A stretch of DNA of 59,180 nucleotides from Chitinophagaceae bacterium (GTDB taxonomy: Bacteria > Bacteroidota > Bacteroidia > Chitinophagales > Chitinophagaceae). Below, one piece after another: positions 1 through 59,180 of this stretch (the stretch's first letter is position 1; each line of letters opens with the position of its first letter). The notes beneath the pieces are model-generated. The model saw nothing but the letters and a program-made list of their open reading frames with translations. It was not told the origin of the DNA and ran no database searches. Both the position numbers and the translations under genes were made by a program. The DNA lies in contig JAIXOJ010000145.1 in the NCBI GenBank assembly GCA_027486835.1, positions 1 to 59,180 on the forward strand, read 5' to 3'.

Positions 1-1070
1 CCATCCGAGCTTTTTTCTATGAGGTAGCTGTTTACATTTATTTCATTGGCGGTCTGCCAACTATTTTCCACTTTGTTCTCCTTTAGTGTTGCAGAAAAAG
101 AAATAAACTTTACAGGCAGCGTGCTAACATTTATAAATACCGTATCACTACTCGTAAACCCACCCACCGTTTGGGTGAGTACATAATAAGTATTTGCAGT
201 AGGCCATATCCAAAACCCTGGCCTTGTAGTATCTACTAACGTATTGCCATTTTGCAACCATTTGATGGTATCTATACCATTAGTATAACTACCGATAAAC
301 ACACTATCACCTATAGTTATGGTAGTATCTCTGCCTGCATCGGCTTTAACGTGGAAGCTGTCAAGGTCGTAAACGGAGACATCATCGATAAAATAACTAG
401 CACCAAAATAACTAGCTTGTGGCCGACTAATAATATACCTAGTTTGATTTGTGTATTTAAAGTTTCCCAGCGTTAAGTATTGTTCCCCTCCCTTAGCTTT
501 ATAAATTGTAGCCACTTTAGTCCATTGTGTGGTATCGATAATTATAGGATTTCCATAACCTACTACCTGCGGATTTGCTGGAATTATTTTTATTCCATTA
601 GCAGTATCAGCATAAATAGCTTGCTTAGTTAATAAAAGTGCTACATTATTACAAACCAATTTCCCAGGACCACGACCAGATATCACATAAAATTCAACAT
701 AATAATCTTTGGATAGCATTAAACTGTCTTTTAACTTGACTTCAAAATAATTGTTAGCATTTCCATTCCAATAATTCATTCCAATATATGCAACCCCTTG
801 TCTTGCATACTGAATAAATCCAGGCAGATAATAAGGCACAATAGGTAGTCCATTATTAATCCAACAAGAATTTAAATATCCCCCCCCCCCTTTATCTGGC
901 TGAAACCATTCATCAGGATGTTCATAACGATATCCTTGAGGGCAAGTAGTATAATCCTCAAAGGATGGATTAGGCACGAGATTTACTTGAGCTTTAACTG
1001 CATCTACTAAAAATATCAATAGCAAAAGCAAGGCAAAAAATTTGCCTTGCTTTTTTAGGATTCTAATCAT
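1..1070 (-). CDS. T9SS-exported paralog of the next gene, truncated at the window edge
   Basis: The reading frame opens at an ATG (1068-1070) and stays open to base 1 without a stop, giving about 356 residues; the 3' end lies outside the window. A signal peptide (hydrophobic core ending near VKAQ) is followed by an NLVPNPSFEDY-type N-terminal domain common in secreted Bacteroidota proteins, then an immunoglobulin/PKD-like stretch beginning ADAGRDTT, then an Fn3-like segment. A T9SS sorting domain is expected beyond the edge by analogy with the paralog at 1073-2548, which it matches closely from ADAGRDTT onward but less in the N-terminal half. The ATG lies 2 nt after the stop of that paralog, so the two are cotranscribed. 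A run of 11 G in the coding strand (880-890) encodes a Gly run in frame. Specific function unknown. Confidence 0.85.
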   Translation of the reverse strand, partial: MIRILKKQGKFFALLLLLIFLVDAVKAQVNLVPNPSFEDYTTCPQGYRYEHPDEWFQPDKGGGGYLNSCWINNGLPIVPYYLPGFIQYARQGVAYIGMNYWNGNANNYFEVKLKDSLMLSKDYYVEFYVISGRGPGKLVCNNVALLLTKQAIYADTANGIKIIPANPQVVGYGNPIIIDTTQWTKVATIYKAKGGEQYLTLGNFKYTNQTRYIISRPQASYFGASYFIDDVSVYDLDSFHVKADAGRDTTITIGDSVFIGSYTNGIDTIKWLQNGNTLVDTTRPGFWIWPTANTYYVLTQTVGGFTSSDTVFINVSTLPVKFISFSATLKENKVENSWQTANEINVNSYLIEKSSD

Positions 1071-1072
1071 AA

Positions 1073-2548
1073 TTAATGTTGAATAAACAGCTTGGATATT
1101 TTTATAGTCCCGTCAGCTCTCTGCATTCTAATAAAATGTACTCCATTTGACAATGTTGCTACATTAATACTGCCTATCAATTTTGAATTATTTATTGATA
1201 CTTCAATTTTGTTGGACAAATCTAAAATCTGGACTGCCTTTATGTTTTTATCAGAAAAATAGAGGGTACTATTGGCAGGATTAGGATAAACCACAAATTC
1301 TTTATTTAATGTAACTTTCTCTACTCTTTGTACACCACTATACGTCCTCTTCCCATCATTATCCAACCCCAACACTCTATAATAACTAACCCCCTCGCTC
1401 ACATTTTCATCCGTAAAAGCATAACTATTTCTGGCTTTGTTTTCAGCAGCAAGTTTTCCAATTCTATAAAATGCCTTACCATCGGTGCTTTTTTCTATGA
1501 TGTAGCTGTTCACATTTATTTCATTGGCGGTTTGCAATACGTTTTCTACTTTGTTTTCTTTTAGTGTTGCAGTGTAGGAAATAAACTTTACTGGCAAGGT
1601 ACTTACGCCTATATACACCGTATCGCTACTTGTAAACCCTCCTACCGTTTGGGACAATACATAGTAAGTATTGGTTGTAGGCCATATCCAAAACCCTGGT
1701 CTTGTGGTATCTACTACTGTAGTGCCATTTTGCAACCATTTGATAGTATCTATACCATTGGTGTAACTGCCGATAAACACACTATCGCCCTTTTTTATAG
1801 TAGTATCTCTACCTGCATCTGCTTTTAAGTGGAAACTATCAAGGTCGTAAACGGAGACATCATCAATGTAATAGCCTGCGCCATAGTAACCTATAGCTTG
1901 ATAAACAATACTCCGAGTAAAATTGTCTTTGCTAAAATTACCAAGGGTTAAAAATTGTTCTCCCCCCTTTGCTATAAAAATCCCACTTACTTTTATCCAG
2001 TTTAAAGTATCCGTTATAATGGGATTGCTATAGTTGGTGATTTGTGGGTTTGCTGGTAGTATCATAATATGTGGTCTTGATATGGTATCTACATAAACCG
2101 CATTTTTGGTAAACAACATCGACTGATTATTGCAAGCAATTCTTGAGTCGTTTGTTAGGTTTACAAAATATTCTGCATAATACCGATGGTTTGGGTTTAA
2201 ACTATCCAATAATTGTACTTGAAAGTAATTGTGAGCATCTCCATTCCAAAACAAAGCACCCAAATAAGCATTCCCCGTTCTTGGGTATTGGTAACTATAA
2301 ATCATAGGTCTATTATTTGGTACACCATTATATCTATTTGAACAAACATTAAAATATGCCCCCCCCCCCAAATCGGGTGTGTACCAAGTATCACACATGT
2401 CATATAGTAGGCCTGATGGGCAAATAGTATAAGACTCAAAACTGTAATTAGGAACTAAATTAGTTTGACTCAAAGCATGATTTGAAATATACAAAAGGAG
2501 CAAAACGCAGAATGCGTTTTGCCCTATAGATTTACTAAAATTGAACAT
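1073..2548 (-). CDS. T9SS type A sorting domain-containing secreted protein
   Basis: The 491-residue protein has a signal peptide (residues about 1-28), an N-terminal domain starting TNLVPNYSFESY with scattered cysteines (about 29-235), a PKD/Ig-like module beginning ADAGRDTT (about 240-320), an Fn3-like module and a C-terminal T9SS type A domain (about 418-491, with the YPNPA motif and a basic, hydrophobic end). Such proteins cross the outer membrane through the type IX system and are released or anchored at the surface. It is the middle gene of a three-gene minus-strand operon: it starts 2 nt after the M4 protease stop, and the next paralog starts 2 nt after its own stop. A coding-strand run of 11 G (2359-2369) gives three consecutive Gly codons; slippage there would truncate the protein. 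No catalytic motif is visible, so the role may be binding or adhesion. Confidence 0.85.
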   Translation of the reverse strand: MFNFSKSIGQNAFCVLLLLYISNHALSQTNLVPNYSFESYTICPSGLLYDMCDTWYTPDLGGGAYFNVCSNRYNGVPNNRPMIYSYQYPRTGNAYLGALFWNGDAHNYFQVQLLDSLNPNHRYYAEYFVNLTNDSRIACNNQSMLFTKNAVYVDTISRPHIMILPANPQITNYSNPIITDTLNWIKVSGIFIAKGGEQFLTLGNFSKDNFTRSIVYQAIGYYGAGYYIDDVSVYDLDSFHLKADAGRDTTIKKGDSVFIGSYTNGIDTIKWLQNGTTVVDTTRPGFWIWPTTNTYYVLSQTVGGFTSSDTVYIGVSTLPVKFISYTATLKENKVENVLQTANEINVNSYIIEKSTDGKAFYRIGKLAAENKARNSYAFTDENVSEGVSYYRVLGLDNDGKRTYSGVQRVEKVTLNKEFVVYPNPANSTLYFSDKNIKAVQILDLSNKIEVSINNSKLIGSINVATLSNGVHFIRMQRADGTIKISKLFIQH

Positions 2549-2550
2549 GG

Positions 2551-5500
2551 TTATTGGATGATTAGTTTTTCAGACCTTGTTTTTCCATCAGTACCCGTAA
2601 TTTTCACTAGGTAAACCCCCTTACCTAGATTGCGTAGATTTACAATTACATTATTAGCATCATTGTATGGCTTGTTATAAACCAGTTTTTCCAATGTGGA
2701 ATAAATGGAAACCTGTTTAACATACTGATAACCTAGTGTCACATAGTCCTGTGCTGGGTTGGGATACAGTAGTGATTTTGGATTCATTAATTTATTGGCA
2801 TTCACCTGTAACTCCTTAACCACCGGCGGCTGTTTCAAACGAATGAATTCTTTTTTCACACCTCTACCTAAAGCCCCATCGCAATTGTTTTCAAAATGAT
2901 GGATATGATTGGTCAAGCTATTGTACAGATTTCGGTAAGCATAAATGATAATACCATTCGTCAATGGGCATCTATTGGCCATTTCAAACAGCCATACCAT
3001 ATCTGGTCTCCATTCGGGGCTAGTGGCAAGGGTCAACACAATTTCATAATAATGGCTATAATTATTATCAATTTCATTTTGCTGCCCTGTCCAGTTGTTC
3101 AATAAGAAATTGACAAAGGCAAAATTCCCCTCCGACATAAACCTGCCCAAATAATGGATAAAGTCCAAACTCTGCCATTGGTTGGCATACATAAATTGCT
3201 GTAAGTTAAAATTACTATTCGATAAGTCGGGGTTTTCTCTCAACATTCTATAGAGTTGTTCTTGCATCACATACAGCCTTTCAATGGCTTCATCTGCGGG
3301 TAGGTTGATGATGCCTTGGGCTATTTCCTCCAATATGCTATTTACTGTAGTTGTCGTTTGAAAATAAGAAGCAGCACCACTGCATCTTGTGCAATTGGAA
3401 TCTTTGCTCAGCGGAATTAGGGTGCTATCAGCAAATGTGTATGAAAACCCTGGAATACCAAAATTTGTTGATATAGCGGATCCATTTGGGTTCAATTTTC
3501 CAATATTGGGCAATATCAATAAAGCCGATTGTCTTGCATCGCTATTGTTGCAAAAGGTCATAAATTGCTTCTTTGCCGGATCCCATCCGCTACTGTCTTT
3601 ATCCCAATTGTTGTTGCTTGGGCAAAATGCATTTGCATCGTTGTTGCCTTGTTGTCCTATAAAACCATTGTCCAAGGTCATACCATACAGATTATCTGCT
3701 TTCATGGTATTGTCCCAAAACTTCGTTTGCAGATTGCTGCCAAAAAATCGGAATCCGTTCATGTTTTTGCTCACCGTGTTGCATTGAACCTCAGTGTTGC
3801 TTTGCATCCGCAACAATATCCCTGTTTGATTGCCTTCACTTCCTATCAACGAATGATAATCATAACTACCTGTAATCTGGTTGTTTTGAATGGTGCTGGC
3901 ACTATCACTCCACTCACTGCCTTCCATGCAAATGCCGAAGGCTTCATAATTAGGGTTGCTCGGCACTGCCGCTAGCTGCACTTGGTTAGAATCAACATGC
4001 GTGGCCACTGCCGACCATTGGCTTAGATATACCCCGTTAAAAACATCCGTAAGTGTGTTATTGCTACACACAACTGGGTTTGCTGCATTGGCATCGCTAA
4101 AATTGATAGCACTCAGCACAATCGCATTTTCCACATATTCATAGCCCGTAGTGGAGGTTATGGCTGGGTTGGTCTTGCCAATGGTGTTGTTGGTTACCGT
4201 CAGTTGGCCGTGGTTGATGCCGTCGGTTGTGCAGGCCCAATACATGGTGTTATTAAAAAGGATGCCATTTCTAATGTTGTAGAGGTGGTTGTTGGATATT
4301 TCTGTGTTATCGTAATAATTACTTTTTACCACGATTCCGTTATAGCCCGCCAATCCTTGTGTTTGAAAATCATTAAAGCTTTGGTTGCTCGTTATGTCGC
4401 AATGGCTAATCGTTGTTTTTACACCACCCAATACATGAATAGCCGTGTTCAACCCAAAAAAGGCATTGTTGGGCTTGCCCGCATCGCTGCTAATGTCTAG
4501 GCTGTATTGATATTTTACTGGTACGCCCGAAGCTCCATTTTCTTGCACTTCATTAGCCACCTGTATGCCAATGCCCTCGTTTTTCGGGTTTTGGAAAGTG
4601 CAATTCCGCACCGTCAAATTGGTTTTGGTGGCTTTAATGCCCACGCCCAAGTTGTCAAACACCAGCGTATTCGGCTGCCCACTGCCGCCATTATCACCTA
4701 TTTTAATAGTGCCAAAACTGCTGCCTGCCACAAAACAGTTCACATTGTTTAAAACAATGCCCGCCGAAGGATAAGGGGTATAATCTTCCCTAGAAGTGTA
4801 AGGCACCAATGCATCAGGAAAAGCAGCCGCATTAATATACGGCGAATCATAACTCAACGGCGTAGCTGGATAAGCCGCAGAACCTCTACCACTGTTTTTT
4901 ACCGTGGCCACATTCGGCCACACTGTGCTACTGTCCTCCGCTATTTTTCTGCTGGTAAATAAGGTGTTTTTTATTTGGAAGGGGAAAGTGGGGTTATTGG
5001 GGTCGTTGGTGTAGTCTGTTAGGTTAATACCTACTTTGTTTCTGTTAAAAATAGTATTGTCTATATCCCAAACGGTGCCACCAAAGCCTTGATATCCTCC
5101 TGTATAATTTACAGCTATAGTGGCATCTTCAATTAAACTGCTTTTGCCCGCATAGCTTTTGATATACAATTTGCCCCCATTTTCTATATTAAAGCCTTCC
5201 CACTGCCCTTTACAGGTCAAAAAACGGCTACCCTCCAGACTTAGAACGCCAGCATGGGCTACAGTAATGGTAGCACCAGCCGCTACAAACACCGTCGCAT
5301 TGCGAAATGTGGCAGTGTCGGCAATAACAATACTCGTGGGGATAAAATAAACGCTATCGGCAAAGAGGGTATCGCCAATTGCTGGCAAATCTTCGTCTAT
5401 TATTTGATATTTTTTGGCATAGCAATTGGGCCCAGCAATAATGCTATCTAGTCCTACAGCACGCCATGCTTCTATCACTGCAGCCACTTTGTGGAGGCTA

Positions 5501-7173
5501 TCTTTAAATAGATTTTTTGCTGCTGCAATGCTGCCTATCCGTGCATCATTGTATTTAGCATTGTTAGATAGGTAAAATTGTTCCGTTAGATAAGCAAGTG
5601 CGGCGGCTGAATCAATCCCAATCCCTTTTACGTCATAAGCATAGCCCAAATCGTTCGTACCCTTTTCGCCTTCTGAAAGGATATAAAACCATTTGTTCAG
5701 CACCCCGTTTAGAAAATGACCATCTAACTTTTTACGCAAAGCATCAAACCAGGTGGGGCTATTGTAGCAATCGGGTGAGGGATTGTCCTTGCCTAGTTTA
5801 GGATACCTCATATTTCGCAAGCTGTAAGGAGCCACTTTCACAATTTCTTCCCCTAAAAGCCATGTTTTTTTAATGGTAGTGTCTGGCACTGCCCAATGTT
5901 CCAAACAAGCCCCCCATATATCACTAAAACCTTCACTCAGGGCATTCGTTTCACCAGGAAAATTTAACACAGCCGTGTATTGCGTCACCCCGTGACCAAA
6001 TTCGTGACCGCAAACGTCTAAAGAGGTTAATGGAGAAAAACTGGAATCCCCATCGCCAAATCTCATATAATTGTCAAGCCATTCAGCAATTGCATCTGTG
6101 CCACTCCCTTTTCTGCTGGCATGTGCATAGCTAATTATCGACATGCCAGTATCATTGATACTGTTCCTGCCATGTACCAATTTCCAATAATCATAGGCTT
6201 TTTCGGCACCCCAATGTGCGTCTAATGCTTGTTGGTCTTGTTTAAAAGTCGTCCAATTGTTTGCTTGCCAATAGTAGGAACCGGTAGTACTAAAAGTATC
6301 CTTGCACCAAAAAAGATAAGACGAATCAGGAGGCGTGTCATTAATTCTCCTCCAGTCAAATGTTTGAATCTGCACACTGTCTAAGCCATTGTGTCGCCAC
6401 TCTTTTAGTACGTGTCTGCCATTGGCAAGGGCGGTGCAGCCGATAGCCTGACGTCCCGAGTACATAGTGTGTGCAGAATCTGTCACAGGCCCTAGGGCGC
6501 ATGAAAGAGAAAATTTAAATAGCACCTTGCCATTATGAGCATCTATTAATAGGACTATTTCGTTTTCAGGTTCAGCGGTGTTCACTTTAAACATCCAAGC
6601 CAAGGAACTACCACTTTTTACAATGTCTTTACCCGCAATAACTAGCTGGCCAACAGGGTAATAACTAGCATTACTATCACCGCTTTGCTGTTTAATCATT
6701 TGCTCCCAAAAGCCAGATTGCCACTTGTAGCTAGTAGCATTAATGGATTGTAAAGCAAGCGTTAGTGCATTTGCTTCATTAATGGTGGGTACAATACTTT
6801 GGTTTGTATGAATGGGTATAAAATTTCCATTGGCATTTTGTACTAACCCGTTTCGACTGTGTACAATGTATTGGCCGCCGAAAACAGATAGTCCTTTAAA
6901 AGTCTGGTCAAACTTTTCATGCAACATTCCCCTTCGGTCCTGCTTAGCCGTTTTAAGGACAAACCCAATATCTGTAGCATTAGACGCCAGTAATGATTGA
7001 AGAAATTGCGCACTATTTCCGTTTGTGTTTACGGTATCTGTAATCACTCGAGCAAAAGCAACAGTCCCGTTTCGATTCAATTCCAAAGCCAGATTGCTGC
7101 TTATTTGTGCATTTGCCCCTGTCATCATTAACCCAAGCAGCATGAAAAGAAGTGTTGCTTGTAATGTTTTCAT
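2551..7173 (-). CDS. M4 (thermolysin-like) metallopeptidase with beta-helix repeats and T9SS domain
   Basis: The 1540-residue secreted zinc protease has a signal peptide (MKTLQATLLF... to ANAQ), a fungalysin/thermolysin-type propeptide and PepSY-like region (about 20-215), and an M4 catalytic domain with zinc motif HEFGH (about residue 388) and the downstream glutamate ligand in ALSEGFSDIWG (about 411). A long Asn-rich region typical of right-handed beta-helix repeats (about 690-1230) and a C-terminal YPNPAQ T9SS type A domain follow. I chose the ATG at 7171-7173 because the signal peptide begins there; the frame stays open to an ATG at 7281, but the extra 36 residues do not look like a leader. 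It is the first gene of the operon and probably degrades extracellular protein. The protease-plus-beta-helix combination may target it to a surface or polymer (inference). Confidence 0.88.
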   Translation of the reverse strand: MKTLQATLLFMLLGLMMTGANAQISSNLALELNRNGTVAFARVITDTVNTNGNSAQFLQSLLASNATDIGFVLKTAKQDRRGMLHEKFDQTFKGLSVFGGQYIVHSRNGLVQNANGNFIPIHTNQSIVPTINEANALTLALQSINATSYKWQSGFWEQMIKQQSGDSNASYYPVGQLVIAGKDIVKSGSSLAWMFKVNTAEPENEIVLLIDAHNGKVLFKFSLSCALGPVTDSAHTMYSGRQAIGCTALANGRHVLKEWRHNGLDSVQIQTFDWRRINDTPPDSSYLFWCKDTFSTTGSYYWQANNWTTFKQDQQALDAHWGAEKAYDYWKLVHGRNSINDTGMSIISYAHASRKGSGTDAIAEWLDNYMRFGDGDSSFSPLTSLDVCGHEFGHGVTQYTAVLNFPGETNALSEGFSDIWGACLEHWAVPDTTIKKTWLLGEEIVKVAPYSLRNMRYPKLGKDNPSPDCYNSPTWFDALRKKLDGHFLNGVLNKWFYILSEGEKGTNDLGYAYDVKGIGIDSAAALAYLTEQFYLSNNAKYNDARIGSIAAAKNLFKDSLHKVAAVIEAWRAVGLDSIIAGPNCYAKKYQIIDEDLPAIGDTLFADSVYFIPTSIVIADTATFRNATVFVAAGATITVAHAGVLSLEGSRFLTCKGQWEGFNIENGGKLYIKSYAGKSSLIEDATIAVNYTGGYQGFGGTVWDIDNTIFNRNKVGINLTDYTNDPNNPTFPFQIKNTLFTSRKIAEDSSTVWPNVATVKNSGRGSAAYPATPLSYDSPYINAAAFPDALVPYTSREDYTPYPSAGIVLNNVNCFVAGSSFGTIKIGDNGGSGQPNTLVFDNLGVGIKATKTNLTVRNCTFQNPKNEGIGIQVANEVQENGASGVPVKYQYSLDISSDAGKPNNAFFGLNTAIHVLGGVKTTISHCDITSNQSFNDFQTQGLAGYNGIVVKSNYYDNTEISNNHLYNIRNGILFNNTMYWACTTDGINHGQLTVTNNTIGKTNPAITSTTGYEYVENAIVLSAINFSDANAANPVVCSNNTLTDVFNGVYLSQWSAVATHVDSNQVQLAAVPSNPNYEAFGICMEGSEWSDSASTIQNNQITGSYDYHSLIGSEGNQTGILLRMQSNTEVQCNTVSKNMNGFRFFGSNLQTKFWDNTMKADNLYGMTLDNGFIGQQGNNDANAFCPSNNNWDKDSSGWDPAKKQFMTFCNNSDARQSALLILPNIGKLNPNGSAISTNFGIPGFSYTFADSTLIPLSKDSNCTRCSGAASYFQTTTTVNSILEEIAQGIINLPADEAIERLYVMQEQLYRMLRENPDLSNSNFNLQQFMYANQWQSLDFIHYLGRFMSEGNFAFVNFLLNNWTGQQNEIDNNYSHYYEIVLTLATSPEWRPDMVWLFEMANRCPLTNGIIIYAYRNLYNSLTNHIHHFENNCDGALGRGVKKEFIRLKQPPVVKELQVNANKLMNPKSLLYPNPAQDYVTLGYQYVKQVSIYSTLEKLVYNKPYNDANNVIVNLRNLGKGVYLVKITGTDGKTRSEKLIIQ

Positions 7174-7705
7174 CAAAAAAATTATTTGGTGTAAAAAATA
7201 AGTTGAGTTGCTAAAATAGCAGCCAAAGCCATTCAAAAGCCAGCCAACATAAAAAAACAACCCTTTTCGGTGAATACCCAATATTTAATGAAACGAAACC
7301 ACAAATACAGAGGATGTTTATTCAATAAAACAGCAATGGTTTTGGAGGCAAAGCTTGTTCAGAATATAAAAAGAAAGTAGTATCCCCAACCAACACCCAT
7401 CCCCACAACCCCCAAAATCATTTTCTCCACCACACCCTCCAACATCCTACCCCTCCCAAAAACCCCTACAAGGGACGGGGGCAAAACAATACACCCACCC
7501 TTCCAGTTCCCTCTTCCTCCGGAGAGGGGTTGGGGTGAGGTCAAAAAACCCACCAAACCAAACCACAATCCCACCAACATCAAATCCATCAAAAAAATCA
7601 AAAGAATCATAGTTCAGACAACCTCCCAAAAAATATTTCCCCTCATAAGCAGCGAAAAAAAATTTTTCAATACCTTATCTATCCAATAAAATAAAATACT
7701 ACAGT
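7174..7705. other. Intergenic region with a C-rich, G-poor stretch and a repeat core
   Basis: No credible gene. Bases about 7380-7620 are strongly C-rich and G-poor on the plus strand. Within it 7520-7541 (core GGAGAGGGGTTGGGGTGAGG) matches, in reverse complement, the core of the inverted-repeat element at 55052-55144. Short frames here on the minus strand are products of this composition. Confidence 0.6.
7520..7541 (-). repeat. Core fragment of the MITE-like repeat family
   Basis: On the minus strand this reads ACCTCACCCCAACCCCTCTC plus two bases, the same core found inside the complete element at 55052-55144 and, diverged, in the one at 50281-50372. The GGGTGCAT terminal repeats are not recognisable here, so it is either a decayed copy or an independent occurrence of this widespread core. 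Confidence 0.5.
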
Positions 7706-8476
7706 ATGAAAAAGAATACCCAAAAAGTTGCCCACCTGTTCAAAGGCAAAATCATTGAAATGCTCACCATCCTATCAGTACTTATGGATTTGGCGCAAAC
7801 ACACGCAACCGAATTAACCGCCTACCGCCCCCTCTGGCAAAAACCCTTTTTCGACAACCTCGAAAAACTCATCGACTCCGTCATTAAAAAATATGTAGGC
7901 GTTGACAATGCAGCAGAACTCCGTAAAGCCACTGATATCCTCCTCGATATTCAAGACACCAGCCTCACCAATCTTACCATCTTATATGGGGAAATCAACA
8001 ACTTCGTTCTAGATCAAGCCAAACTAAAAAACCTTTTAATCACCCTCGGCTTCGAAGAGTATTACATCGATGCCACAAGAAACAAATCACAACCCTCCAC
8101 CATCTACCTATTGCTAAGAATACAGAAACATTTAACAGCAACCCTTCAAGCCGAGCTACAAGCCGAAGGTGTTAATAAAGATTTGATGGGCAAAATTCTT
8201 AGCTATGGCGAAAGCATGAACAATGCCAACATAAACCAAGAGTTAGAAAAAACCCTCAAACCAAGTGAAACTGCCGAAGCCGTCAACGCTTATAACGATG
8301 TATATACACAAGTAATGCGAGTATCAAAAGGTGCGGCACTATATTTCAAAAGCGTGGGAAAACCAGAAATTCAACAGCAGTTCAGCTACAGCAAACTCTT
8401 GAAAAACATGCAGCCCGCAAAAAAGCCAAAAATCAATAAAAATCCTACTCAAACACCCCCAATTAAAGGAAGCTAA
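7706..8476 (+). CDS. Hypothetical alpha-helical protein
   Basis: The 256-residue protein starts at an ATG (MKKNTQKVAHLFKGKIIEML) and has no signal peptide or membrane segment. Predicted character is almost entirely helical with heptad-like Leu/Ile spacing, and a Lys/Pro/Thr-rich tail (about 230-256). I do not recognise a characterised family. It stands alone between a C-rich intergenic region and a strong terminator at 8506-8543, so it is probably monocistronic. Codon usage includes many CTC/CCC codons and is slightly more GC-rich at third positions than its neighbours, which could indicate transfer or simply local composition. The length and clean termination support a real gene. Confidence 0.7.
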   Translation: MKKNTQKVAHLFKGKIIEMLTILSVLMDLAQTHATELTAYRPLWQKPFFDNLEKLIDSVIKKYVGVDNAAELRKATDILLDIQDTSLTNLTILYGEINNFVLDQAKLKNLLITLGFEEYYIDATRNKSQPSTIYLLLRIQKHLTATLQAELQAEGVNKDLMGKILSYGESMNNANINQELEKTLKPSETAEAVNAYNDVYTQVMRVSKGAALYFKSVGKPEIQQQFSYSKLLKNMQPAKKPKINKNPTQTPPIKGS

Positions 8477-8505
8477 TCGATTAATACAAATAAATATTTT
8501 TAACC

Positions 8506-8543
8506 AAAAAGCGGATGGAATAAATATTTCCATCCGCTTTTTT
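8506..8543 (+). terminator. Rho-independent terminator after the 256-aa gene
   Basis: The stem AAAAAGCGGATGGAA pairs perfectly with TTCCATCCGCTTTTT around a 7-nt loop and ends in a T run, 30 nt after the stop at 8476. Confidence 0.85.
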
Positions 8544-8603
8544 ATTTCCATCCAATCCATCAATGTAAAAGCAATCAAATAACTCATTGTATTATCTGAA
8601 ACA

Positions 8604-8834
8604 CCTTCCTCCCGAGTACTTGCGCCTTCCTCCCGAGTACTTGCGCCTTCCTCCCAAGTACTTGCGCCTTCCTCCCAAGTACTTGCGCCTTCCTCCCGAG
8701 TACTTGCACCTTCCTCCCAAGTACTTGCGCCTTCCTCCCGAGTACTTGCACCTTCCTCCCGAGTACTTGCGCCTTCCTCCCAAGTACTTGCGCCTTCCTC
8801 CCGAGTACTTGCGCCTTACCCCGAGTTCTTTCTG
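8604..8834. repeat. 21-bp minisatellite (10 near-perfect units plus one degenerate)
   Basis: The unit is CCTTCCTCCCGAGTACTTGC plus G. Ten consecutive 21-bp units run from 8604 to 8813 and differ only at two purine positions (CCCG/CCCA and TGCG/TGCA); an eleventh degenerate unit ends near 8834. The A variants contain the palindrome CAAGTACTTG. Because 21 is a multiple of three, open frames appear on both strands (heptads LPPEYLR and RKAQVLG), which I regard as artefacts. There are no spacers, so this is not a CRISPR array. Confidence 0.95.
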
Positions 8835-9738
8835 ATAGTAAAACAATAAAATAGCACAGGTTAATCAATTTTCATTGCTGTCCTTTGCTAAAGTAATCGC
8901 AGTTGATAAGTATATCATCAAACAATAAGTAACCAAGCTAAATTCTTTAACTATTCAATTGAAAAACTGAAGGTAAAAGCGGAAGCTAAAAGCTTAAACA
9001 CCTTACCGAACCACCAATGAGCTTGAAGTAAAATAAATGTCTCAAAGCATTATTTAATTCAAAACCAAACACCCCACAAAATCCTTTACTACGCACAAGG
9101 CATAAACTTTAAAAATTGCACTATAAATTATGACCCTGAAAAAGAACCCATTAAACAATAATAAAACCAGAATAGAATTTTTATTATCCAAATAACACAA
9201 CTAATTCAAGAATAGAACAATAATCAGTGTCATTAAATAGGCCAATTTTTTAGTTGAAGACTGTTTGAATGCATTTTCTCCGAATAGCGAATCATTTCTC
9301 CCAAAATAATTCCACGAGGCAGTTACCATTAGTTAAGCAGCACACGCCAATCATCAATGCAATAAACTTTTAAGCGCTATCCAAGCTTTTCATTTTTAAG
9401 TTAAAAAATATTCGACCAAATCAACCTATAACACTTTGTTCAATTTACATGAAAATAATACAATTCATGTACCACTTATTCAACTAATTATTTGAGCTTT
9501 CCACCTAATTTTCTACTAGTTAACCTTCCAATACTGGACTTGACATTTATCTTCCAACTTTCGATAGTATTCTCTAATAAAGAATTTTGTATTACAGGTT
9601 TGCAATAATTTCATATTTAGTGAAATGATTCAAGCCACCCTATATTTACACTGGTGCGGGAGTAAATTATGTTGGATAATAACCCCTACTAAAGCCAATT
9701 AATTTTTTTCTTTTTTTCAATCTTTAATACTCCACATC
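8835..9738. other. Long AT-rich intergenic region
   Basis: About 900 bp with only very short frames and no RNA gene or strong hairpin that I can see. Its right end must hold the promoter of the Rieske gene cluster; I could not identify a convincing TAnnTTTG box there. Confidence 0.5.
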
Positions 9739-10170
9739 ATGAACAGAAAAGAATTTGTAAGCCAGCTTGGGCTTGGCATAGCAGGATTCGCTTTTTTAAG
9801 CTGCACACAAGGCTGTTCTAAAAAAAGCGTTGCAGCAGCACCCGAAAATGTAAACTACACGCTCAATTTATCTGAAACCGCTTATGCACCACTCTTAAAT
9901 ACTGGTGGCTATATTTACTACAAAGGGTTGATTATTGGTAAAGCACTCTCTGGAGATTATTTAGCGGTTTCCCAAGCCTGTACACACGAGGGTGAAAATG
10001 TTGTTTTTGAATCGAACACTACAAAAACCCAATTTGTATGCCGTGCTCACAATTCTTATTTTTCATCCGAAGGCACCGTTACTGGTGGCCCTGCAAAATC
10101 ATCTTTGAAAAAATATACGGTCTCTGCTACAGGATCAGGTACCGCTACAGTTTTAACCATTAAAGGATAG
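9739..10170 (+). CDS. Rieske [2Fe-2S] protein, exported
   Basis: The 143-residue protein has an N-terminal hydrophobic leader (MNRKEF..GLGIAGFAFLSC) compatible with a lipoprotein or Tat-like signal, followed by a Rieske fold. Box 1 is C81-T-H83 and box 2 is C101-R-A-H104, supplying the two Cys and two His ligands of a 2Fe-2S cluster; the GTVTGGPA segment after box 2 matches the proline-loop region. Single-domain periplasmic Rieske proteins transfer electrons, but the partner here is not known. It is the first of six plus-strand genes for exported proteins, 47 bp upstream of a protein with a CxxCH heme motif and near a second c-type cytochrome, so a role in envelope electron transfer is a reasonable inference. 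Confidence 0.85.
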   Translation: MNRKEFVSQLGLGIAGFAFLSCTQGCSKKSVAAAPENVNYTLNLSETAYAPLLNTGGYIYYKGLIIGKALSGDYLAVSQACTHEGENVVFESNTTKTQFVCRAHNSYFSSEGTVTGGPAKSSLKKYTVSATGSGTATVLTIKG

Positions 10171-10217
10171 TCTCCATTTAAGTTCGTTTTTTTAACCACA
10201 TATAACACTCATTAATT

Positions 10218-11306
10218 ATGAAAAGAACATTACTCGTTTTTTTGTCTGCAGGATTGTTCATCCTAGTAGGAACCTCTTCTATCAAGTCGCCCAATAGGGT
10301 AACTAACTCCAACGGTGCCAGTGTAGCAGGATACAGCACCAGTGGATGTAACAGTTGCCACTTTAGCGCAGGTGCTGGATCTATTGCTATCAGCGGCATC
10401 CCTAACCCAGCAATTGCCGGACAAGCATATCCTGTTACTATTACCCTTAACGATGCACAAGGGAAAAGATGGGGCTTTGTGGCAAGAGCCTCAAAAGGAA
10501 CCTTTACTAGTACCAATCCTAACGTTGCGGCTAATGCATCAAAAAACACCGTTTATCATGGATCGTCTGCCCCTGTAAAAACAGCTACTTCTTATGTATT
10601 TGACAATATTACTTGGACGGCCCCCACAACCGTTGGTGCAGTAACAGTAAACTTTGCAGGTATTGCAGCCAACAACAATGGTAACGACGGCAGTGGTGAC
10701 CGAGCGTACAAAGGCACCTTCTCTACCACTGTGGCAATTCCCACATCCGTTAAGTTGGCTGCTTTCACCGCTGCTCTTTCCAATGATAAGGTTAAGCTCA
10801 CTTGGCAGACCCTTTCGGAAACAGACGCCAACCGTTTTGAAATTGAAAGAAGCTTAAACGGTAGAGAATTTACATACGTAGGAAAAGTGGAAGCAAAAGG
10901 CAACACTACCTCCCTTTCTAGCTATGCATTTTATGACAATTTAGCTCAATTAAATGGCAAAGTATATTATCGGTTAAAATCTGTTGATAAAGATGGTTCT
11001 TTCACTTATTCAGACCAAACCAGTGTTCTTATTAAAACAGAAAAACAATTAGTGCTATCAGTTTATCCCAATCCAACAAAGGCAGGTCAAAATATTGCAC
11101 TCAACATTACTGCACTTAAAAATCAAACTTTGCATTATTCTTTAGTAAATAATTTAGGAAAAATAGTGCTTTCAAATGCTGTATCTGTAAACGAAGGGGT
11201 CAATAAACTAAATATTAAGTCGGCAAATTTGCCTGCTGGTGTCTATCATTTAACTACCCTTACTGAAAACAAACAGTCAGAGCAAGTTTCCATCATTATA
11301 GAATAA
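10218..11306 (+). CDS. T9SS protein with CxxCH motif and Reeler-like (choice-of-anchor V) domain
   Basis: The 362-residue protein has a signal peptide, then SGCNSCH (C44, C47, H48), a c-type heme attachment or metal motif, at the start of a beta-sandwich domain resembling the choice-of-anchor V/Reeler family (about 45-175). Next come an Fn3-like module (VKLAAFTAALSNDKVKLTWQT, about 178-275) and a T9SS type A domain (YPNPTKAG to the end). The protein should be exported by T9SS and exposed at the surface. If heme is bound, this would be a surface cytochrome paired with the upstream Rieske protein; the motif alone does not prove heme attachment, since this domain family often carries CxxCH of unknown role. 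Confidence 0.8.
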   Translation: MKRTLLVFLSAGLFILVGTSSIKSPNRVTNSNGASVAGYSTSGCNSCHFSAGAGSIAISGIPNPAIAGQAYPVTITLNDAQGKRWGFVARASKGTFTSTNPNVAANASKNTVYHGSSAPVKTATSYVFDNITWTAPTTVGAVTVNFAGIAANNNGNDGSGDRAYKGTFSTTVAIPTSVKLAAFTAALSNDKVKLTWQTLSETDANRFEIERSLNGREFTYVGKVEAKGNTTSLSSYAFYDNLAQLNGKVYYRLKSVDKDGSFTYSDQTSVLIKTEKQLVLSVYPNPTKAGQNIALNITALKNQTLHYSLVNNLGKIVLSNAVSVNEGVNKLNIKSANLPAGVYHLTTLTENKQSEQVSIIIE

Positions 11307-11328
11307 GAAATAGGAGTTTTTAAAAATG

Positions 11329-11416
11329 TAGCAGATTGTTTAATTGGCTGGCTAAGAAGTTATTATGTTTTAAGCATAGAGAATCGGAAACCATCAAGCA
11401 TACAATCTGCTATTTT
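11329..11416 (+). promoter_or_regulatory. 11-bp inverted repeat between genes, ending in a short T run
   Basis: TAGCAGATTGT (11329-11339) and its exact complement ACAATCTGCTA (11402-11412) enclose about 62 nt and are followed by TTTT. It lies in the 194-bp gap after the 362-residue gene. It could be a weak terminator or a processing hairpin separating the two halves of the cluster. Confidence 0.35.
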
Positions 11417-11500
11417 CAGCCTATTTATGGTCGCCACTAATATGCGGTGGGTTTATTGGGGCAAACAGCATTTAAAATTGTCGTTTAATTACAGGAGTTA

Positions 11501-11899
11501 ATGAATAACATGAATAAAAAATTGCTTTACATCTTTACCACTTTATGTTGCTTTTGGGTAATGGTATCCTGCAAACACGAGGCTGGTGTTTTAGACAAAT
11601 GTTTAGGTAAAGACTTACGGGTTAATGTAAAATCGATTCAGAACAGCGATTCGACCTTTTTAACTATTGACACGACCGTTACCCCTATTCAAAAAGGTCA
11701 AATAAATTTTGACAGTGCATTTGTTTCGGTTAATTTAAGTAAAAAAACACCTCCATATTTAGGATCTATAAACGGAGGCAAAACATGGAAAATATTGCCT
11801 TACAAGTTTTCAAACCTAGATACGGGGACTTATTTGTTGCTAACTAAAGATGCAGATTCATGCACTTCTGCAACAGAAAAAATAACTATTACTTATTAA
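11501..11899 (+). CDS. Small lipoprotein, function unknown
   Basis: The 132-residue protein has a type II signal peptide ending in the lipobox-like MVSC (C24), so it should be a lipid-anchored envelope protein. The mature part is a compact beta-rich domain with three further cysteines and no recognised motif. Two in-frame ATGs (11501 and 11510) are possible starts; an AGGAG lies just upstream (11493-11497), 3 nt from the first and 12 nt from the second. It is followed after 51 bp by a cytochrome c-like lipoprotein, suggesting cotranscription. Function cannot be assigned from sequence. Confidence 0.75.
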   Translation: MNNMNKKLLYIFTTLCCFWVMVSCKHEAGVLDKCLGKDLRVNVKSIQNSDSTFLTIDTTVTPIQKGQINFDSAFVSVNLSKKTPPYLGSINGGKTWKILPYKFSNLDTGTYLLLTKDADSCTSATEKITITY

Positions 11900-11950
11900 T
11901 GTACCGCTTCATTGTACATTTAATTTAGCTTTCACCTTAATTATTATTGA

Positions 11951-12328
11951 ATGAAAACAATCGCTTTACTATTGCTTAGTAGTACATTTCTAATAGGTTG
12001 TTACTATGATAAGGCCGACATTATCAACCCAAATGCAGCTTATGTATCCTGCGACACATCATCCGTTGGTTATGCTCAAATAGTTGCTCCAATTGTAGAA
12101 AAGAACTGCAACTCCTGTCACGGACAAGCTGTTTATGCTTCAAATGGGGGCAATGTGCCGCTTTACTCGCTAACTGTTATCAAAGATTATGTAAACTCAA
12201 ACGGTTCAAAACTGCTCAATTCCATCAATTGGGTTGGTGGTCATAACATGCCAAAATCTGCCGATAAGCTAAGTGATTGTGATATTAATAAAATCACCGC
12301 TTGGATCAATAAAGGATTTCCACAATAG
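11951..12328 (+). CDS. Cytochrome c-like lipoprotein
   Basis: The 125-residue protein carries a lipobox LIGC (C17) and, in the mature part, C53-N-S-C56-H57, the covalent heme c site, followed by a conserved HNMPK (M100) that can supply the distal methionine ligand, and a C-terminal helix (DINKITAWINKGFPQ) typical of class I cytochromes. It should be an envelope-anchored electron carrier. It lies 51 bp after a small lipoprotein and 61 bp before a YceI-like gene in the six-gene exported cluster. The short length fits single-heme Bacteroidota cytochromes of this kind. Confidence 0.82.
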   Translation: MKTIALLLLSSTFLIGCYYDKADIINPNAAYVSCDTSSVGYAQIVAPIVEKNCNSCHGQAVYASNGGNVPLYSLTVIKDYVNSNGSKLLNSINWVGGHNMPKSADKLSDCDINKITAWINKGFPQ

Positions 12329-12389
12329 ACTAGTGTAAACCAAATACTTATTTCCTAAACACGAACTTATAAAACCCACATCAAAAATT

Positions 12390-12941
12390 ATGATAAAAAG
12401 AATAATAGCAACTAGTATTCTCGCCTCTTTGTTAATGCTCGGATTAAATTTTCAGATATCCGCTCAAAAAGTGTTTTCGACAAAATCAGGTCAAATTAAT
12501 TTTGATGTCTCCGCAACAGTTGAAATAAAAGCAGTCAACAATCAAGTTGACAGTAAAATGGTTCAAAAAACTGGACAGATAATTTTTAGCGTACTTATCA
12601 AAAGCTTCAAATTTGTCAATGCTCTGATGGAAGATCATTTCAACGAAAACTATATGGAAAGTTCAAAATTTCCAAAAGCAAATTTTAAAGGATTTATTAC
12701 CAACATCAGCGAAGTAAATTTTGAAAAAGACGGTGTGTATAATGCAACGGCAAAAGGAACATTGACGATTGGGGGTAAAAGCAAAGAGGTAAATATTAAT
12801 GGGATAATAACAATAGAAAAAGGAAATCCAATTTTAAAGAGTAATTTCAAAGTAAAGCTTACTGATTTTATTAAGGGCAGTTATATAGGCTCACAAATAG
12901 CCGAAGAGGCTAAGGTGGTGGTAACATGCAAGTATGAATAA
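12390..12941 (+). CDS. YceI-like periplasmic protein
   Basis: The 183-residue protein has a signal peptide ending near ISAQ and then a YceI-like lipocalin fold: FSTKSGQINFDVSA at the start, FKFVNALMEDHFNENYMESSKFP (the MDxHF..MxxxKFP region typical of the family) at about 70-95, a GTLTIGGKSKEV segment, and a final beta strand. YceI proteins bind isoprenoid or amphiphilic lipids in the periplasm. Placed between a cytochrome c and an outer-membrane barrel, it may carry a quinone-like or lipid ligand for the redox cluster (inference). Confidence 0.8.
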   Translation: MIKRIIATSILASLLMLGLNFQISAQKVFSTKSGQINFDVSATVEIKAVNNQVDSKMVQKTGQIIFSVLIKSFKFVNALMEDHFNENYMESSKFPKANFKGFITNISEVNFEKDGVYNATAKGTLTIGGKSKEVNINGIITIEKGNPILKSNFKVKLTDFIKGSYIGSQIAEEAKVVVTCKYE

Positions 12942-12975
12942 CCCCAAATCTTGTTTACATTATAAAAAACATTTC

Positions 12976-13887
12976 ATGATATTGATTTCAAAAAAACGGT
13001 TAACGCTGGCTGCATTTTCCCTATTTGTCACTGTAAACTTTACATTGGCACAAGACGTAGATTTATTTAAAAATCTTGACGAACAAAATAAAAAAGATCA
13101 ACTTAACCAAACCGATTACACCACTGCAATTTTTAAAACGACAAGGCTTGTCAATGGGCATTCAATAGAAAATGTAGGTGCAGGCATTCTTGATGTTAAA
13201 ATTTCCCACAGATTTGGTGCAATCAATAATGGCGCATATGGCCTTTGGGGTTTAGACCAAGCACATATTAGAATTGGAGCCGATTATGGAATTACCAATT
13301 GGCTAATGGTTGGTGCAGGAAGGAGTTCGGAAAATAAAACTTTCGATGCGTTTGTAAAAGCTAGATTGTTAAGACAATCTACAGGGAAAAGAAAAATGCC
13401 AATTTCTGTTAGTTATCTTGGTACTACCTCATTAAAAACGATTAAGTCAGACGATTTTAATAATTATCCAGATCGAATGGTTTTTACTAATCAATTACTT
13501 TTTGCCAGAAAATTCAATGATTATTTTTCATTGCAACTAATCCCAACACTGGTACATTATAATAGTGTAGCAAAATCGTCGTCGCCCAACGATTACTATT
13601 CATTGGGAATAGGCGATCGTATAAGGCTTAGCAAGAGAGTTAACCTAACTTCTGAGTACTATTATCGGTTTACTAAGATTGATGGGGCAGTTAACTCGCT
13701 ATCCATTGGATTCGATATAGAAACAGGCGGTCACGTATTTCAATTCCATTTCTCCAATTCAACAGGTATGACAGAGGGAACATTTATCAATGAAACCACC
13801 GATAAATGGGATGAACAAGGGATGCATTTTGGATTCAATATTGCTCGAGTTTTCACAATTATTAAACCCAAGGGATTAAAGCTATAA
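12976..13887 (+). CDS. DUF5777-like outer-membrane beta-barrel protein
   Basis: The 303-residue protein starting at 12976 (MILISKKRLTLAAF...FTLAQ signal peptide) matches the DUF5777-like barrel pattern: an N-terminal TTRLVNGHSIENV segment, KISHRFG, alternating amphipathic strands with aromatic girdles, and a final strand. An in-frame ATG at 12934 would add 14 residues and overlap the YceI gene by 8 nt; I prefer 12976 because the signal peptide starts there. Family members are found beside cytochrome c, YceI and Rieske genes in other Bacteroidota, as here (recalled, not checked). It probably provides the outer-membrane component of the cluster. A terminator hairpin follows at 13944. Confidence 0.78.
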   Translation: MILISKKRLTLAAFSLFVTVNFTLAQDVDLFKNLDEQNKKDQLNQTDYTTAIFKTTRLVNGHSIENVGAGILDVKISHRFGAINNGAYGLWGLDQAHIRIGADYGITNWLMVGAGRSSENKTFDAFVKARLLRQSTGKRKMPISVSYLGTTSLKTIKSDDFNNYPDRMVFTNQLLFARKFNDYFSLQLIPTLVHYNSVAKSSSPNDYYSLGIGDRIRLSKRVNLTSEYYYRFTKIDGAVNSLSIGFDIETGGHVFQFHFSNSTGMTEGTFINETTDKWDEQGMHFGFNIARVFTIIKPKGLKL

Positions 13888-13943
13888 AACAAAATTTAAA
13901 TCTGGACAATAGTTTCAATTTAATAATTAGAAAGATTATTTTC

Positions 13944-13976
13944 AATAGCAGTTCAGTTGAACTGCTATTTTATTTA
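13944..13976 (+). terminator. Terminator at the end of the redox cluster
   Basis: AATAGCAGTTCA pairs perfectly with TGAACTGCTATT across a very short loop and is followed by TTTATTTAT, 56 nt after the stop at 13887. Confidence 0.75.
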
Positions 13977-14617
13977 TAGGCTATCCTACTGCCATTTATT
14001 CTCAAACCTCTCTATACGCTATCCAGCCTATTCAACAGAAGATGGCAAGACCATTTTTAAAAAAAGGGCTACAAGCAGGAAGATAACAAATCCAATAGCC
14101 ACTTTTCTAGTAATAATATCAGTCTTAATTTGCAGTGTTTCTTTTTTTTGTCTTTTATAAACAAGAGTGGGATTTGTTCTCATAAAAACATATAAAACAG
14201 TATCAAAATCCTATTTGTATTAATAAATACAAGAGTGGGGAACATTGCAAATAGCTGTATTAATTCCACCATATTGTTGTGGTCTTAATAAGTTTTGCAA
14301 TTTGAGTTACGCTATCCACACAAATAGGATTAAATTACATTAATTATATAATTTAACTTTGAGAAGTCTCGTTTAGGAATAACCAACAGGTTAGAATACA
14401 CTGGTAAGTAGTGCTAAAATCCACAAAATCATTGTTTTTTTCTCAATCAAAACGATGTTTTAATAGCTACATGTTGATATTACGTTGATTTTGGTTATAC
14501 CAAGTAGGTACTATAGCCCGTAAATGGATTTAAATGGTTGAAATAGTGTCCGAAAATGTAAAAAAAATTACAACCCATTCCTTGTGCATTTCATTAATAA
14601 GTATATAAGAAGGGCAG
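13977..14617. other. Intergenic region with a 12-bp inverted repeat
   Basis: No credible gene. AATCCTATTTGT (14207-14218) and its exact complement ACAAATAGGATT (14320-14331) bracket 125 bp. Two copies of an ACAAGAGTGGG motif occur at about 14161 and 14229. The function, if any, is unknown. Confidence 0.45.
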
Positions 14618-16483
14618 TTAAAGCTTTAGAAACTGTTGCATTTCAATCTTCTCGCCATAAGCGGAAAGATAGTAAACCCCTTTATTCAAACTAGAAACCG
14701 AAATCGGAATAATGTTAATGCCCGCTTTGAGTGAAACCGCTTTATTGATACACGTTCGCCCTGATTTATCAATAACCACAATATTCACATATTCGGATTT
14801 ATCCGTCTCCAGCCGAACATTTATACTGCTCGTAACTGGCAAAGGATATAATTTCAATGAATATTGCTTAGGAATAATGCTTATCTTTTCAACATTACTG
14901 TAGCTAAACCTTCCATCTAAATCAATTAATTTCAATCGATAATAGCTATCTCCAACTAAGGGGCTAGAATCTCTAAATTGATACTTATCCATATTTTCAG
15001 CCTGTAGAACACTTCCTATATCGTTGTAAATTACTCCGTTATAACTACGTTGTACAACATACTTATAAAGACTACCCGGGCTATCAATTCTCCAATCAAG
15101 GAGTGTAGTTAAATTATCCGAAGTAACTTTTGCAGAAAAACTACTTAAACCGACTGGCAGGGATATGGAAGAAAGATTTAATACCCAATAGTCATAGCTT
15201 CCATGATTATAAGTTACGTCCCCATCAAGCGACCATGTACTGCCAGCTACTGAATAGCCTCCCGAAGAATTTTGCAAGAATGCTACACCAATATCCTGAG
15301 AGGACCCTCCGAATGTTTTTTCCCACATTTTAGTACCATCAGCTTTTAATCGTACAAACCAAATATCGCCATTGCCGTGGTTAAATGCAACATCCCCATT
15401 TTTCGACTCAGTATATCCTACAGCATAAATTCCGCCGTCCACAGTTGAACGAATTTGTGCACATAAATCTGATTCTGTTCCACCATAAACCTTCGACCAA
15501 AGGACAACACCTGATTGGTCAATAGACATTATCCACATGTCGCTAGTGGTAGTATCGCCATATTTACTACCAATGCTACCATTATTTGAATTGGTAACTC
15601 CGCCCAAGAAAATATTTCCAGCAGAAGATTGTGTTATACTCGTAAAATAGTCTTGATCACTTCCTCCAAATGTTTTCTGCCACAATAAAGTTCCAACACT
15701 GTCGATTGCTACTACCCAGCCATCAGATGTAGTACTATCGCCTCTTTTATTTGTGATGAGTCCATCAGAAGAATAAGTTTGCCCAGCAATAATAAAATTA
15801 CCCAGAGAATTATTACAAATGCTAAAAGGAACCTCATTTAATGTCCCTCCATAGTTTTTTTGCCAAAGTAAAGTACCCGTCTTGTTAATACTAAAAATCC
15901 AATAATCAGTGCCTCCTTTATTATCAGTCAAATCTCCATCACTAGACTCAGAGAATCCCACCACAATAAAACCATTACTTACCTTCTGAATATATGTAAC
16001 TAAATCATTTTTACTACCCCCGAAAGTTCTTTGCCATTCAATAGTACCCAATGAGGTGAGTTTAACAATCCAACAATCCATACCACCGTGATTTCCTGTT
16101 ACATCTGCGTCATTGGATGAGGTACTGGCCGCTATAATAAATCCACCATCATCGGTTTGTATAATTTGTGCAACTTGGTCAATTCCATTTCCCCCAAGTG
16201 TCTTTTTCCATTGAATCCCTCCTGTATTATTGAGCTTTGCAATCCATATATCATCTAAATCATAATAAACACTAACGTCACTATCAGTAGAAAGTGTTTT
16301 GCCTGCAATAACGTAACCTCCATCAATTGTGCTGCAGAAACTACTAAATACGTCTAAACTACTACCGCCAAATGTTTTCTGCCACGAAAGAGTTGGAGCA
16401 ACGCTTTGAGAAATAGATGGAAAAACCAAAAATGTTAAACCTGTCAAAAAAATTAGAGTAAATGATTTTCGAGCCATAGGCAT
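14618..16483 (-). CDS. T9SS protein with about seven beta-propeller-like repeats
   Basis: The 621-residue protein has a signal peptide (MPMARKSFTLIF...ISQS). It contains about seven repeats of roughly 55-60 residues built on the pattern W-x-K-T-F-G-G-S..D, then DGG-x-I-x-A-G-x-T-x-S.DGDV....G..D.W, as in the SBBP/delta-60-type propellers of secreted Bacteroidota proteins (about 30-450). An Fn3-like module (SLPVGLSSFSAKVTSDNLTT, about 453-545) and a T9SS type A domain (YPLPVTSSINVRLETD to the end) follow. The start may also be the second Met (MARKS). It is monocistronic, with a candidate promoter at 16523-16553. The specific role is unknown. Confidence 0.85.
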   Translation of the reverse strand: MPMARKSFTLIFLTGLTFLVFPSISQSVAPTLSWQKTFGGSSLDVFSSFCSTIDGGYVIAGKTLSTDSDVSVYYDLDDIWIAKLNNTGGIQWKKTLGGNGIDQVAQIIQTDDGGFIIAASTSSNDADVTGNHGGMDCWIVKLTSLGTIEWQRTFGGSKNDLVTYIQKVSNGFIVVGFSESSDGDLTDNKGGTDYWIFSINKTGTLLWQKNYGGTLNEVPFSICNNSLGNFIIAGQTYSSDGLITNKRGDSTTSDGWVVAIDSVGTLLWQKTFGGSDQDYFTSITQSSAGNIFLGGVTNSNNGSIGSKYGDTTTSDMWIMSIDQSGVVLWSKVYGGTESDLCAQIRSTVDGGIYAVGYTESKNGDVAFNHGNGDIWFVRLKADGTKMWEKTFGGSSQDIGVAFLQNSSGGYSVAGSTWSLDGDVTYNHGSYDYWVLNLSSISLPVGLSSFSAKVTSDNLTTLLDWRIDSPGSLYKYVVQRSYNGVIYNDIGSVLQAENMDKYQFRDSSPLVGDSYYRLKLIDLDGRFSYSNVEKISIIPKQYSLKLYPLPVTSSINVRLETDKSEYVNIVVIDKSGRTCINKAVSLKAGINIIPISVSSLNKGVYYLSAYGEKIEMQQFLKL

Positions 16484-16522
16484 TATTTTTTATACACAAA
16501 AAATTATAATATAATATACTTT

Positions 16523-16553
16523 ATAAACTACCCTAGGTGTAAGAGCATTCAAA
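16523..16553 (-). promoter_or_regulatory. Candidate Bacteroidota promoter of the T9SS repeat protein
   Basis: On the minus strand TTTG (16550-16553) is followed after 19 nt by TAGTTTAT (16523-16530), close to the TTTG-N19-TAnnTTTG consensus; the last base differs. It lies 40-70 nt upstream of the ATG. Confidence 0.45.
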
Positions 16554-16944
16554 ATATTAGGTTCACCCTACCTTTTTATGTTCACATTAAGTTAAAATTT
16601 CTAAAAAAAAGTCCGTATCACTGAAATTTTATTCATAAACAATACTAAAGAGTCACGAAAATAGGTCAATATTCATTTCAAAATAAGTTTTTGCAATAAC
16701 CTTATTGGCAGATTTCAACTTTTGGCAGAAATTCTTTTAAATGATACCGATTATAATGTTTGGAAACAGCAGCTGTAAATTCATTATTTAACCAGTTATA
16801 TTTTTCAATGTGGAACAATATCATAGCAAAAAGTTTATAAATAAAAACTGAAAATTTAAAATACAACAAAAAAGACACACCACTTTGCAAAATTTCAAAT
16901 GAAACACTCAGTAGTTTATGGCCATAATAAAATCGACAAAATAT
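16554..16944. other. AT-rich intergenic region
   Basis: I see only a 62-codon minus-strand frame (16702-16890) without supporting features. The stretch separates the T9SS gene from the divergent rplU-rpmA operon. Confidence 0.45.
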
Positions 16945-16978
16945 TTTGAACTAATTAGAAGGTTACCCCTTACTTTTG
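16945..16978 (+). promoter_or_regulatory. Candidate promoter of rplU-rpmA
   Basis: TACTTTTG (16971-16978) is an exact TAnnTTTG box 22 nt upstream of the rplU ATG. A TTTG at 16945-16948 lies 22 nt further upstream, slightly more than the usual 19-21 spacing. Confidence 0.5.
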
Positions 16979-17000
16979 CCGACCAAATTTTTGAAACAAT

Positions 17001-17306
17001 ATGTTAGCAATAGTAAAAATAGCTGGACAACAATTTAAAGTACAAGAGGGAGATACCTTGTACGTTCAGCACATAGCTGGGAATACAGGTGACAAGATTT
17101 CTTTCAATGAAGTTCTTTTGGTAGATAACAATGGAGCGTTAACAGTAGGAACTGATGTAAAAGCTTCAGTTAATGCAGAGATATTAAATTCATTGGTACA
17201 AGGAGATAAAGTAATTGCCTTTAAAATGAAAAGAAGAAAAGGTTTTCGCAAGAAAAAAGGGCATCGTACTCATTACACCAAAATCAAAATTGAAAGCATC
17301 GCTTAA
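17001..17306 (+). CDS. rplU: 50S ribosomal protein L21
   Basis: The 101-residue protein is full length for bacterial L21. It has the N-terminal MLAIVKIAGQQFKVQEGD and the C-terminal basic RRKGFRKKKGHRTHYTKIKI signature that binds 23S rRNA. It is followed 62 bp later by rpmA, the usual gene pair, and preceded by a TAnnTTTG promoter box. Confidence 0.97.
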   Translation: MLAIVKIAGQQFKVQEGDTLYVQHIAGNTGDKISFNEVLLVDNNGALTVGTDVKASVNAEILNSLVQGDKVIAFKMKRRKGFRKKKGHRTHYTKIKIESIA

Positions 17307-17368
17307 AGTTAAGATTAAACATTCCGACATAGTCTAGTTAATAACTTAAACATTAAAATCTTTATAAA

Positions 17369-17650
17369 ATGGCACACAAGAAGGGTGAAGGCTCGGTAAA
17401 AAATGGAAGGGACTCAAATAGTAAACGCTTAGGTGTTAAAATATATGGTGGACAACCAGCTATTTCTGGTAACATCATAGTACGCCAAAGAGGAACACAG
17501 TATCATCCAGGAAAAAATGTTGGGGTAGGTAAAGACTTTACTTTGTTTGCACTAACTGATGGTCTGGTACAATTTAAAAAGACAAGAGAAGATAAAAGAG
17601 TTGTATCTATTATTGAGCCTTCAGCAATGGCTGATGCGGTTGCAGAGTAA
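17369..17650 (+). CDS. rpmA: 50S ribosomal protein L27
   Basis: The 93-residue protein begins [20 protein letters not shown] and contains the [15 protein letters not shown] signature of L27, which lies near the peptidyl-transferase centre. There is no N-terminal cleavable extension of the Firmicutes type. It is cotranscribed with rplU and followed by a terminator. Confidence 0.97.
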
Positions 17651-17674
17651 TATATCTCCAAAATATTTTAAAAG

Positions 17675-17709
17675 AAGGTTTAAATCAATATTGGTTTGAA
17701 CCTTTTTTT
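17675..17709 (+). terminator. Terminator after rplU-rpmA
   Basis: AAGGTTTAAA pairs with TTTGAACCTT (one G-T pair) around a 9-nt loop, followed by a run of T. Confidence 0.75.
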
Positions 17710-17777
17710 ATGCTCCTAAAAATTATACTAAAGTAGTCCATTTTTTTTCACAGATTTTATTAAGAATTAATTTTTTT

Positions 17778-19472
17778 ATGACAAACGATGCAATTGCTGA
17801 TAATTTTTCATTATTAAGCAAGCTTATGGACATTCATCGTGAGAATAGTTTTAAGGCAAAATCCTACACGTCTGCTGCTTTTACCATCGAAAAGTTAACA
17901 GGGCAACTTAGTGAATTGCCAAGAGAAAAAATTTATAGCATTAAGGGAATTGGAGAATCTATTGGCAATAACATAGTAGAGCAATTAGAATCAGGTCAGT
18001 TGACATTACTGAATGAGTACTTAAAAAAAACTCCCCCAGGCATATTGGAAATGCTTTCAATAAAAGGAATTGGCCCAAAAAAAATTGCAACAATTTGGCA
18101 TGAACTATCTATTGAAACACTTGGAGAATTACTATATGCATGTGAAGAAAACAGATTAACCTTATACAAAGGATTCGGGAATAAAACACAACAAAGCATA
18201 AAAGAGTCGATTCTATTTTACATTGGAACACAGGGGAACTATTTGTATCAGCAAATAGAGTTTTTTGCTGTAAATGTGGACGCAAAGCTCAAAGCTATAT
18301 TTAATAATACTCAATTTTATATAACAGGTTCATTTAAGCGACAACTAGAAATAATTGAACAATTAGATTGGGTTACAACGGTTGAGCAACAAACCTTAAA
18401 GTCATTTTTTCTCAGGAATGGCTATCAATTGATTGAGGAGGATAATCACCAAGTGGTGTTCGTAGGTCAGGAAAATGTGAAACTTGGTTTTTATTGCGTT
18501 GCCCCTGATTCAATAGTAAAACAACTTTTCGTTACAAGCAGTAGCCAAGAATTTCTAGCGGAGTGGCATTTATTTACAAATAATAATGCAAGTACCAATT
18601 TTAAAAATGAACAACTCATTTTTTCCTCTAACCAACTTCCATTCATTCCTGCCTATTTGAGAGAAACAGGGGATATAATTGCATCCTCAATCAAAGGAAA
18701 TATACCAGAGGTTATTACTACAAGTGATATTAAGGGTATTATACACTGCCACAGTAGTTGGAGTGATGGAAATAATACTTTAGAGGAAATGGTAATCGCT
18801 GCCATAGAAAAGGGTTATGAATATCTAGTAATCAGTGACCACTCTAAATCTGCGTTCTACGCCCAAGGGCTAACTGTTGATAGGGTATTAGCTCAACACC
18901 TTCAAATAGATGAATTGAATGCGAAATACGCCCCCTTCAAGATCTTCAAGAGTATTGAAAGTGATATCTTAAACGATGGTAGCTTAGATTATGATGACGA
19001 TATTCTTAAAAAGTTTGACCTAGTAATTGCATCTATACATAGTAATTTAAAAATGCCATTTGAAAAAGCTATGTCAAGGTTACTTAAAGCTATTGAAAAT
19101 CCTTACACTGCTATTCTGGGCCACATGACAGGTCGTTTATTGCTGAGTAGAAATGGGTATCCAATAAATCATTTACAAATTATTGATGCCTGTGCTGCGA
19201 ACAATGTGGTAATTGAATTAAATGCTCATCCACGTAGGTTAGACATAGATTGGCGTTGGATAAAACCAGCAATTGACAAAGGTGTCCTGCTTTCTATAAA
19301 CCCTGATGCACATAGTATTGAAGGTTATTCCGATTGTAGATTTGGGATATTGGTGGCACAAAAAGCTGGTTTAACTGCTCCTAATAATCTAAGTAGTTTT
19401 ACTTTAAATCAATTTGAGATTTTTTTAGCTAAGCAAAAATTGAAGCATACTTCAAGTGAATGCTTTTTTTAG
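17778..19472 (+). CDS. polX: PolX-family protein (helix-hairpin-helix, Pol beta-like, PHP) with a degenerate polymerase site
   Basis: The 564-residue protein has the PolX layout: an N-terminal HhH 8-kDa-like domain with KGIGESIG (56-63) and KGIGPKK (96-102), a Pol beta-like nucleotidyltransferase domain (about 150-290), and a C-terminal PHP phosphoesterase domain (about 318-550). The PHP metal ligands are all visible: H323-x-H325, D330, H355, E394, H421, H449, D510, H512. In the polymerase domain the GS of the active-site loop is present (G184, S185), but the usual GDIDIL reads EQLDWV (only D197 kept), and the third Asp, normally in a VDLR motif, is replaced around G237. So the 3'-5' exonuclease/AP endonuclease-type PHP activity may remain while polymerisation is probably lost. 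Confidence 0.85.
   Translation: MTNDAIADNFSLLSKLMDIHRENSFKAKSYTSAAFTIEKLTGQLSELPREKIYSIKGIGESIGNNIVEQLESGQLTLLNEYLKKTPPGILEMLSIKGIGPKKIATIWHELSIETLGELLYACEENRLTLYKGFGNKTQQSIKESILFYIGTQGNYLYQQIEFFAVNVDAKLKAIFNNTQFYITGSFKRQLEIIEQLDWVTTVEQQTLKSFFLRNGYQLIEEDNHQVVFVGQENVKLGFYCVAPDSIVKQLFVTSSSQEFLAEWHLFTNNNASTNFKNEQLIFSSNQLPFIPAYLRETGDIIASSIKGNIPEVITTSDIKGIIHCHSSWSDGNNTLEEMVIAAIEKGYEYLVISDHSKSAFYAQGLTVDRVLAQHLQIDELNAKYAPFKIFKSIESDILNDGSLDYDDDILKKFDLVIASIHSNLKMPFEKAMSRLLKAIENPYTAILGHMTGRLLLSRNGYPINHLQIIDACAANNVVIELNAHPRRLDIDWRWIKPAIDKGVLLSINPDAHSIEGYSDCRFGILVAQKAGLTAPNNLSSFTLNQFEIFLAKQKLKHTSSECFF
19443..19470 (+). terminator. Terminator overlapping the end of polX
   Basis: AAGCAT (19443-19448) pairs with ATGCTT (19460-19465), with an inner ACTT/AAGT, followed by seven T. 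The T run provides the last Phe codons and abuts the TAG stop, so coding end and terminator coincide. Confidence 0.55.
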
Positions 19473-19955
19473 TTGAATTTTTGCAAAAACTATTAAGTTT
19501 CACAAGCTAAGACTCAAATGAATAATTATTAGTTAGTAGTACTAAGGCAGTCACGTCAACATCACTTTACGCACCTGAACTCATCAGAAAAGGCACTTCA
19601 GAATTCATGGATGCCTTCGAAAGCCAGCTTCGAGCTTATCTTTATTTCTTAGTTCCGAGAAGCTTTTATATCATCTCACTGGATTAAAAATTTGTGTTAC
19701 TGAGATTGATTTATTCGACATATTGATAATTTCTTTCTATAGTAGTTGCTGCATGATAGCTCGATTGCTCAACTCGTTTTTCCTTTTTTTCAACAACCAA
19801 AATTTATAGAGCCACGACAGCATTTTTCTCTTAGCAAATTTTTACTAAAAATGTACTATTTGGTACGAATCAGTAATAATATTCTTCTTTGCATTTTAAA
19901 CTAACTTAGAATAATAATCTCTCTCTCTAAAGTTTTCACTAAGTTATTTATTCAG
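19473..19955. other. Intergenic region
   Basis: About 480 bp with no convincing gene, RNA or repeat. It probably contains the promoter of the outer-membrane barrel gene, but I cannot point to a box. Confidence 0.45.
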
Positions 19956-22430
19956 ATGCGCCATATTATACTACTATTTCTTATTGTGTTTATAAAATTA
20001 AATTCAAGTAAAGCACAAGTACCGCAAAAAGCTCATAAAAAAGATATAGGACTAATAATTGGTAATATAGTTGATGCAAAAACTGGAAAGGCCATCGCAT
20101 TTGCATCTGTAACAATTGCTAAGAAAATTGATTCTACACAAAAAATAACTGACGTAGCAGATAAAAACGGTTCATTTGAATTTGAAAGATTATCATTAGG
20201 ATACTATTGTTTAACAGTAAAAGCAATCGGTTATAATATAACCGTTATAGATAGTATTTATTTGAGAACAGAGAGATATGATTTTAATCTTGGCGATGTG
20301 AAAATAAACTCTGCTGCATCTACAAGTTTAGACGAAGTTGTAGTCTATTCAGAAAAACCGCTAATAGAAAATAAAGATGGCAAAATCACCTATAACATTG
20401 GGGAAAGTGCACTAAGCAATGGTTCTTCCACTTCTGAAATATTGAAGAATATGCCTTTAGTAAGTAATGATCCAAATGGGAAAATACTATTAAAAGGAAA
20501 AGAACCTAAAATTTTAATTGACGATAAACCAACAGATTTATCCGCTGATCAATTAAAAGATTTATTGGAGAGTTTACCTGGAAGTAGTATAGAGAAAATA
20601 GAATTAATGACTAATCCACCACCGCAATATGCCACCGAACAAGGTGGAGTAATTAATATTGTAACAAAAAAAGGAAAAATTGGCCTTACAGGAAAATCAA
20701 CAATAAGTGCTGGTACGAGAGGGGAGGGCAGTTTTTCAACCAATGTTAGCTATCGCTTAAAGCAATTTTCTAACAGCAATGTAATTGGGATTTCTACTAA
20801 CAATTTCAAAGGGATAAATAGATCTAGTAGACAAAATTTTTACAAGTCGGGAATTAGCTACAATAACACTAATAGTAATTGGGTTAATAAAAATACACGT
20901 CCGAGTTTACGCAATCAATTAGATTTTGAAATTAACAAGCGGAACAGTATCAATTTTATTTATCAGGGTAATTTAAATTTTTTCGACAATTCAACTGCTA
21001 CAGAATTTACCAATCTTGATAGCCTTCAAAGAATCACAAAACTTAGCAAACGAGATAATGGAAGTAACGGTAATGGTTATAACCATAGTTTTACGCTCTC
21101 TTATACTTGGAAAGGCAAGAATCCGAATAATATTCTTAGAGGTAACATAAATGGAAATTTTGGAAAGAATGATAACGGTAAAGATTATTATCAGCAATTT
21201 CTTGATCAGAACTACAACCCAACAAGCGACTCATTACAGTCGCAATTTTACAATAGTTACAATAGTGGCGGAAGTGTGAGGCTTAATTATGATGCACTAA
21301 TTATAAAGGGCTTGAATTTAACCACGGGAACTAGCTTTCAACGTTCTAATAATCATAATCTACTAAATACCAGCTTTTTTAATAAACAAGATAGCTCCTT
21401 TGTAAACAATGACTTGTTAAGTTCAGATTTCAGATTCAACCAAGATATTTTTACAGCTAGGGCTGCAATCATTCTAACAGTTTTTGCGGATGTCAAACTA
21501 ATTGCTGGTTCCCAGTTTGAACAAACCAACACCAATTTTATTTACCAGAAAGGAAATGCAAAGAATAATTCTTCTGGATATAATAATATGCTGTGCAATG
21601 TTACTATTCGCAAAGAATTTGACAAAACATTCAACACTGCAATTATATACAGAGCCAGTATAAAAAGGCCAGGTCTTGGTGAACTAAATCCAAACATAGA
21701 TTACAGCGACAATAATAACATTCGGTTTGGAAACCCAAATTTAATGCCTTCAACTTCTGATAATATTGATTTTAATTGTAGTTGGATAAAAGGTAAATAC
21801 TACATAAATACATCATTGGGATACAACAAGGTAAAAGATGTATATTATCAAATAAGAACACTTCTCGATGGAGGTAAAACCCAAGCCACTTGGCAAAATA
21901 TTGCTACTAGGCAGGAATATGAGGCAAGTGTGTGGGGTGGCTATACTTTCACAAAAAGATTTAGAATCAATACTAGTTTTGGTTATACTTATAATCAGTA
22001 TAGTGAAACTGAAAAAAAATTATTCAAATATCAAGATGGGGCTAGTTTTTATACGAGTTTAAATTACACCTATACACCAACTAATCTACTCAATTTTGAA
22101 GGGAATTTTAAATTTAGCAGCTTTGCAGATCCACAAGGGCGAAGTAAAAGTAACCTAAGCATGAATATTGGCATTCAAAGGAAATTTTTTCAAAAAAGAT
22201 TAATTATAGGGATTAACATCGTTGACCCAATAACCATGCAACAATTTACTACCTATACTTATGGTAGTAACTTTACAACCGAAAATTATAGTTCTGCCAA
22301 TACAAGAAACTATCGATTAACCGTTGCCTACCAACTCAACAAACTGGTACAGAAGTCTAAATTGAGCAATAAAGATCAACTGCGTGCCATTAGAAAATTA
22401 AGTTCGACACCGAAAATGTCAAATCAATAA
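19956..22430 (+). CDS. TonB-dependent-receptor-like outer-membrane beta-barrel protein
   Basis: The 824-residue protein has a signal peptide (MRHIILLFLIVFIKLNSSKAQ), a carboxypeptidase-regulatory-like domain (GNIVDAKTGKAIAFASVTI onward, about 35-115), a plug-like domain (LDEVVVYSEKPLIENKDGKITYNI to GGVINIVTKKGK, about 120-235) and a large C-terminal barrel of the OMP_b-brl_3 type. These proteins are usually annotated as outer-membrane beta-barrel family or TonB-dependent receptor. The substrate cannot be read from sequence, and no SusD-like partner is adjacent, so it is not a typical SusCD pair. Asn/Ser/Tyr-rich strands are normal for the family. It appears to be monocistronic. Confidence 0.85.
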   Translation: MRHIILLFLIVFIKLNSSKAQVPQKAHKKDIGLIIGNIVDAKTGKAIAFASVTIAKKIDSTQKITDVADKNGSFEFERLSLGYYCLTVKAIGYNITVIDSIYLRTERYDFNLGDVKINSAASTSLDEVVVYSEKPLIENKDGKITYNIGESALSNGSSTSEILKNMPLVSNDPNGKILLKGKEPKILIDDKPTDLSADQLKDLLESLPGSSIEKIELMTNPPPQYATEQGGVINIVTKKGKIGLTGKSTISAGTRGEGSFSTNVSYRLKQFSNSNVIGISTNNFKGINRSSRQNFYKSGISYNNTNSNWVNKNTRPSLRNQLDFEINKRNSINFIYQGNLNFFDNSTATEFTNLDSLQRITKLSKRDNGSNGNGYNHSFTLSYTWKGKNPNNILRGNINGNFGKNDNGKDYYQQFLDQNYNPTSDSLQSQFYNSYNSGGSVRLNYDALIIKGLNLTTGTSFQRSNNHNLLNTSFFNKQDSSFVNNDLLSSDFRFNQDIFTARAAIILTVFADVKLIAGSQFEQTNTNFIYQKGNAKNNSSGYNNMLCNVTIRKEFDKTFNTAIIYRASIKRPGLGELNPNIDYSDNNNIRFGNPNLMPSTSDNIDFNCSWIKGKYYINTSLGYNKVKDVYYQIRTLLDGGKTQATWQNIATRQEYEASVWGGYTFTKRFRINTSFGYTYNQYSETEKKLFKYQDGASFYTSLNYTYTPTNLLNFEGNFKFSSFADPQGRSKSNLSMNIGIQRKFFQKRLIIGINIVDPITMQQFTTYTYGSNFTTENYSSANTRNYRLTVAYQLNKLVQKSKLSNKDQLRAIRKLSSTPKMSNQ

Positions 22431-22846
22431 GTCAATGCAATTATACAAGTAATCAATAAATTACATTGCTAGTTAAACAAAGAAGTAAGATGAATATATA
22501 TTAGTGTATTTTTGCTAAAAATAAGTTTAACAATAACTATAAGGAAGGTTTGAAAGTATTCTACTTAACAAATAAATAAATGCATTATTGGAGTATCTAT
22601 ATGTGATAAACTTAGAAAATACGCGTAACCATGTTTCCAAAACCAATATATTGTCAAAGACGAGCTGAAGTTTTTTGTGTTTTCCTATAGTATATATTGA
22701 AGTAGATAGAAAACATGTTACTTTAGCGACTATAGATTATAAATTAAAAACTTTTGTACAACCCTTATTTAGTGATTCTCTAAATATTATTTCACTAAAT
22801 AAGAAAGTAAGATGGCTCAACCAGCCTATACACACATTATTTATTT
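22431..22846. other. Intergenic region
   Basis: About 415 bp, AT-rich, with no gene, hairpin or repeat that I can support. Confidence 0.4.
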
Positions 22847-23692
22847 ATGAGAATATTTTTGTTGAGTTGTATATTTTTTATCATTTGTAAAACTTCGTTT
22901 TCACAGGAAGATGGTTACTTGTCTGAAGCGGGGACAAACGGAAAAACATTAATATATACAAATCAAATTCTGAGAGAAATAGTGTGCAACTATACTTTTC
23001 GTAAAAAAGTACCCGCAGTAACTGTACTCACTGATATACGAAAACTATTACTTACGGATTCCGTGACCATCTTTTACGATAGCACGGGTAATATTGTGAA
23101 AAGAATCAGGGAAATAAGAAAAAAAATCCCATCCACGTTGGTCGATACTTTTTATTATAATCAAAACAACCTTTTATCACAGATTGCCACTTCATCTGTT
23201 GTTAATAATGAAGAAATTGACATTGGCTATTCTATGTATGCATATAATAACAGAGGTAAAGTGGTTACCTGCAACTCTTCCTATACCCTAGCTAATGGGT
23301 TGATAAAGAATAGTGTAATTGAAAATAAGTATAATGATAAAGGTCAATTATCCGAAGTCTGGCATCTATCAAATATTAGCGCAAGAGTGCAAACACACAA
23401 ATATTTCTACGATCGAAAGGGGAGAGTAAAGCAGATTAACTTCTATTTTTCTGATTATTCACACAAGTATAAACATAGGAAGCACAAAATTTACATTTAT
23501 TCAAACAATCCATTTGATGATGTTCGGAAAACTGAATTATACTACAACAAAAATAGGATGTGTATAAAAAAAGTACATGGCGAACATGTCGAGGAATACA
23601 TTTATAATGCTGATGGAACACTTGCAGAAACAAAAGCTAAAAGTGACAACGACCTAATTTCGATTACACAACACCAATATTTTAAAGACTAA
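22847..23692 (+). CDS. Secreted YD-repeat-like protein, function unknown
   Basis: The 281-residue protein has a clear signal peptide (MRIFLLSCIFFIICKTSFSQ). The mature part contains repeated strands of the form FYDSTGNIVKRI, YNNRGKVV, YNDKGQLSEV, YDRKGRVKQI and YNADGTLAET, spaced 25-50 residues, which resemble Rhs/YD repeats. No toxin or T9SS domain is present. It may be a small envelope protein of the type often annotated as hypothetical or RHS-repeat. It converges with lipB. Confidence 0.7.
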   Translation: MRIFLLSCIFFIICKTSFSQEDGYLSEAGTNGKTLIYTNQILREIVCNYTFRKKVPAVTVLTDIRKLLLTDSVTIFYDSTGNIVKRIREIRKKIPSTLVDTFYYNQNNLLSQIATSSVVNNEEIDIGYSMYAYNNRGKVVTCNSSYTLANGLIKNSVIENKYNDKGQLSEVWHLSNISARVQTHKYFYDRKGRVKQINFYFSDYSHKYKHRKHKIYIYSNNPFDDVRKTELYYNKNRMCIKKVHGEHVEEYIYNADGTLAETKAKSDNDLISITQHQYFKD

Positions 23693-23749
23693 AATGTTGG
23701 CATAGAGTTTTTTAAAGCATAGTTGGATTCCAACTTCAGTTTCCTGATG

Positions 23750-24469
23750 TTAAACTAAATTGGAATTAAATACTATTTCAAAATTCCGTTTAACTCTTTC
23801 TTTTACATCATACATCGGTATGATACATTTCAACTCTTTTTGGAGTGATGTTACTTGTTTCCCTGCAATTCCACACGGTATAATGTTTTGAAAGTATTCT
23901 AAATCAGTGTTAACGTTAAATGCAAAACCATGCATAGTAATCCACCTGCTACAACGGATTCCTAAGGCACATATTTTTCTCTCCTTTCCAGGAATACCTG
24001 CATCTATCCAAACACCAGTTTCCCCAGGGCTTCTATCACCATCCAATCCGTATTCCTCCATGGTGAGTATAATTACTTCTTCCAAACACCTCAAATACCA
24101 GCCTAAATCCGTTCTGAATTTATCAAGATCCAATATTGGATAAGCAACTAATTGTTGTGGCCCATGAAATGTAATATCCCCGCCTCTATTGATGTGAAAA
24201 AAATCAATCCCCCTTTCTCGCCTTACAGACTCTGGGATAAGAATATTTTCTTCTCTACCGCTTTTGCCTAATGTGTACACAGGATGATGTTCTACGAACA
24301 GTAAGTGATTATTAATCAATTGCCTATATACAGCTGCCTCAGTATCATTTTTTGCATTTGCCATCATCCCTTTTGCTTCAACATTTTGTTTTAACAAAAT
24401 TTCTTGCAAATCCCATACTTCTTTATAATGTCTAAGCCCTAAATCTTTAAAAAAAATTTCATTTTTCAT
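23750..24469 (-). CDS. lipB: Octanoyl-[acyl-carrier-protein]:protein N-octanoyltransferase
   Basis: The 239-residue LipB transfers octanoyl groups from ACP to lipoyl domains, the first step of endogenous lipoate synthesis. The signature RGGDITFHGPQQLVAYPILD starts at R95; the catalytic Lys (K165, in KICALGIR) and Cys (C199, in PCGIAGKQVTSL) are present. It serves 2-oxoacid dehydrogenases such as the E1 encoded at 32942-35008. It lies downstream of rpoC, but a strong terminator separates them, so it probably has its own promoter in the 172-bp gap. Confidence 0.95.
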   Translation of the reverse strand: MKNEIFFKDLGLRHYKEVWDLQEILLKQNVEAKGMMANAKNDTEAAVYRQLINNHLLFVEHHPVYTLGKSGREENILIPESVRRERGIDFFHINRGGDITFHGPQQLVAYPILDLDKFRTDLGWYLRCLEEVIILTMEEYGLDGDRSPGETGVWIDAGIPGKERKICALGIRCSRWITMHGFAFNVNTDLEYFQNIIPCGIAGKQVTSLQKELKCIIPMYDVKERVKRNFEIVFNSNLV

Positions 24470-24528
24470 CTTATCTTATGCTGGTACTGCCATACAAGGC
24501 AATTATTATTAAACATTTCCAATAGAAT

Positions 24529-24570
24529 CAAAAAAAAGGGCAGCAACCGGAATATTGGTTTACTGCCCTT
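24529..24570 (-). terminator. Terminator after rpoC
   Basis: On the minus strand AAGGGCAG...AACC pairs with GGTT...CTGCCCTT, followed by seven or more T, 72 nt beyond the rpoC stop. Confidence 0.85.
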
Positions 24571-24641
24571 AATTAAAAATACTGAAGTATTCTAAAGTAT
24601 TAAGCTAGATTTAATTTTTACCCCCAACCAACACTGCTGAT

Positions 24642-27600
24642 TTATTCATCATCATCAAAGGTCATTAATTCCCTAGTTGCTGCGAGTAATTCATACTCCT
24701 CTTTACTTCCTACAAGAATGTTATCGAACATCCTCATACCAGTTCCAGCAGGAATTAAGTGGCCTGTAATTACATTTTCCTTTAGTCCTAACATTTGATC
24801 AGCCTTACCTTGAATTGCAGCAGTACTCAATACTTTCGTTGTTTCTTGGAATGATGCAGCTGATATCCAGCTTTGTACACCCAATGAAGCTTTAGTAATA
24901 CCCAAAAGTACTGGCTGAGCAGTGGATGGTCTAGCGTCCCTAACTTCTAACAATTGTTTGTCTGTTCTGCGGAGAATTGAATTTTCTTCTCTTAATTCTC
25001 TAATAGTAACAATTTGACCAACTTTAAACTTGGTGCTTTCACCAGAATTAACAACAACTTTCTTGTCAAAAATTCTATCATTCTCATCAATAAAGTCAAA
25101 TTTATCTTCCAAATCTTCTTCAAGGAATTTGGTGTCACCAGCATCAATGATTTCAACCTTCTTCATCATTTGGCGAACAATAACTTCAATATGCTTATCG
25201 TTAATTCTTACACCCTGTAAGCGATAAACTTCTTGAATTTCATTTACCACATACTCCTGAACCGCAAACGGACCTCTGATTGTAAGGATATCTGCCGGTG
25301 CTATTTGACCATCGGAAAGTGGCGATCCTGCTTTTACGAAATCACCATCTTGAACAAGAATTTGTCTTGATAATGGCACCAAATACTTTTTGATTAAACC
25401 ATCTTTACTTTCTACTGAAATCTCTCTATTTCCACGCTTAATATTACCAAAAGTAACTACTCCGTCAATTTCACAGACTACAGCAGGATTACCAGGATTT
25501 CTCGCTTCAAATAGTTCGGTAACTCGCGGAAGCCCCCCAGTAATATCCCTTAGTTTTCCTAGTACGCGAGGAATCTTAACTAGAATTTGACCTGCCCTTA
25601 CTTCTTCACCCTCTTCAACAACTATATGGCTACCAACAGGTAAGTTGTAATGCTTTGTTTCCTTTCCATCTACAATGATAGTAGGAATCTTAGTCTTATC
25701 TTTTGTCTCAATAACAACCTTCTCCCTATGTCCAGTTTGCTCATCACTTTCTTCACGAAAAGTAATGCCATCTAGAACACTCTCAAAGGTTACAGTACCA
25801 GCTTGCTCGGCTACAATCACGTTGTTAAATGGATCCCAAGTACAAATGACTTCACCTTTAGTGATCTGGTAACCATCTTTTACTTGAAGTGTAGATCCAT
25901 AGGGCACGTTATTCGTAATCAGTAAACGATCATTTTTAACATCCATTAATCGTACTTCTCCCGTACGACCAATTACTATTTCAACTGGAACACCATCAGC
26001 ATTAACTGTCGATACTGTGCGCAAACCGTCAAATTGTACCGTACCATCAAACTTGGCATTCAATGAACTCTCAATAGAAGCACTACCTGCAACACCACCA
26101 ACGTGGAATGTCCGTAGAGTAAGCTGAGTACCTGGTTCACCAATTGATTGCGCTGCTATAATACCAACGGCATCTCCTCTCTGTGCTAAATAACCAGTGG
26201 CTAAATTTTTGCCATAGCATTTTACACAAACACCTCTCTTGGCTTCACAAGTTAAAACCGACCTAATTTCAACATTTTCAAGTCCAGAATCTTCGATTGC
26301 CATCGCTGTGTCATGAGATATTTCAACTCCAGCATGACAGATAATCTCATCTGTTAGTGGATGTAAAATATCGTGCAAAGAAGTTCTACCTTCAACTCTG
26401 TCTGAAATAGGTTCAATTATATCTTCATTATCTTTCAAAGCAGAAATTGCTATACCTCTTAAAGTACCACAATCGTCCTCTGCAATAACTACATCTTGAG
26501 CAACGTCGACAAGACGTCGAGTTAAGTAACCCGCATCAGCCGTTTTTAGAGCCGTATCTGCAAGGCCTTTTCTAGCACCATGGGTAGATATGAAATAATC
26601 CAATACATTTAATCCTCCTTTAAAGTTGGAAAGAATTGGATTTTCAATTACTTCACTACCAGTACTGCCACTTTTTCTTGGCTTTGCCATTAATCCTCTA
26701 ATTCCTACCAACTGCTTAACCTGTGTTTTACTACCCCGTGCACCGCTGTCAAGCATCATATAAACAGAGTTAAAACCTTGTTTATCTGTAGCCATTTCTT
26801 TGATAAGGGATTCAGTAATTCTCATATCCACCCTTCCCCAAATATCAATAACTTGGTTGTAACGCTCGTTGTTGGTAATCAACCCCATGTTGTAACTTTC
26901 CCAAACTTCTTCAACCTCGTTTTTAGCGTTTTCAAGCAGTTCCTGCTTTATTTCTGGAACTATCAAATCATTAACACTAAAGCTCAAACCTCCCCTAAAG
27001 GCCATTCTGAAACCTAGAGTCTTAATTTCATCTAAGAACTGTGCAGTTTTGGGAACGTTAGTAATCTTAATTATTCGCCCAATTATTTCCCTCAAACTCT
27101 TTTTAGTCAACAATTCATCTATGTATCCAACTTCTGCTGGAACAAATTGGTTAAACAAAACCCTTCCTACGGTCGTAGGAATAATTTTCTTAACCAATAC
27201 ATTTTTCTCACGAACCTTGGTTCTAAGTTTGATTTTAGCATGTAAGTCAATTCTTGCCTCATTGTAGGCAATAATAACTTCCTCTATGTTATAAAATGTC
27301 ATTCCCTCACCTTTAATAGGTTCTTCGGGCGTTGACGTTTTTCCTTTTGTAATATAGTAAAGTCCTAACACCATGTCCTGAGACGGAAGGGTGATGGGCG
27401 TTCCATTTTGTGGATTCAAGATATTATGCGATGACAACATCAGCAATTGGGCTTCTAGAATTGCCGCATGACTCAATGGAACGTGTACAGCCATCTGATC
27501 ACCATCAAAATCCGCATTAAAAGAAGCAGTTACTAGTGGGTGTAGTTGAATTGCTTTACCTTCTACTAATTTTGGTTGGAATGACTGAATTGATAATCTG

Positions 27601-28925
27601 TGTAGCGTAGGAGCACGGTTTAACAATATGGGGTGTCCTTTCAGTATATTTTCCAAGATATCCCAAATTACAGCTTCTTTTCTATCAACTAGTTTCTTAG
27701 CAGATTTTACTGTTTTTACAATGCCTCTTTCAATTAGTTTTCTTATGATAAATGGCTTAAAAAGTTCTGCAGCCATTTCCTTAGGTAAACCACACTCTTG
27801 CATTTTTAATTCTGGCCCTACCACAATAACTGAACGACCTGAATAATCCACACGTTTACCAAGTAAGTTTTGACGGAAACGACCTTGTTTTCCTTTTAAA
27901 ACATCACTCAAAGATTTTAATGCTCTACCGCCTTCTGCTTTAACAGCATTTGACTTACGCGAATTGTCAAATAAACTGTCAATCGCCTCTTGTAGCATCC
28001 TTTTTTCATTACGTAGGATTACTTCAGGTGCTTTAATTTCCAATAAACGCTTTAAACGGTTATTACGAATGATTACTCGGCGATACAAATCGTTCAAATC
28101 GGAAGAAGCAAATCGCCCACCATCAAGAGGTACTAATGGTCGCAATTCTGGAGGAATAACTGGAATATATTGCATAACCATCCATTCAGGGCGGTTCACA
28201 ATTCTGTCCGAACTATCACGAAAACCTTCAACAACGCTTAAACGTTTTAAAGCATCTGCTTTTCTTTGTTGAGAAGTTTCGTTGGCTGCTGCGTTTCTCA
28301 ATGAAAATGAGAGTTCGTCCAAATCTAATCTTTCTAAAAGATTTTGAACAGCCTCAGCACCCATCTTAGCTATAAATTTGTTAGGATCATCGTCAGACAA
28401 TAGTTGATTATCTTTTGGAAGGGTATCCAACAAATCAAGATATTCTTCCTCAGTTAGAAGATCTCCTGGTACGAAACTGTCTTTGATGCCACCTTGAATA
28501 ACCACATATCGTTCATAGTAAATGATAGTTTCTAATTTCTTAGAACTCATACCAAGTAGATACCCAATTTTATTTGGCAAGCTTTTGAAGTACCAGATAT
28601 GTACAACAGGTACTACTAATTTGATATGACCTAAGCGTTCACGTCTAACTTTTTTCTCGGTTACTTCTACACCACATCTATCACAAACGATTCCTTTGTA
28701 CCTAATCCTTTTGTACTTACCGCAAGCGCACTCATAGTCCTTTACGGGTCCAAAAATTCTCTCACAGAATAATCCATCACGTTCAGGTTTATAGGTTCTG
28801 TAGTTGATGGTTTCAGGCTTAAGCACTTCCCCAAAGCTTCTTTCTAAGATGCTGTCGGGTGAAGCAAGGCTGATGGTGATTTGAGAAAATGAAGGTCTGG
28901 GACGATTATCTCTTTTTACTGCCAT
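24642..28925 (-). CDS. rpoC: DNA-directed RNA polymerase subunit beta'
   Basis: The 1427-residue protein is full length for Bacteroidota beta'. Visible hallmarks are the N-terminal zinc-binding cysteines ([20 protein letters not shown], about 68-87), the catalytic [10 protein letters not shown] Mg-binding loop, the second zinc site ([13 protein letters not shown]), the trigger-loop and bridge-helix region ([16 protein letters not shown]) and the acidic C-terminus. Unusually, rpoB is not upstream: the next gene in the direction of transcription is an unrelated T9SS protease ending at 29257 with its own terminator, so rpoC has its own promoter within about 270 bp. Downstream is lipB rather than the small DUF3467 gene I would expect in this phylum. 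Confidence 0.98.
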
Positions 28926-29197
28926 ATATTAATTTGCGATTTTCAAAAATTATTCCTATCAACACCAATTTAATACTATTGGCGCAAATCGGAAGCGGCG
29001 AAGGTATGGGTTGGATTTTAAAATTTTATTGTAAATTTTTGCTAGAATGGAAATATTTAGTATGTACTACCAAAATGCTAAAACTAAACAACTACTTAGT
29101 GACTGAAAAAAGGCGAAAAAAGACAGTCTTATTTAAACCCTTTTTGTTTTTAATGATTTTACATACAATAACAAAGATTCAATTTCAATCTGATTAT
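28926..29197. other. Leader/promoter region of the isolated rpoC
   Basis: About 270 bp without a gene. It must contain the rpoC promoter, because the upstream transcription unit ends in a hairpin terminator at 29198-29236. I did not find an exact TAnnTTTG box on the minus strand. Confidence 0.45.
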
Positions 29198-29236
29198 AAA
29201 AAGGGTTACAGAGAAAATCTCTGCAACCCATTTTTT
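29198..29236 (-). terminator. Bidirectional hairpin terminator after the M12B protease gene
   Basis: GGGTT-A-CAGAGA-AAA-TCTCTG-C-AACCC forms a stem with one mismatch and has T-rich sequence on both sides (TTTTT on the minus strand, TTTTTTG on the plus). It lies 20 nt after the protease stop. Confidence 0.8.
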
Positions 29237-29256
29237 GTTTGAATTTCAATAAACAA

Positions 29257-32200
29257 TTACTGAATAATCAATTGTTTATTAATTACACTAGTGGAGGTAA
29301 TGATTCTTACACTGTAAGTTCCTGGAGTATATTTACTAACAGGGAAAGTTATAGTGTTGGTGTTGGGTTTTGCCGTAAATATCAATTTCCCATTAACCCC
29401 AAACAGTTGAATTTGATCCATTTTATTAGGGGATTTAATCAATACTACATTTTTCGCAGGGTTAGGGAACAATGATATTTCTGCTGAAGATTCAAATGTG
29501 AAGCTAATTATGTTTGTATATGTAAATGCCCCGTTTACATCAGTTTGTTTGACTCTGTAATAAACTACACCAGTTTTTGAGGAAGCATCTGTGAAGAAAT
29601 AGTCATTAACTGTTTTGCTGCTTTTTGCACCTTCAATCAAACCAATACTTTCAAAATGTACTCCGTCGTTGCTTCTCTCCACGCTATACTTTTTGTTGTT
29701 GATTTCGTTGGCAGTTTGCCATTTTAACTGCACGCTATTGTTCTCAAGCTTAACACCAGTGAATTTAAGCCAATCAACTGGCAAAGGAATAAGGGCTGAC
29801 CTACAGATTTGTACACCCCATGTGGTTACAGAACCTCCATTTCCAACGTACTGATCGAATATGCGTAATCTCCATTGACCAACTGGTGATTCTCCGTTAA
29901 AAATTGATAATGACTCCGCTGGTTTTACCGTTTCAGGAGTAGATGAATTACAAGTAATACCGGAGAGAGTGGCATCATCGTCAAATGAAAGATTAAAAAT
30001 CTGTGCACTATCACAAACATCAGATGCTAGTAAAGCAATTGTACCTTTTGGACTTACCAAGCTTATACGCAAATCGCTAAATGAGCTGTGCTGAATCTTT
30101 AATCCTACAACATTTATATCCGTAATCACACCAGTTGAATCTACTGGTTCTACTAAACTTAAATTGATGGTAGCTGAAGTGGTGGGTGAAATGGTAGATG
30201 GTGCGCCGGTTTTTGTTAACGTATTGCAACGTTTAGCGCCCGTTTTAAACCTAATAGGCGTAGAATATTGACCAACAATACCCCCACAAAGGTTTGAAAC
30301 TGGTCTAATTTTCCAATAATAATCTTCAGATTCAAGCAATGCCATACTTGACGTATGAAATGTATCTGGAACAGAAGCAGTATAAACTGTATTGGTAAAT
30401 AATGAGTCTGTTGCAACGGCTAAATCATAACTATTAGCATTGGAATTGTACCCCCAAGAAAATAATGGATTTACTATTTGGCCAATTGATTTTGCTGCTG
30501 GAGAAACGCCATTTGTAGTAAACGATGTAAGCGCAACAATTTTAAACGATAAAGTTCTAGTTTGTGTACTCGTATCACCAACAGCGGTGATTGTAAAGCT
30601 GTAAGTACCAGGAACTAATGCTCCAGTATTGTCAAGTGTTACTACAGTTGAATCATTTGGAAGAATTCCATTTTTACTAAAACTTGCCGTAGTTGCCCCT
30701 GGCAAACCTGATGCACTAAAGTTAACTGGAGATGAAAAAGAACCTACAGCACCCACATTAATTACAAAAGAAGGGTTGCCTCCAGCACAAACAGATTTTT
30801 GGGCTGGATAATTGAGTGCATAATTTGTAGTTAATGGTGTTCTGATGGTAAAGTTAATGTTTGATATATCAAAAAACACATTGCCCAATGCCCTAATCCT
30901 AATTCTAGCTTTCGAAGTCGTATTGTTAGGTACTAATACCCCTGCTGAACCAGAATTTGGAGTGCTATCTTTTAATACTATTGGATAAGTTAATCCACCA
31001 TCGGTTGATAGTTCTATGGCCACAGCACTACACCTAATTGGTGACAAATCAGTGTTGCTTACGTTCCATGTTACGTTGCGGTATTCTCCCACATTCCATA
31101 CAACAGCAGCATTAGGATAAGTTACCGAAAATGGATTGGTTGTATTAATTACGTTTACGTTCATTACATCATAACAAACACCGCCGCCATTATTTTTATT
31201 ATCTCGAGCTGTTAACCTAAATTCTAAAACTCTTGCATAGCTAGGCAACAACTCCCCAATGGTAGTTTTATTTGCAATGATGTCAGCCAGCTTAGGAAAT
31301 GTTCTGCTTTGAGATGTTACTGGTGAAAAAGAACGAAAAATAGGGGCATTGCCAGTTGGTGCATTCCAGTTGGAGAAAGTTCCACCTGTGTTGGTTTGTT
31401 CCCATGCGTAAGTAAGTGCGTCACCGTCAGGATCGGAGGCAGAACCTGTGAGGGTGAATGCAGTTTTGTAAGGAATGTAAAAATCTTTTCCTGCATTTAC
31501 AACTGGAGGTTGATTACCTGTAGCAGTTATCACCGCACAGCTATTACCGTTACTAAGGTTTGAGTAGTTTATGATTTGATCAAAACTAATAGCATGGAAC
31601 ATGGCATCACTATTTGCCTGTAAGTCGTTTTGTGTATTGCAAATGCCCGCGTAAGCCATAATGGTGGTACCGCTCCCAGGCTCTGCGTTGGTATTGGTAG
31701 AACCATTCCCGCTACAGCTTCCTGTGTTTGCATTAAACGTATGTTCACCACCAAATTGATGTCCCATTTCGTGCGCTACATAATCTACATCATATGCATC
31801 ACCAACTGGGCTAGGACTGCCCGTAATTCCTCTTGCTTTATTTCCTGCTTTACAAACACAACCTAATTGGGCTAAACCACCACCACCTGTGGAAAAGGTA
31901 TGACCAATGTCGAAGTTGGCTTCCCCAATTAAATTGGCAATATTTGTTTGACTCTCATTAATAAGTGTGCTGGCAGTGTTATTTCCAGCAAATGGATCGG
32001 TGTTTGCATTTGTGAAAACAACCAAGTCATTATTAGCAACTAACTGTAAGCGAATTGCAACCTCTTTTTCATAAATTCCAGTAACCCTATTCATACTGGT
32101 CACAATGGCAGATAATGTTTGAGCTTTTGTTGGGCTAGCTACACCTGTTGCAGCAACTGCATATTCCCCAGTACAAGCCACCGCTGCTCTATACGTTCTT

Positions 32201-32826
32201 AACTGATTACCAATACATTTAGCAACAGGGGGTTTTGCCTGGGGAGTAGATGTTCCACTATTTGCGCTGTTGATATCTTGAATGAGACCTTCCTCGAACA
32301 GTTCGTTTTTTTTTAAATCTTTTTTATAGTAGGAGAGGTAAATAGTTTGGTTGTTTTTATAAGCTGGATCAATGAAATAATGACCTCTATTATTATCTAA
32401 CACCATTGCATGGAAACCCAGTTCTGTATAATCAAGTCTTATAGCAACCGTAGGATCTTCTACACCCTGACCACCATAAGTTTTGATGGAAGGAAATTTA
32501 TCTGCCAATGCAGGAGCCATTGTTTGAACTGCTTGAACCCTAAAGGTTGCTAATCCGCCATCTGGAGTAGGTAACGTAATCAACAAAGGCTTTGCTTTTG
32601 CATTTTGTGTAAATTCTTGTGGAGCTGATGCCAAAGCTGATTTCATCTGCAAAGTATCTAATTGCATCAGATGGTAATTTTCAGGCTTAATGCGCAACGA
32701 TGACGCTTCAGGGCGAAGTGCTGATTTTTGTGGAGTAGTCCAACAGTTAACAACCTTCTGTGCTTGTGCAGAAACGGTATTTGCACAAATAAATAGGGTA
32801 ACAAATAGAATCGAAAATAGCCTCAT
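29257..32826 (-). CDS. Reprolysin-like (M12B) metalloprotease with P-domain and T9SS domain
   Basis: The 1189-residue secreted zinc protease has a signal peptide (MRLFSILFVTLFICANTVSAQ), an N-terminal propeptide region (about 22-200), and a metzincin catalytic domain with HEMGHQFGGEH at about 351-361, i.e. HExxHxxGxxH with three His ligands and the catalytic Glu. Ig/Fn3-like modules follow (about 440-860), then a proprotein-convertase P-domain (about 865-1015, with GESPVGQWRLRIFDQYVGNGG), an Fn3-like module and a C-terminal T9SS type A domain (LFPNPAKN to the end). The likely role is extracellular protein degradation. It is monocistronic. Confidence 0.9.
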   Translation of the reverse strand: MRLFSILFVTLFICANTVSAQAQKVVNCWTTPQKSALRPEASSLRIKPENYHLMQLDTLQMKSALASAPQEFTQNAKAKPLLITLPTPDGGLATFRVQAVQTMAPALADKFPSIKTYGGQGVEDPTVAIRLDYTELGFHAMVLDNNRGHYFIDPAYKNNQTIYLSYYKKDLKKNELFEEGLIQDINSANSGTSTPQAKPPVAKCIGNQLRTYRAAVACTGEYAVAATGVASPTKAQTLSAIVTSMNRVTGIYEKEVAIRLQLVANNDLVVFTNANTDPFAGNNTASTLINESQTNIANLIGEANFDIGHTFSTGGGGLAQLGCVCKAGNKARGITGSPSPVGDAYDVDYVAHEMGHQFGGEHTFNANTGSCSGNGSTNTNAEPGSGTTIMAYAGICNTQNDLQANSDAMFHAISFDQIINYSNLSNGNSCAVITATGNQPPVVNAGKDFYIPYKTAFTLTGSASDPDGDALTYAWEQTNTGGTFSNWNAPTGNAPIFRSFSPVTSQSRTFPKLADIIANKTTIGELLPSYARVLEFRLTARDNKNNGGGVCYDVMNVNVINTTNPFSVTYPNAAVVWNVGEYRNVTWNVSNTDLSPIRCSAVAIELSTDGGLTYPIVLKDSTPNSGSAGVLVPNNTTSKARIRIRALGNVFFDISNINFTIRTPLTTNYALNYPAQKSVCAGGNPSFVINVGAVGSFSSPVNFSASGLPGATTASFSKNGILPNDSTVVTLDNTGALVPGTYSFTITAVGDTSTQTRTLSFKIVALTSFTTNGVSPAAKSIGQIVNPLFSWGYNSNANSYDLAVATDSLFTNTVYTASVPDTFHTSSMALLESEDYYWKIRPVSNLCGGIVGQYSTPIRFKTGAKRCNTLTKTGAPSTISPTTSATINLSLVEPVDSTGVITDINVVGLKIQHSSFSDLRISLVSPKGTIALLASDVCDSAQIFNLSFDDDATLSGITCNSSTPETVKPAESLSIFNGESPVGQWRLRIFDQYVGNGGSVTTWGVQICRSALIPLPVDWLKFTGVKLENNSVQLKWQTANEINNKKYSVERSNDGVHFESIGLIEGAKSSKTVNDYFFTDASSKTGVVYYRVKQTDVNGAFTYTNIISFTFESSAEISLFPNPAKNVVLIKSPNKMDQIQLFGVNGKLIFTAKPNTNTITFPVSKYTPGTYSVRIITSTSVINKQLIIQ

Positions 32827-32849
32827 GAGCTGTTGATTTGTTAAGGTTA

Positions 32850-32887
32850 TAAAAAAAGAAAAGCATACCCAAGCTAATAGGTATGCT
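32850..32887 (-). terminator. Terminator after the E1 alpha/beta gene
   Basis: AGCATACC and GGTATGCT form an 8-bp perfect stem around a 10-nt loop; on the minus strand this is followed by TTTTCTTTTTTT. It lies between the E1 stop (32942) and the next gene's start (32826). Confidence 0.8.
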
Positions 32888-32941
32888 CACAAATAAAAGT
32901 ATAAAACAGTGATTAACAATGAAGATTAGGTGAAAATGGCA

Positions 32942-35008
32942 CTAATAGTTTAAAAGCTTATCTAAACGCTTGATCACTTTATCCACAGTTGGCAGCATTG
33001 CCGCTTCCAAAATGAGGTTTGTGGGAACTGCAGGAAGGTTAAGTGCACCTATTACTTCTACCTTGGCATCCAGAAAATGATAACAGCTACTAGATATTCT
33101 ATGTGATAAAGATTCAGCAAAGGAGTTATTTAATTGCTCCTCACTAAGCACGATTACTTTACCATGTTTGGTAACTGTTTCAAACACTAACTCTTCGTCA
33201 AGCGGGAATAATGTTCTTAAATCAACAATTTCCACTTTTCCTGGATATTTTTTAGCGGCTGCCTTTGCCCAATAAATCCCCATTCCATAAGTAATGATAC
33301 ATACGGAATCACCCTTTTTTATATGCTCTGGGTCGGCAGCTAAGCTGATGCTTGCTTTTCCTAATGGGAAAATATAATCGCGACTGGGTTCAATAGTTTT
33401 GGCTTCTTCTGTGCCAAACATTTTACTCCAGTATAAACCCTTATGTTCCAACATTACCACGGGATTGGGGTCGTAAAACGCCGCTTTCATTAATCCTTTC
33501 ATATCAGCAGCATTGGAAGGATAAGCTACCTTAAGTCCTTTAATGGAGAGCAAAGTACTTTCCACACTACCACTATGGTAAGGTCCGCCGCCGCCATATG
33601 CACCTACTGGTACTCTTAACACCATGCCCACTGGAAATTTTCCATTGGTTAAATAACTTGATTTGGATACTTCGCTTACTAACTGGCTAAAACCTGGGTA
33701 GATATAATCTCCATACTGCACTTCAACGATTGGTTTTACCCCAATGGCAGACATACCTACTGTGCTACCTACGATATAGGCTTCTTGAATAGCGGTATTA
33801 AACACACGCTTATCCCCAAATTTTTCAGCCAAATTGGCCGTTTCTCTAAATATACCTCCAAGCCTTCTACCCACATCTTGACCATAAAGGATGGCTTCGC
33901 TATGGTCTTCCATAATTTCTTCGATGGCATGTAAGGCAGCATCTACCATCACTACTTTTTCACCCGTCTTCGGGCTTCTAGTGCCTTTTTCTTCGGTCAC
34001 TTTGGTGGGGGCAAACACGTGGTCTTCCACGCTGTGCGCCTCAGGTTCCGCCGCTTCTACTGCTTTGGCAAATGATTCGGACACGATTCGTTGTGTGTCG
34101 GACTCTACTTCGTTAATATCGTGTTCATTAAACCCTGCACTGTTGAGCAAAACCCTCATTTTGGGTAAAGGGTCGTACAACCCATGACGCAACAAATCTT
34201 CCCGATCACGATAAAACTCACGGCGGATGGTGTTACTATGGTTCCCCAATAACGGCACACGGGCATGAACCAGCACCGGTTTTCTTTCTACTCTGGCATA
34301 AGCGGCTGCTTGTTGCATGGTTTCGAAACTGCGCATAAAATCGCTACCATCACATTGCAAACGGTGCAGCCCTTTAAAGCCTGCGGCATATTCATAAGCC
34401 GTGGAGGTTCTTGTTTCCTCGGCGGTAGCACTGGTTCCCCATTGGTTATCCTGTACTAAATATATTATTGGTAGTTGTTTTAAAACAGCAAATTGTAATG
34501 CTTCACTTACTTCTCCCTCGGTAACACTACCATCGCCCATGGAACACATTACAATGGGGCATTCTCCATTTTCGCCTTTTCTAAGCAAAGCAGAATGGGT
34601 ATCACAAAGAAATTTCAATCCATGAGCCAACCCTGTGGCTGGTATTGCCTGCATACCTGTAGCACTACTTTGGTGAATGATGGAGGCACGAATACCATCT
34701 TTATTGTTGGGATGGCAATAATAGGAGCGACCAGCGGAAAAGGGGTCATCTTTTTTAGCCAATAATTGCAACATCAATTCCAATTCGGTAAAGCCTAGGG
34801 ATAGCAACATGCTGTCATCTCTGTAATACGGGCTTACCCAATCGCAAGACTGTAGTTGAAGACCGGCTGCAATTTGGATGGCTTCATGTCCACGGGAGGT
34901 GGAATGCTCATACTTGCAGGTTTGTCGGTTAGCCTCAAACGTATCGCCCATGGCTTTTGCCGTGACCATTAGCCGGTAGGCTTTTAACAATGTATCTCGG
35001 GTTAGCAT
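32942..35008 (-). CDS. Fused 2-oxoacid (branched-chain/pyruvate-type) dehydrogenase E1 alpha/beta
   Basis: The 688-residue protein fuses an E1 alpha-like TPP-binding part (about 1-330, with GDG at 158-160 starting the GDGSVTEGEVSEALQ motif and a following QDN) to an E1 beta-like part (about 360-688, with ILYGQDVGRRLGGIFRET, the PFYHSG-like GPYHSGSVES and the C-terminal transketolase domain). Such fusions occur in Bacteroidota and are usually assigned to the branched-chain 2-oxoacid dehydrogenase complex, though pyruvate is possible. It decarboxylates 2-oxoacids and passes the acyl group to lipoylated E2, which is not encoded nearby. It starts 53 bp after the FAH-family gene, probably cotranscribed. 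Confidence 0.9.
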   Translation of the reverse strand: MLTRDTLLKAYRLMVTAKAMGDTFEANRQTCKYEHSTSRGHEAIQIAAGLQLQSCDWVSPYYRDDSMLLSLGFTELELMLQLLAKKDDPFSAGRSYYCHPNNKDGIRASIIHQSSATGMQAIPATGLAHGLKFLCDTHSALLRKGENGECPIVMCSMGDGSVTEGEVSEALQFAVLKQLPIIYLVQDNQWGTSATAEETRTSTAYEYAAGFKGLHRLQCDGSDFMRSFETMQQAAAYARVERKPVLVHARVPLLGNHSNTIRREFYRDREDLLRHGLYDPLPKMRVLLNSAGFNEHDINEVESDTQRIVSESFAKAVEAAEPEAHSVEDHVFAPTKVTEEKGTRSPKTGEKVVMVDAALHAIEEIMEDHSEAILYGQDVGRRLGGIFRETANLAEKFGDKRVFNTAIQEAYIVGSTVGMSAIGVKPIVEVQYGDYIYPGFSQLVSEVSKSSYLTNGKFPVGMVLRVPVGAYGGGGPYHSGSVESTLLSIKGLKVAYPSNAADMKGLMKAAFYDPNPVVMLEHKGLYWSKMFGTEEAKTIEPSRDYIFPLGKASISLAADPEHIKKGDSVCIITYGMGIYWAKAAAKKYPGKVEIVDLRTLFPLDEELVFETVTKHGKVIVLSEEQLNNSFAESLSHRISSSCYHFLDAKVEVIGALNLPAVPTNLILEAAMLPTVDKVIKRLDKLLNY

Positions 35009-35061
35009 GAATGAAAAAGATTTAGGTTCAAAAAATGATTTAATTGACTTTTGATAATTGA

Positions 35062-35676
35062 TTATTTTATGTCTAAGACGAACACACTGGTTGCTGCAAT
35101 AAACCCTTCGAGCTTATCGCCGGGCAGGCACTCCCCCACTCCTGCTGGAGTACCTGTGAAAATGACATCACCGATATTGATAGAGAAGTATTGGGAAATA
35201 TTAGCGATTACCTGACTAAATGAAAACAGCATATCCTTGGTGTTGCCTTCTTGAACCACCTTTTCGTTTTGTGTTAAGGAAAAGATGATGGAACTGACCG
35301 TAGTATCAGCATCTGCAAATGGTAGCCATTTACCAATGACTGCGGAGTTGTCCCAAGCTTTGGCTTTTTCCCATGGAAGTCCTTGTGCTTTGAGGTCGCG
35401 CTGGATGTCCCTAGCGGTAAAATCTATTCCTAAAGAGAAAGCGTTATAGTATTTGTGAGCATATTTTTCGTTGATAAAGCGTCCATTTTTTGAAATGCGC
35501 AGCACCACCTCGGCTTCGTAATGAAGCTCGTTAGAAAAATTGGGGTAATAGAATGGTGTTTGGGGCTGCAAGAGCGCACTCTTGGGCTTCATAAATATCA
35601 CAGGCTCGCTGGGCACCTCGTTTCCGAGTTCCTTAGCGTGGTCTGCATAATTCCGGCCTACACAAAAAATCTTCAT
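35062..35676 (-). CDS. Fumarylacetoacetate hydrolase (FAH) family protein
   Basis: The 204-residue short-form FAH fold protein begins MKIFCVGRNYADHAKELG. Metal ligands are visible in HYEAEVVLRI (two Glu) and LGIDFTARD (Asp), with the substrate loop FTGTPAGVG near the C-terminus. Short family members act as oxaloacetate decarboxylases, acylpyruvases or oxaloacetate tautomerases; sequence alone does not choose between them. It lies between pth and the E1 gene, all on the minus strand. Confidence 0.88.
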   Translation of the reverse strand: MKIFCVGRNYADHAKELGNEVPSEPVIFMKPKSALLQPQTPFYYPNFSNELHYEAEVVLRISKNGRFINEKYAHKYYNAFSLGIDFTARDIQRDLKAQGLPWEKAKAWDNSAVIGKWLPFADADTTVSSIIFSLTQNEKVVQEGNTKDMLFSFSQVIANISQYFSINIGDVIFTGTPAGVGECLPGDKLEGFIAATSVFVLDIK

Positions 35677-35798
35677 GATAAGTTATTAAAATAGTAACCA
35701 TATAGCAGCCTATTTTAGAGAAAAGCCCTAACGCAATTCGTCCAAAACCCGCTACATAAATCGTATTCAACTATATAATAACTGTTTGAGTAGGCGAT

Positions 35799-36377
35799 TT
35801 ATTGTGTAAACACCAAATTATTTATGAAATTCATGGTTTTTTCTAGCCCAATGGCGGCAAATTGCTCAATTACCTCAGTTGACTTGCTTATTTTTTGCCT
35901 AACGATTGGTTTTTCCTCGGGCAGCCATTTTCCTAGCACAAAGGGTACTTGCATGCCTTTGGGAAAATTGTTGCCAATGCCAAATCGTAGTTTGGGATAC
36001 TTATCATTACCTAATACTGCTTGAATGTCTTTTAGCCCATTATGGCCTGCATCGGTGCCTGAACCCCTAAGGCGGAGTTTATTGAGCGGCAATGCCAAAT
36101 CATCCACAATGGTGAGGGTGTTTTCAATGTCTATTTTTTCCTTGTCTAGCCAATATTTAAAGGCACGACCGCTGAGGTTCATGTAGGTAGTGGGCTTGAT
36201 GCAAATAAAGGTTTTGCCCTTCCATTTTACCTCGGCCTTATAGGCCAAACGATCTAATTGGAAGAAGGCGCTGTTTTTTGCCACAAACGCATCCAACACA
36301 TCAAAACCGATGTTGTGACGTGTTTGATCGTACTCTGCACCAATATTTCCCAACCCAACCACTAAAAACTTGCTCAT
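35799..36377 (-). CDS. pth: Peptidyl-tRNA hydrolase
   Basis: The 192-residue enzyme releases peptides from prematurely dissociated peptidyl-tRNA. Catalytic and binding residues match the E. coli pattern: N11 and H21 (GLGNIGAEYDQTRHNIGF), N67 (PTTYMNLSG), D92/D93 and N113 (GTDAGHNGLKDI). I place the start at 36375-36377 (MSKFLVVGLGN); the frame is open further upstream to 36629 but that part has no family similarity. It lies 122 bp upstream of the FAH gene. Confidence 0.95.
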   Translation of the reverse strand: MSKFLVVGLGNIGAEYDQTRHNIGFDVLDAFVAKNSAFFQLDRLAYKAEVKWKGKTFICIKPTTYMNLSGRAFKYWLDKEKIDIENTLTIVDDLALPLNKLRLRGSGTDAGHNGLKDIQAVLGNDKYPKLRFGIGNNFPKGMQVPFVLGKWLPEEKPIVRQKISKSTEVIEQFAAIGLEKTMNFINNLVFTQ

Positions 36378-36690
36378 GCGCCAAATGTATAGTAAATGTG
36401 TATTTGGGGTAAGGGGTAATCCCTTGATAGCCGCAACGATGTTTAGCAATAAAGAACTACCTAATTTTTTGTACCCCCAACCCAACAGTGGATGAATATG
36501 AATAGCTGCGGGTGAACCCTGTGGAGTTTTATAGGAGGGGTTAGGCTTTAAGCACAAGGGATGGTGACGACATAAGTTCTGCACAGCCTCCTCTGTATCC
36601 AATTCTTTTTCACACCTATTACCTAACACTTTCTACTTTCTACTCAATTAGGGTACGTTATCCATTCGATAGCCTGCGTTAATTTTTTAT
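36378..36690. other. Upstream region of pth
   Basis: The in-frame extension of pth to 36629 is not counted as coding. There is no other gene here; the operator-like array begins at 36691. Confidence 0.45.
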
Positions 36691-36812
36691 TTGCAGCTAT
36701 AAATGTGCAGCTATATTTATTGCTGCAAAAAGATTGCTGCACTTTTTATAAGCACAAAAATTGCAGCAATAAATTTGCAGCTATTATTTTTGCTGCAAAT
36801 TAATTGCTGCAA
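36691..36812 (+). promoter_or_regulatory. Operator-like array: eight TTGCAGC half-sites in two 70-bp-spaced palindromic blocks
   Basis: Seven-base half-sites (TTGCAGC, once GTGCAGC; reverse GCTGCAA, once GCTGCAC) start at 36691(+), 36705(+), 36722(-), 36736(-), 36761(+), 36775(+), 36792(-) and 36806(-). The spacing is 14, 17, 14, 25, 14, 17, 14, so the block F-F-R-R occurs twice with a 70-bp period; the two blocks are highly similar over their length. The extended half-site reads TTGCAGCWAT. The last site ends 12 bp before the ATG of the HTH gene at 36825, which suggests autoregulation by that protein. No similar array occurs elsewhere in the window. Confidence 0.75.
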
Positions 36813-36824
36813 ATATTTTTTTGA

Positions 36825-37388
36825 ATGATTAGATCGAGAAAGAATGAAACCAGCGTTGCAGATTTAAGGCAACAATATGGATTAACACAACAAGAATTGG
36901 CACTGTTGCTCGGTGTGGCGAGGTCGCAAATGGGGCTGATGGAACAAGGAAAACGTAGATGGCCCACCGGCACCACGGTAAAGCAAATAGCCCTTGAGCC
37001 GCAGTTGCTGCCAACCATATCGGTTCATCTGCAAAGCAGCATAGATGCGGTTCAACAACAAACCCAGTCTGCTTGGGAGCAACAGCAAATATTGGCCGCC
37101 CACAAAGAAGCAAGCGCATTAGCTGCACTCAAGCAAAAGCTTGCCGATTATAAAATCAAAGAGCAGCAAGCCATCAATGCACTGCGCCTTGCCGAGAAAA
37201 TGAAAACTGGATGGCAGGAACAAGATCAAGGGCAAGCGGCCAAAGACAAAATAATTTGGGATAATGTAGAAACCAGTGCATGGGTAAAACTGCGAGATTT
37301 TGGGAGAGGGCCTCAAGCCGCCCTTCAAGAAAAAATTGAAGTCATGGAAGCTTTTGTACATAAATGGATTGGAGGGGGCAGTCTGTGA
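36825..37388 (+). CDS. XRE-like helix-turn-helix protein with coiled-coil region
   Basis: The 187-residue cytoplasmic protein has an N-terminal HTH of the XRE type (about 10-60: VADLRQQYGLTQQELALLLG then VARSQMGLMEQGKRRWP), followed by a long helical, Gln/Ala/Lys-rich region (about 65-135) that may form a coiled coil, and a C-terminal segment ending in GGGSL. There is no enzymatic motif. The start ATG lies 12 bp after an array of eight inverted and direct half-sites, the layout expected of an autoregulated DNA-binding protein. It could be a transcription factor, or the DNA-binding part of an unrecognised mobile or toxin-antitoxin module; no partner gene is adjacent on the same strand. Confidence 0.75.
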   Translation: MIRSRKNETSVADLRQQYGLTQQELALLLGVARSQMGLMEQGKRRWPTGTTVKQIALEPQLLPTISVHLQSSIDAVQQQTQSAWEQQQILAAHKEASALAALKQKLADYKIKEQQAINALRLAEKMKTGWQEQDQGQAAKDKIIWDNVETSAWVKLRDFGRGPQAALQEKIEVMEAFVHKWIGGGSL

Positions 37389-37707
37389 AGGATGCTCAAT
37401 AATTATGGATAAGGTAAAAGCTCATCTGGGCGTAGTTTCCCAACTACGTCCGAGCGTCTGCCAAACTCACGTTTGGCGTTTTAATTACCAAGGTCTTAAA
37501 TAGCTTGGCAATCAATCCAATAGGGCATATCTCATAAACAGATAAATTGGATTTCCAAATCCCATTTCCAGACATTTTGGTTCGACTATTAAATTTGGCT
37601 TATGAATAAATCAACAGCAATATTGCAATAATTGGGCTTTGGTTATTGGCTTACGGAATGCTAATTTCCCAACAACGCCAAGCCTATTTCGTTAGTGGCA
37701 ATTTTAT
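37389..37707. other. Intergenic region containing a double-hairpin repeat
   Basis: About 320 bp without a gene. Besides the paired hairpins at 37431-37477, it ends with CGTTAGTGGCAATTTTATATG immediately before the next gene, weakly reminiscent of gene-cassette or element boundaries, which I could not substantiate. Confidence 0.45.
37431..37477. repeat. REP-like double hairpin
   Basis: CGTAGTT-TCCC-AACTACG (37431-37448) and GCCAAAC-TCAC-GTTTGGC (37460-37477) are two perfect 7-bp stems with 4-nt loops, 11 nt apart. Such tandem short hairpins resemble REP/RAYT-type or other dispersed extragenic palindromes. It is single copy in this window. Confidence 0.65.
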
Positions 37708-38238
37708 ATGAAAGATTTTAGTGGCAAGTACAATTATTGGGTATTGATTTTAATGCTCCTTGGTTTGATTATTTTTCTGATTATTTTTTTGTTTTCTGTT
37801 GCAAACGCAATAACTATTAATGAGTTAACTGCAGAAATGGGAGTTAGAGTGATAAGAGGGTTCGGCTATATTTCTATTGTATTTTCATCGGCCTTTTTTG
37901 TCATTTCAATTTTCCAAGGCTTAAAACGAAGAAGGTTCAATTTGTTTATTAAAAACGAAGAGCTGATTTTAAAAAATATTTTCACGGGACAGGAGGATTT
38001 TTTTAAATTCGAAAAGGTAAAAGGGTATAGTACCTCAGACATTCTAACACAGAGCAAAACATACCATGTTGTAATCATATACACTGAAAATGGTAGCACA
38101 TATGAGTTTCCAAAGTTCATGTTGAGAAATTTTAAGGAACTTAAGAAAGCTTTTAAAATAGCTGGATTTGAATATTTAGGTCATGAGCCATATACTTTAG
38201 GCTGGTATGGGAAAAGAAGAAAGGCTAAGTTTCTTTAA
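37708..38238 (+). CDS. Membrane protein with PH/YcxB-like domain
   Basis: The 176-residue protein has two N-terminal membrane segments (about 11-33 and 53-70) followed by a soluble beta-rich domain (LFIKNEELILKNIFTG, then FEKVKGYSTSDI, YHVVIIYTENGSTYEFPKF) and a C-terminal helix, a layout seen in bacterial PH-like and YcxB-like proteins. The function of these is generally unknown. It stands alone, preceded by a repeat-bearing intergenic region. Confidence 0.65.
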   Translation: MKDFSGKYNYWVLILMLLGLIIFLIIFLFSVANAITINELTAEMGVRVIRGFGYISIVFSSAFFVISIFQGLKRRRFNLFIKNEELILKNIFTGQEDFFKFEKVKGYSTSDILTQSKTYHVVIIYTENGSTYEFPKFMLRNFKELKKAFKIAGFEYLGHEPYTLGWYGKRRKAKFL

Positions 38239-38342
38239 AACTGCTTAAAATAAAAATATTTAAAATTGCAGAACGCTAATAGGCCAAATGTTCCCCAGAA
38301 CTTGTCCCGAGCTATAGCAAGCTTGAAGCACGTACAATTCGC

Positions 38343-38714
38343 TTAATTCTTCTCAGCTTGTTCGATTATTTTACCCCCCTGCGTACAATACACTACCACC
38401 CCCACCCTATCAATATGTTCTATCAGGGCTGGTGTGTTGATGGTGTGATAGTTAAGCAAATCGAATTGATAGGGCATATTGGTTGTTTCATTTAGTACAT
38501 AACTAATTTGGCTGATGATAGCAAAACTCAAACGTTCGCCTTTGAGTGCCAAATCCACGTCGCTACCTTGTTTATAATTACCCTTGGCCCTGCTGCCAAA
38601 AATAATCGCCTGCTCCACTTGGGGATGCTGGCTTAAAATGTTTTGGATCGCCAAAAGATCTGTATCCAAAAGCCCGAATTTATTGGTCATTCGCTTTCTC
38701 ATTAAATACAACAT
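38343..38714 (-). CDS. MNT-type nucleotidyltransferase-fold protein (orphan)
   Basis: The 123-residue protein carries the minimal nucleotidyltransferase motif: G40-S41-R-A-K-G, then G50-S51-D52-V-D54, the active-site GSx9-10DxD. Small proteins of this family are the antitoxin (adenylyltransferase) halves of HEPN/MNT toxin-antitoxin pairs. No HEPN gene is adjacent on either side, so this copy is an orphan or acts elsewhere. The start may be the third Met (38690, MTNKFGLL), giving 115 residues closer to the family norm. Confidence 0.8.
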   Translation of the reverse strand: MLYLMRKRMTNKFGLLDTDLLAIQNILSQHPQVEQAIIFGSRAKGNYKQGSDVDLALKGERLSFAIISQISYVLNETTNMPYQFDLLNYHTINTPALIEHIDRVGVVVYCTQGGKIIEQAEKN

Positions 38715-38874
38715 ACAATGCTTGGAACAATGATACGTATTTGTATTGTATTAATTGTTCCATTTCGTTAAATGCAGTAAACATTCAACCCCCAAACAAG
38801 TCATGGCTGCCCCTTATTTGCTAGCCTTGTTAGCAGACTACCCAAAAATATATTTGCATCACTAAAAAAAATAA

Positions 38875-41800
38875 ATGAATCCAAGTATTATAAAAGGCAA
38901 ATCAATACCCGAACTATCCAATGGCGAAACCTTGGGCGAGCTGCTTACCCAAAGTTTCACCAATCATGCCAATAACATTGCCCTCAAGTTTAACGGCGAA
39001 GCCATTACTTATCAAGCACTAGATGGCTGGAGTAATGGCATTGCGCAACAATTAATTACGCTGAACATCCAACCTGGCAGCACCGTAGGGGTTTATTTCC
39101 AGCGGGGTGCTGCGTTACATGCTACTATCTGTGGCATAGTAAAAGCTGGATGCACTTATGTGCCTGTGGATGTAGAAATGCCGATTGAACGCGCCCATAC
39201 CGTTTTTGTGGAAGCGGAGGTACGAGCCTATTTTGCTGCGTCGGAAGTGTTGGCAGATGTTCCTCGTTTACTGCCTACCCAAGCATCCATTCCTTTTTTA
39301 CCGCCCATTAAAGTAAGTAATGAAGCAGATGCCTATTACCTCTACACATCGGGAAGCACGGGAAAACCCAAGGGCATTCCTATATCGCATCGGCAAATTT
39401 GTCACTTGATAAGAGCGGAACAAACCGTGCTACAGATACAGCCTACCGACTTGGTGTATCAGGGCTTTTCTGTTTCGTTTGATATGTGGTGCGAAGAAAC
39501 CTGGATTTCGTTGTTTGCGGGGGCTTGCTTGGTAGTTGCTGACCAGACCACCGCTAAATCGGTGGATGAATTGCACCTGTTTCTGGTACAAAACGGCGTA
39601 ACGGTATTACATGCCGTACCCAGTCTTTTAGCAGTGTTAGACATTCTGGCCGCCCGATATTTACGCATCGTAAATGCTGGAGGGGAAGCATGCCCCATTA
39701 GTGTGATGGAAAAATGGGCAAATGCCGTTACTTATTTTTTCAATAGCTACGGCCCCACTGAAACCACGGTTACCTCTTCCATAGCCTTGTTGAAGGCGGG
39801 TGATGCCATAGACATTGGCACCCCATTGCCCAATTATAATTATGCTGTAATAACCGAAAACAATCGTATAGCCGAAAGGGGTGTGGAAGGTGAATTAATA
39901 ATTAGTGGGTATGGAGTGGGTAATCGGTATTTGAAACTACCAGAACTAAGTGCGCAAAAATTTCTCGCAAATCCTTTAGTTGCCGAGGGACTGCCCGGAA
40001 CAACCATTTACAAAACTGGGGATTGGGTGGTGATGTCTACCGAAGGCAAAATATCGTTTCATGGCCGAATAGATGACCAGGTAAAAATTAGGGGCTTTAG
40101 AATAGAATTGGGGGAAATTGAACAATCCCTAATGGCTCTTGCGGCAATCAAGACCGCCGTGGTGTTAGCAAAAAAGAACAGCCTAGAGGAGGACGAATTG
40201 GTTGCCTACTATACAACAGAGCCCAATATTTCGCTTTCAACTGCCACTATGCGGGAGCATTTGCTGGCCAACTTACCAAGCTATATGGTACCCAATGTAT
40301 TCGTTCTAATTGACCAATGGCCTACCCTGCCTAGCGGAAAAATTAATAGAAAAGCATTGGTTACCCCCATTGAATTAACCCAAAGAAATAAAGCAGAAAG
40401 CCCCAATTATGCCGGCATGAATACCAGTCAGAAAATAAAGGCGGCTCTCCAATACTTTTTCCCTGACAAATCCATTACGGACGATAAAGATTTCTTTTAC
40501 GACCTAGGCGGGCATTCGCTGCTAGCGGCTCTGCTGGTTTCGGAATTGCGGAACAATGCTGGATTAACCCAACTCTCCATCAGGGATATCTACGAAAACC
40601 GAAAAGTGGGGCAATTGATTGCTTGTGCAGCAAATAAGGCCGTGGTAATAACCGAAAAAAAGGCGTTTAAACCCGCTAACAAAAAACTGGTGTTTTGGTG
40701 TACCCTCGCCCAAGCCCTGAGCTTGCCCATCATCTTTGGCTTTTTTTCCGCACAGTTGTATGTGCCTTATCTTGGTTATTATTATGCACAGGTAGAATGG
40801 GAAAATCATTTGTATTCGTTCGGTGTAGCCATTGCCTTTTACTGCTTCATTACCCCAATGATGCTATTGGCCACTTTGATGACAAAAAAGTTGGTCATTG
40901 GCACCTACAAAGCAGGCATTTATCCTATTTGGGGAAGTTATTATTTCCGATGCTGGTTAGTGGGCATGATTAAACGGTTGAACAACTTCAATTATTTAAA
41001 CAGCACGCCCCTTTATCCCATTTACTTAAAAGCAATGGGGATGGTTATTGGAGGAAACAACCAATTGAATGTGCTTGATTTTGAAGCGGCAGACCTAATA
41101 GAAATTGGGGCGGGTACCAATATTGGCAGTGGTGTTGTGCTAAACAACATTGTGTATGAACATGGGGAAATGCGGATTGGGAAAATTACCATTGGCCAGC
41201 ATTGTTACATTGGCACCAGTTGTGTAGTGGGGATTGATTCCATAATGGAAGATTTTGCGGAATTAAAAGACTTGAGTTATTTGTCTACCAACACAGTGCT
41301 AAAAAAAGGTACGATTGCTTTTGGCAGTCCCGCCGTTGCTCAACGCCAAAAGGCTGCATCTGAAATGCAAATTCCTGCTTACCCATCCAAAAACAAAGTG
41401 TTATGCTATGCTTTTGTTTATGCGGGATTATTGCTTTTGCTTCCATTTGCGGTGATGATTCCATTTTTTCCTGGGCTGTTTACCCTTTATGAATTGGATC
41501 AATTAGCGGGCGATTATGAGTTTTACTATCTATTTCTTACCCCTGTGTTAGCGTTGCTCTATGTACTGATTTTTATTTTCCAAACCTCTTGGGTCACAAG
41601 GGGGCTTATGCGAAACGTAAAAGCGGGCACCTATGATGTATATAGTTCGGTCTTTCTAAAAAAATGGGTCTGCGATCAATTGTATAGTATTTCTCTCGTG
41701 GTACTGCATCCGCTGTATGCCAGTGTTTTTGTAAGCCAATACTTCCGATTATTGGGTGCCAAGGTGGGCGTAAGGGCAGAAATTAGTACTGCGGGAAACA

Positions 41801-42792
41801 TTACCCCCCATTTGTTAACCCTTTCTGCTGAGTCATTTATTGCCGATTCGGTGAATCTTGGAGAAGCAGATATACGAGCAAGTAGTTTGATTTTAGCCCA
41901 AACTAGTATTGGGGAACGCACCTTTATTGGCAATAGCGCATTAGTGCCTCAAGGCAGCGATTTACCCAGCAATATGTTAGTTGGTGTGCTTTCAGTACCG
42001 CCAGATGCAGCGCAACTTGCCGCTGAACCGGGTAACGATTGGTTTGGTTCGCCTCCATTGGCCATACCTAAAAGGCAGTGTGCAACGCCCTTTGATGAAT
42101 CATTAACCTACAAGCCTAAGCAATCACAAATTATTTTCAGGGGAATGGTAGAGTCTGTGCGTATTCTATTGCCATTGTCTTTTCTATTAAGTGCCACTTG
42201 GTTGTTTATTTCTTACATACACAATGTGGTGGTGGAAGATGAGTGGTGGGTTTTTGTACTGGTATTGCCTTTTTATTTTGCTGGTTTTATTGCCATTCCA
42301 GGATTTCTATTTGTAGTACTGCTTAAGTGGGTATTGGTAGGAAAATATACCGCCAAAGAAATGCCTATGTGGAGTTTGCAGGTTTGGTTGAGCGAGGCAG
42401 TTACCTGTATGTACGAGTCTATAGCCGTGCCTTACTTATTAGAATATTTACAAGGCACCATTTTCCTACCCTTCCTTTTACGATTCTTAGGTGTAAAAAC
42501 AGGCAAGAGGAATGTGTTTTTCACGACAGATTTTACGGAGTTTGATGTCATCATAATTGGTAATGAAGTGGTGCTAAATCACCAATGCGGCCCACAAACG
42601 CATTTATTTGAGGACAGAATTATGAAAATAGGCAACATTACTATCGGTTCAAGAAGTAGCGTAGGTGCGAGATCCATAATTCTGTACCACAGTACTTTGG
42701 GCGAAGCGGTACAAATAGCCCCATTGTCGTTGGTGATGAAAGGTGAAAATCTCCCTAGTAACTCGGCATACAAAGGCTGCCCGCTACAATAA
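38875..42792 (+). CDS. Pls/PosA-type membrane nonribosomal peptide synthetase
   Basis: The 1305-residue protein has the architecture of poly-epsilon-lysine synthetase-like enzymes. An adenylation domain (about 10-500) shows YTSGSTGKPKG (near 155), NSYGPTETTV (near 290), YKTGDW, DQVKIRGFRIELGE (near 401) and LPSGKINRKAL (near 486). A carrier domain follows with the phosphopantetheine Ser in LGGHSL (S548). The C-terminal half (about 600-1305) has six hydrophobic segments in three pairs, each pair followed by a soluble left-handed beta-helix-like domain (about 725-820, 950-1050, 1215-1300). No condensation or thioesterase domain is present. Family members activate one amino acid and form isopeptide chains at the membrane. 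The adjacent phosphopantetheinyl transferase and TonB receptor suggest a dedicated biosynthesis/uptake unit. The product is unknown. Confidence 0.88.
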   Translation: MNPSIIKGKSIPELSNGETLGELLTQSFTNHANNIALKFNGEAITYQALDGWSNGIAQQLITLNIQPGSTVGVYFQRGAALHATICGIVKAGCTYVPVDVEMPIERAHTVFVEAEVRAYFAASEVLADVPRLLPTQASIPFLPPIKVSNEADAYYLYTSGSTGKPKGIPISHRQICHLIRAEQTVLQIQPTDLVYQGFSVSFDMWCEETWISLFAGACLVVADQTTAKSVDELHLFLVQNGVTVLHAVPSLLAVLDILAARYLRIVNAGGEACPISVMEKWANAVTYFFNSYGPTETTVTSSIALLKAGDAIDIGTPLPNYNYAVITENNRIAERGVEGELIISGYGVGNRYLKLPELSAQKFLANPLVAEGLPGTTIYKTGDWVVMSTEGKISFHGRIDDQVKIRGFRIELGEIEQSLMALAAIKTAVVLAKKNSLEEDELVAYYTTEPNISLSTATMREHLLANLPSYMVPNVFVLIDQWPTLPSGKINRKALVTPIELTQRNKAESPNYAGMNTSQKIKAALQYFFPDKSITDDKDFFYDLGGHSLLAALLVSELRNNAGLTQLSIRDIYENRKVGQLIACAANKAVVITEKKAFKPANKKLVFWCTLAQALSLPIIFGFFSAQLYVPYLGYYYAQVEWENHLYSFGVAIAFYCFITPMMLLATLMTKKLVIGTYKAGIYPIWGSYYFRCWLVGMIKRLNNFNYLNSTPLYPIYLKAMGMVIGGNNQLNVLDFEAADLIEIGAGTNIGSGVVLNNIVYEHGEMRIGKITIGQHCYIGTSCVVGIDSIMEDFAELKDLSYLSTNTVLKKGTIAFGSPAVAQRQKAASEMQIPAYPSKNKVLCYAFVYAGLLLLLPFAVMIPFFPGLFTLYELDQLAGDYEFYYLFLTPVLALLYVLIFIFQTSWVTRGLMRNVKAGTYDVYSSVFLKKWVCDQLYSISLVVLHPLYASVFVSQYFRLLGAKVGVRAEISTAGNITPHLLTLSAESFIADSVNLGEADIRASSLILAQTSIGERTFIGNSALVPQGSDLPSNMLVGVLSVPPDAAQLAAEPGNDWFGSPPLAIPKRQCATPFDESLTYKPKQSQIIFRGMVESVRILLPLSFLLSATWLFISYIHNVVVEDEWWVFVLVLPFYFAGFIAIPGFLFVVLLKWVLVGKYTAKEMPMWSLQVWLSEAVTCMYESIAVPYLLEYLQGTIFLPFLLRFLGVKTGKRNVFFTTDFTEFDVIIIGNEVVLNHQCGPQTHLFEDRIMKIGNITIGSRSSVGARSIILYHSTLGEAVQIAPLSLVMKGENLPSNSAYKGCPLQ

Positions 42793-42952
42793 AGTAGGTG
42801 CTAGAATGATGCCTCTGATTGTTGCACCCCTTCAAAGGTTGACACTATACATTTTAAACAAAACATTTTTATGCCTCCTTATACAATACTAATTTGGTTT
42901 AAATTGATCCTGAACGATAGTCTTTTAATTGTGTGCAAACAAAACTTATGAA

Positions 42953-43564
42953 ATGATTTACGTAGCAACAATACCTAACAGCGGCATTGTTAACCTCCAC
43001 CCCGCCATGGTGAAAGCATTGCCCACCAACCAAAAGGAATACCTAGCAACCTTCAACCCGAGTGTTGCCATAAAAAAATGGGCTGGTAGGCAATTGCTGT
43101 ATCATGCTATGCAAGAACTAGGGCAAACAGCGCTTTTCTCCACGCTTCATCACACCCCAAATGGTAAATTGATGTGTGATGGGTATGTTTATTGTTCACT
43201 TTCTTATGCTGCTAATTTTATCTGCTGCGGTGTTACCCTAAATACTCCCTGTGGAATTGATATGGTGCAACAAAGTCCGCTGGATGCATTGGGTAATATT
43301 TATTATCTAAATGAATCGGATAATCAATCCATTGCAATCGATCGAAATAGATTTTACTTTTTTCATAGTCGCTACGAAGCTTTGATAAAATTGGGAGTCA
43401 TCGAACCTTGGCAGGAAATAGATTTTTCATTGACGCCCAATACGCTATTGCCCATCCAACAAACCATCCATCTCGGCACAAAACAAGTGGACAAGGATTT
43501 ACTCATTAGCCTAGCCAGCACATTTGAAACAGAAATTGGCGATATCATTACTTATACGCTGTAA
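42953..43564 (+). CDS. Diverged 4'-phosphopantetheinyl transferase-like protein
   Basis: From the ATG at 42953 the protein is 203 residues and follows the Sfp/EntD pattern loosely: WAGRQLLYHAM (about 43-53), TPNGKL, a SLSY segment in place of the usual SISH, GIDMV (D103 in place of GIDIE) and FFHSRYEALIKLG (E142, K146 in place of WxxKEAxxK). It would transfer the phosphopantetheine arm onto the carrier Ser of the upstream synthetase. The second acidic residue of GIDIE and the SISH His appear replaced, so activity is uncertain. An in-frame TTG at 42929 would add 8 residues; the ATG is preferred. It lies 160 bp after the synthetase stop. Confidence 0.65.
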   Translation: MIYVATIPNSGIVNLHPAMVKALPTNQKEYLATFNPSVAIKKWAGRQLLYHAMQELGQTALFSTLHHTPNGKLMCDGYVYCSLSYAANFICCGVTLNTPCGIDMVQQSPLDALGNIYYLNESDNQSIAIDRNRFYFFHSRYEALIKLGVIEPWQEIDFSLTPNTLLPIQQTIHLGTKQVDKDLLISLASTFETEIGDIITYTL

Positions 43565-43747
43565 GGAGGAGCATGAATGTTCAAGGCAGTATCTATTCTA
43601 ATTCCAAACCATGCATAACCTAATTGCATGGTAAACAAACCAGTGAAAACACCCATCGCTTCCTTTCACCATTCTGTTTAAATCCAATTAAAAATGCGAA
43701 ACAAATCGCGCCGTAGTCTTACCATTCCTTCACTTATTATTGCGTTT

Positions 43748-45823
43748 ATGAAAACATCATTCCGCTTCCTAATTGGGTGTGCTTTGTTACCGTTCATGGC
43801 ATTTGCACAACAAATGGATACCAGTTATGTGGTGGTCAAAGACAGCATGCAAGAAGTGGTGGTGCATTCCTTTCACAACCAACAACCTTGGGTGGAAGTG
43901 GCGGGTGCTGTGGCCGTATTGAATAGTGAGCGTTTACAACAAATTGGCACCACGAGTTTATTGCCGGCTTTGAACACAGTGGCAGGTGTAAGAATGGAGG
44001 AAAGAAGCCCTGGCAGCATTCGGTTGGCCATGAGGGGCAGTTTGTTACGGTCGCCATTTGGCGTTAGAAACCTAAAAGTATATTGGAACAGCCTTCCCTT
44101 AACCGATGGTGGTGGCAATACCTACCTCAATTTAGTGGACGCCATGCAAATAAGTTCAGTTGAAATTGTAAAAGGACCCGCCGCTAGCATGTATGGGGCA
44201 GGTACGGGTGGTTTGTTGTTATTAACCACCCAACATCCCTATTCGGTTACCACAACTGCTACAAATACCTATCAAGCCTCCTTAAACTGGGGCAGTTTTG
44301 GGGGCATGCAAGCTGCGTTTTCTTGGAATCACCAAGCAAAAAACAACTCGCACCAACTAATGGCTAGTCACCAACAAAGCGATGGCTATCGTCAACAATC
44401 GGCTTTGAGTAAAGACCACCTTACATGGACTGGCAGCTTTCAAAAACCAAGGCAACAATGGAATTTCTTGGTGTTGGCCACTCGTTTACAATACCAAACA
44501 CCTGGTGGCATCACCCTAGCACAAATGGAACAAAACCCCAAACAAGCCCGCCAAGCTGCTGGAGGGTTTCCGAGTGCTACCACACAACAAACGGGGGTTA
44601 TTAACCAAACTATTTTGGGGGGAATACACCAACGTTTCAACATCAATAAAAATAGTTCTACCGTAGTGGCTCTAGTGTTCAGCCATACCGATTTCAGGAA
44701 TCCATTTATCACTAACTACGAACTGCGGGATGAAACCAATGCGGGGATTAATGCACAATATATCTATCAAAACAAGTGGCGCAAACTGGGCATAAAGTGG
44801 GTGAGTGGTGGGGAATGGTTAGGCAATCGGGCAAAAATTGAAAATGATGGAAACAGACAAGGACGGAGGGATACTGTTCAGTTTATAGACCGGGTAAACA
44901 GCATGCAATGGTTTCTCTTCTCCCAAGTTCAATTAAAATATGGAAGATGGCAAGCGCAATTGGGCGTGAGTGCAAACAACCAAGCCTACCAATACAAAAG
45001 ATTAACCGACGGCAGCACTGGTTTTACCAATAAGCAAACCCAATTGGTAGCCATGCCTAGGTTTTCGATGGGTTATGCCTTTCACAAAACCATTCAATGG
45101 TATGGCGTAGTTTCTAAAGGATTTAGCCCACCTTCATTGGCAGAAATAAAACCCGCAAGCCAACTCTTTAATACTGATTTACAACCAGAATTTGGTTTGA
45201 ATTGGGAAATGGGACTCAAAGGGGAATTACTACAGCCGCGGCTACATTTTGGCCTAAATGTATATAGATGTACCCTTCAGCAAGCAATTGTAGGAAGGAA
45301 CAACCCCGATGGCAGCCAATATTTTGTGAATGCAGGATCTACGCGCCAGAATGGGTTGGAATTAACCTTACAATACCAGTTAATACACAACCCCATTTCT
45401 ATTTTCCAATCCATTACCCTCTTAGAAAGCTATACCTACCAACCCTATCGATTCAACGAATACCAACAAGCCAACAATATTTATTCGGGCAATAAAGTGA
45501 CTGGCATTCCAGAACAAAGCAATGCAAGTGGGCTGCAAGTGGCTTTTAAAAAAGGATTTTTTGTACACGTTTCTTATCAATACACTGGAAAAATACCCTT
45601 AACGGATGCAAATGATGTTTATGCCAAAGACTATCATCTCTTACAAACAAAAATCGGCTGGGTAGGAAAATTTCGCTCCCATAGTTTACAGCTTTTCTTA
45701 GGGGGTGATAATCTATTGAATGAAACCTACAGCCTAGGAAATGATATCAACGCCGCAGGAAAAAGATATTATAACCCTGCACCTACCATTAATGGATATG
45801 GTAGGGTAGTGTGCAATTGGTAG
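43748..45823 (+). CDS. TonB-dependent receptor
   Basis: The 691-residue outer-membrane protein has a signal peptide (MKTSFRFLIGCALLPFMAFAQ), a plug domain (QEVVVHSF as a possible TonB-box-like start, then GVRMEERSPGSIRLAMRGSLLRSP and VEIVKGPAASMYGAGTGG, about 30-165) and a 22-strand-type barrel ending in an aromatic residue (VCNW). There is no carboxypeptidase-like N-terminal domain. An ATG at 43694 would prepend 18 residues (MRNKSRRSL...); I prefer 43748. It lies downstream of the PPTase gene on the same strand and may import the product of the synthetase locus or a metal complex (inference). Confidence 0.85.
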   Translation: MKTSFRFLIGCALLPFMAFAQQMDTSYVVVKDSMQEVVVHSFHNQQPWVEVAGAVAVLNSERLQQIGTTSLLPALNTVAGVRMEERSPGSIRLAMRGSLLRSPFGVRNLKVYWNSLPLTDGGGNTYLNLVDAMQISSVEIVKGPAASMYGAGTGGLLLLTTQHPYSVTTTATNTYQASLNWGSFGGMQAAFSWNHQAKNNSHQLMASHQQSDGYRQQSALSKDHLTWTGSFQKPRQQWNFLVLATRLQYQTPGGITLAQMEQNPKQARQAAGGFPSATTQQTGVINQTILGGIHQRFNINKNSSTVVALVFSHTDFRNPFITNYELRDETNAGINAQYIYQNKWRKLGIKWVSGGEWLGNRAKIENDGNRQGRRDTVQFIDRVNSMQWFLFSQVQLKYGRWQAQLGVSANNQAYQYKRLTDGSTGFTNKQTQLVAMPRFSMGYAFHKTIQWYGVVSKGFSPPSLAEIKPASQLFNTDLQPEFGLNWEMGLKGELLQPRLHFGLNVYRCTLQQAIVGRNNPDGSQYFVNAGSTRQNGLELTLQYQLIHNPISIFQSITLLESYTYQPYRFNEYQQANNIYSGNKVTGIPEQSNASGLQVAFKKGFFVHVSYQYTGKIPLTDANDVYAKDYHLLQTKIGWVGKFRSHSLQLFLGGDNLLNETYSLGNDINAAGKRYYNPAPTINGYGRVVCNW

Positions 45824-46316
45824 TACATATGGAGTTGGTTGTTGCCTAGCAATATTCGGAAAGTGCAGGTATGTTGGGGGTAGGTATCTAAATAAAATGC
45901 ACGCTTCGATTTTATCGAATATCGATGTAAGTCCTTCTTAGTGATAATTCCATTCTGAGAAATTGCCTCGAAACCACAAATACCACCTAACGTTAGCCTA
46001 ATAATACTAATTGTAAAAATAGTCGCATACGTCTGAATATCCCAACGGTTGTATGACACGTATTAATTATTGAACCTAGTAGAATTAAAAAAATACAAAC
46101 TTTTTTTTACTCTCAGAACTCCTAGTGGCAAAATCCTTTGGATTCTTTAAACCGATATTCTTAACAAGTGCCAATATTAAAAGCTAATACAATTAAATTA
46201 GGAATTATACAAAAGCACAATTCTATCATATAATTAGTCAATCTATTTATCATACCTTCATAACCAAAAAGTTCTCTATTTAACACCAAATAGAGTACAG
46301 ACAAAATAATTACAAC
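45824..46316. other. Intergenic region
   Basis: About 490 bp between convergent genes. I see no credible gene, no clear terminator hairpin and no repeat. Confidence 0.4.
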
Positions 46317-48179
46317 TTATCTTTTAATAAAACTATTAAACACAGAACTCTTTTCAATAAAATCCACTACCATCATTGCTCCGAATTCTGAAAAATGGTC
46401 ACTATCGAACATATATGGCACATGCTCCTTACTTAAATGAGTACTGCAAATTCCATAAATATCAATATAGTATGGAGCTATTTTGGCTTTAAGTTTATCA
46501 TTGGCAATTCGAGACTGTTCTTGCACAAAATTTTTTTCATTACTAATCTTGTATTGATACTCCTTAGCGGCTATACTTGGATAGGGAATAATATAAACTT
46601 CGTTTTGCCCCAAAACAATACACGGAATATTTTTATTCTTTAGAAAATTTATCGTTTTTAATAAATCTTCTGACAATTTCTCATAATCAAAAGATTTGCA
46701 ATTGGCCCACCAACCCGCTAAAATTACACCGTCAATTTTCTGATTATTATTGACCAAATATTCATTGTACAAATAACTCAATAAAGGATTAGCTTTTGAC
46801 ATTTCTAACGTAGGAAGTGTACCAGATTGATTACATTCAAGCAAATGAATATTGTTCCTTTCAAGTGATTTAAATAATGTTGATGATAATGCAGCTGCAT
46901 GACTATCCCCAATAAGCAAAATATTTTTTCTTGATGTATCTAGCTTTAAACATTCATTCAAATGGTAATGATGTGGCCAATCCTCCTTTTCATTACTACT
47001 CTCTAAAAAGCAAATGTGATTACTCATCTGTTTATCTATTGAGATTTTATTCAACTCGTGGTAACTGGAAATTTCAATAGTTTCCTTATCAAATACAATT
47101 GAATTTACCTTTTTGAATGTTAATAAAAAAAAACAACCAATTGTAAAAACTAAAGAAGTCGCCAACAACCTTAGATTTTTATATTCGCCTGATTCAATAA
47201 AATAATATCCAAACGAGCCAAAAATTGAGGTAACAAATAGCAAAAAGACTATAGTTACTGGACTGTTTGTACTAAAGCCTATGTAAGAAGAAAAAACTAA
47301 CACTGGCCAATGCCATAAATACAGTGAATACGAAATTTTTCCCACATACTGAATCCATTTATTCTGAACAAATGATTCAATAGAATTATTGGCTAGAATA
47401 ATTATAAAAGTTGCAAAAACAACTGGAAATGTATAGAATCCTGGCCATTTAAAGGATTCCTGATAATAAAAAATTGAGAAAACTAGGAAGCAGTAGGCAA
47501 TAACCGTATAATGCCTTTTAAGTACTAATTTATTTTTTTCACACAAAAAAGCAATTCCTCCCATTAACATTTCCCACGCCCGTGAGGGCAACAAGAAAAA
47601 AGAAGCAGATGGAGATTTATAGGTCAAACATACAGAAAAAAGAAATAATATAGTAGTAGTAATACTAAAAACATTAAACACAATTTTTTCTGAATTCATG
47701 TACTTTTTTAAACCAACAATTACAATTGGATAAATCATATAGTACTGCCATTCGACAGATAGCGACCAAGTATGCAAAAAAATGTTCGTATTAGCTGATT
47801 GATTAAAATATGAAGTAGAACTTATCCAATATTGAATATTGGAATAAAATAACAGACTTGAAGCCGCATTTTTTCCCATCAAACAATACTCATCTGGTAG
47901 ATAGCAAAAGAAAGTTACAACTGCTACTGTTAAAGAAACACATAATAAAGATGGAATTATTCGCTTTCCTCTTTTTAAATAAAATTCAATAATTGAAAAA
48001 TCACCTTTAGTTATACCATTAAATATAATCTTGCTCATTAAATACCCAGAAATAACAAAAAATATATCAACGCCCACAAACCCACCTTGAAAGCCAGGAA
48101 CTTTAAAATGAAAGAGCATTACAGCAATCACTGCTATTGCCCGCAAAGCATTAATGTCATATCTAAATTTCATATACAA
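46317..48179 (-). CDS. Acyltransferase 3 (OafA/YrhL-like) with SGNH domain
   Basis: The 620-residue membrane acyltransferase begins RYDINALRAIAVIAVMLFHF, the classical AT3 motif with RAxAV and the catalytic-type His in FHF, followed by GGFVGVDIFFVISGYLMSKI. About ten membrane segments (about 15-370) precede a C-terminal SGNH hydrolase-like domain (about 400-620, GDSHAAALSS and DSDHFSEFGA). Such proteins O-acetylate surface polysaccharide or peptidoglycan. The start may be the second Met (48173). Its base composition is more AT-rich than its neighbours (many AAA/TTT/ATA codons), as often seen for surface-polysaccharide genes that move between strains. Confidence 0.9.
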   Translation of the reverse strand: MYMKFRYDINALRAIAVIAVMLFHFKVPGFQGGFVGVDIFFVISGYLMSKIIFNGITKGDFSIIEFYLKRGKRIIPSLLCVSLTVAVVTFFCYLPDEYCLMGKNAASSLLFYSNIQYWISSTSYFNQSANTNIFLHTWSLSVEWQYYMIYPIVIVGLKKYMNSEKIVFNVFSITTTILFLFSVCLTYKSPSASFFLLPSRAWEMLMGGIAFLCEKNKLVLKRHYTVIAYCFLVFSIFYYQESFKWPGFYTFPVVFATFIIILANNSIESFVQNKWIQYVGKISYSLYLWHWPVLVFSSYIGFSTNSPVTIVFLLFVTSIFGSFGYYFIESGEYKNLRLLATSLVFTIGCFFLLTFKKVNSIVFDKETIEISSYHELNKISIDKQMSNHICFLESSNEKEDWPHHYHLNECLKLDTSRKNILLIGDSHAAALSSTLFKSLERNNIHLLECNQSGTLPTLEMSKANPLLSYLYNEYLVNNNQKIDGVILAGWWANCKSFDYEKLSEDLLKTINFLKNKNIPCIVLGQNEVYIIPYPSIAAKEYQYKISNEKNFVQEQSRIANDKLKAKIAPYYIDIYGICSTHLSKEHVPYMFDSDHFSEFGAMMVVDFIEKSSVFNSFIKR

Positions 48180-48508
48180 AATAAACTTTTCAACAAATGT
48201 GCGGAAATAAAATGAGAGTCATGCTTGAAAATATGAGTCTCATAAAATGACCTTGTCTATTGAAGTGCTTTTTGGAGAATAATATTTCTGACGCTTTTGA
48301 AATTAAAGCATCAAACTTTAATTGAGATTGTTTACAACACGACTAACCTACTCAAAAAATTTAGAAGTTAGTTAAACAAGATAAAACTACATATTGCTAA
48401 AATTCTAACCACAAAAAAATAAAAATTATTTATTCATCTCTAATTCACTTGCTTTTGAGTACAGTGCTTCAAGTTTATAGGTATAGAAATAAAAAAAACG
48501 TCAGCCCT
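48180..48508. other. AT-rich intergenic region
   Basis: About 330 bp; no gene, RNA or repeat that I can support. A T-run just beyond the mlaD stop (minus strand) may aid termination, but no stem is obvious. Confidence 0.4.
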
Positions 48509-49387
48509 CTATTCCTTTTCTACTTTAATCGAATCGGCTGCGGCTTTTAATTTTTTCTCTTTTAGTTTTTGTAACTCAGCATTCTTTTTGGCTTCGGCCT
48601 TTTTCTTTTTATTAAAAAAACCACGTAGCAAAATGTTACTTTTTGCCGCCTCCATATTTTCACTCAAACCTTTGGTACTTGTTTTAAGGTTGTCCAAAGT
48701 CGAATCCAGCGTTTTACCAAATTCTTCATCGGTGGTTAATTTAGCCAATGCCCCTTTGCCATTATTCATCTTTACGGTAAACTTAGCAAACTGACCAGTG
48801 GCCGTTTCCAGATTAACCAAGGTACCCTTTAGGCTATTGGCAAAAGCTTCGTCACTAATCAGTTTAGCCAATGCGCCTTTGCCGTTATTCATATTGGTCG
48901 TAAACTTGGCTAGCTGGCCGGTAATGATGCCCGCATTATCCACACTGGATTTCATGCTTAACATCACATCTTCCATCTCAATTGGGGTTTTACTGGTTAT
49001 TACATCATTATTTTTCACCCTACTGTTGCTAAAAGTACCAGGGGAAATGGTGATTACCTTATCCCCCATTAAACCATCCGAACCAATGCTGGCTCTCGCG
49101 TCTTTTTTGATGAATTGTTGCACCTCATCTTTTATTACAAAAATTACCAGCACCGAGGTATCGGTTATTAAATTTATTTCATCAACCGTACCCACATTTA
49201 TCCCAGCAAAGCGTACATTATTGCCCACTTTTAGCCCCCCCACCGATTTAAATTGAGCCTGTAAATGGAAAGTGGCACCAAATAGATTTTTTTGTTTCCC
49301 AATAAAATAAATGGCAACAACCAAGAGGATTACCCCAATGGTTACAAACATGCCCAACTTCCACAAATATCCCGATTCGTCTTTCAT
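48509..49387 (-). CDS. mlaD: MlaD/MCE-domain protein of a lipid-transport ABC system
   Basis: The 292-residue protein has one N-terminal membrane anchor (about 10-30), an MCE domain (about 40-115: FKSVGGLKVGNNVRFAGINVGTV), then a repeat-bearing helical region in which NNGKGALAKL occurs twice (about 165-235), and a highly basic C-terminal tail rich in KKK/AEAKK. It forms the periplasmic lipid-binding ring of an Mla-like phospholipid transporter. Its start lies 8 bp after the ATPase stop, in an mlaE-mlaF-mlaD operon. Confidence 0.88.
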   Translation of the reverse strand: MKDESGYLWKLGMFVTIGVILLVVAIYFIGKQKNLFGATFHLQAQFKSVGGLKVGNNVRFAGINVGTVDEINLITDTSVLVIFVIKDEVQQFIKKDARASIGSDGLMGDKVITISPGTFSNSRVKNNDVITSKTPIEMEDVMLSMKSSVDNAGIITGQLAKFTTNMNNGKGALAKLISDEAFANSLKGTLVNLETATGQFAKFTVKMNNGKGALAKLTTDEEFGKTLDSTLDNLKTSTKGLSENMEAAKSNILLRGFFNKKKKAEAKKNAELQKLKEKKLKAAADSIKVEKE

Positions 49388-49395
49388 AATTTTAT

Positions 49396-50193
49396 TTATT
49401 GAGTTGTTTTATTGGCTGGAGGGCAACTGGATACAAAAAATGATTTTACCCACTCATCCTCACTGTTTGCCAGCACTTCGTAACTGCCCTCTGTGTAGAT
49501 AACGCCATCTTTCAGTATCACCAATCTATCCCCAGTTAACCTGGCGCATTCCATATCGTGGGTAATAATGACCGAGGTTGTTTTATTCTTTTTCTGAATC
49601 GCCATTATCAGTTCACTGATTTCTCGGGAGGTGATGGGGTCTAGCCCAGTAGTAGGTTCATCGTACAATACTATTTCTGGTTTTAGAATAAGTGTCCTAG
49701 CCAATCCAATCCTTTTGCGCATACCCCCAGATAGCTCCGAAGGCATTTTATCAATTGCATCGGCTAATCCCACATTTTCTAATCCCTCTTTAATGGCTTT
49801 GTCCACTTCCTCCTCCGTCAAATTTTTGGAATGACGTTTTAGCGGAAATACAAGGTTTTGCCGCACCGACATAGAATCATACAAAGCTGAATTTTGAAAA
49901 AGAAATCCAATTCTCAGTCTAATTTGGTTGAGTTCTTTTTCATCTAGTTGGGTAATTTCTGTACCGAAAATGTTTATCTGCCCATTATCCGTAGCTACCA
50001 AACCAACCATACACTTAATGGTCACGGATTTTCCAGACCCCGACTTACCCAGTACCACCAAGTTTTCGCCCTTATTCACGGTAATGTTCACCCCTTTTAG
50101 AATGGCATTATCCTTACCAAATGATTTGTACAAACCTTTGATATTAATAATGGGGGTATCAGTTTCCGTATTACTTTTTGTAGTTGTACCCAT
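49396..50193 (-). CDS. mlaF: MlaF-like ABC transporter ATP-binding protein
   Basis: The 265-residue ATPase has Walker A (GKSGSGKSV), Q-loop, the signature LSGGMRKRIGLARTL, Walker B (LYDEPTTGLDP) and the switch His (ITHDMECARL). The LSGGMRKR form is typical of MlaF/ttg2A lipid-transport ATPases. It energises the MlaE permease encoded upstream. The 197-bp gap to mlaE holds an inverted-repeat element (50281-50372). Confidence 0.92.
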   Translation of the reverse strand: MGTTTKSNTETDTPIINIKGLYKSFGKDNAILKGVNITVNKGENLVVLGKSGSGKSVTIKCMVGLVATDNGQINIFGTEITQLDEKELNQIRLRIGFLFQNSALYDSMSVRQNLVFPLKRHSKNLTEEEVDKAIKEGLENVGLADAIDKMPSELSGGMRKRIGLARTLILKPEIVLYDEPTTGLDPITSREISELIMAIQKKNKTTSVIITHDMECARLTGDRLVILKDGVIYTEGSYEVLANSEDEWVKSFFVSSCPPANKTTQ

Positions 50194-50280
50194 AATGAGA
50201 AGTGGAATAAATGAAAGGAAATTTCTTTTTCGCTCCTTGAATTGCAGCTTTTGAAAACGATCATTTCAAACAAAAACGGA

Positions 50281-50372
50281 GGGTGCATAACAGTCTTTCG
50301 TTTTGCCCCTCGCCTATCGAGAGGGGTTGAGATGAGGTTTAACTTATGACTGCGAAAAACTTATATGCACCC
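50281..50372 (-). mobile_element. MITE-like inverted-repeat element inside the mla operon
   Basis: The element is 92 bp. It begins GGGTGCATAACAGTCTTTCG and ends in the approximate complement CGAAAAACTTATATGCACCC. The core GAGAGGGGTTGAGATGAGGT is the diverged reverse complement of the core in the 55052-55144 copy, so the two copies are in opposite orientation. It sits 18 bp beyond the mlaE stop, between mlaE and mlaF. Confidence 0.7.
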
Positions 50373-50390
50373 AAACCGAAAGCAAGTTGA

Positions 50391-51152
50391 TTAAGTAGTT
50401 AAAAAGTCGGTAAGCTGAACGGCCAATAAATCAATAATAAATATACTGAACGAAGCCGCTACCACAGCCGAGTTGGCCGCTATGCCCACACTTGCAGTAC
50501 CATTAGCCGCAGTAAAGCCTTTGTAACATCCAATTAACCCAATGGCAAAGCCGAAAAAGAAAGTCTTAATGGTAGCCGGCACCATATCAATAAAATCGAC
50601 CGAAGTAAGAACCAGCGAAAAATAGCGGGATAAATTGGCTTCGCTATGGATGTTAAAGCCAACAAAGCCACCAAAAACCCCTACAAAATCAGAGAAAATG
50701 GTTAACAAAGGAATCATGAGTGTAGCCGCCATAATTCGGGTAACCACCAAATATTTATATGGGTTAATGGCCGAAACCTCCATAGCGTCTATTTGCTCAG
50801 TCACCTTCATAGAACCCAACTCTGCACCTATGCCAGAAGAAATTTTACCTGCACAAATAAGGGCAGTTACCACAGGAATTACTTCCCTAACCAATGACAC
50901 GGCCACCATACCCGGCAGCATCGTCTCAGCACCAAACCTAGCCAGCGTTGGCCGCGATTGTATGGTTAAAACTAGCCCCATAATAAACCCAGTAATACCC
51001 ACTAAGGGCAATGATTTATTGCCTGTTGCATAACATTGTTTAATAAACTCGTTCCATTCAAATGGCCTACCAACCGCCTCCTTAAAAAACCGACCAGTAA
51101 ATAATACCACGCTACCCGTATCATTAAACGTACTTCTTAAATATGCGAGCAA
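50391..51152 (-). CDS. mlaE: MlaE-like ABC transporter permease
   Basis: The 253-residue integral membrane protein has the MlaE pattern: SLPLVGITGFIMGLVLTIQS, GAETMLPGMVAVSLVREVIPVVTALICAGKISSGIGAELGSMKVTEQIDAMEVSA (the conserved cytoplasmic coupling region), five to six membrane segments, and a final hydrophobic helix. It should start at a TTG (51150-51152); there is no in-frame ATG closely upstream. It is the first gene of the mla-like operon, with a repeat element between it and mlaF. Confidence 0.9.
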   Translation of the reverse strand: MLAYLRSTFNDTGSVVLFTGRFFKEAVGRPFEWNEFIKQCYATGNKSLPLVGITGFIMGLVLTIQSRPTLARFGAETMLPGMVAVSLVREVIPVVTALICAGKISSGIGAELGSMKVTEQIDAMEVSAINPYKYLVVTRIMAATLMIPLLTIFSDFVGVFGGFVGFNIHSEANLSRYFSLVLTSVDFIDMVPATIKTFFFGFAIGLIGCYKGFTAANGTASVGIAANSAVVAASFSIFIIDLLAVQLTDFLTT

Positions 51153-51734
51153 GATTTGGTGTTTTAAATAATTAAAAAAAGTAAGTCCCCAATAGATTAT
51201 TTAGCGAGTATGTATTGTTATTACCGACTAAATACCCATTAAAAATCTGGTGGATAAAATTGCCGCTATTTGCCCAAGTAGGTGTTACATCCGATGTGCG
51301 ATTATTTACATAAATCACATGTTGAGGGTAATAGTCTTCTTGGCATTGAATTTAGTTTAGTCAAAAAAAACCGCAACAAACAAGTGAAACTTAGAATACT
51401 TGTCACTTTACAGACTTAGGTATTTCATTATTTTTTGATCGCATTGCTATGATGGTTAAAAAGTTAAGGGAGTTGTTTCAATTAAAATGCTTGATTTCAG
51501 TTTGCACGGTTTAATGGATTTTTGTTGTAAGATTCTAGAGCTATCTATCCACTCTTTGTTTGTTGAGCTTTAGATGCGCTCAATCCTATGTTCCCTTCGA
51601 CAATAAGCTTTGCAAACCTTACTGCTCGTTTCAAGAGTTCATTCATTTTCAATTATTATTGCAGCATTGCTTGCCAATGGAAAGACACACACTTGAATCT
51701 CCAAAAAGATTGAGGTGATTTTTTTAAGAATTAG
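51153..51734. other. Divergent intergenic region between mlaE and the glucanotransferase
   Basis: About 580 bp without a gene. It must contain two divergent promoters; a strong hairpin follows at 51735-51769. Confidence 0.45.
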
Positions 51735-51769
51735 ACAACTAATGTGTCCAAAATACACATTAGAGTTGT
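51735..51769 (+). promoter_or_regulatory. Hairpin or operator upstream of the glucanotransferase
   Basis: ACAACTAATGTGT pairs with ACACATT-AG-AGTTGT (2-nt bulge) around a 7-nt loop. It ends 30 bp before the TTG start and has no T run, so it is more likely an operator or 5'-UTR structure than a terminator. Confidence 0.5.
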
Positions 51770-51799
51770 TAGATTTGCTCACTTTTAAAATTAAGAACA

Positions 51800-54700
51800 T
51801 TGGCAACTAAAAAAAATGGTGCTGCTACTCCCGACAAAGCAGCCGAAAAGAATAACAAAGTTTCCAAAAAGGAAACCACTGCTTCAAAGGCTACAGAGAA
51901 TAATAACGATGCTTTGCCCACTACAAAAAAAACTACCGCTAAATCGGCAGTTGTTTCTACTGCTAAACAGAAGAAGGAGGAAAAAGCACCCATAAACCAA
52001 CCCAAAAGAGCAACCACCACTACTCCTGAAAAAGAAGCGGAATTGCCAAAAATTGCTACAGCCGCAACAACTACAGCGGCTAAGAAAACAACCAAAAAGG
52101 AAAAGGGAAAGGAAATTGCGGCTAAGAGGGCAGATGCTGCGCCTGTGTTGGAAGTTGTTTCCAAAGTTATTGCCACCGCCAAGCCCCCAAAGCATATTAG
52201 CTTTCAGCTTAGGTATCATACCACATATGGGCAAGAATTGTTTATAGTGGGTTCCCATCCCGCTTTGGGTAACAACCAAATAGAACAAGCCATTCCTTTA
52301 GCCTATCTCAACGATCAATATTGGGTGATTAATTTGTCCTTTGATGCTCATATTGATACCCCCATTACCTATAATTATGTGTTGAAAAATGCAGATGGGG
52401 TGTTTAGCTACGATTGGGGTAGTGACAAATCTTTTACACCATCCTTATTTCCAGCAGACAATATTGTGGTGATAGATGCTTGGAACTATGCTGGCTATTA
52501 TGAAAACGCTTTTTACAGCGTACCCTTTCATGATGTGCTGCTTAAAGCAAATGATACCCCCACGGAAACCCCGACTCCCAAAGATTATACCCATATTTTT
52601 AAAGTGAAAGCCCCGCTGCTGGAAAAAGGCCAGACACTTTGCTTGGTGGGGAGTAGCCCACTATTGGGTAATTGGACAGAAGCAGCTTCTTTTTTGGTAC
52701 TGACCAAAAAGCTTGGTGCACCATTTTTTGAAGCCGCCATTGACTTGAGCAAAGAAACTTTTCCCATTGCCTATAAATACGGCGTGTATGATATTGCTAC
52801 CAAAAAACTCGTTCGCTTAGAAGCTGGGGAAAACAGGACAATTCAGTTACATACTACTAACGAAGTGCCACCTAGCCACACACCACTTACCATTGTAAAC
52901 GATGGTTTTGTGGTATTACCTGCCGATACTTGGAAGGGGGCAGGTTTGGCCATTCCCGTATTTAGTTTAAAAACTGCTAACAGCTTTGGCGTTGGTGAAT
53001 TTACCGACATCCATGCATTGGTAGATTGGAGTAAACAAACGGGTTTGAAAATGATTCAATTGTTGCCAGTAAATGATACTACTGCCACGCACACTTGGGT
53101 TGACTCCTACCCTTATGCGGCCATTTCGGCCTTTGCATTGCATCCTTTGTACCTCAACCTTAGCCAAGTAGCCGAATCGGAAGCAGCGAAAGAATTGGTA
53201 GCTGCTCATGATGAGGAACGCATTCGCTTGAATGATTTAACAGCTATAGATTACGAGGCTGTGATGATCCTAAAATGGAAAATTACCCGTCAGTTATTTT
53301 TATTACAATACAAAGCCACTTTTCAAACTGAAGACTTCAAGCAGTTTTTTGATTTGAACAAACATTGGCTGATTCCTTATGCTTGTTTCTGTTATTTAAG
53401 GGATACGAATGGCTCGGCAGATTTTGTTAACTGGCCTTCTTACCAACAATATCGCGAACCAGAAATTGCTCCTTTGCTAGACGAGGCGGGCGAAGCCTAC
53501 CTAGAAGTAGTGTTGCATTATTTTATCCAATACCACCTGCATGTTCAACTAAAAGCCGCTACGGATTATGCGCATCAAAACGGTATCATCGTAAAGGGGG
53601 ATATTGCCATTGGTATATATAGAAATGGTGCAGACGCTTGGCAAAACCCTAAGTTGTACAACCTTGAATTGCAAGCTGGCGCACCACCTGATGACTTTGC
53701 TGTGAAAGGACAAAATTGGGGCTTCCCCACCTATAATTGGGAAAGAATGCGCCAAGACGGCTTTACTTGGTGGAAACAACGTTTTGAGCAAATGGGCTAT
53801 TATTTTGATGCCTTTAGAATTGACCATATCCTTGGTTTTTTCCGCATTTGGAGTATTCCGCTTCATGCAGTGGAAGGCATTATGGGCAATTTTGTACCAG
53901 CTACACCAGTAAATATCCATGAGTTCTACGATAGAGGTATTCGATTTGATTTCCAACGTTTTACCCAACCATTTATCAATGAAACTGTGTTATGGGAGCT
54001 GTTTGGTTATGATAATGAATACGCAAAAAGCCATTTTTTACAAGAACACGGCTATGGTCATTACTCGTTGAAAGCTGCTTTTAATACGCAACGCAAAGTG
54101 GAGCAGTACTTAGAAAGCTGGAACGACGACGCTTTCACCAAAAAAATAAAGCAAGGGCTTTTTGACCTGATTAGTAATGTAATCATGTTTGAGGAAGAGG
54201 GCAGCAATGGCCAATCTTTTCATTTTAGATTTAATATTAGTAGTACTTCTTCTTACCGCAATTTAGATGAACACACCCGCCGTCAGTTAGATGCACTGTA
54301 TGTGGACTATTTCTTTCGTCGTCAGGATAAAAGATGGTTACAAGAGGCTTTACAAAAATTGCCTGCATTGAAACGAGTGACCAACATGCTTATTTGTGGT
54401 GAAGATTTAGGATTAGTTCCTGCTTGTTTACCAGAAGTAATGAAACAATTAGGATTACTCAGCTTGGAAATTCAACGGATGCCTAAGGATCCGAGCAAAA
54501 CTTTTTTCCATCCAAATGATGCGCCTTACCTAAGCGTTGTAACCCCATCTACTCATGATATGAGTACCATTAGGGGATGGTGGGAAGAAGACAAGAATAA
54601 GATTCAACAGTTTTTCAACTACGAACTCGGCCAATGGGGCAACGCACCTTATTATTGTGAAGGATGGATTAACAAAGCCATCGTGGAGCAACACTTGTAT

Positions 54701-54916
54701 TCCCCTGCCATGTGGAGTGTATTCCAATTGCAAGATTTGTTAGGTATGGACGACCAGTTAAGGCGAGTAAACCCTAGCGAAGAACGCATCAACATTCCGG
54801 CCAATCCAAAACATTATTGGCGTTACCGCATGAACTTGTCGCTGGAAGAACTGCAAAAAGCGGATGCTTTCAACGATTTACTTTCAGAAATGATTGTAAA
54901 AAGCGGTCGAGGATAA
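51800..54916 (+). CDS. malQ: DPE2-like 4-alpha-glucanotransferase (CBM20-CBM20-GH77)
   Basis: The 1038-residue protein starts at a TTG (MATKKNGAATPD); the frame upstream closes at a TAG (51770-51772) with no ATG in between. Residues about 1-130 are Lys/Ala/Thr/Glu-rich and disordered. Two CBM20-type starch-binding domains follow (about 132-235 and 265-375; the second has LVGSSPLLGNW). Then comes GH77 (about 385-1030) with the nucleophile Asp in AFRIDH (near 675), the acid/base region ICGEDLG (near 867) and STHDMSTIRGWW (near 918). This is the architecture of plant DPE2 and its bacterial relatives, which transfer glucose from maltose to glycans. No other glycogen or maltose gene is adjacent. 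Confidence 0.92.
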   Translation: MATKKNGAATPDKAAEKNNKVSKKETTASKATENNNDALPTTKKTTAKSAVVSTAKQKKEEKAPINQPKRATTTTPEKEAELPKIATAATTTAAKKTTKKEKGKEIAAKRADAAPVLEVVSKVIATAKPPKHISFQLRYHTTYGQELFIVGSHPALGNNQIEQAIPLAYLNDQYWVINLSFDAHIDTPITYNYVLKNADGVFSYDWGSDKSFTPSLFPADNIVVIDAWNYAGYYENAFYSVPFHDVLLKANDTPTETPTPKDYTHIFKVKAPLLEKGQTLCLVGSSPLLGNWTEAASFLVLTKKLGAPFFEAAIDLSKETFPIAYKYGVYDIATKKLVRLEAGENRTIQLHTTNEVPPSHTPLTIVNDGFVVLPADTWKGAGLAIPVFSLKTANSFGVGEFTDIHALVDWSKQTGLKMIQLLPVNDTTATHTWVDSYPYAAISAFALHPLYLNLSQVAESEAAKELVAAHDEERIRLNDLTAIDYEAVMILKWKITRQLFLLQYKATFQTEDFKQFFDLNKHWLIPYACFCYLRDTNGSADFVNWPSYQQYREPEIAPLLDEAGEAYLEVVLHYFIQYHLHVQLKAATDYAHQNGIIVKGDIAIGIYRNGADAWQNPKLYNLELQAGAPPDDFAVKGQNWGFPTYNWERMRQDGFTWWKQRFEQMGYYFDAFRIDHILGFFRIWSIPLHAVEGIMGNFVPATPVNIHEFYDRGIRFDFQRFTQPFINETVLWELFGYDNEYAKSHFLQEHGYGHYSLKAAFNTQRKVEQYLESWNDDAFTKKIKQGLFDLISNVIMFEEEGSNGQSFHFRFNISSTSSYRNLDEHTRRQLDALYVDYFFRRQDKRWLQEALQKLPALKRVTNMLICGEDLGLVPACLPEVMKQLGLLSLEIQRMPKDPSKTFFHPNDAPYLSVVTPSTHDMSTIRGWWEEDKNKIQQFFNYELGQWGNAPYYCEGWINKAIVEQHLYSPAMWSVFQLQDLLGMDDQLRRVNPSEERINIPANPKHYWRYRMNLSLEELQKADAFNDLLSEMIVKSGRG

Positions 54917-54944
54917 GTTTACTTCATTAAAAGCATATTCATAC

Positions 54945-54980
54945 AGCCCATTTATCTACCTAGGTAAATGGGCTTTTTCT
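54945..54980 (+). terminator. Terminator after the glucanotransferase gene
   Basis: AGCCCATTTA pairs perfectly with TAAATGGGCT around a 10-nt loop and is followed by TTTTTCTTTTC, 29 nt after the stop. Confidence 0.85.
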
Positions 54981-55051
54981 TTTCATAAAGCAGAAACTAA
55001 AGGATTTGACCCGATAAGGAATGGGCCTCTAATGCACGAACTGTGTTTGTT

Positions 55052-55144
55052 GGGTGCATAAAAGTTTTTCGCAGTTATTAGTTAAACCTCACCCCAACCC
55101 CTCTCCGAAAGGCGAGGGGCAAAACGAAAAACTTTTATGCACCC
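55052..55144 (+). mobile_element. MITE-like inverted-repeat element (complete copy)
   Basis: The element is 93 bp with perfect 20-bp terminal inverted repeats: GGGTGCATAAAAGTTTTTCG at 55052-55071 and its complement at 55125-55144. The core CCTCACCCCAACCCCTCTCC is followed by a GAAAGGCGAGGGG hairpin half. TGTT immediately precedes and follows it, a possible 4-bp target duplication. Relatives are at 50281-50372, 7520-7541 (core only) and 59035-59054 (one end only). Confidence 0.75.
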
Positions 55145-55389
55145 TGTTGGTTTTCCGCGTCCCTACTATTGCTTATTTCAACAGGCACTAATTTTTGAAA
55201 TGTTCGTTTTATTCTTGCATATGAGGCCACTTTAAAGATGGAGAACTTATTTCCACTTTTTTTACCAATAGTGCCTTAAAAAATGATTGTGTCAAAAATT
55301 GACGCATCTACAGTAACAATGAATAAATACATTCGCCGTTTTCGTACACTCATTGTTCATTAAATATTGTATTTAACATTCAATACATC
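55145..55389. other. Intergenic region upstream of purB
   Basis: About 245 bp; presumably carries the purB promoter. No exact TAnnTTTG box was found. Confidence 0.4.
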
Positions 55390-56736
55390 ATGGAATTAAA
55401 CAACCTCACGGCCATCACGCCCATTGATGGTCGCTATCGGAAACAAGTAGCTTTTTTAAGTGATTATTTTTCTGAATTTGCCCTTATCAAGTATCGGGTT
55501 TGGGTGGAGATTGAATATTTCTTGTTTCTTGCTGAAAAGCAATTTATTTCACTTCCACCAACTGCCATTAGTCCATTAAAAGCCATTGCAGAACAGTTTA
55601 CGCTATCTGAGGCAGAATATATTAAAGCTACAGAAGCCATTACCAATCATGATGTGAAAGCAGTGGAATATTTCATCAAAGACCAGTTGGCAGCTCATGC
55701 TCTTAACCACTTAAAAGAATGGGTTCATTTTGGCTTAACCTCTCAAGACATCAACAACACCGCCATACCCCTTGCCTGGAAAAAGAGTTTACAAGAACGT
55801 TTTTTGCCAGCGTTACAGCAATTAAATGCCTCCTTATTAGGCATTGCTACTGAATGGAAATCAATCCCCATGTTGGCACGTACACATGGTCAGCCGGCCT
55901 CGCCAACATTGCTGGGAAAAGAAATGATGGTATTTCACGAAAGAATTGCCAACCAAATGTTGCTCTTACAGCAAATTCCTTTTGCAGCAAAATTTGGGGG
56001 TGCAACAGGCAATTTCAATGCCCACGCTGTTGCATTTCCAAACTATGACTGGATTGAATTTGCCAATGAATTTGTGAACAGCAAACTTGGCTTGCAACGG
56101 ATGCAGTTTACCACTCAAATTGAACATTACGACCATCTTGCCGCCCATTGCGATGCCATTAAACGCATGAATACTATCTTAATAGATTTTTGTAGAGATA
56201 TATGGGGATACGTGAGCCAAGATTATTTCAAACAAAAAACCAAAGCTGGCGAAATAGGGTCTTCCGCCATGCCCCACAAAGTGAACCCTATCGATTTTGA
56301 AAATGCAGAAGGAAATTTGGGCATTGCCAATGCATTATTGGAACATTTTTCGGCTAAATTACCCATTAGCAGATTTCAGCGTGATTTAACGGATTCCACT
56401 GTATTGAGGAATCTTGGTGCTCCGATTGCTTACAGTATTATTGCTATCAACAGCATCCAAAAAGGAATTGGCAAATTGCTTTTGAATGAAAAAAAGATAC
56501 AGGAAGATTTGGATAATAATTGGGCTGTTGTAGCGGAAGCAATTCAAACGGTACTGAGAAAAGAAAACTATCCCAACCCTTATGAAGCATTAAAAGAACT
56601 AACCAGAGGGAATCATTCCATAGACAAAACAAGGATGCATGAATTTATAGACAGTCTAGTAATCAGTTTAGCATTGAAGGATTACTTAAAGTCTATTTCC
56701 CCTTCAAATTATACAGGGATGGTGGCAGGGTATTAG
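55390..56736 (+). CDS. purB: Adenylosuccinate lyase
   Basis: The 448-residue enzyme acts in two steps of purine synthesis, cleaving SAICAR and adenylosuccinate with release of fumarate. Visible motifs are TPIDGRYRKQ-like ITPIDGRYRK at the N-terminus, HDVKAVEYF, the THGQPASPT segment, and the lyase signature GSSAMPHKVNPIDFENAEGN with the catalytic Ser loop. The length matches the E. coli-type long form (about 456). It is monocistronic, with a terminator at 56795. Confidence 0.97.
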   Translation: MELNNLTAITPIDGRYRKQVAFLSDYFSEFALIKYRVWVEIEYFLFLAEKQFISLPPTAISPLKAIAEQFTLSEAEYIKATEAITNHDVKAVEYFIKDQLAAHALNHLKEWVHFGLTSQDINNTAIPLAWKKSLQERFLPALQQLNASLLGIATEWKSIPMLARTHGQPASPTLLGKEMMVFHERIANQMLLLQQIPFAAKFGGATGNFNAHAVAFPNYDWIEFANEFVNSKLGLQRMQFTTQIEHYDHLAAHCDAIKRMNTILIDFCRDIWGYVSQDYFKQKTKAGEIGSSAMPHKVNPIDFENAEGNLGIANALLEHFSAKLPISRFQRDLTDSTVLRNLGAPIAYSIIAINSIQKGIGKLLLNEKKIQEDLDNNWAVVAEAIQTVLRKENYPNPYEALKELTRGNHSIDKTRMHEFIDSLVISLALKDYLKSISPSNYTGMVAGY

Positions 56737-56794
56737 ATAGGTAGCAAAATTGGTAGCAACTTTCATTAGTTTACCTTACTTAATAGTTCAATAA

Positions 56795-56833
56795 TACAAA
56801 AAGCCGCTTCCAAAAAAGTGGCTTTTTGTATTG
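56795..56833 (+). terminator. Terminator after purB
   Basis: TACAAAAAGCCGCTT and AAGTGGCTTTTTGTA form a long stem with one G-T-type pair and a short A-rich loop, with T run; it may work in both directions between purB and the convergent BT_3928-like gene. Confidence 0.8.
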
Positions 56834-56910
56834 TATCGATTTCAAACTATTTTAGATAAAATGCTCAAGTATATCTGTACTTGCAGCCTTTTTCCTTTCT
56901 ACATAGTGCA

Positions 56911-58029
56911 TTAATTCGCAATTAAAGCATTTATTGATTTGGTGATCTTAGAGGGGTTTCTGTCGCTGCACTTTTGCAATATGGTGGCATGATCCATAAA
57001 AAAGTAAGTACTATTAACCCTTGCTGCGGTTTTAATGGCGGTCATATCACATTTCAATACTTGCAAAGGCAAATGAGCCAATAAGGCAATTTCCTCTTCC
57101 GTTTGAGAAGTTACATAAAACACTGGAATGTGATTTTTAGTACATAGTGCCAAAGCTGCTTTCAAATTAGTTTGCCATTCTGAAAAATTGGATGGATAGG
57201 CATTTGACATAATCATTACATACTTTGGGGTCTTTAATACTTCCTGTGTAGAGTCATTACCGCTTAAAGTTGTCAGGGTAAAATCAGTAATTTTTGCAGC
57301 ACCGCTCCCCTTTCTTACGAGTTTGTCTATACGGTTTACATATTCGTAGGTACTATCAAAATCTTCCGGAAAGTGTTCTTGATCAAACTGAATCATCTGC
57401 CCTTTTCGTTTATACTGGTAAGTGATAACGGTACTGTCAGGAACATAGTCTTTTGGTTTTTTCATCTGCTCTATCAAGTTATTGCCCACTTTAAAAGGCA
57501 GACAGTCAATAACAGGCAAATAATTCACCACTAAGTCTTGCAACAAAATACACACCACCATCAATGCCAATAAGATTCTGTTGCTTGTAGTAAAATACTT
57601 AAATACAGGTTTGACATCTCGCCAATAAATGGTGATGACAACAATCATCCCCAACAAAACCAGATCCTTGGTAAAACTCATGGCTGGTGTGAGTGGTAAG
57701 CAATCACCTAAGCAGCCGCAAGTTTTAATTTTTCCACTAAAAAGAGCATATCCTGTTAAGAATGTAAAGAAAATAATGAGCAGGAGTAAGAATCGACTTA
57801 CATATTTCATCTTGAATCCTATCAGTAGGGCGGCACCGCTCACCACTTCTAGCACATTCATAATGATGGACATACTAAGGGTAAATGGATTTAACCATTC
57901 CAACCCCCAGACTTCAAAAAATTCCTGCATTTTATAGCTTAAACCCAAAGGGTCGTTCACTTTAATCATGCCAGAGAAAATAAACAGCAGACCTACTATC
58001 CACCGAAACAGGGGTAATACTTTTTTCAT
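56911..58029 (-). CDS. BT_3928-like DoxX-family membrane protein with thioredoxin-like C-terminus
   Basis: The 372-residue protein starts at 58027-58029 (MKKVLPLFRWIVGLLFIFSG). Four to five membrane segments of the DoxX type (about 1-190) include FSGMIKVNDPLGLSYKMQEFFE and the CGCLGDC cluster (three Cys near residue 105-111). A C-terminal soluble part (about 195-372) resembles a thioredoxin-like fold (KYVMIMSNAYPSNFSEW, HIPVFYVTSQ). This is the family annotated BT_3928 in Bacteroidota; its function is not established, and a redox or thiol role is only inferred from the cysteines. It is divergent from folP with about 50 bp between starts. The frame is open upstream to 58152 but that part overlaps folP. 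Confidence 0.82.
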   Translation of the reverse strand: MKKVLPLFRWIVGLLFIFSGMIKVNDPLGLSYKMQEFFEVWGLEWLNPFTLSMSIIMNVLEVVSGAALLIGFKMKYVSRFLLLLIIFFTFLTGYALFSGKIKTCGCLGDCLPLTPAMSFTKDLVLLGMIVVITIYWRDVKPVFKYFTTSNRILLALMVVCILLQDLVVNYLPVIDCLPFKVGNNLIEQMKKPKDYVPDSTVITYQYKRKGQMIQFDQEHFPEDFDSTYEYVNRIDKLVRKGSGAAKITDFTLTTLSGNDSTQEVLKTPKYVMIMSNAYPSNFSEWQTNLKAALALCTKNHIPVFYVTSQTEEEIALLAHLPLQVLKCDMTAIKTAARVNSTYFFMDHATILQKCSDRNPSKITKSINALIAN

Positions 58030-58079
58030 AATTAGATGGTTTGTGTACCACGAAATAACAAATGGGGTATTTTGCGGGG

Positions 58080-58934
58080 ATGCAAGATAACAGAACTGGT
58101 TATAAGTATAGCTTAAATTGTAAAGGAAGGCTTGTAACCATGCAACAACCATTGATTATGGGCATCATTAATATCACTCCAGATTCGTTTCACGCTCAAA
58201 GCCGAAAACAATCACAGGAGGAGGTATTAGCAACGGCTGAACAATACTTAGAAGAAGGTGCCACCATACTAGACATGGGGGGACAATCTACTAGACCTGG
58301 TAGTAAGGATGTTGGGGCAAATACTGAGACTGAAAGAGTGGTTGAATTGATAGGAATTGTTGCACAACGTTTTCCAGAGGCCATCATTTCTGTGGATACT
58401 TACCATGCATCTGTGGCTCAAACGGCTGTAGAAGCAGGAGCTTCCATTGTAAACGACATCAGTGGTGGATTGCTTGACTCCGCCATGATAACTACTGTTG
58501 CTCAATTGGGTGTACCCTATATATGTACCCATCTTCAAGGCACACCTACCAATATGCAGGAAAACCCCAGCTATGAAAACGTAGTTGCAGAAGTATTCAA
58601 GTCATTAGCACAAAGGTTGGAGGCTTGTGTACTTGCTGGTATTAACGATGTGGTAATTGATGTTGGATTTGGTTTTGGAAAAACGATTGCCCACAATTAT
58701 GAATTGCTGCGTGAACTCGCTTATTTCCAATTATTAAATCACCCCATTTTAGTGGGCGTATCTAGAAAGGGAATGATTTACAAACCGCTCAACATTACAG
58801 CAGCAGAAGCACTAAACGGCACCACTGCCCTGCATACGATCGCCCTTTTAAACGGTGCGAACATGCTTAGGGTACATGACGTAAAAGCTGCTAAAGAGGC
58901 TATTGAGTTGGTTCAATTGTATTTTGGGGAATAG
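58080..58934 (+). CDS. folP: Dihydropteroate synthase
   Basis: The enzyme (284 residues from 58080; 290 from an ATG at 58062) condenses p-aminobenzoate with hydroxymethyl-dihydropterin pyrophosphate in folate synthesis. Conserved loops are MGIINITPDSF, DMGGQSTRPG, SVDTYHASVA, NDISGG, DVGFGFGKTIAHNYELL, GVSRKGM and RVHDVKAAKEA. The start is uncertain among 58062, 58080 (MQDNRTGYKY) and 58140; I prefer 58080 because NCKGRL should be included. It is divergent from the BT_3928-like gene, the usual neighbour in the phylum. Confidence 0.95.
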   Translation: MQDNRTGYKYSLNCKGRLVTMQQPLIMGIINITPDSFHAQSRKQSQEEVLATAEQYLEEGATILDMGGQSTRPGSKDVGANTETERVVELIGIVAQRFPEAIISVDTYHASVAQTAVEAGASIVNDISGGLLDSAMITTVAQLGVPYICTHLQGTPTNMQENPSYENVVAEVFKSLAQRLEACVLAGINDVVIDVGFGFGKTIAHNYELLRELAYFQLLNHPILVGVSRKGMIYKPLNITAAEALNGTTALHTIALLNGANMLRVHDVKAAKEAIELVQLYFGE

Positions 58935-59034
58935 ATTGTTAGAAAGTGAATGAGTGTTTAGTTGTTGATTCCATATTTAAGAACTGAAAAAACATTCAGA
59001 GCATTGTCCCGAATACGCAAACTGAAATTTACAT

Positions 59035-59054
59035 GGGTGCATAAAAGTTTTTCG
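59035..59054 (+). mobile_element. Solitary terminal repeat of the MITE-like family
   Basis: GGGTGCATAAAAGTTTTTCG is identical to the left terminal repeat of the 55052-55144 element. The sequence after it differs from the MITE core, so this may be the left end of a different or full-length element whose remainder lies beyond the window. Confidence 0.6.
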
Positions 59055-59113
59055 CTTGCCTGCACAATAAATAGGGGTTCAAATCCGTTATATAGTAAAC
59101 TACTACTACTATT

Positions 59114-59180
59114 ATGACAAAAGAAAAATTTCTTGACTTAGCGTCAAAACATTATGATTCATTCAATGATTTAAATGAAG
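59114..59180 (+). CDS. Start of an unidentified gene at the right edge
   Basis: An ATG at 59114 opens a frame (MTKEKFLDLASKHYDSFNDL...) that continues to the window end, 22 codons. The peptide is too short to identify. It starts 60 bp after a terminal repeat of the MITE-like family, so it could be a gene carried by the parental element (hypothesis). Confidence 0.4.
   Translation, partial: MTKEKFLDLASKHYDSFNDLNE

Follow-up and report, generated by a model that had tools for sequence, protein, structure and literature searches.

The window is the stretch of 59,180 nucleotides of Chitinophagaceae DNA analysed here at its full length. It contains a gene for a 187-residue protein of the XRE type, preceded at close range by a regular array of short half-sites (Table 1). 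The array has eight half-sites in the order F-F-R-R F-F-R-R, with spacings of 14-17-14-25-14-17-14, and 12 bp separate its final half-site from the ATG. Positions, order, spacing and distance to the start codon all bear out an earlier sequence-only reading of this locus. That reading had described every half-site as TTGCAGC, which is true of six; those at 36705 and 36736 read GTGCAGC. The strict 70-bp period that it claimed is kept as an offset between half-sites, and the repeat itself shows 84% identity across 51 nt.

Table 1. Coordinates of the array, the XRE gene and neighboring features of the window.
Feature	Position	Strand	Remarks
Duplicated unit (array plus XRE gene)	36684..37392	+	77% identity over 710 alignment columns to C40 (blastn)
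Array block 1	36691..36742	+	Half-sites at 36691 (F), 36705 (F, GTGCAGC), 36722 (R), 36736 (R, GTGCAGC)
Array block 2	36761..36812	+	Half-sites at 36761 (F), 36775 (F), 36792 (R), 36806 (R), all TTGCAGC
Candidate -7 element TAAATTTG	36770..36777	+	Overlaps a half-site; possible Bacteroidota promoter element
Candidate -7 element TATTTTTG	36785..36792	+	At -40 from the ATG; possible promoter element
XRE gene	36825..37388	+	187-aa protein; HTH_3 domain, recognition helix 33-40 (model), then a long helical tail
Predicted membrane protein	37708..38238		176 aa; immediately follows the XRE gene; below cut-off for every Pfam family
Small nucleotidyltransferase (Polbeta)	38343..38714	-	About 950 bp from the XRE gene, on the opposite strand
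1305-aa protein	38875..42792		By eye, resembles a fusion of an amino-acid adenylation enzyme with a membrane and hexapeptide-repeat part

The GCTGCA/TGCAGC core occurs eight times within 220 bp upstream of the gene, a count reached in none of 200 dinucleotide shuffles. Scored as an F-F-R-R quartet, the window array gives z = 8.8, and none of 100 shuffles reaches that score. A looser statistic, in which 7-mers are counted with one mismatch and spacing is ignored, is weak for this locus, being matched by 12 of 300 shuffles. Candidate promoter elements inside the array were recognized by comparison with TANNTTTG, which we take to be the Bacteroidota -7 consensus. Four members, the window gene and its paralogs C40, C210 and C141, have such a candidate at -33 to -40; eight other members examined from the same genome have none. 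Here and below, C57 denotes the window's contig in its genome, G000, and C40 and C63 are other contigs of G000.

The encoded protein matches Pfam HTH_3 over residues 12-56 (33.9 bits against a cut-off of 23), and is classed on this basis as an HTH_3/XRE domain protein. A structure model based on 27 sequences (mean pLDDT 90.9), which superseded a poor single-sequence prediction, makes residues 33-40 the third helix of the HTH and predicts tail helices at residues 67-130 (64 residues), 135-159 and 161-182. Pfam, NCBIfam, PHROGs and PADLOC cover only the HTH part of the family protein. A PDB fold search with the model likewise gave a good match for the HTH part only, with nothing at E<=0.001. PADLOC matches, sought as a sign of anti-phage defence, are confined to residues 6-58 of the window protein. 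PHROGs returned generic regulators, mostly across the HTH, rather than a phage repressor or element, and three viral contigs resemble the protein at residues 13-56 only. For eight family proteins searched against antitoxin families, couple_hipB scored 30.4 bits against 71.65, and the others were likewise below their cut-offs. Comparison of the window gene with its C40 paralog, a single pair, gives dN 0.15 and dS 1.03, values that suggest purifying selection on the gene. For the neighboring nucleotidyltransferase, no obvious HEPN partner was seen by eye in the list of open reading frames.

A multi-copy family with arrays upstream

The window protein belongs to a multi-copy family of Bacteroidota that is apparently undescribed. 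Profile searches found full-length relatives both in the window's own taxonomic family and in further families of its class. Through records with identical proteins, some can be named as Niabella and a Chitinophagaceae bacterium, both of the window's family, and others as Flavobacterium, of another. The search tallies, 49/394 and 48/395, include many partial matches to the HTH only. Eleven family matches occur in the window's genome, and at least 23 in the richest genome. Relatives of the window's own subfamily were absent from the named genome collection. From the match lists we picked 171 members, a few of them truncated, 168 of which have usable upstream DNA.

The sequence-only reading had proposed a motif search upstream of homologs, and had held that homologs lacking the array would speak against it. 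Equivalent arrays, in one of two layouts, precede 127 of the 168 members; 41 have neither layout, and C132 in the window's genome has no array. The F-F-R-R layout, at z>=4, is found in 94/168 upstream regions, against 0/168 downstream regions and 0/29 regions upstream of other HTH genes, these controls being the HTH-only matches of the profile searches. By a weaker criterion, a score unreached by shuffles, the counts are 97 family upstreams, two downstreams and one upstream of another HTH gene. The second layout, in which F-R dyads of 28-32 bp recur every 38-44 bp, accounts for 33 of the 74 remaining upstream regions, against 2/165 in the downstream control. Half-site words differ among members: TTGCAGC for C57 and C40, TTGTAGCA for C210, TTGTGACA for C141, TTGTGGCA for the member on contig C7, TTGTTGCA for C39, and others elsewhere. 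On an earlier, smaller set, a test based on spacing passed 53/78 family and 2/29 control upstreams. Counting of 7-mers with one mismatch, which passed 20/78 family and 1/29 control upstreams, was dropped; minus-strand control loci had been misoriented, and the method is underpowered, since shuffling sequence rich in arrays regenerates the same words.

A coiled-coil protein encoded beside some members

An orphan coiled-coil protein of about 137 residues is encoded beside 51 of the 171 members (E<=0.01) and, with the single exception of G477, lies downstream and on the same strand; an example lies at L051 2452-2862. Of the 123 members for which the available downstream DNA reaches 600 bp or more, 42 have it. 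None is encoded in the window, and seven are found in the window's genome. Among 147 genomes of the window's taxonomic family the partner occurs in three, G000, G044 and G133, all with long XRE matches, that of G133 missing the first 19 positions. When 23 genomes were selected for carrying the XRE family, 22 proved to have the partner. A search that began instead from the partner, in named genomes, gave 49 loci, of which 41 carry a family XRE gene; in 33 of these 41 the XRE gene is co-directional with the partner and precedes it by 72-237 bp. The second layout precedes 33/41 of these members and follows 1/41, with six of the 41 overlapping the first set. At L325, L327, L329, L336 and L351, no XRE gene is visible by eye next to the partner.

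The partner resembles little in the collections searched. Four partner proteins fell below Pfam cut-offs, the best model being the CAF1 ribonuclease at 17.1 bits against 24.2, and the same number gave weak matches only in PHROGs (best E 0.0037). PADLOC had no match for two of them, and solved structures compared with the partner profile gave weak hits, the best being ClpB at E 0.011. No relatives were found in viral contigs or in the phage collection. Homology of the partner to the tail of the XRE protein was considered and rejected (hhalign probability 2.5%). A promoter of the partner's own was unsupported, TANNTTTG occurring in 5/45 against 6.3 expected. This consensus is not clearly enriched upstream of the XRE genes, at 16/94 array-bearing members against 9.0 expected and 3/41 partner-set members against 4.4.

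Recognition-helix residues covary with half-site bases

The 94 F-F-R-R arrays, aligned to the consensus T-T-G-T-[A/G]-[A/G/T]-C-A, served as a training set, with a register seeded by TTGTNNCA that favors a C at base 7. In the numbering of the window protein, residue 33 covaries with base 7, residue 38 with base 5 and residue 37 with base 6. For 37 representatives of the 94 with less than 35% identity, none of 2000 permutations matched any of these three pairs; with 41 representatives at less than 40% identity the pair 37-6 was weaker (17/2000). In all, 176 residue-base pairs were examined, and 44-2, 32-4 and in part 41-5 also score. The rules derived are R33 with C7, M38 with G5 and A37 with A6.

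The partner-gene loci provided a held-out set. Six matches to the first set (90-100%) and members at least 60% alike were removed, leaving 29, of which 25 have an array. With a register set by geometry only (n=25), the rules gave 20/21 versus 1/4 for R33-C7 (p=0.007), 19/21 versus 0/4 for M38-G5 (p=0.001) and 10/11 versus 0/14 for A37-A6 (p=3e-6), in loci that are mostly from Flavobacterium and therefore reflect shared descent, although they are less than 60% identical. With the register shifted by a single base, in either direction, none of the three rules survives in the predicted direction. A cruder register applied to the same set gave p=0.053, p=0.010 and p=0.005, respectively. A further rule, G34 with T5, was unconfirmed in the second set (2/7 versus 3/59, p=0.08). 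Together, the arrays of homologs and the recognition-helix residues that predict their bases constitute strong sequence evidence that each family protein would bind its own array, in line with the earlier suggestion that the adjacent protein binds this one.

Copies in the same genome and arrays without a gene

A pattern search of G000 found the layout of the window array, with identical spacings, twice more. Behind the C40 array comes the gene for a paralog (75% identity to the window protein over 186 codons), and this array, too, stops 12 bp before the ATG. When 35601-38800 of the window was compared by blastn with 4 kb around C40, similarity ran from the array to the stop codon and no further (Table 1). 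An analogous pair in another genome, G333 C42 and C169, is 93% identical across 687 bp, with unrelated flanks. No transposase was seen by eye among the window's open reading frames.

The C63 array has no family gene within 4 kb, as judged by tblastn with eight family proteins, and sits between divergent genes that by eye resemble DNA polymerase III delta' and a polysaccharide deacetylase. Marked half-site positions are identical at 53/53 in both comparisons, C57 with C40 and C57 with C63; spacer positions agree at 52/87 and 39/87, respectively, and for C63, which was located through its half-sites, the comparison is biased toward half-site conservation. Half-sites kept in an unlinked array although the spacers have drifted fit a target in trans, and selection in trans is the simplest reading of C63. 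The sequence-only reading had named an array unlinked to the gene as grounds for doubt. Such arrays do occur, at C63 and several other places, yet the C63 half-sites stay conserved.

Arrays without an intact family gene in the surrounding 3-3.5 kb are C36, C79, C43, C33, C23 and C189a; those on C116 and C154 are too close to contig ends for gene presence to be judged. Half-sites are better preserved than spacers in C23, C33 and C43, and not in C189a or C79. Short gene remnants lie behind the arrays of C23 and C189a, so some arrays outlive their gene.

Several of these arrays have features of their own. Arrays of TTGTGTCA with 12-20 half-sites and no intact XRE gene are found in the window's genome at L418 1280-1571 (C33), L421 1253-1490 (C23) and L422 937-1120 (C189a). 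At L057 1658-1873, on C36 of G000, an array of about 210 bp consists of GTTGCAA words and is flanked by genes that by eye are cellulase-like and ruvA-like. Short palindromes GGTTGCAACATTTTTGTTGCAACC, the second with one change, occur on C105 of G000 (L058 1641-1664 and 1917-1940) inside two similar longer stretches, and perhaps belong to a separate dispersed repeat.

Comparison with known systems

The HTH_3 fold is common to the window protein and to lambda CI/Cro-type repressors and SinR (fold matches 2cro and 3zkc), regulators that have cooperative operators. Their full length is unmatched, the query TM score being about 0.25 at most among the best 50 matches, and no phage context was seen. 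Type II antitoxins such as HipB and PezA show weak similarity in the HTH only, with scores well below curated cut-offs, and no toxin was recognized beside the window gene.

Controller proteins of restriction-modification (R-M) systems, C.AhdI, C.BclI and C.Csp231I, are among the closest solved HTH chains and the top fold matches, again for the HTH part only. Such controllers regulate themselves through tandem operators in their promoters; what is seen in the window is a putative operator array upstream, matched to the protein by covariation. The promoter bound by C.Csp231I is reported to have a pair of dimer sites and an extended spacer whose length is critical, and a looped tetramer has been proposed (PMC4321490). 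R-M controller chains have 74-77 residues, whereas the window protein adds a helical tail of about 120 residues. Eight half-sites, and many paralogs per genome with differing words, also set the present system apart. Assignment to the R-M controllers fails because the restriction-modification genes are missing: no restriction or methylase gene was found beside the window gene, by eye in the list of open reading frames for 28000-46000 and by Pfam on three neighboring frames.

RptR of E. coli is a small repressor with three repeated sites in its own promoter and a site conserved across homologs; it is reported to be HTH-like but to lack close structural homologs, and to use a single 6-bp palindrome of which the homologs carry four variants (PMC12255303). 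Here, unlike in RptR, the word changes with the protein. In Caulobacter, expanded XRE paralogs are reported to control a common gene set and to interact physically (PMC10688885); unlike those, most paralogs here differ from one another in their half-sites. Covariation between DNA-binding domains and their sites has already been used as a method, in the MerR family (PMC5045206).

Alternative explanations

The array might serve mainly as the terminal or recognition segment of a dispersing, mobile cassette whose gene-less arrays are remnants or non-autonomous copies and for which regulation is secondary. The unit bounded by array and stop codon would suit a cassette, as would the G333 pair with its unrelated flanks, the gene remnants described above and a truncated gene behind the C45 array. 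Beside the neighbor pth, no family gene was seen by eye in ten other genomes of the genus (393 bp being available in one); the far side of pth differs among genomes, so there is no clean empty site. The edges of five unit pairs, however, show no target-site duplication by eye, the solo array C63 keeps its half-sites and not its spacers, and the plasmid collection has no match to the XRE protein or the partner. We regard the cassette as a possibility to be entertained tentatively. It is unlikely that the system is toxin-antitoxin-like, with the XRE protein an autoregulating antitoxin and the coiled-coil partner a toxin or co-regulator. The proximity of the two genes at most partner loci and the partner's presence in nearly all genomes chosen for the XRE family agree with such a module, but the partner is missing from the window and from beside most members, the partner proteins searched have no Pfam match above cut-off (four) and no PADLOC match (two), and it also occurs where no XRE gene is visible alongside.

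Two further explanations concern the repeats themselves. Regular direct repeats adjoining the gene of a DNA-binding protein recall an iteron-like replication or partition site, an option that the sequence-only reading had raised. The neighbors are of chromosomal type (pth and an rpoC-like frame), inspection by eye of the list of open reading frames showed neither a replication gene nor ParA, and the family is found repeatedly in the window's genome and not in the plasmid collection, all of which makes an iteron most improbable. Hairpin formation by the blocks in the leader RNA of the gene would account for inverted repeats immediately ahead of the ATG. This can hardly be right, given half-site bases that track the recognition helix of the protein and half-sites that are invariant among C57, C40 and C63 instead of compensatorily changed; the window also has no Rfam match at gathering scores.

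Proposed model and its meaning

The best explanation overall, and in our judgement very probably the correct one, is that the array serves as the cognate, autoregulatory operator of the protein encoded behind it. A dimer held together by the long helix would bridge two half-sites of opposite orientation, F and R, lying about 30 bp apart. The 64-residue helix, at 1.5 A per residue, would span about 96 A and a dyad of about 30 bp about 100 A, this ruler being arithmetic on a monomer model. F-F-R-R would then be two F-R dyads interleaved by 14 bp, with two such blocks in the window, and the second family layout would be the same dyad recurring every 38-44 bp. Cooperative filling of the array, which the sequence-only reading had also suggested, would cover a promoter inside it and so switch off the protein's own gene. 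Autorepression by such occlusion is the likeliest mode, with repression rather than activation assumed. Cross-regulation is to be expected between C57 and C40, since their proteins are identical at residues 20-40 and share a half-site, and both would act on the gene-less array C63.

Self-binding HTH regulators are a known kind. What appears undescribed in the literature searched, which did not extend to bioRxiv or most subscription journals, is the family together with its orphan partner and with operator words that are private and readable; within the same bounds the earlier statement that no described system has this layout holds. The fuller picture would be an undescribed multi-copy system of Bacteroidota, made of an array, an XRE protein whose tail is ruler-like and an optional partner, duplicating as a cassette, each copy drifting to a private word, and with gene-less arrays as targets in trans; for this picture as a whole we judge the case to be evenly balanced.

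If this picture is true, the family would provide a naturally occurring recognition code for HTH_3 proteins, legible from sequence, along with ready-made pairs of regulator and operator that are orthogonal. The targets of most regulators need experiments to find; here the target is written beside the gene in most members, so that genome sequences yield many protein-operator pairs. The residue-base rules already succeed in predicting sites of the held-out set, which puts the old question of a recognition code for HTH proteins within reach of direct tests. Paralogs may escape crosstalk through joint change of a few residues and their operators, and the family points to an unstudied gene pair.
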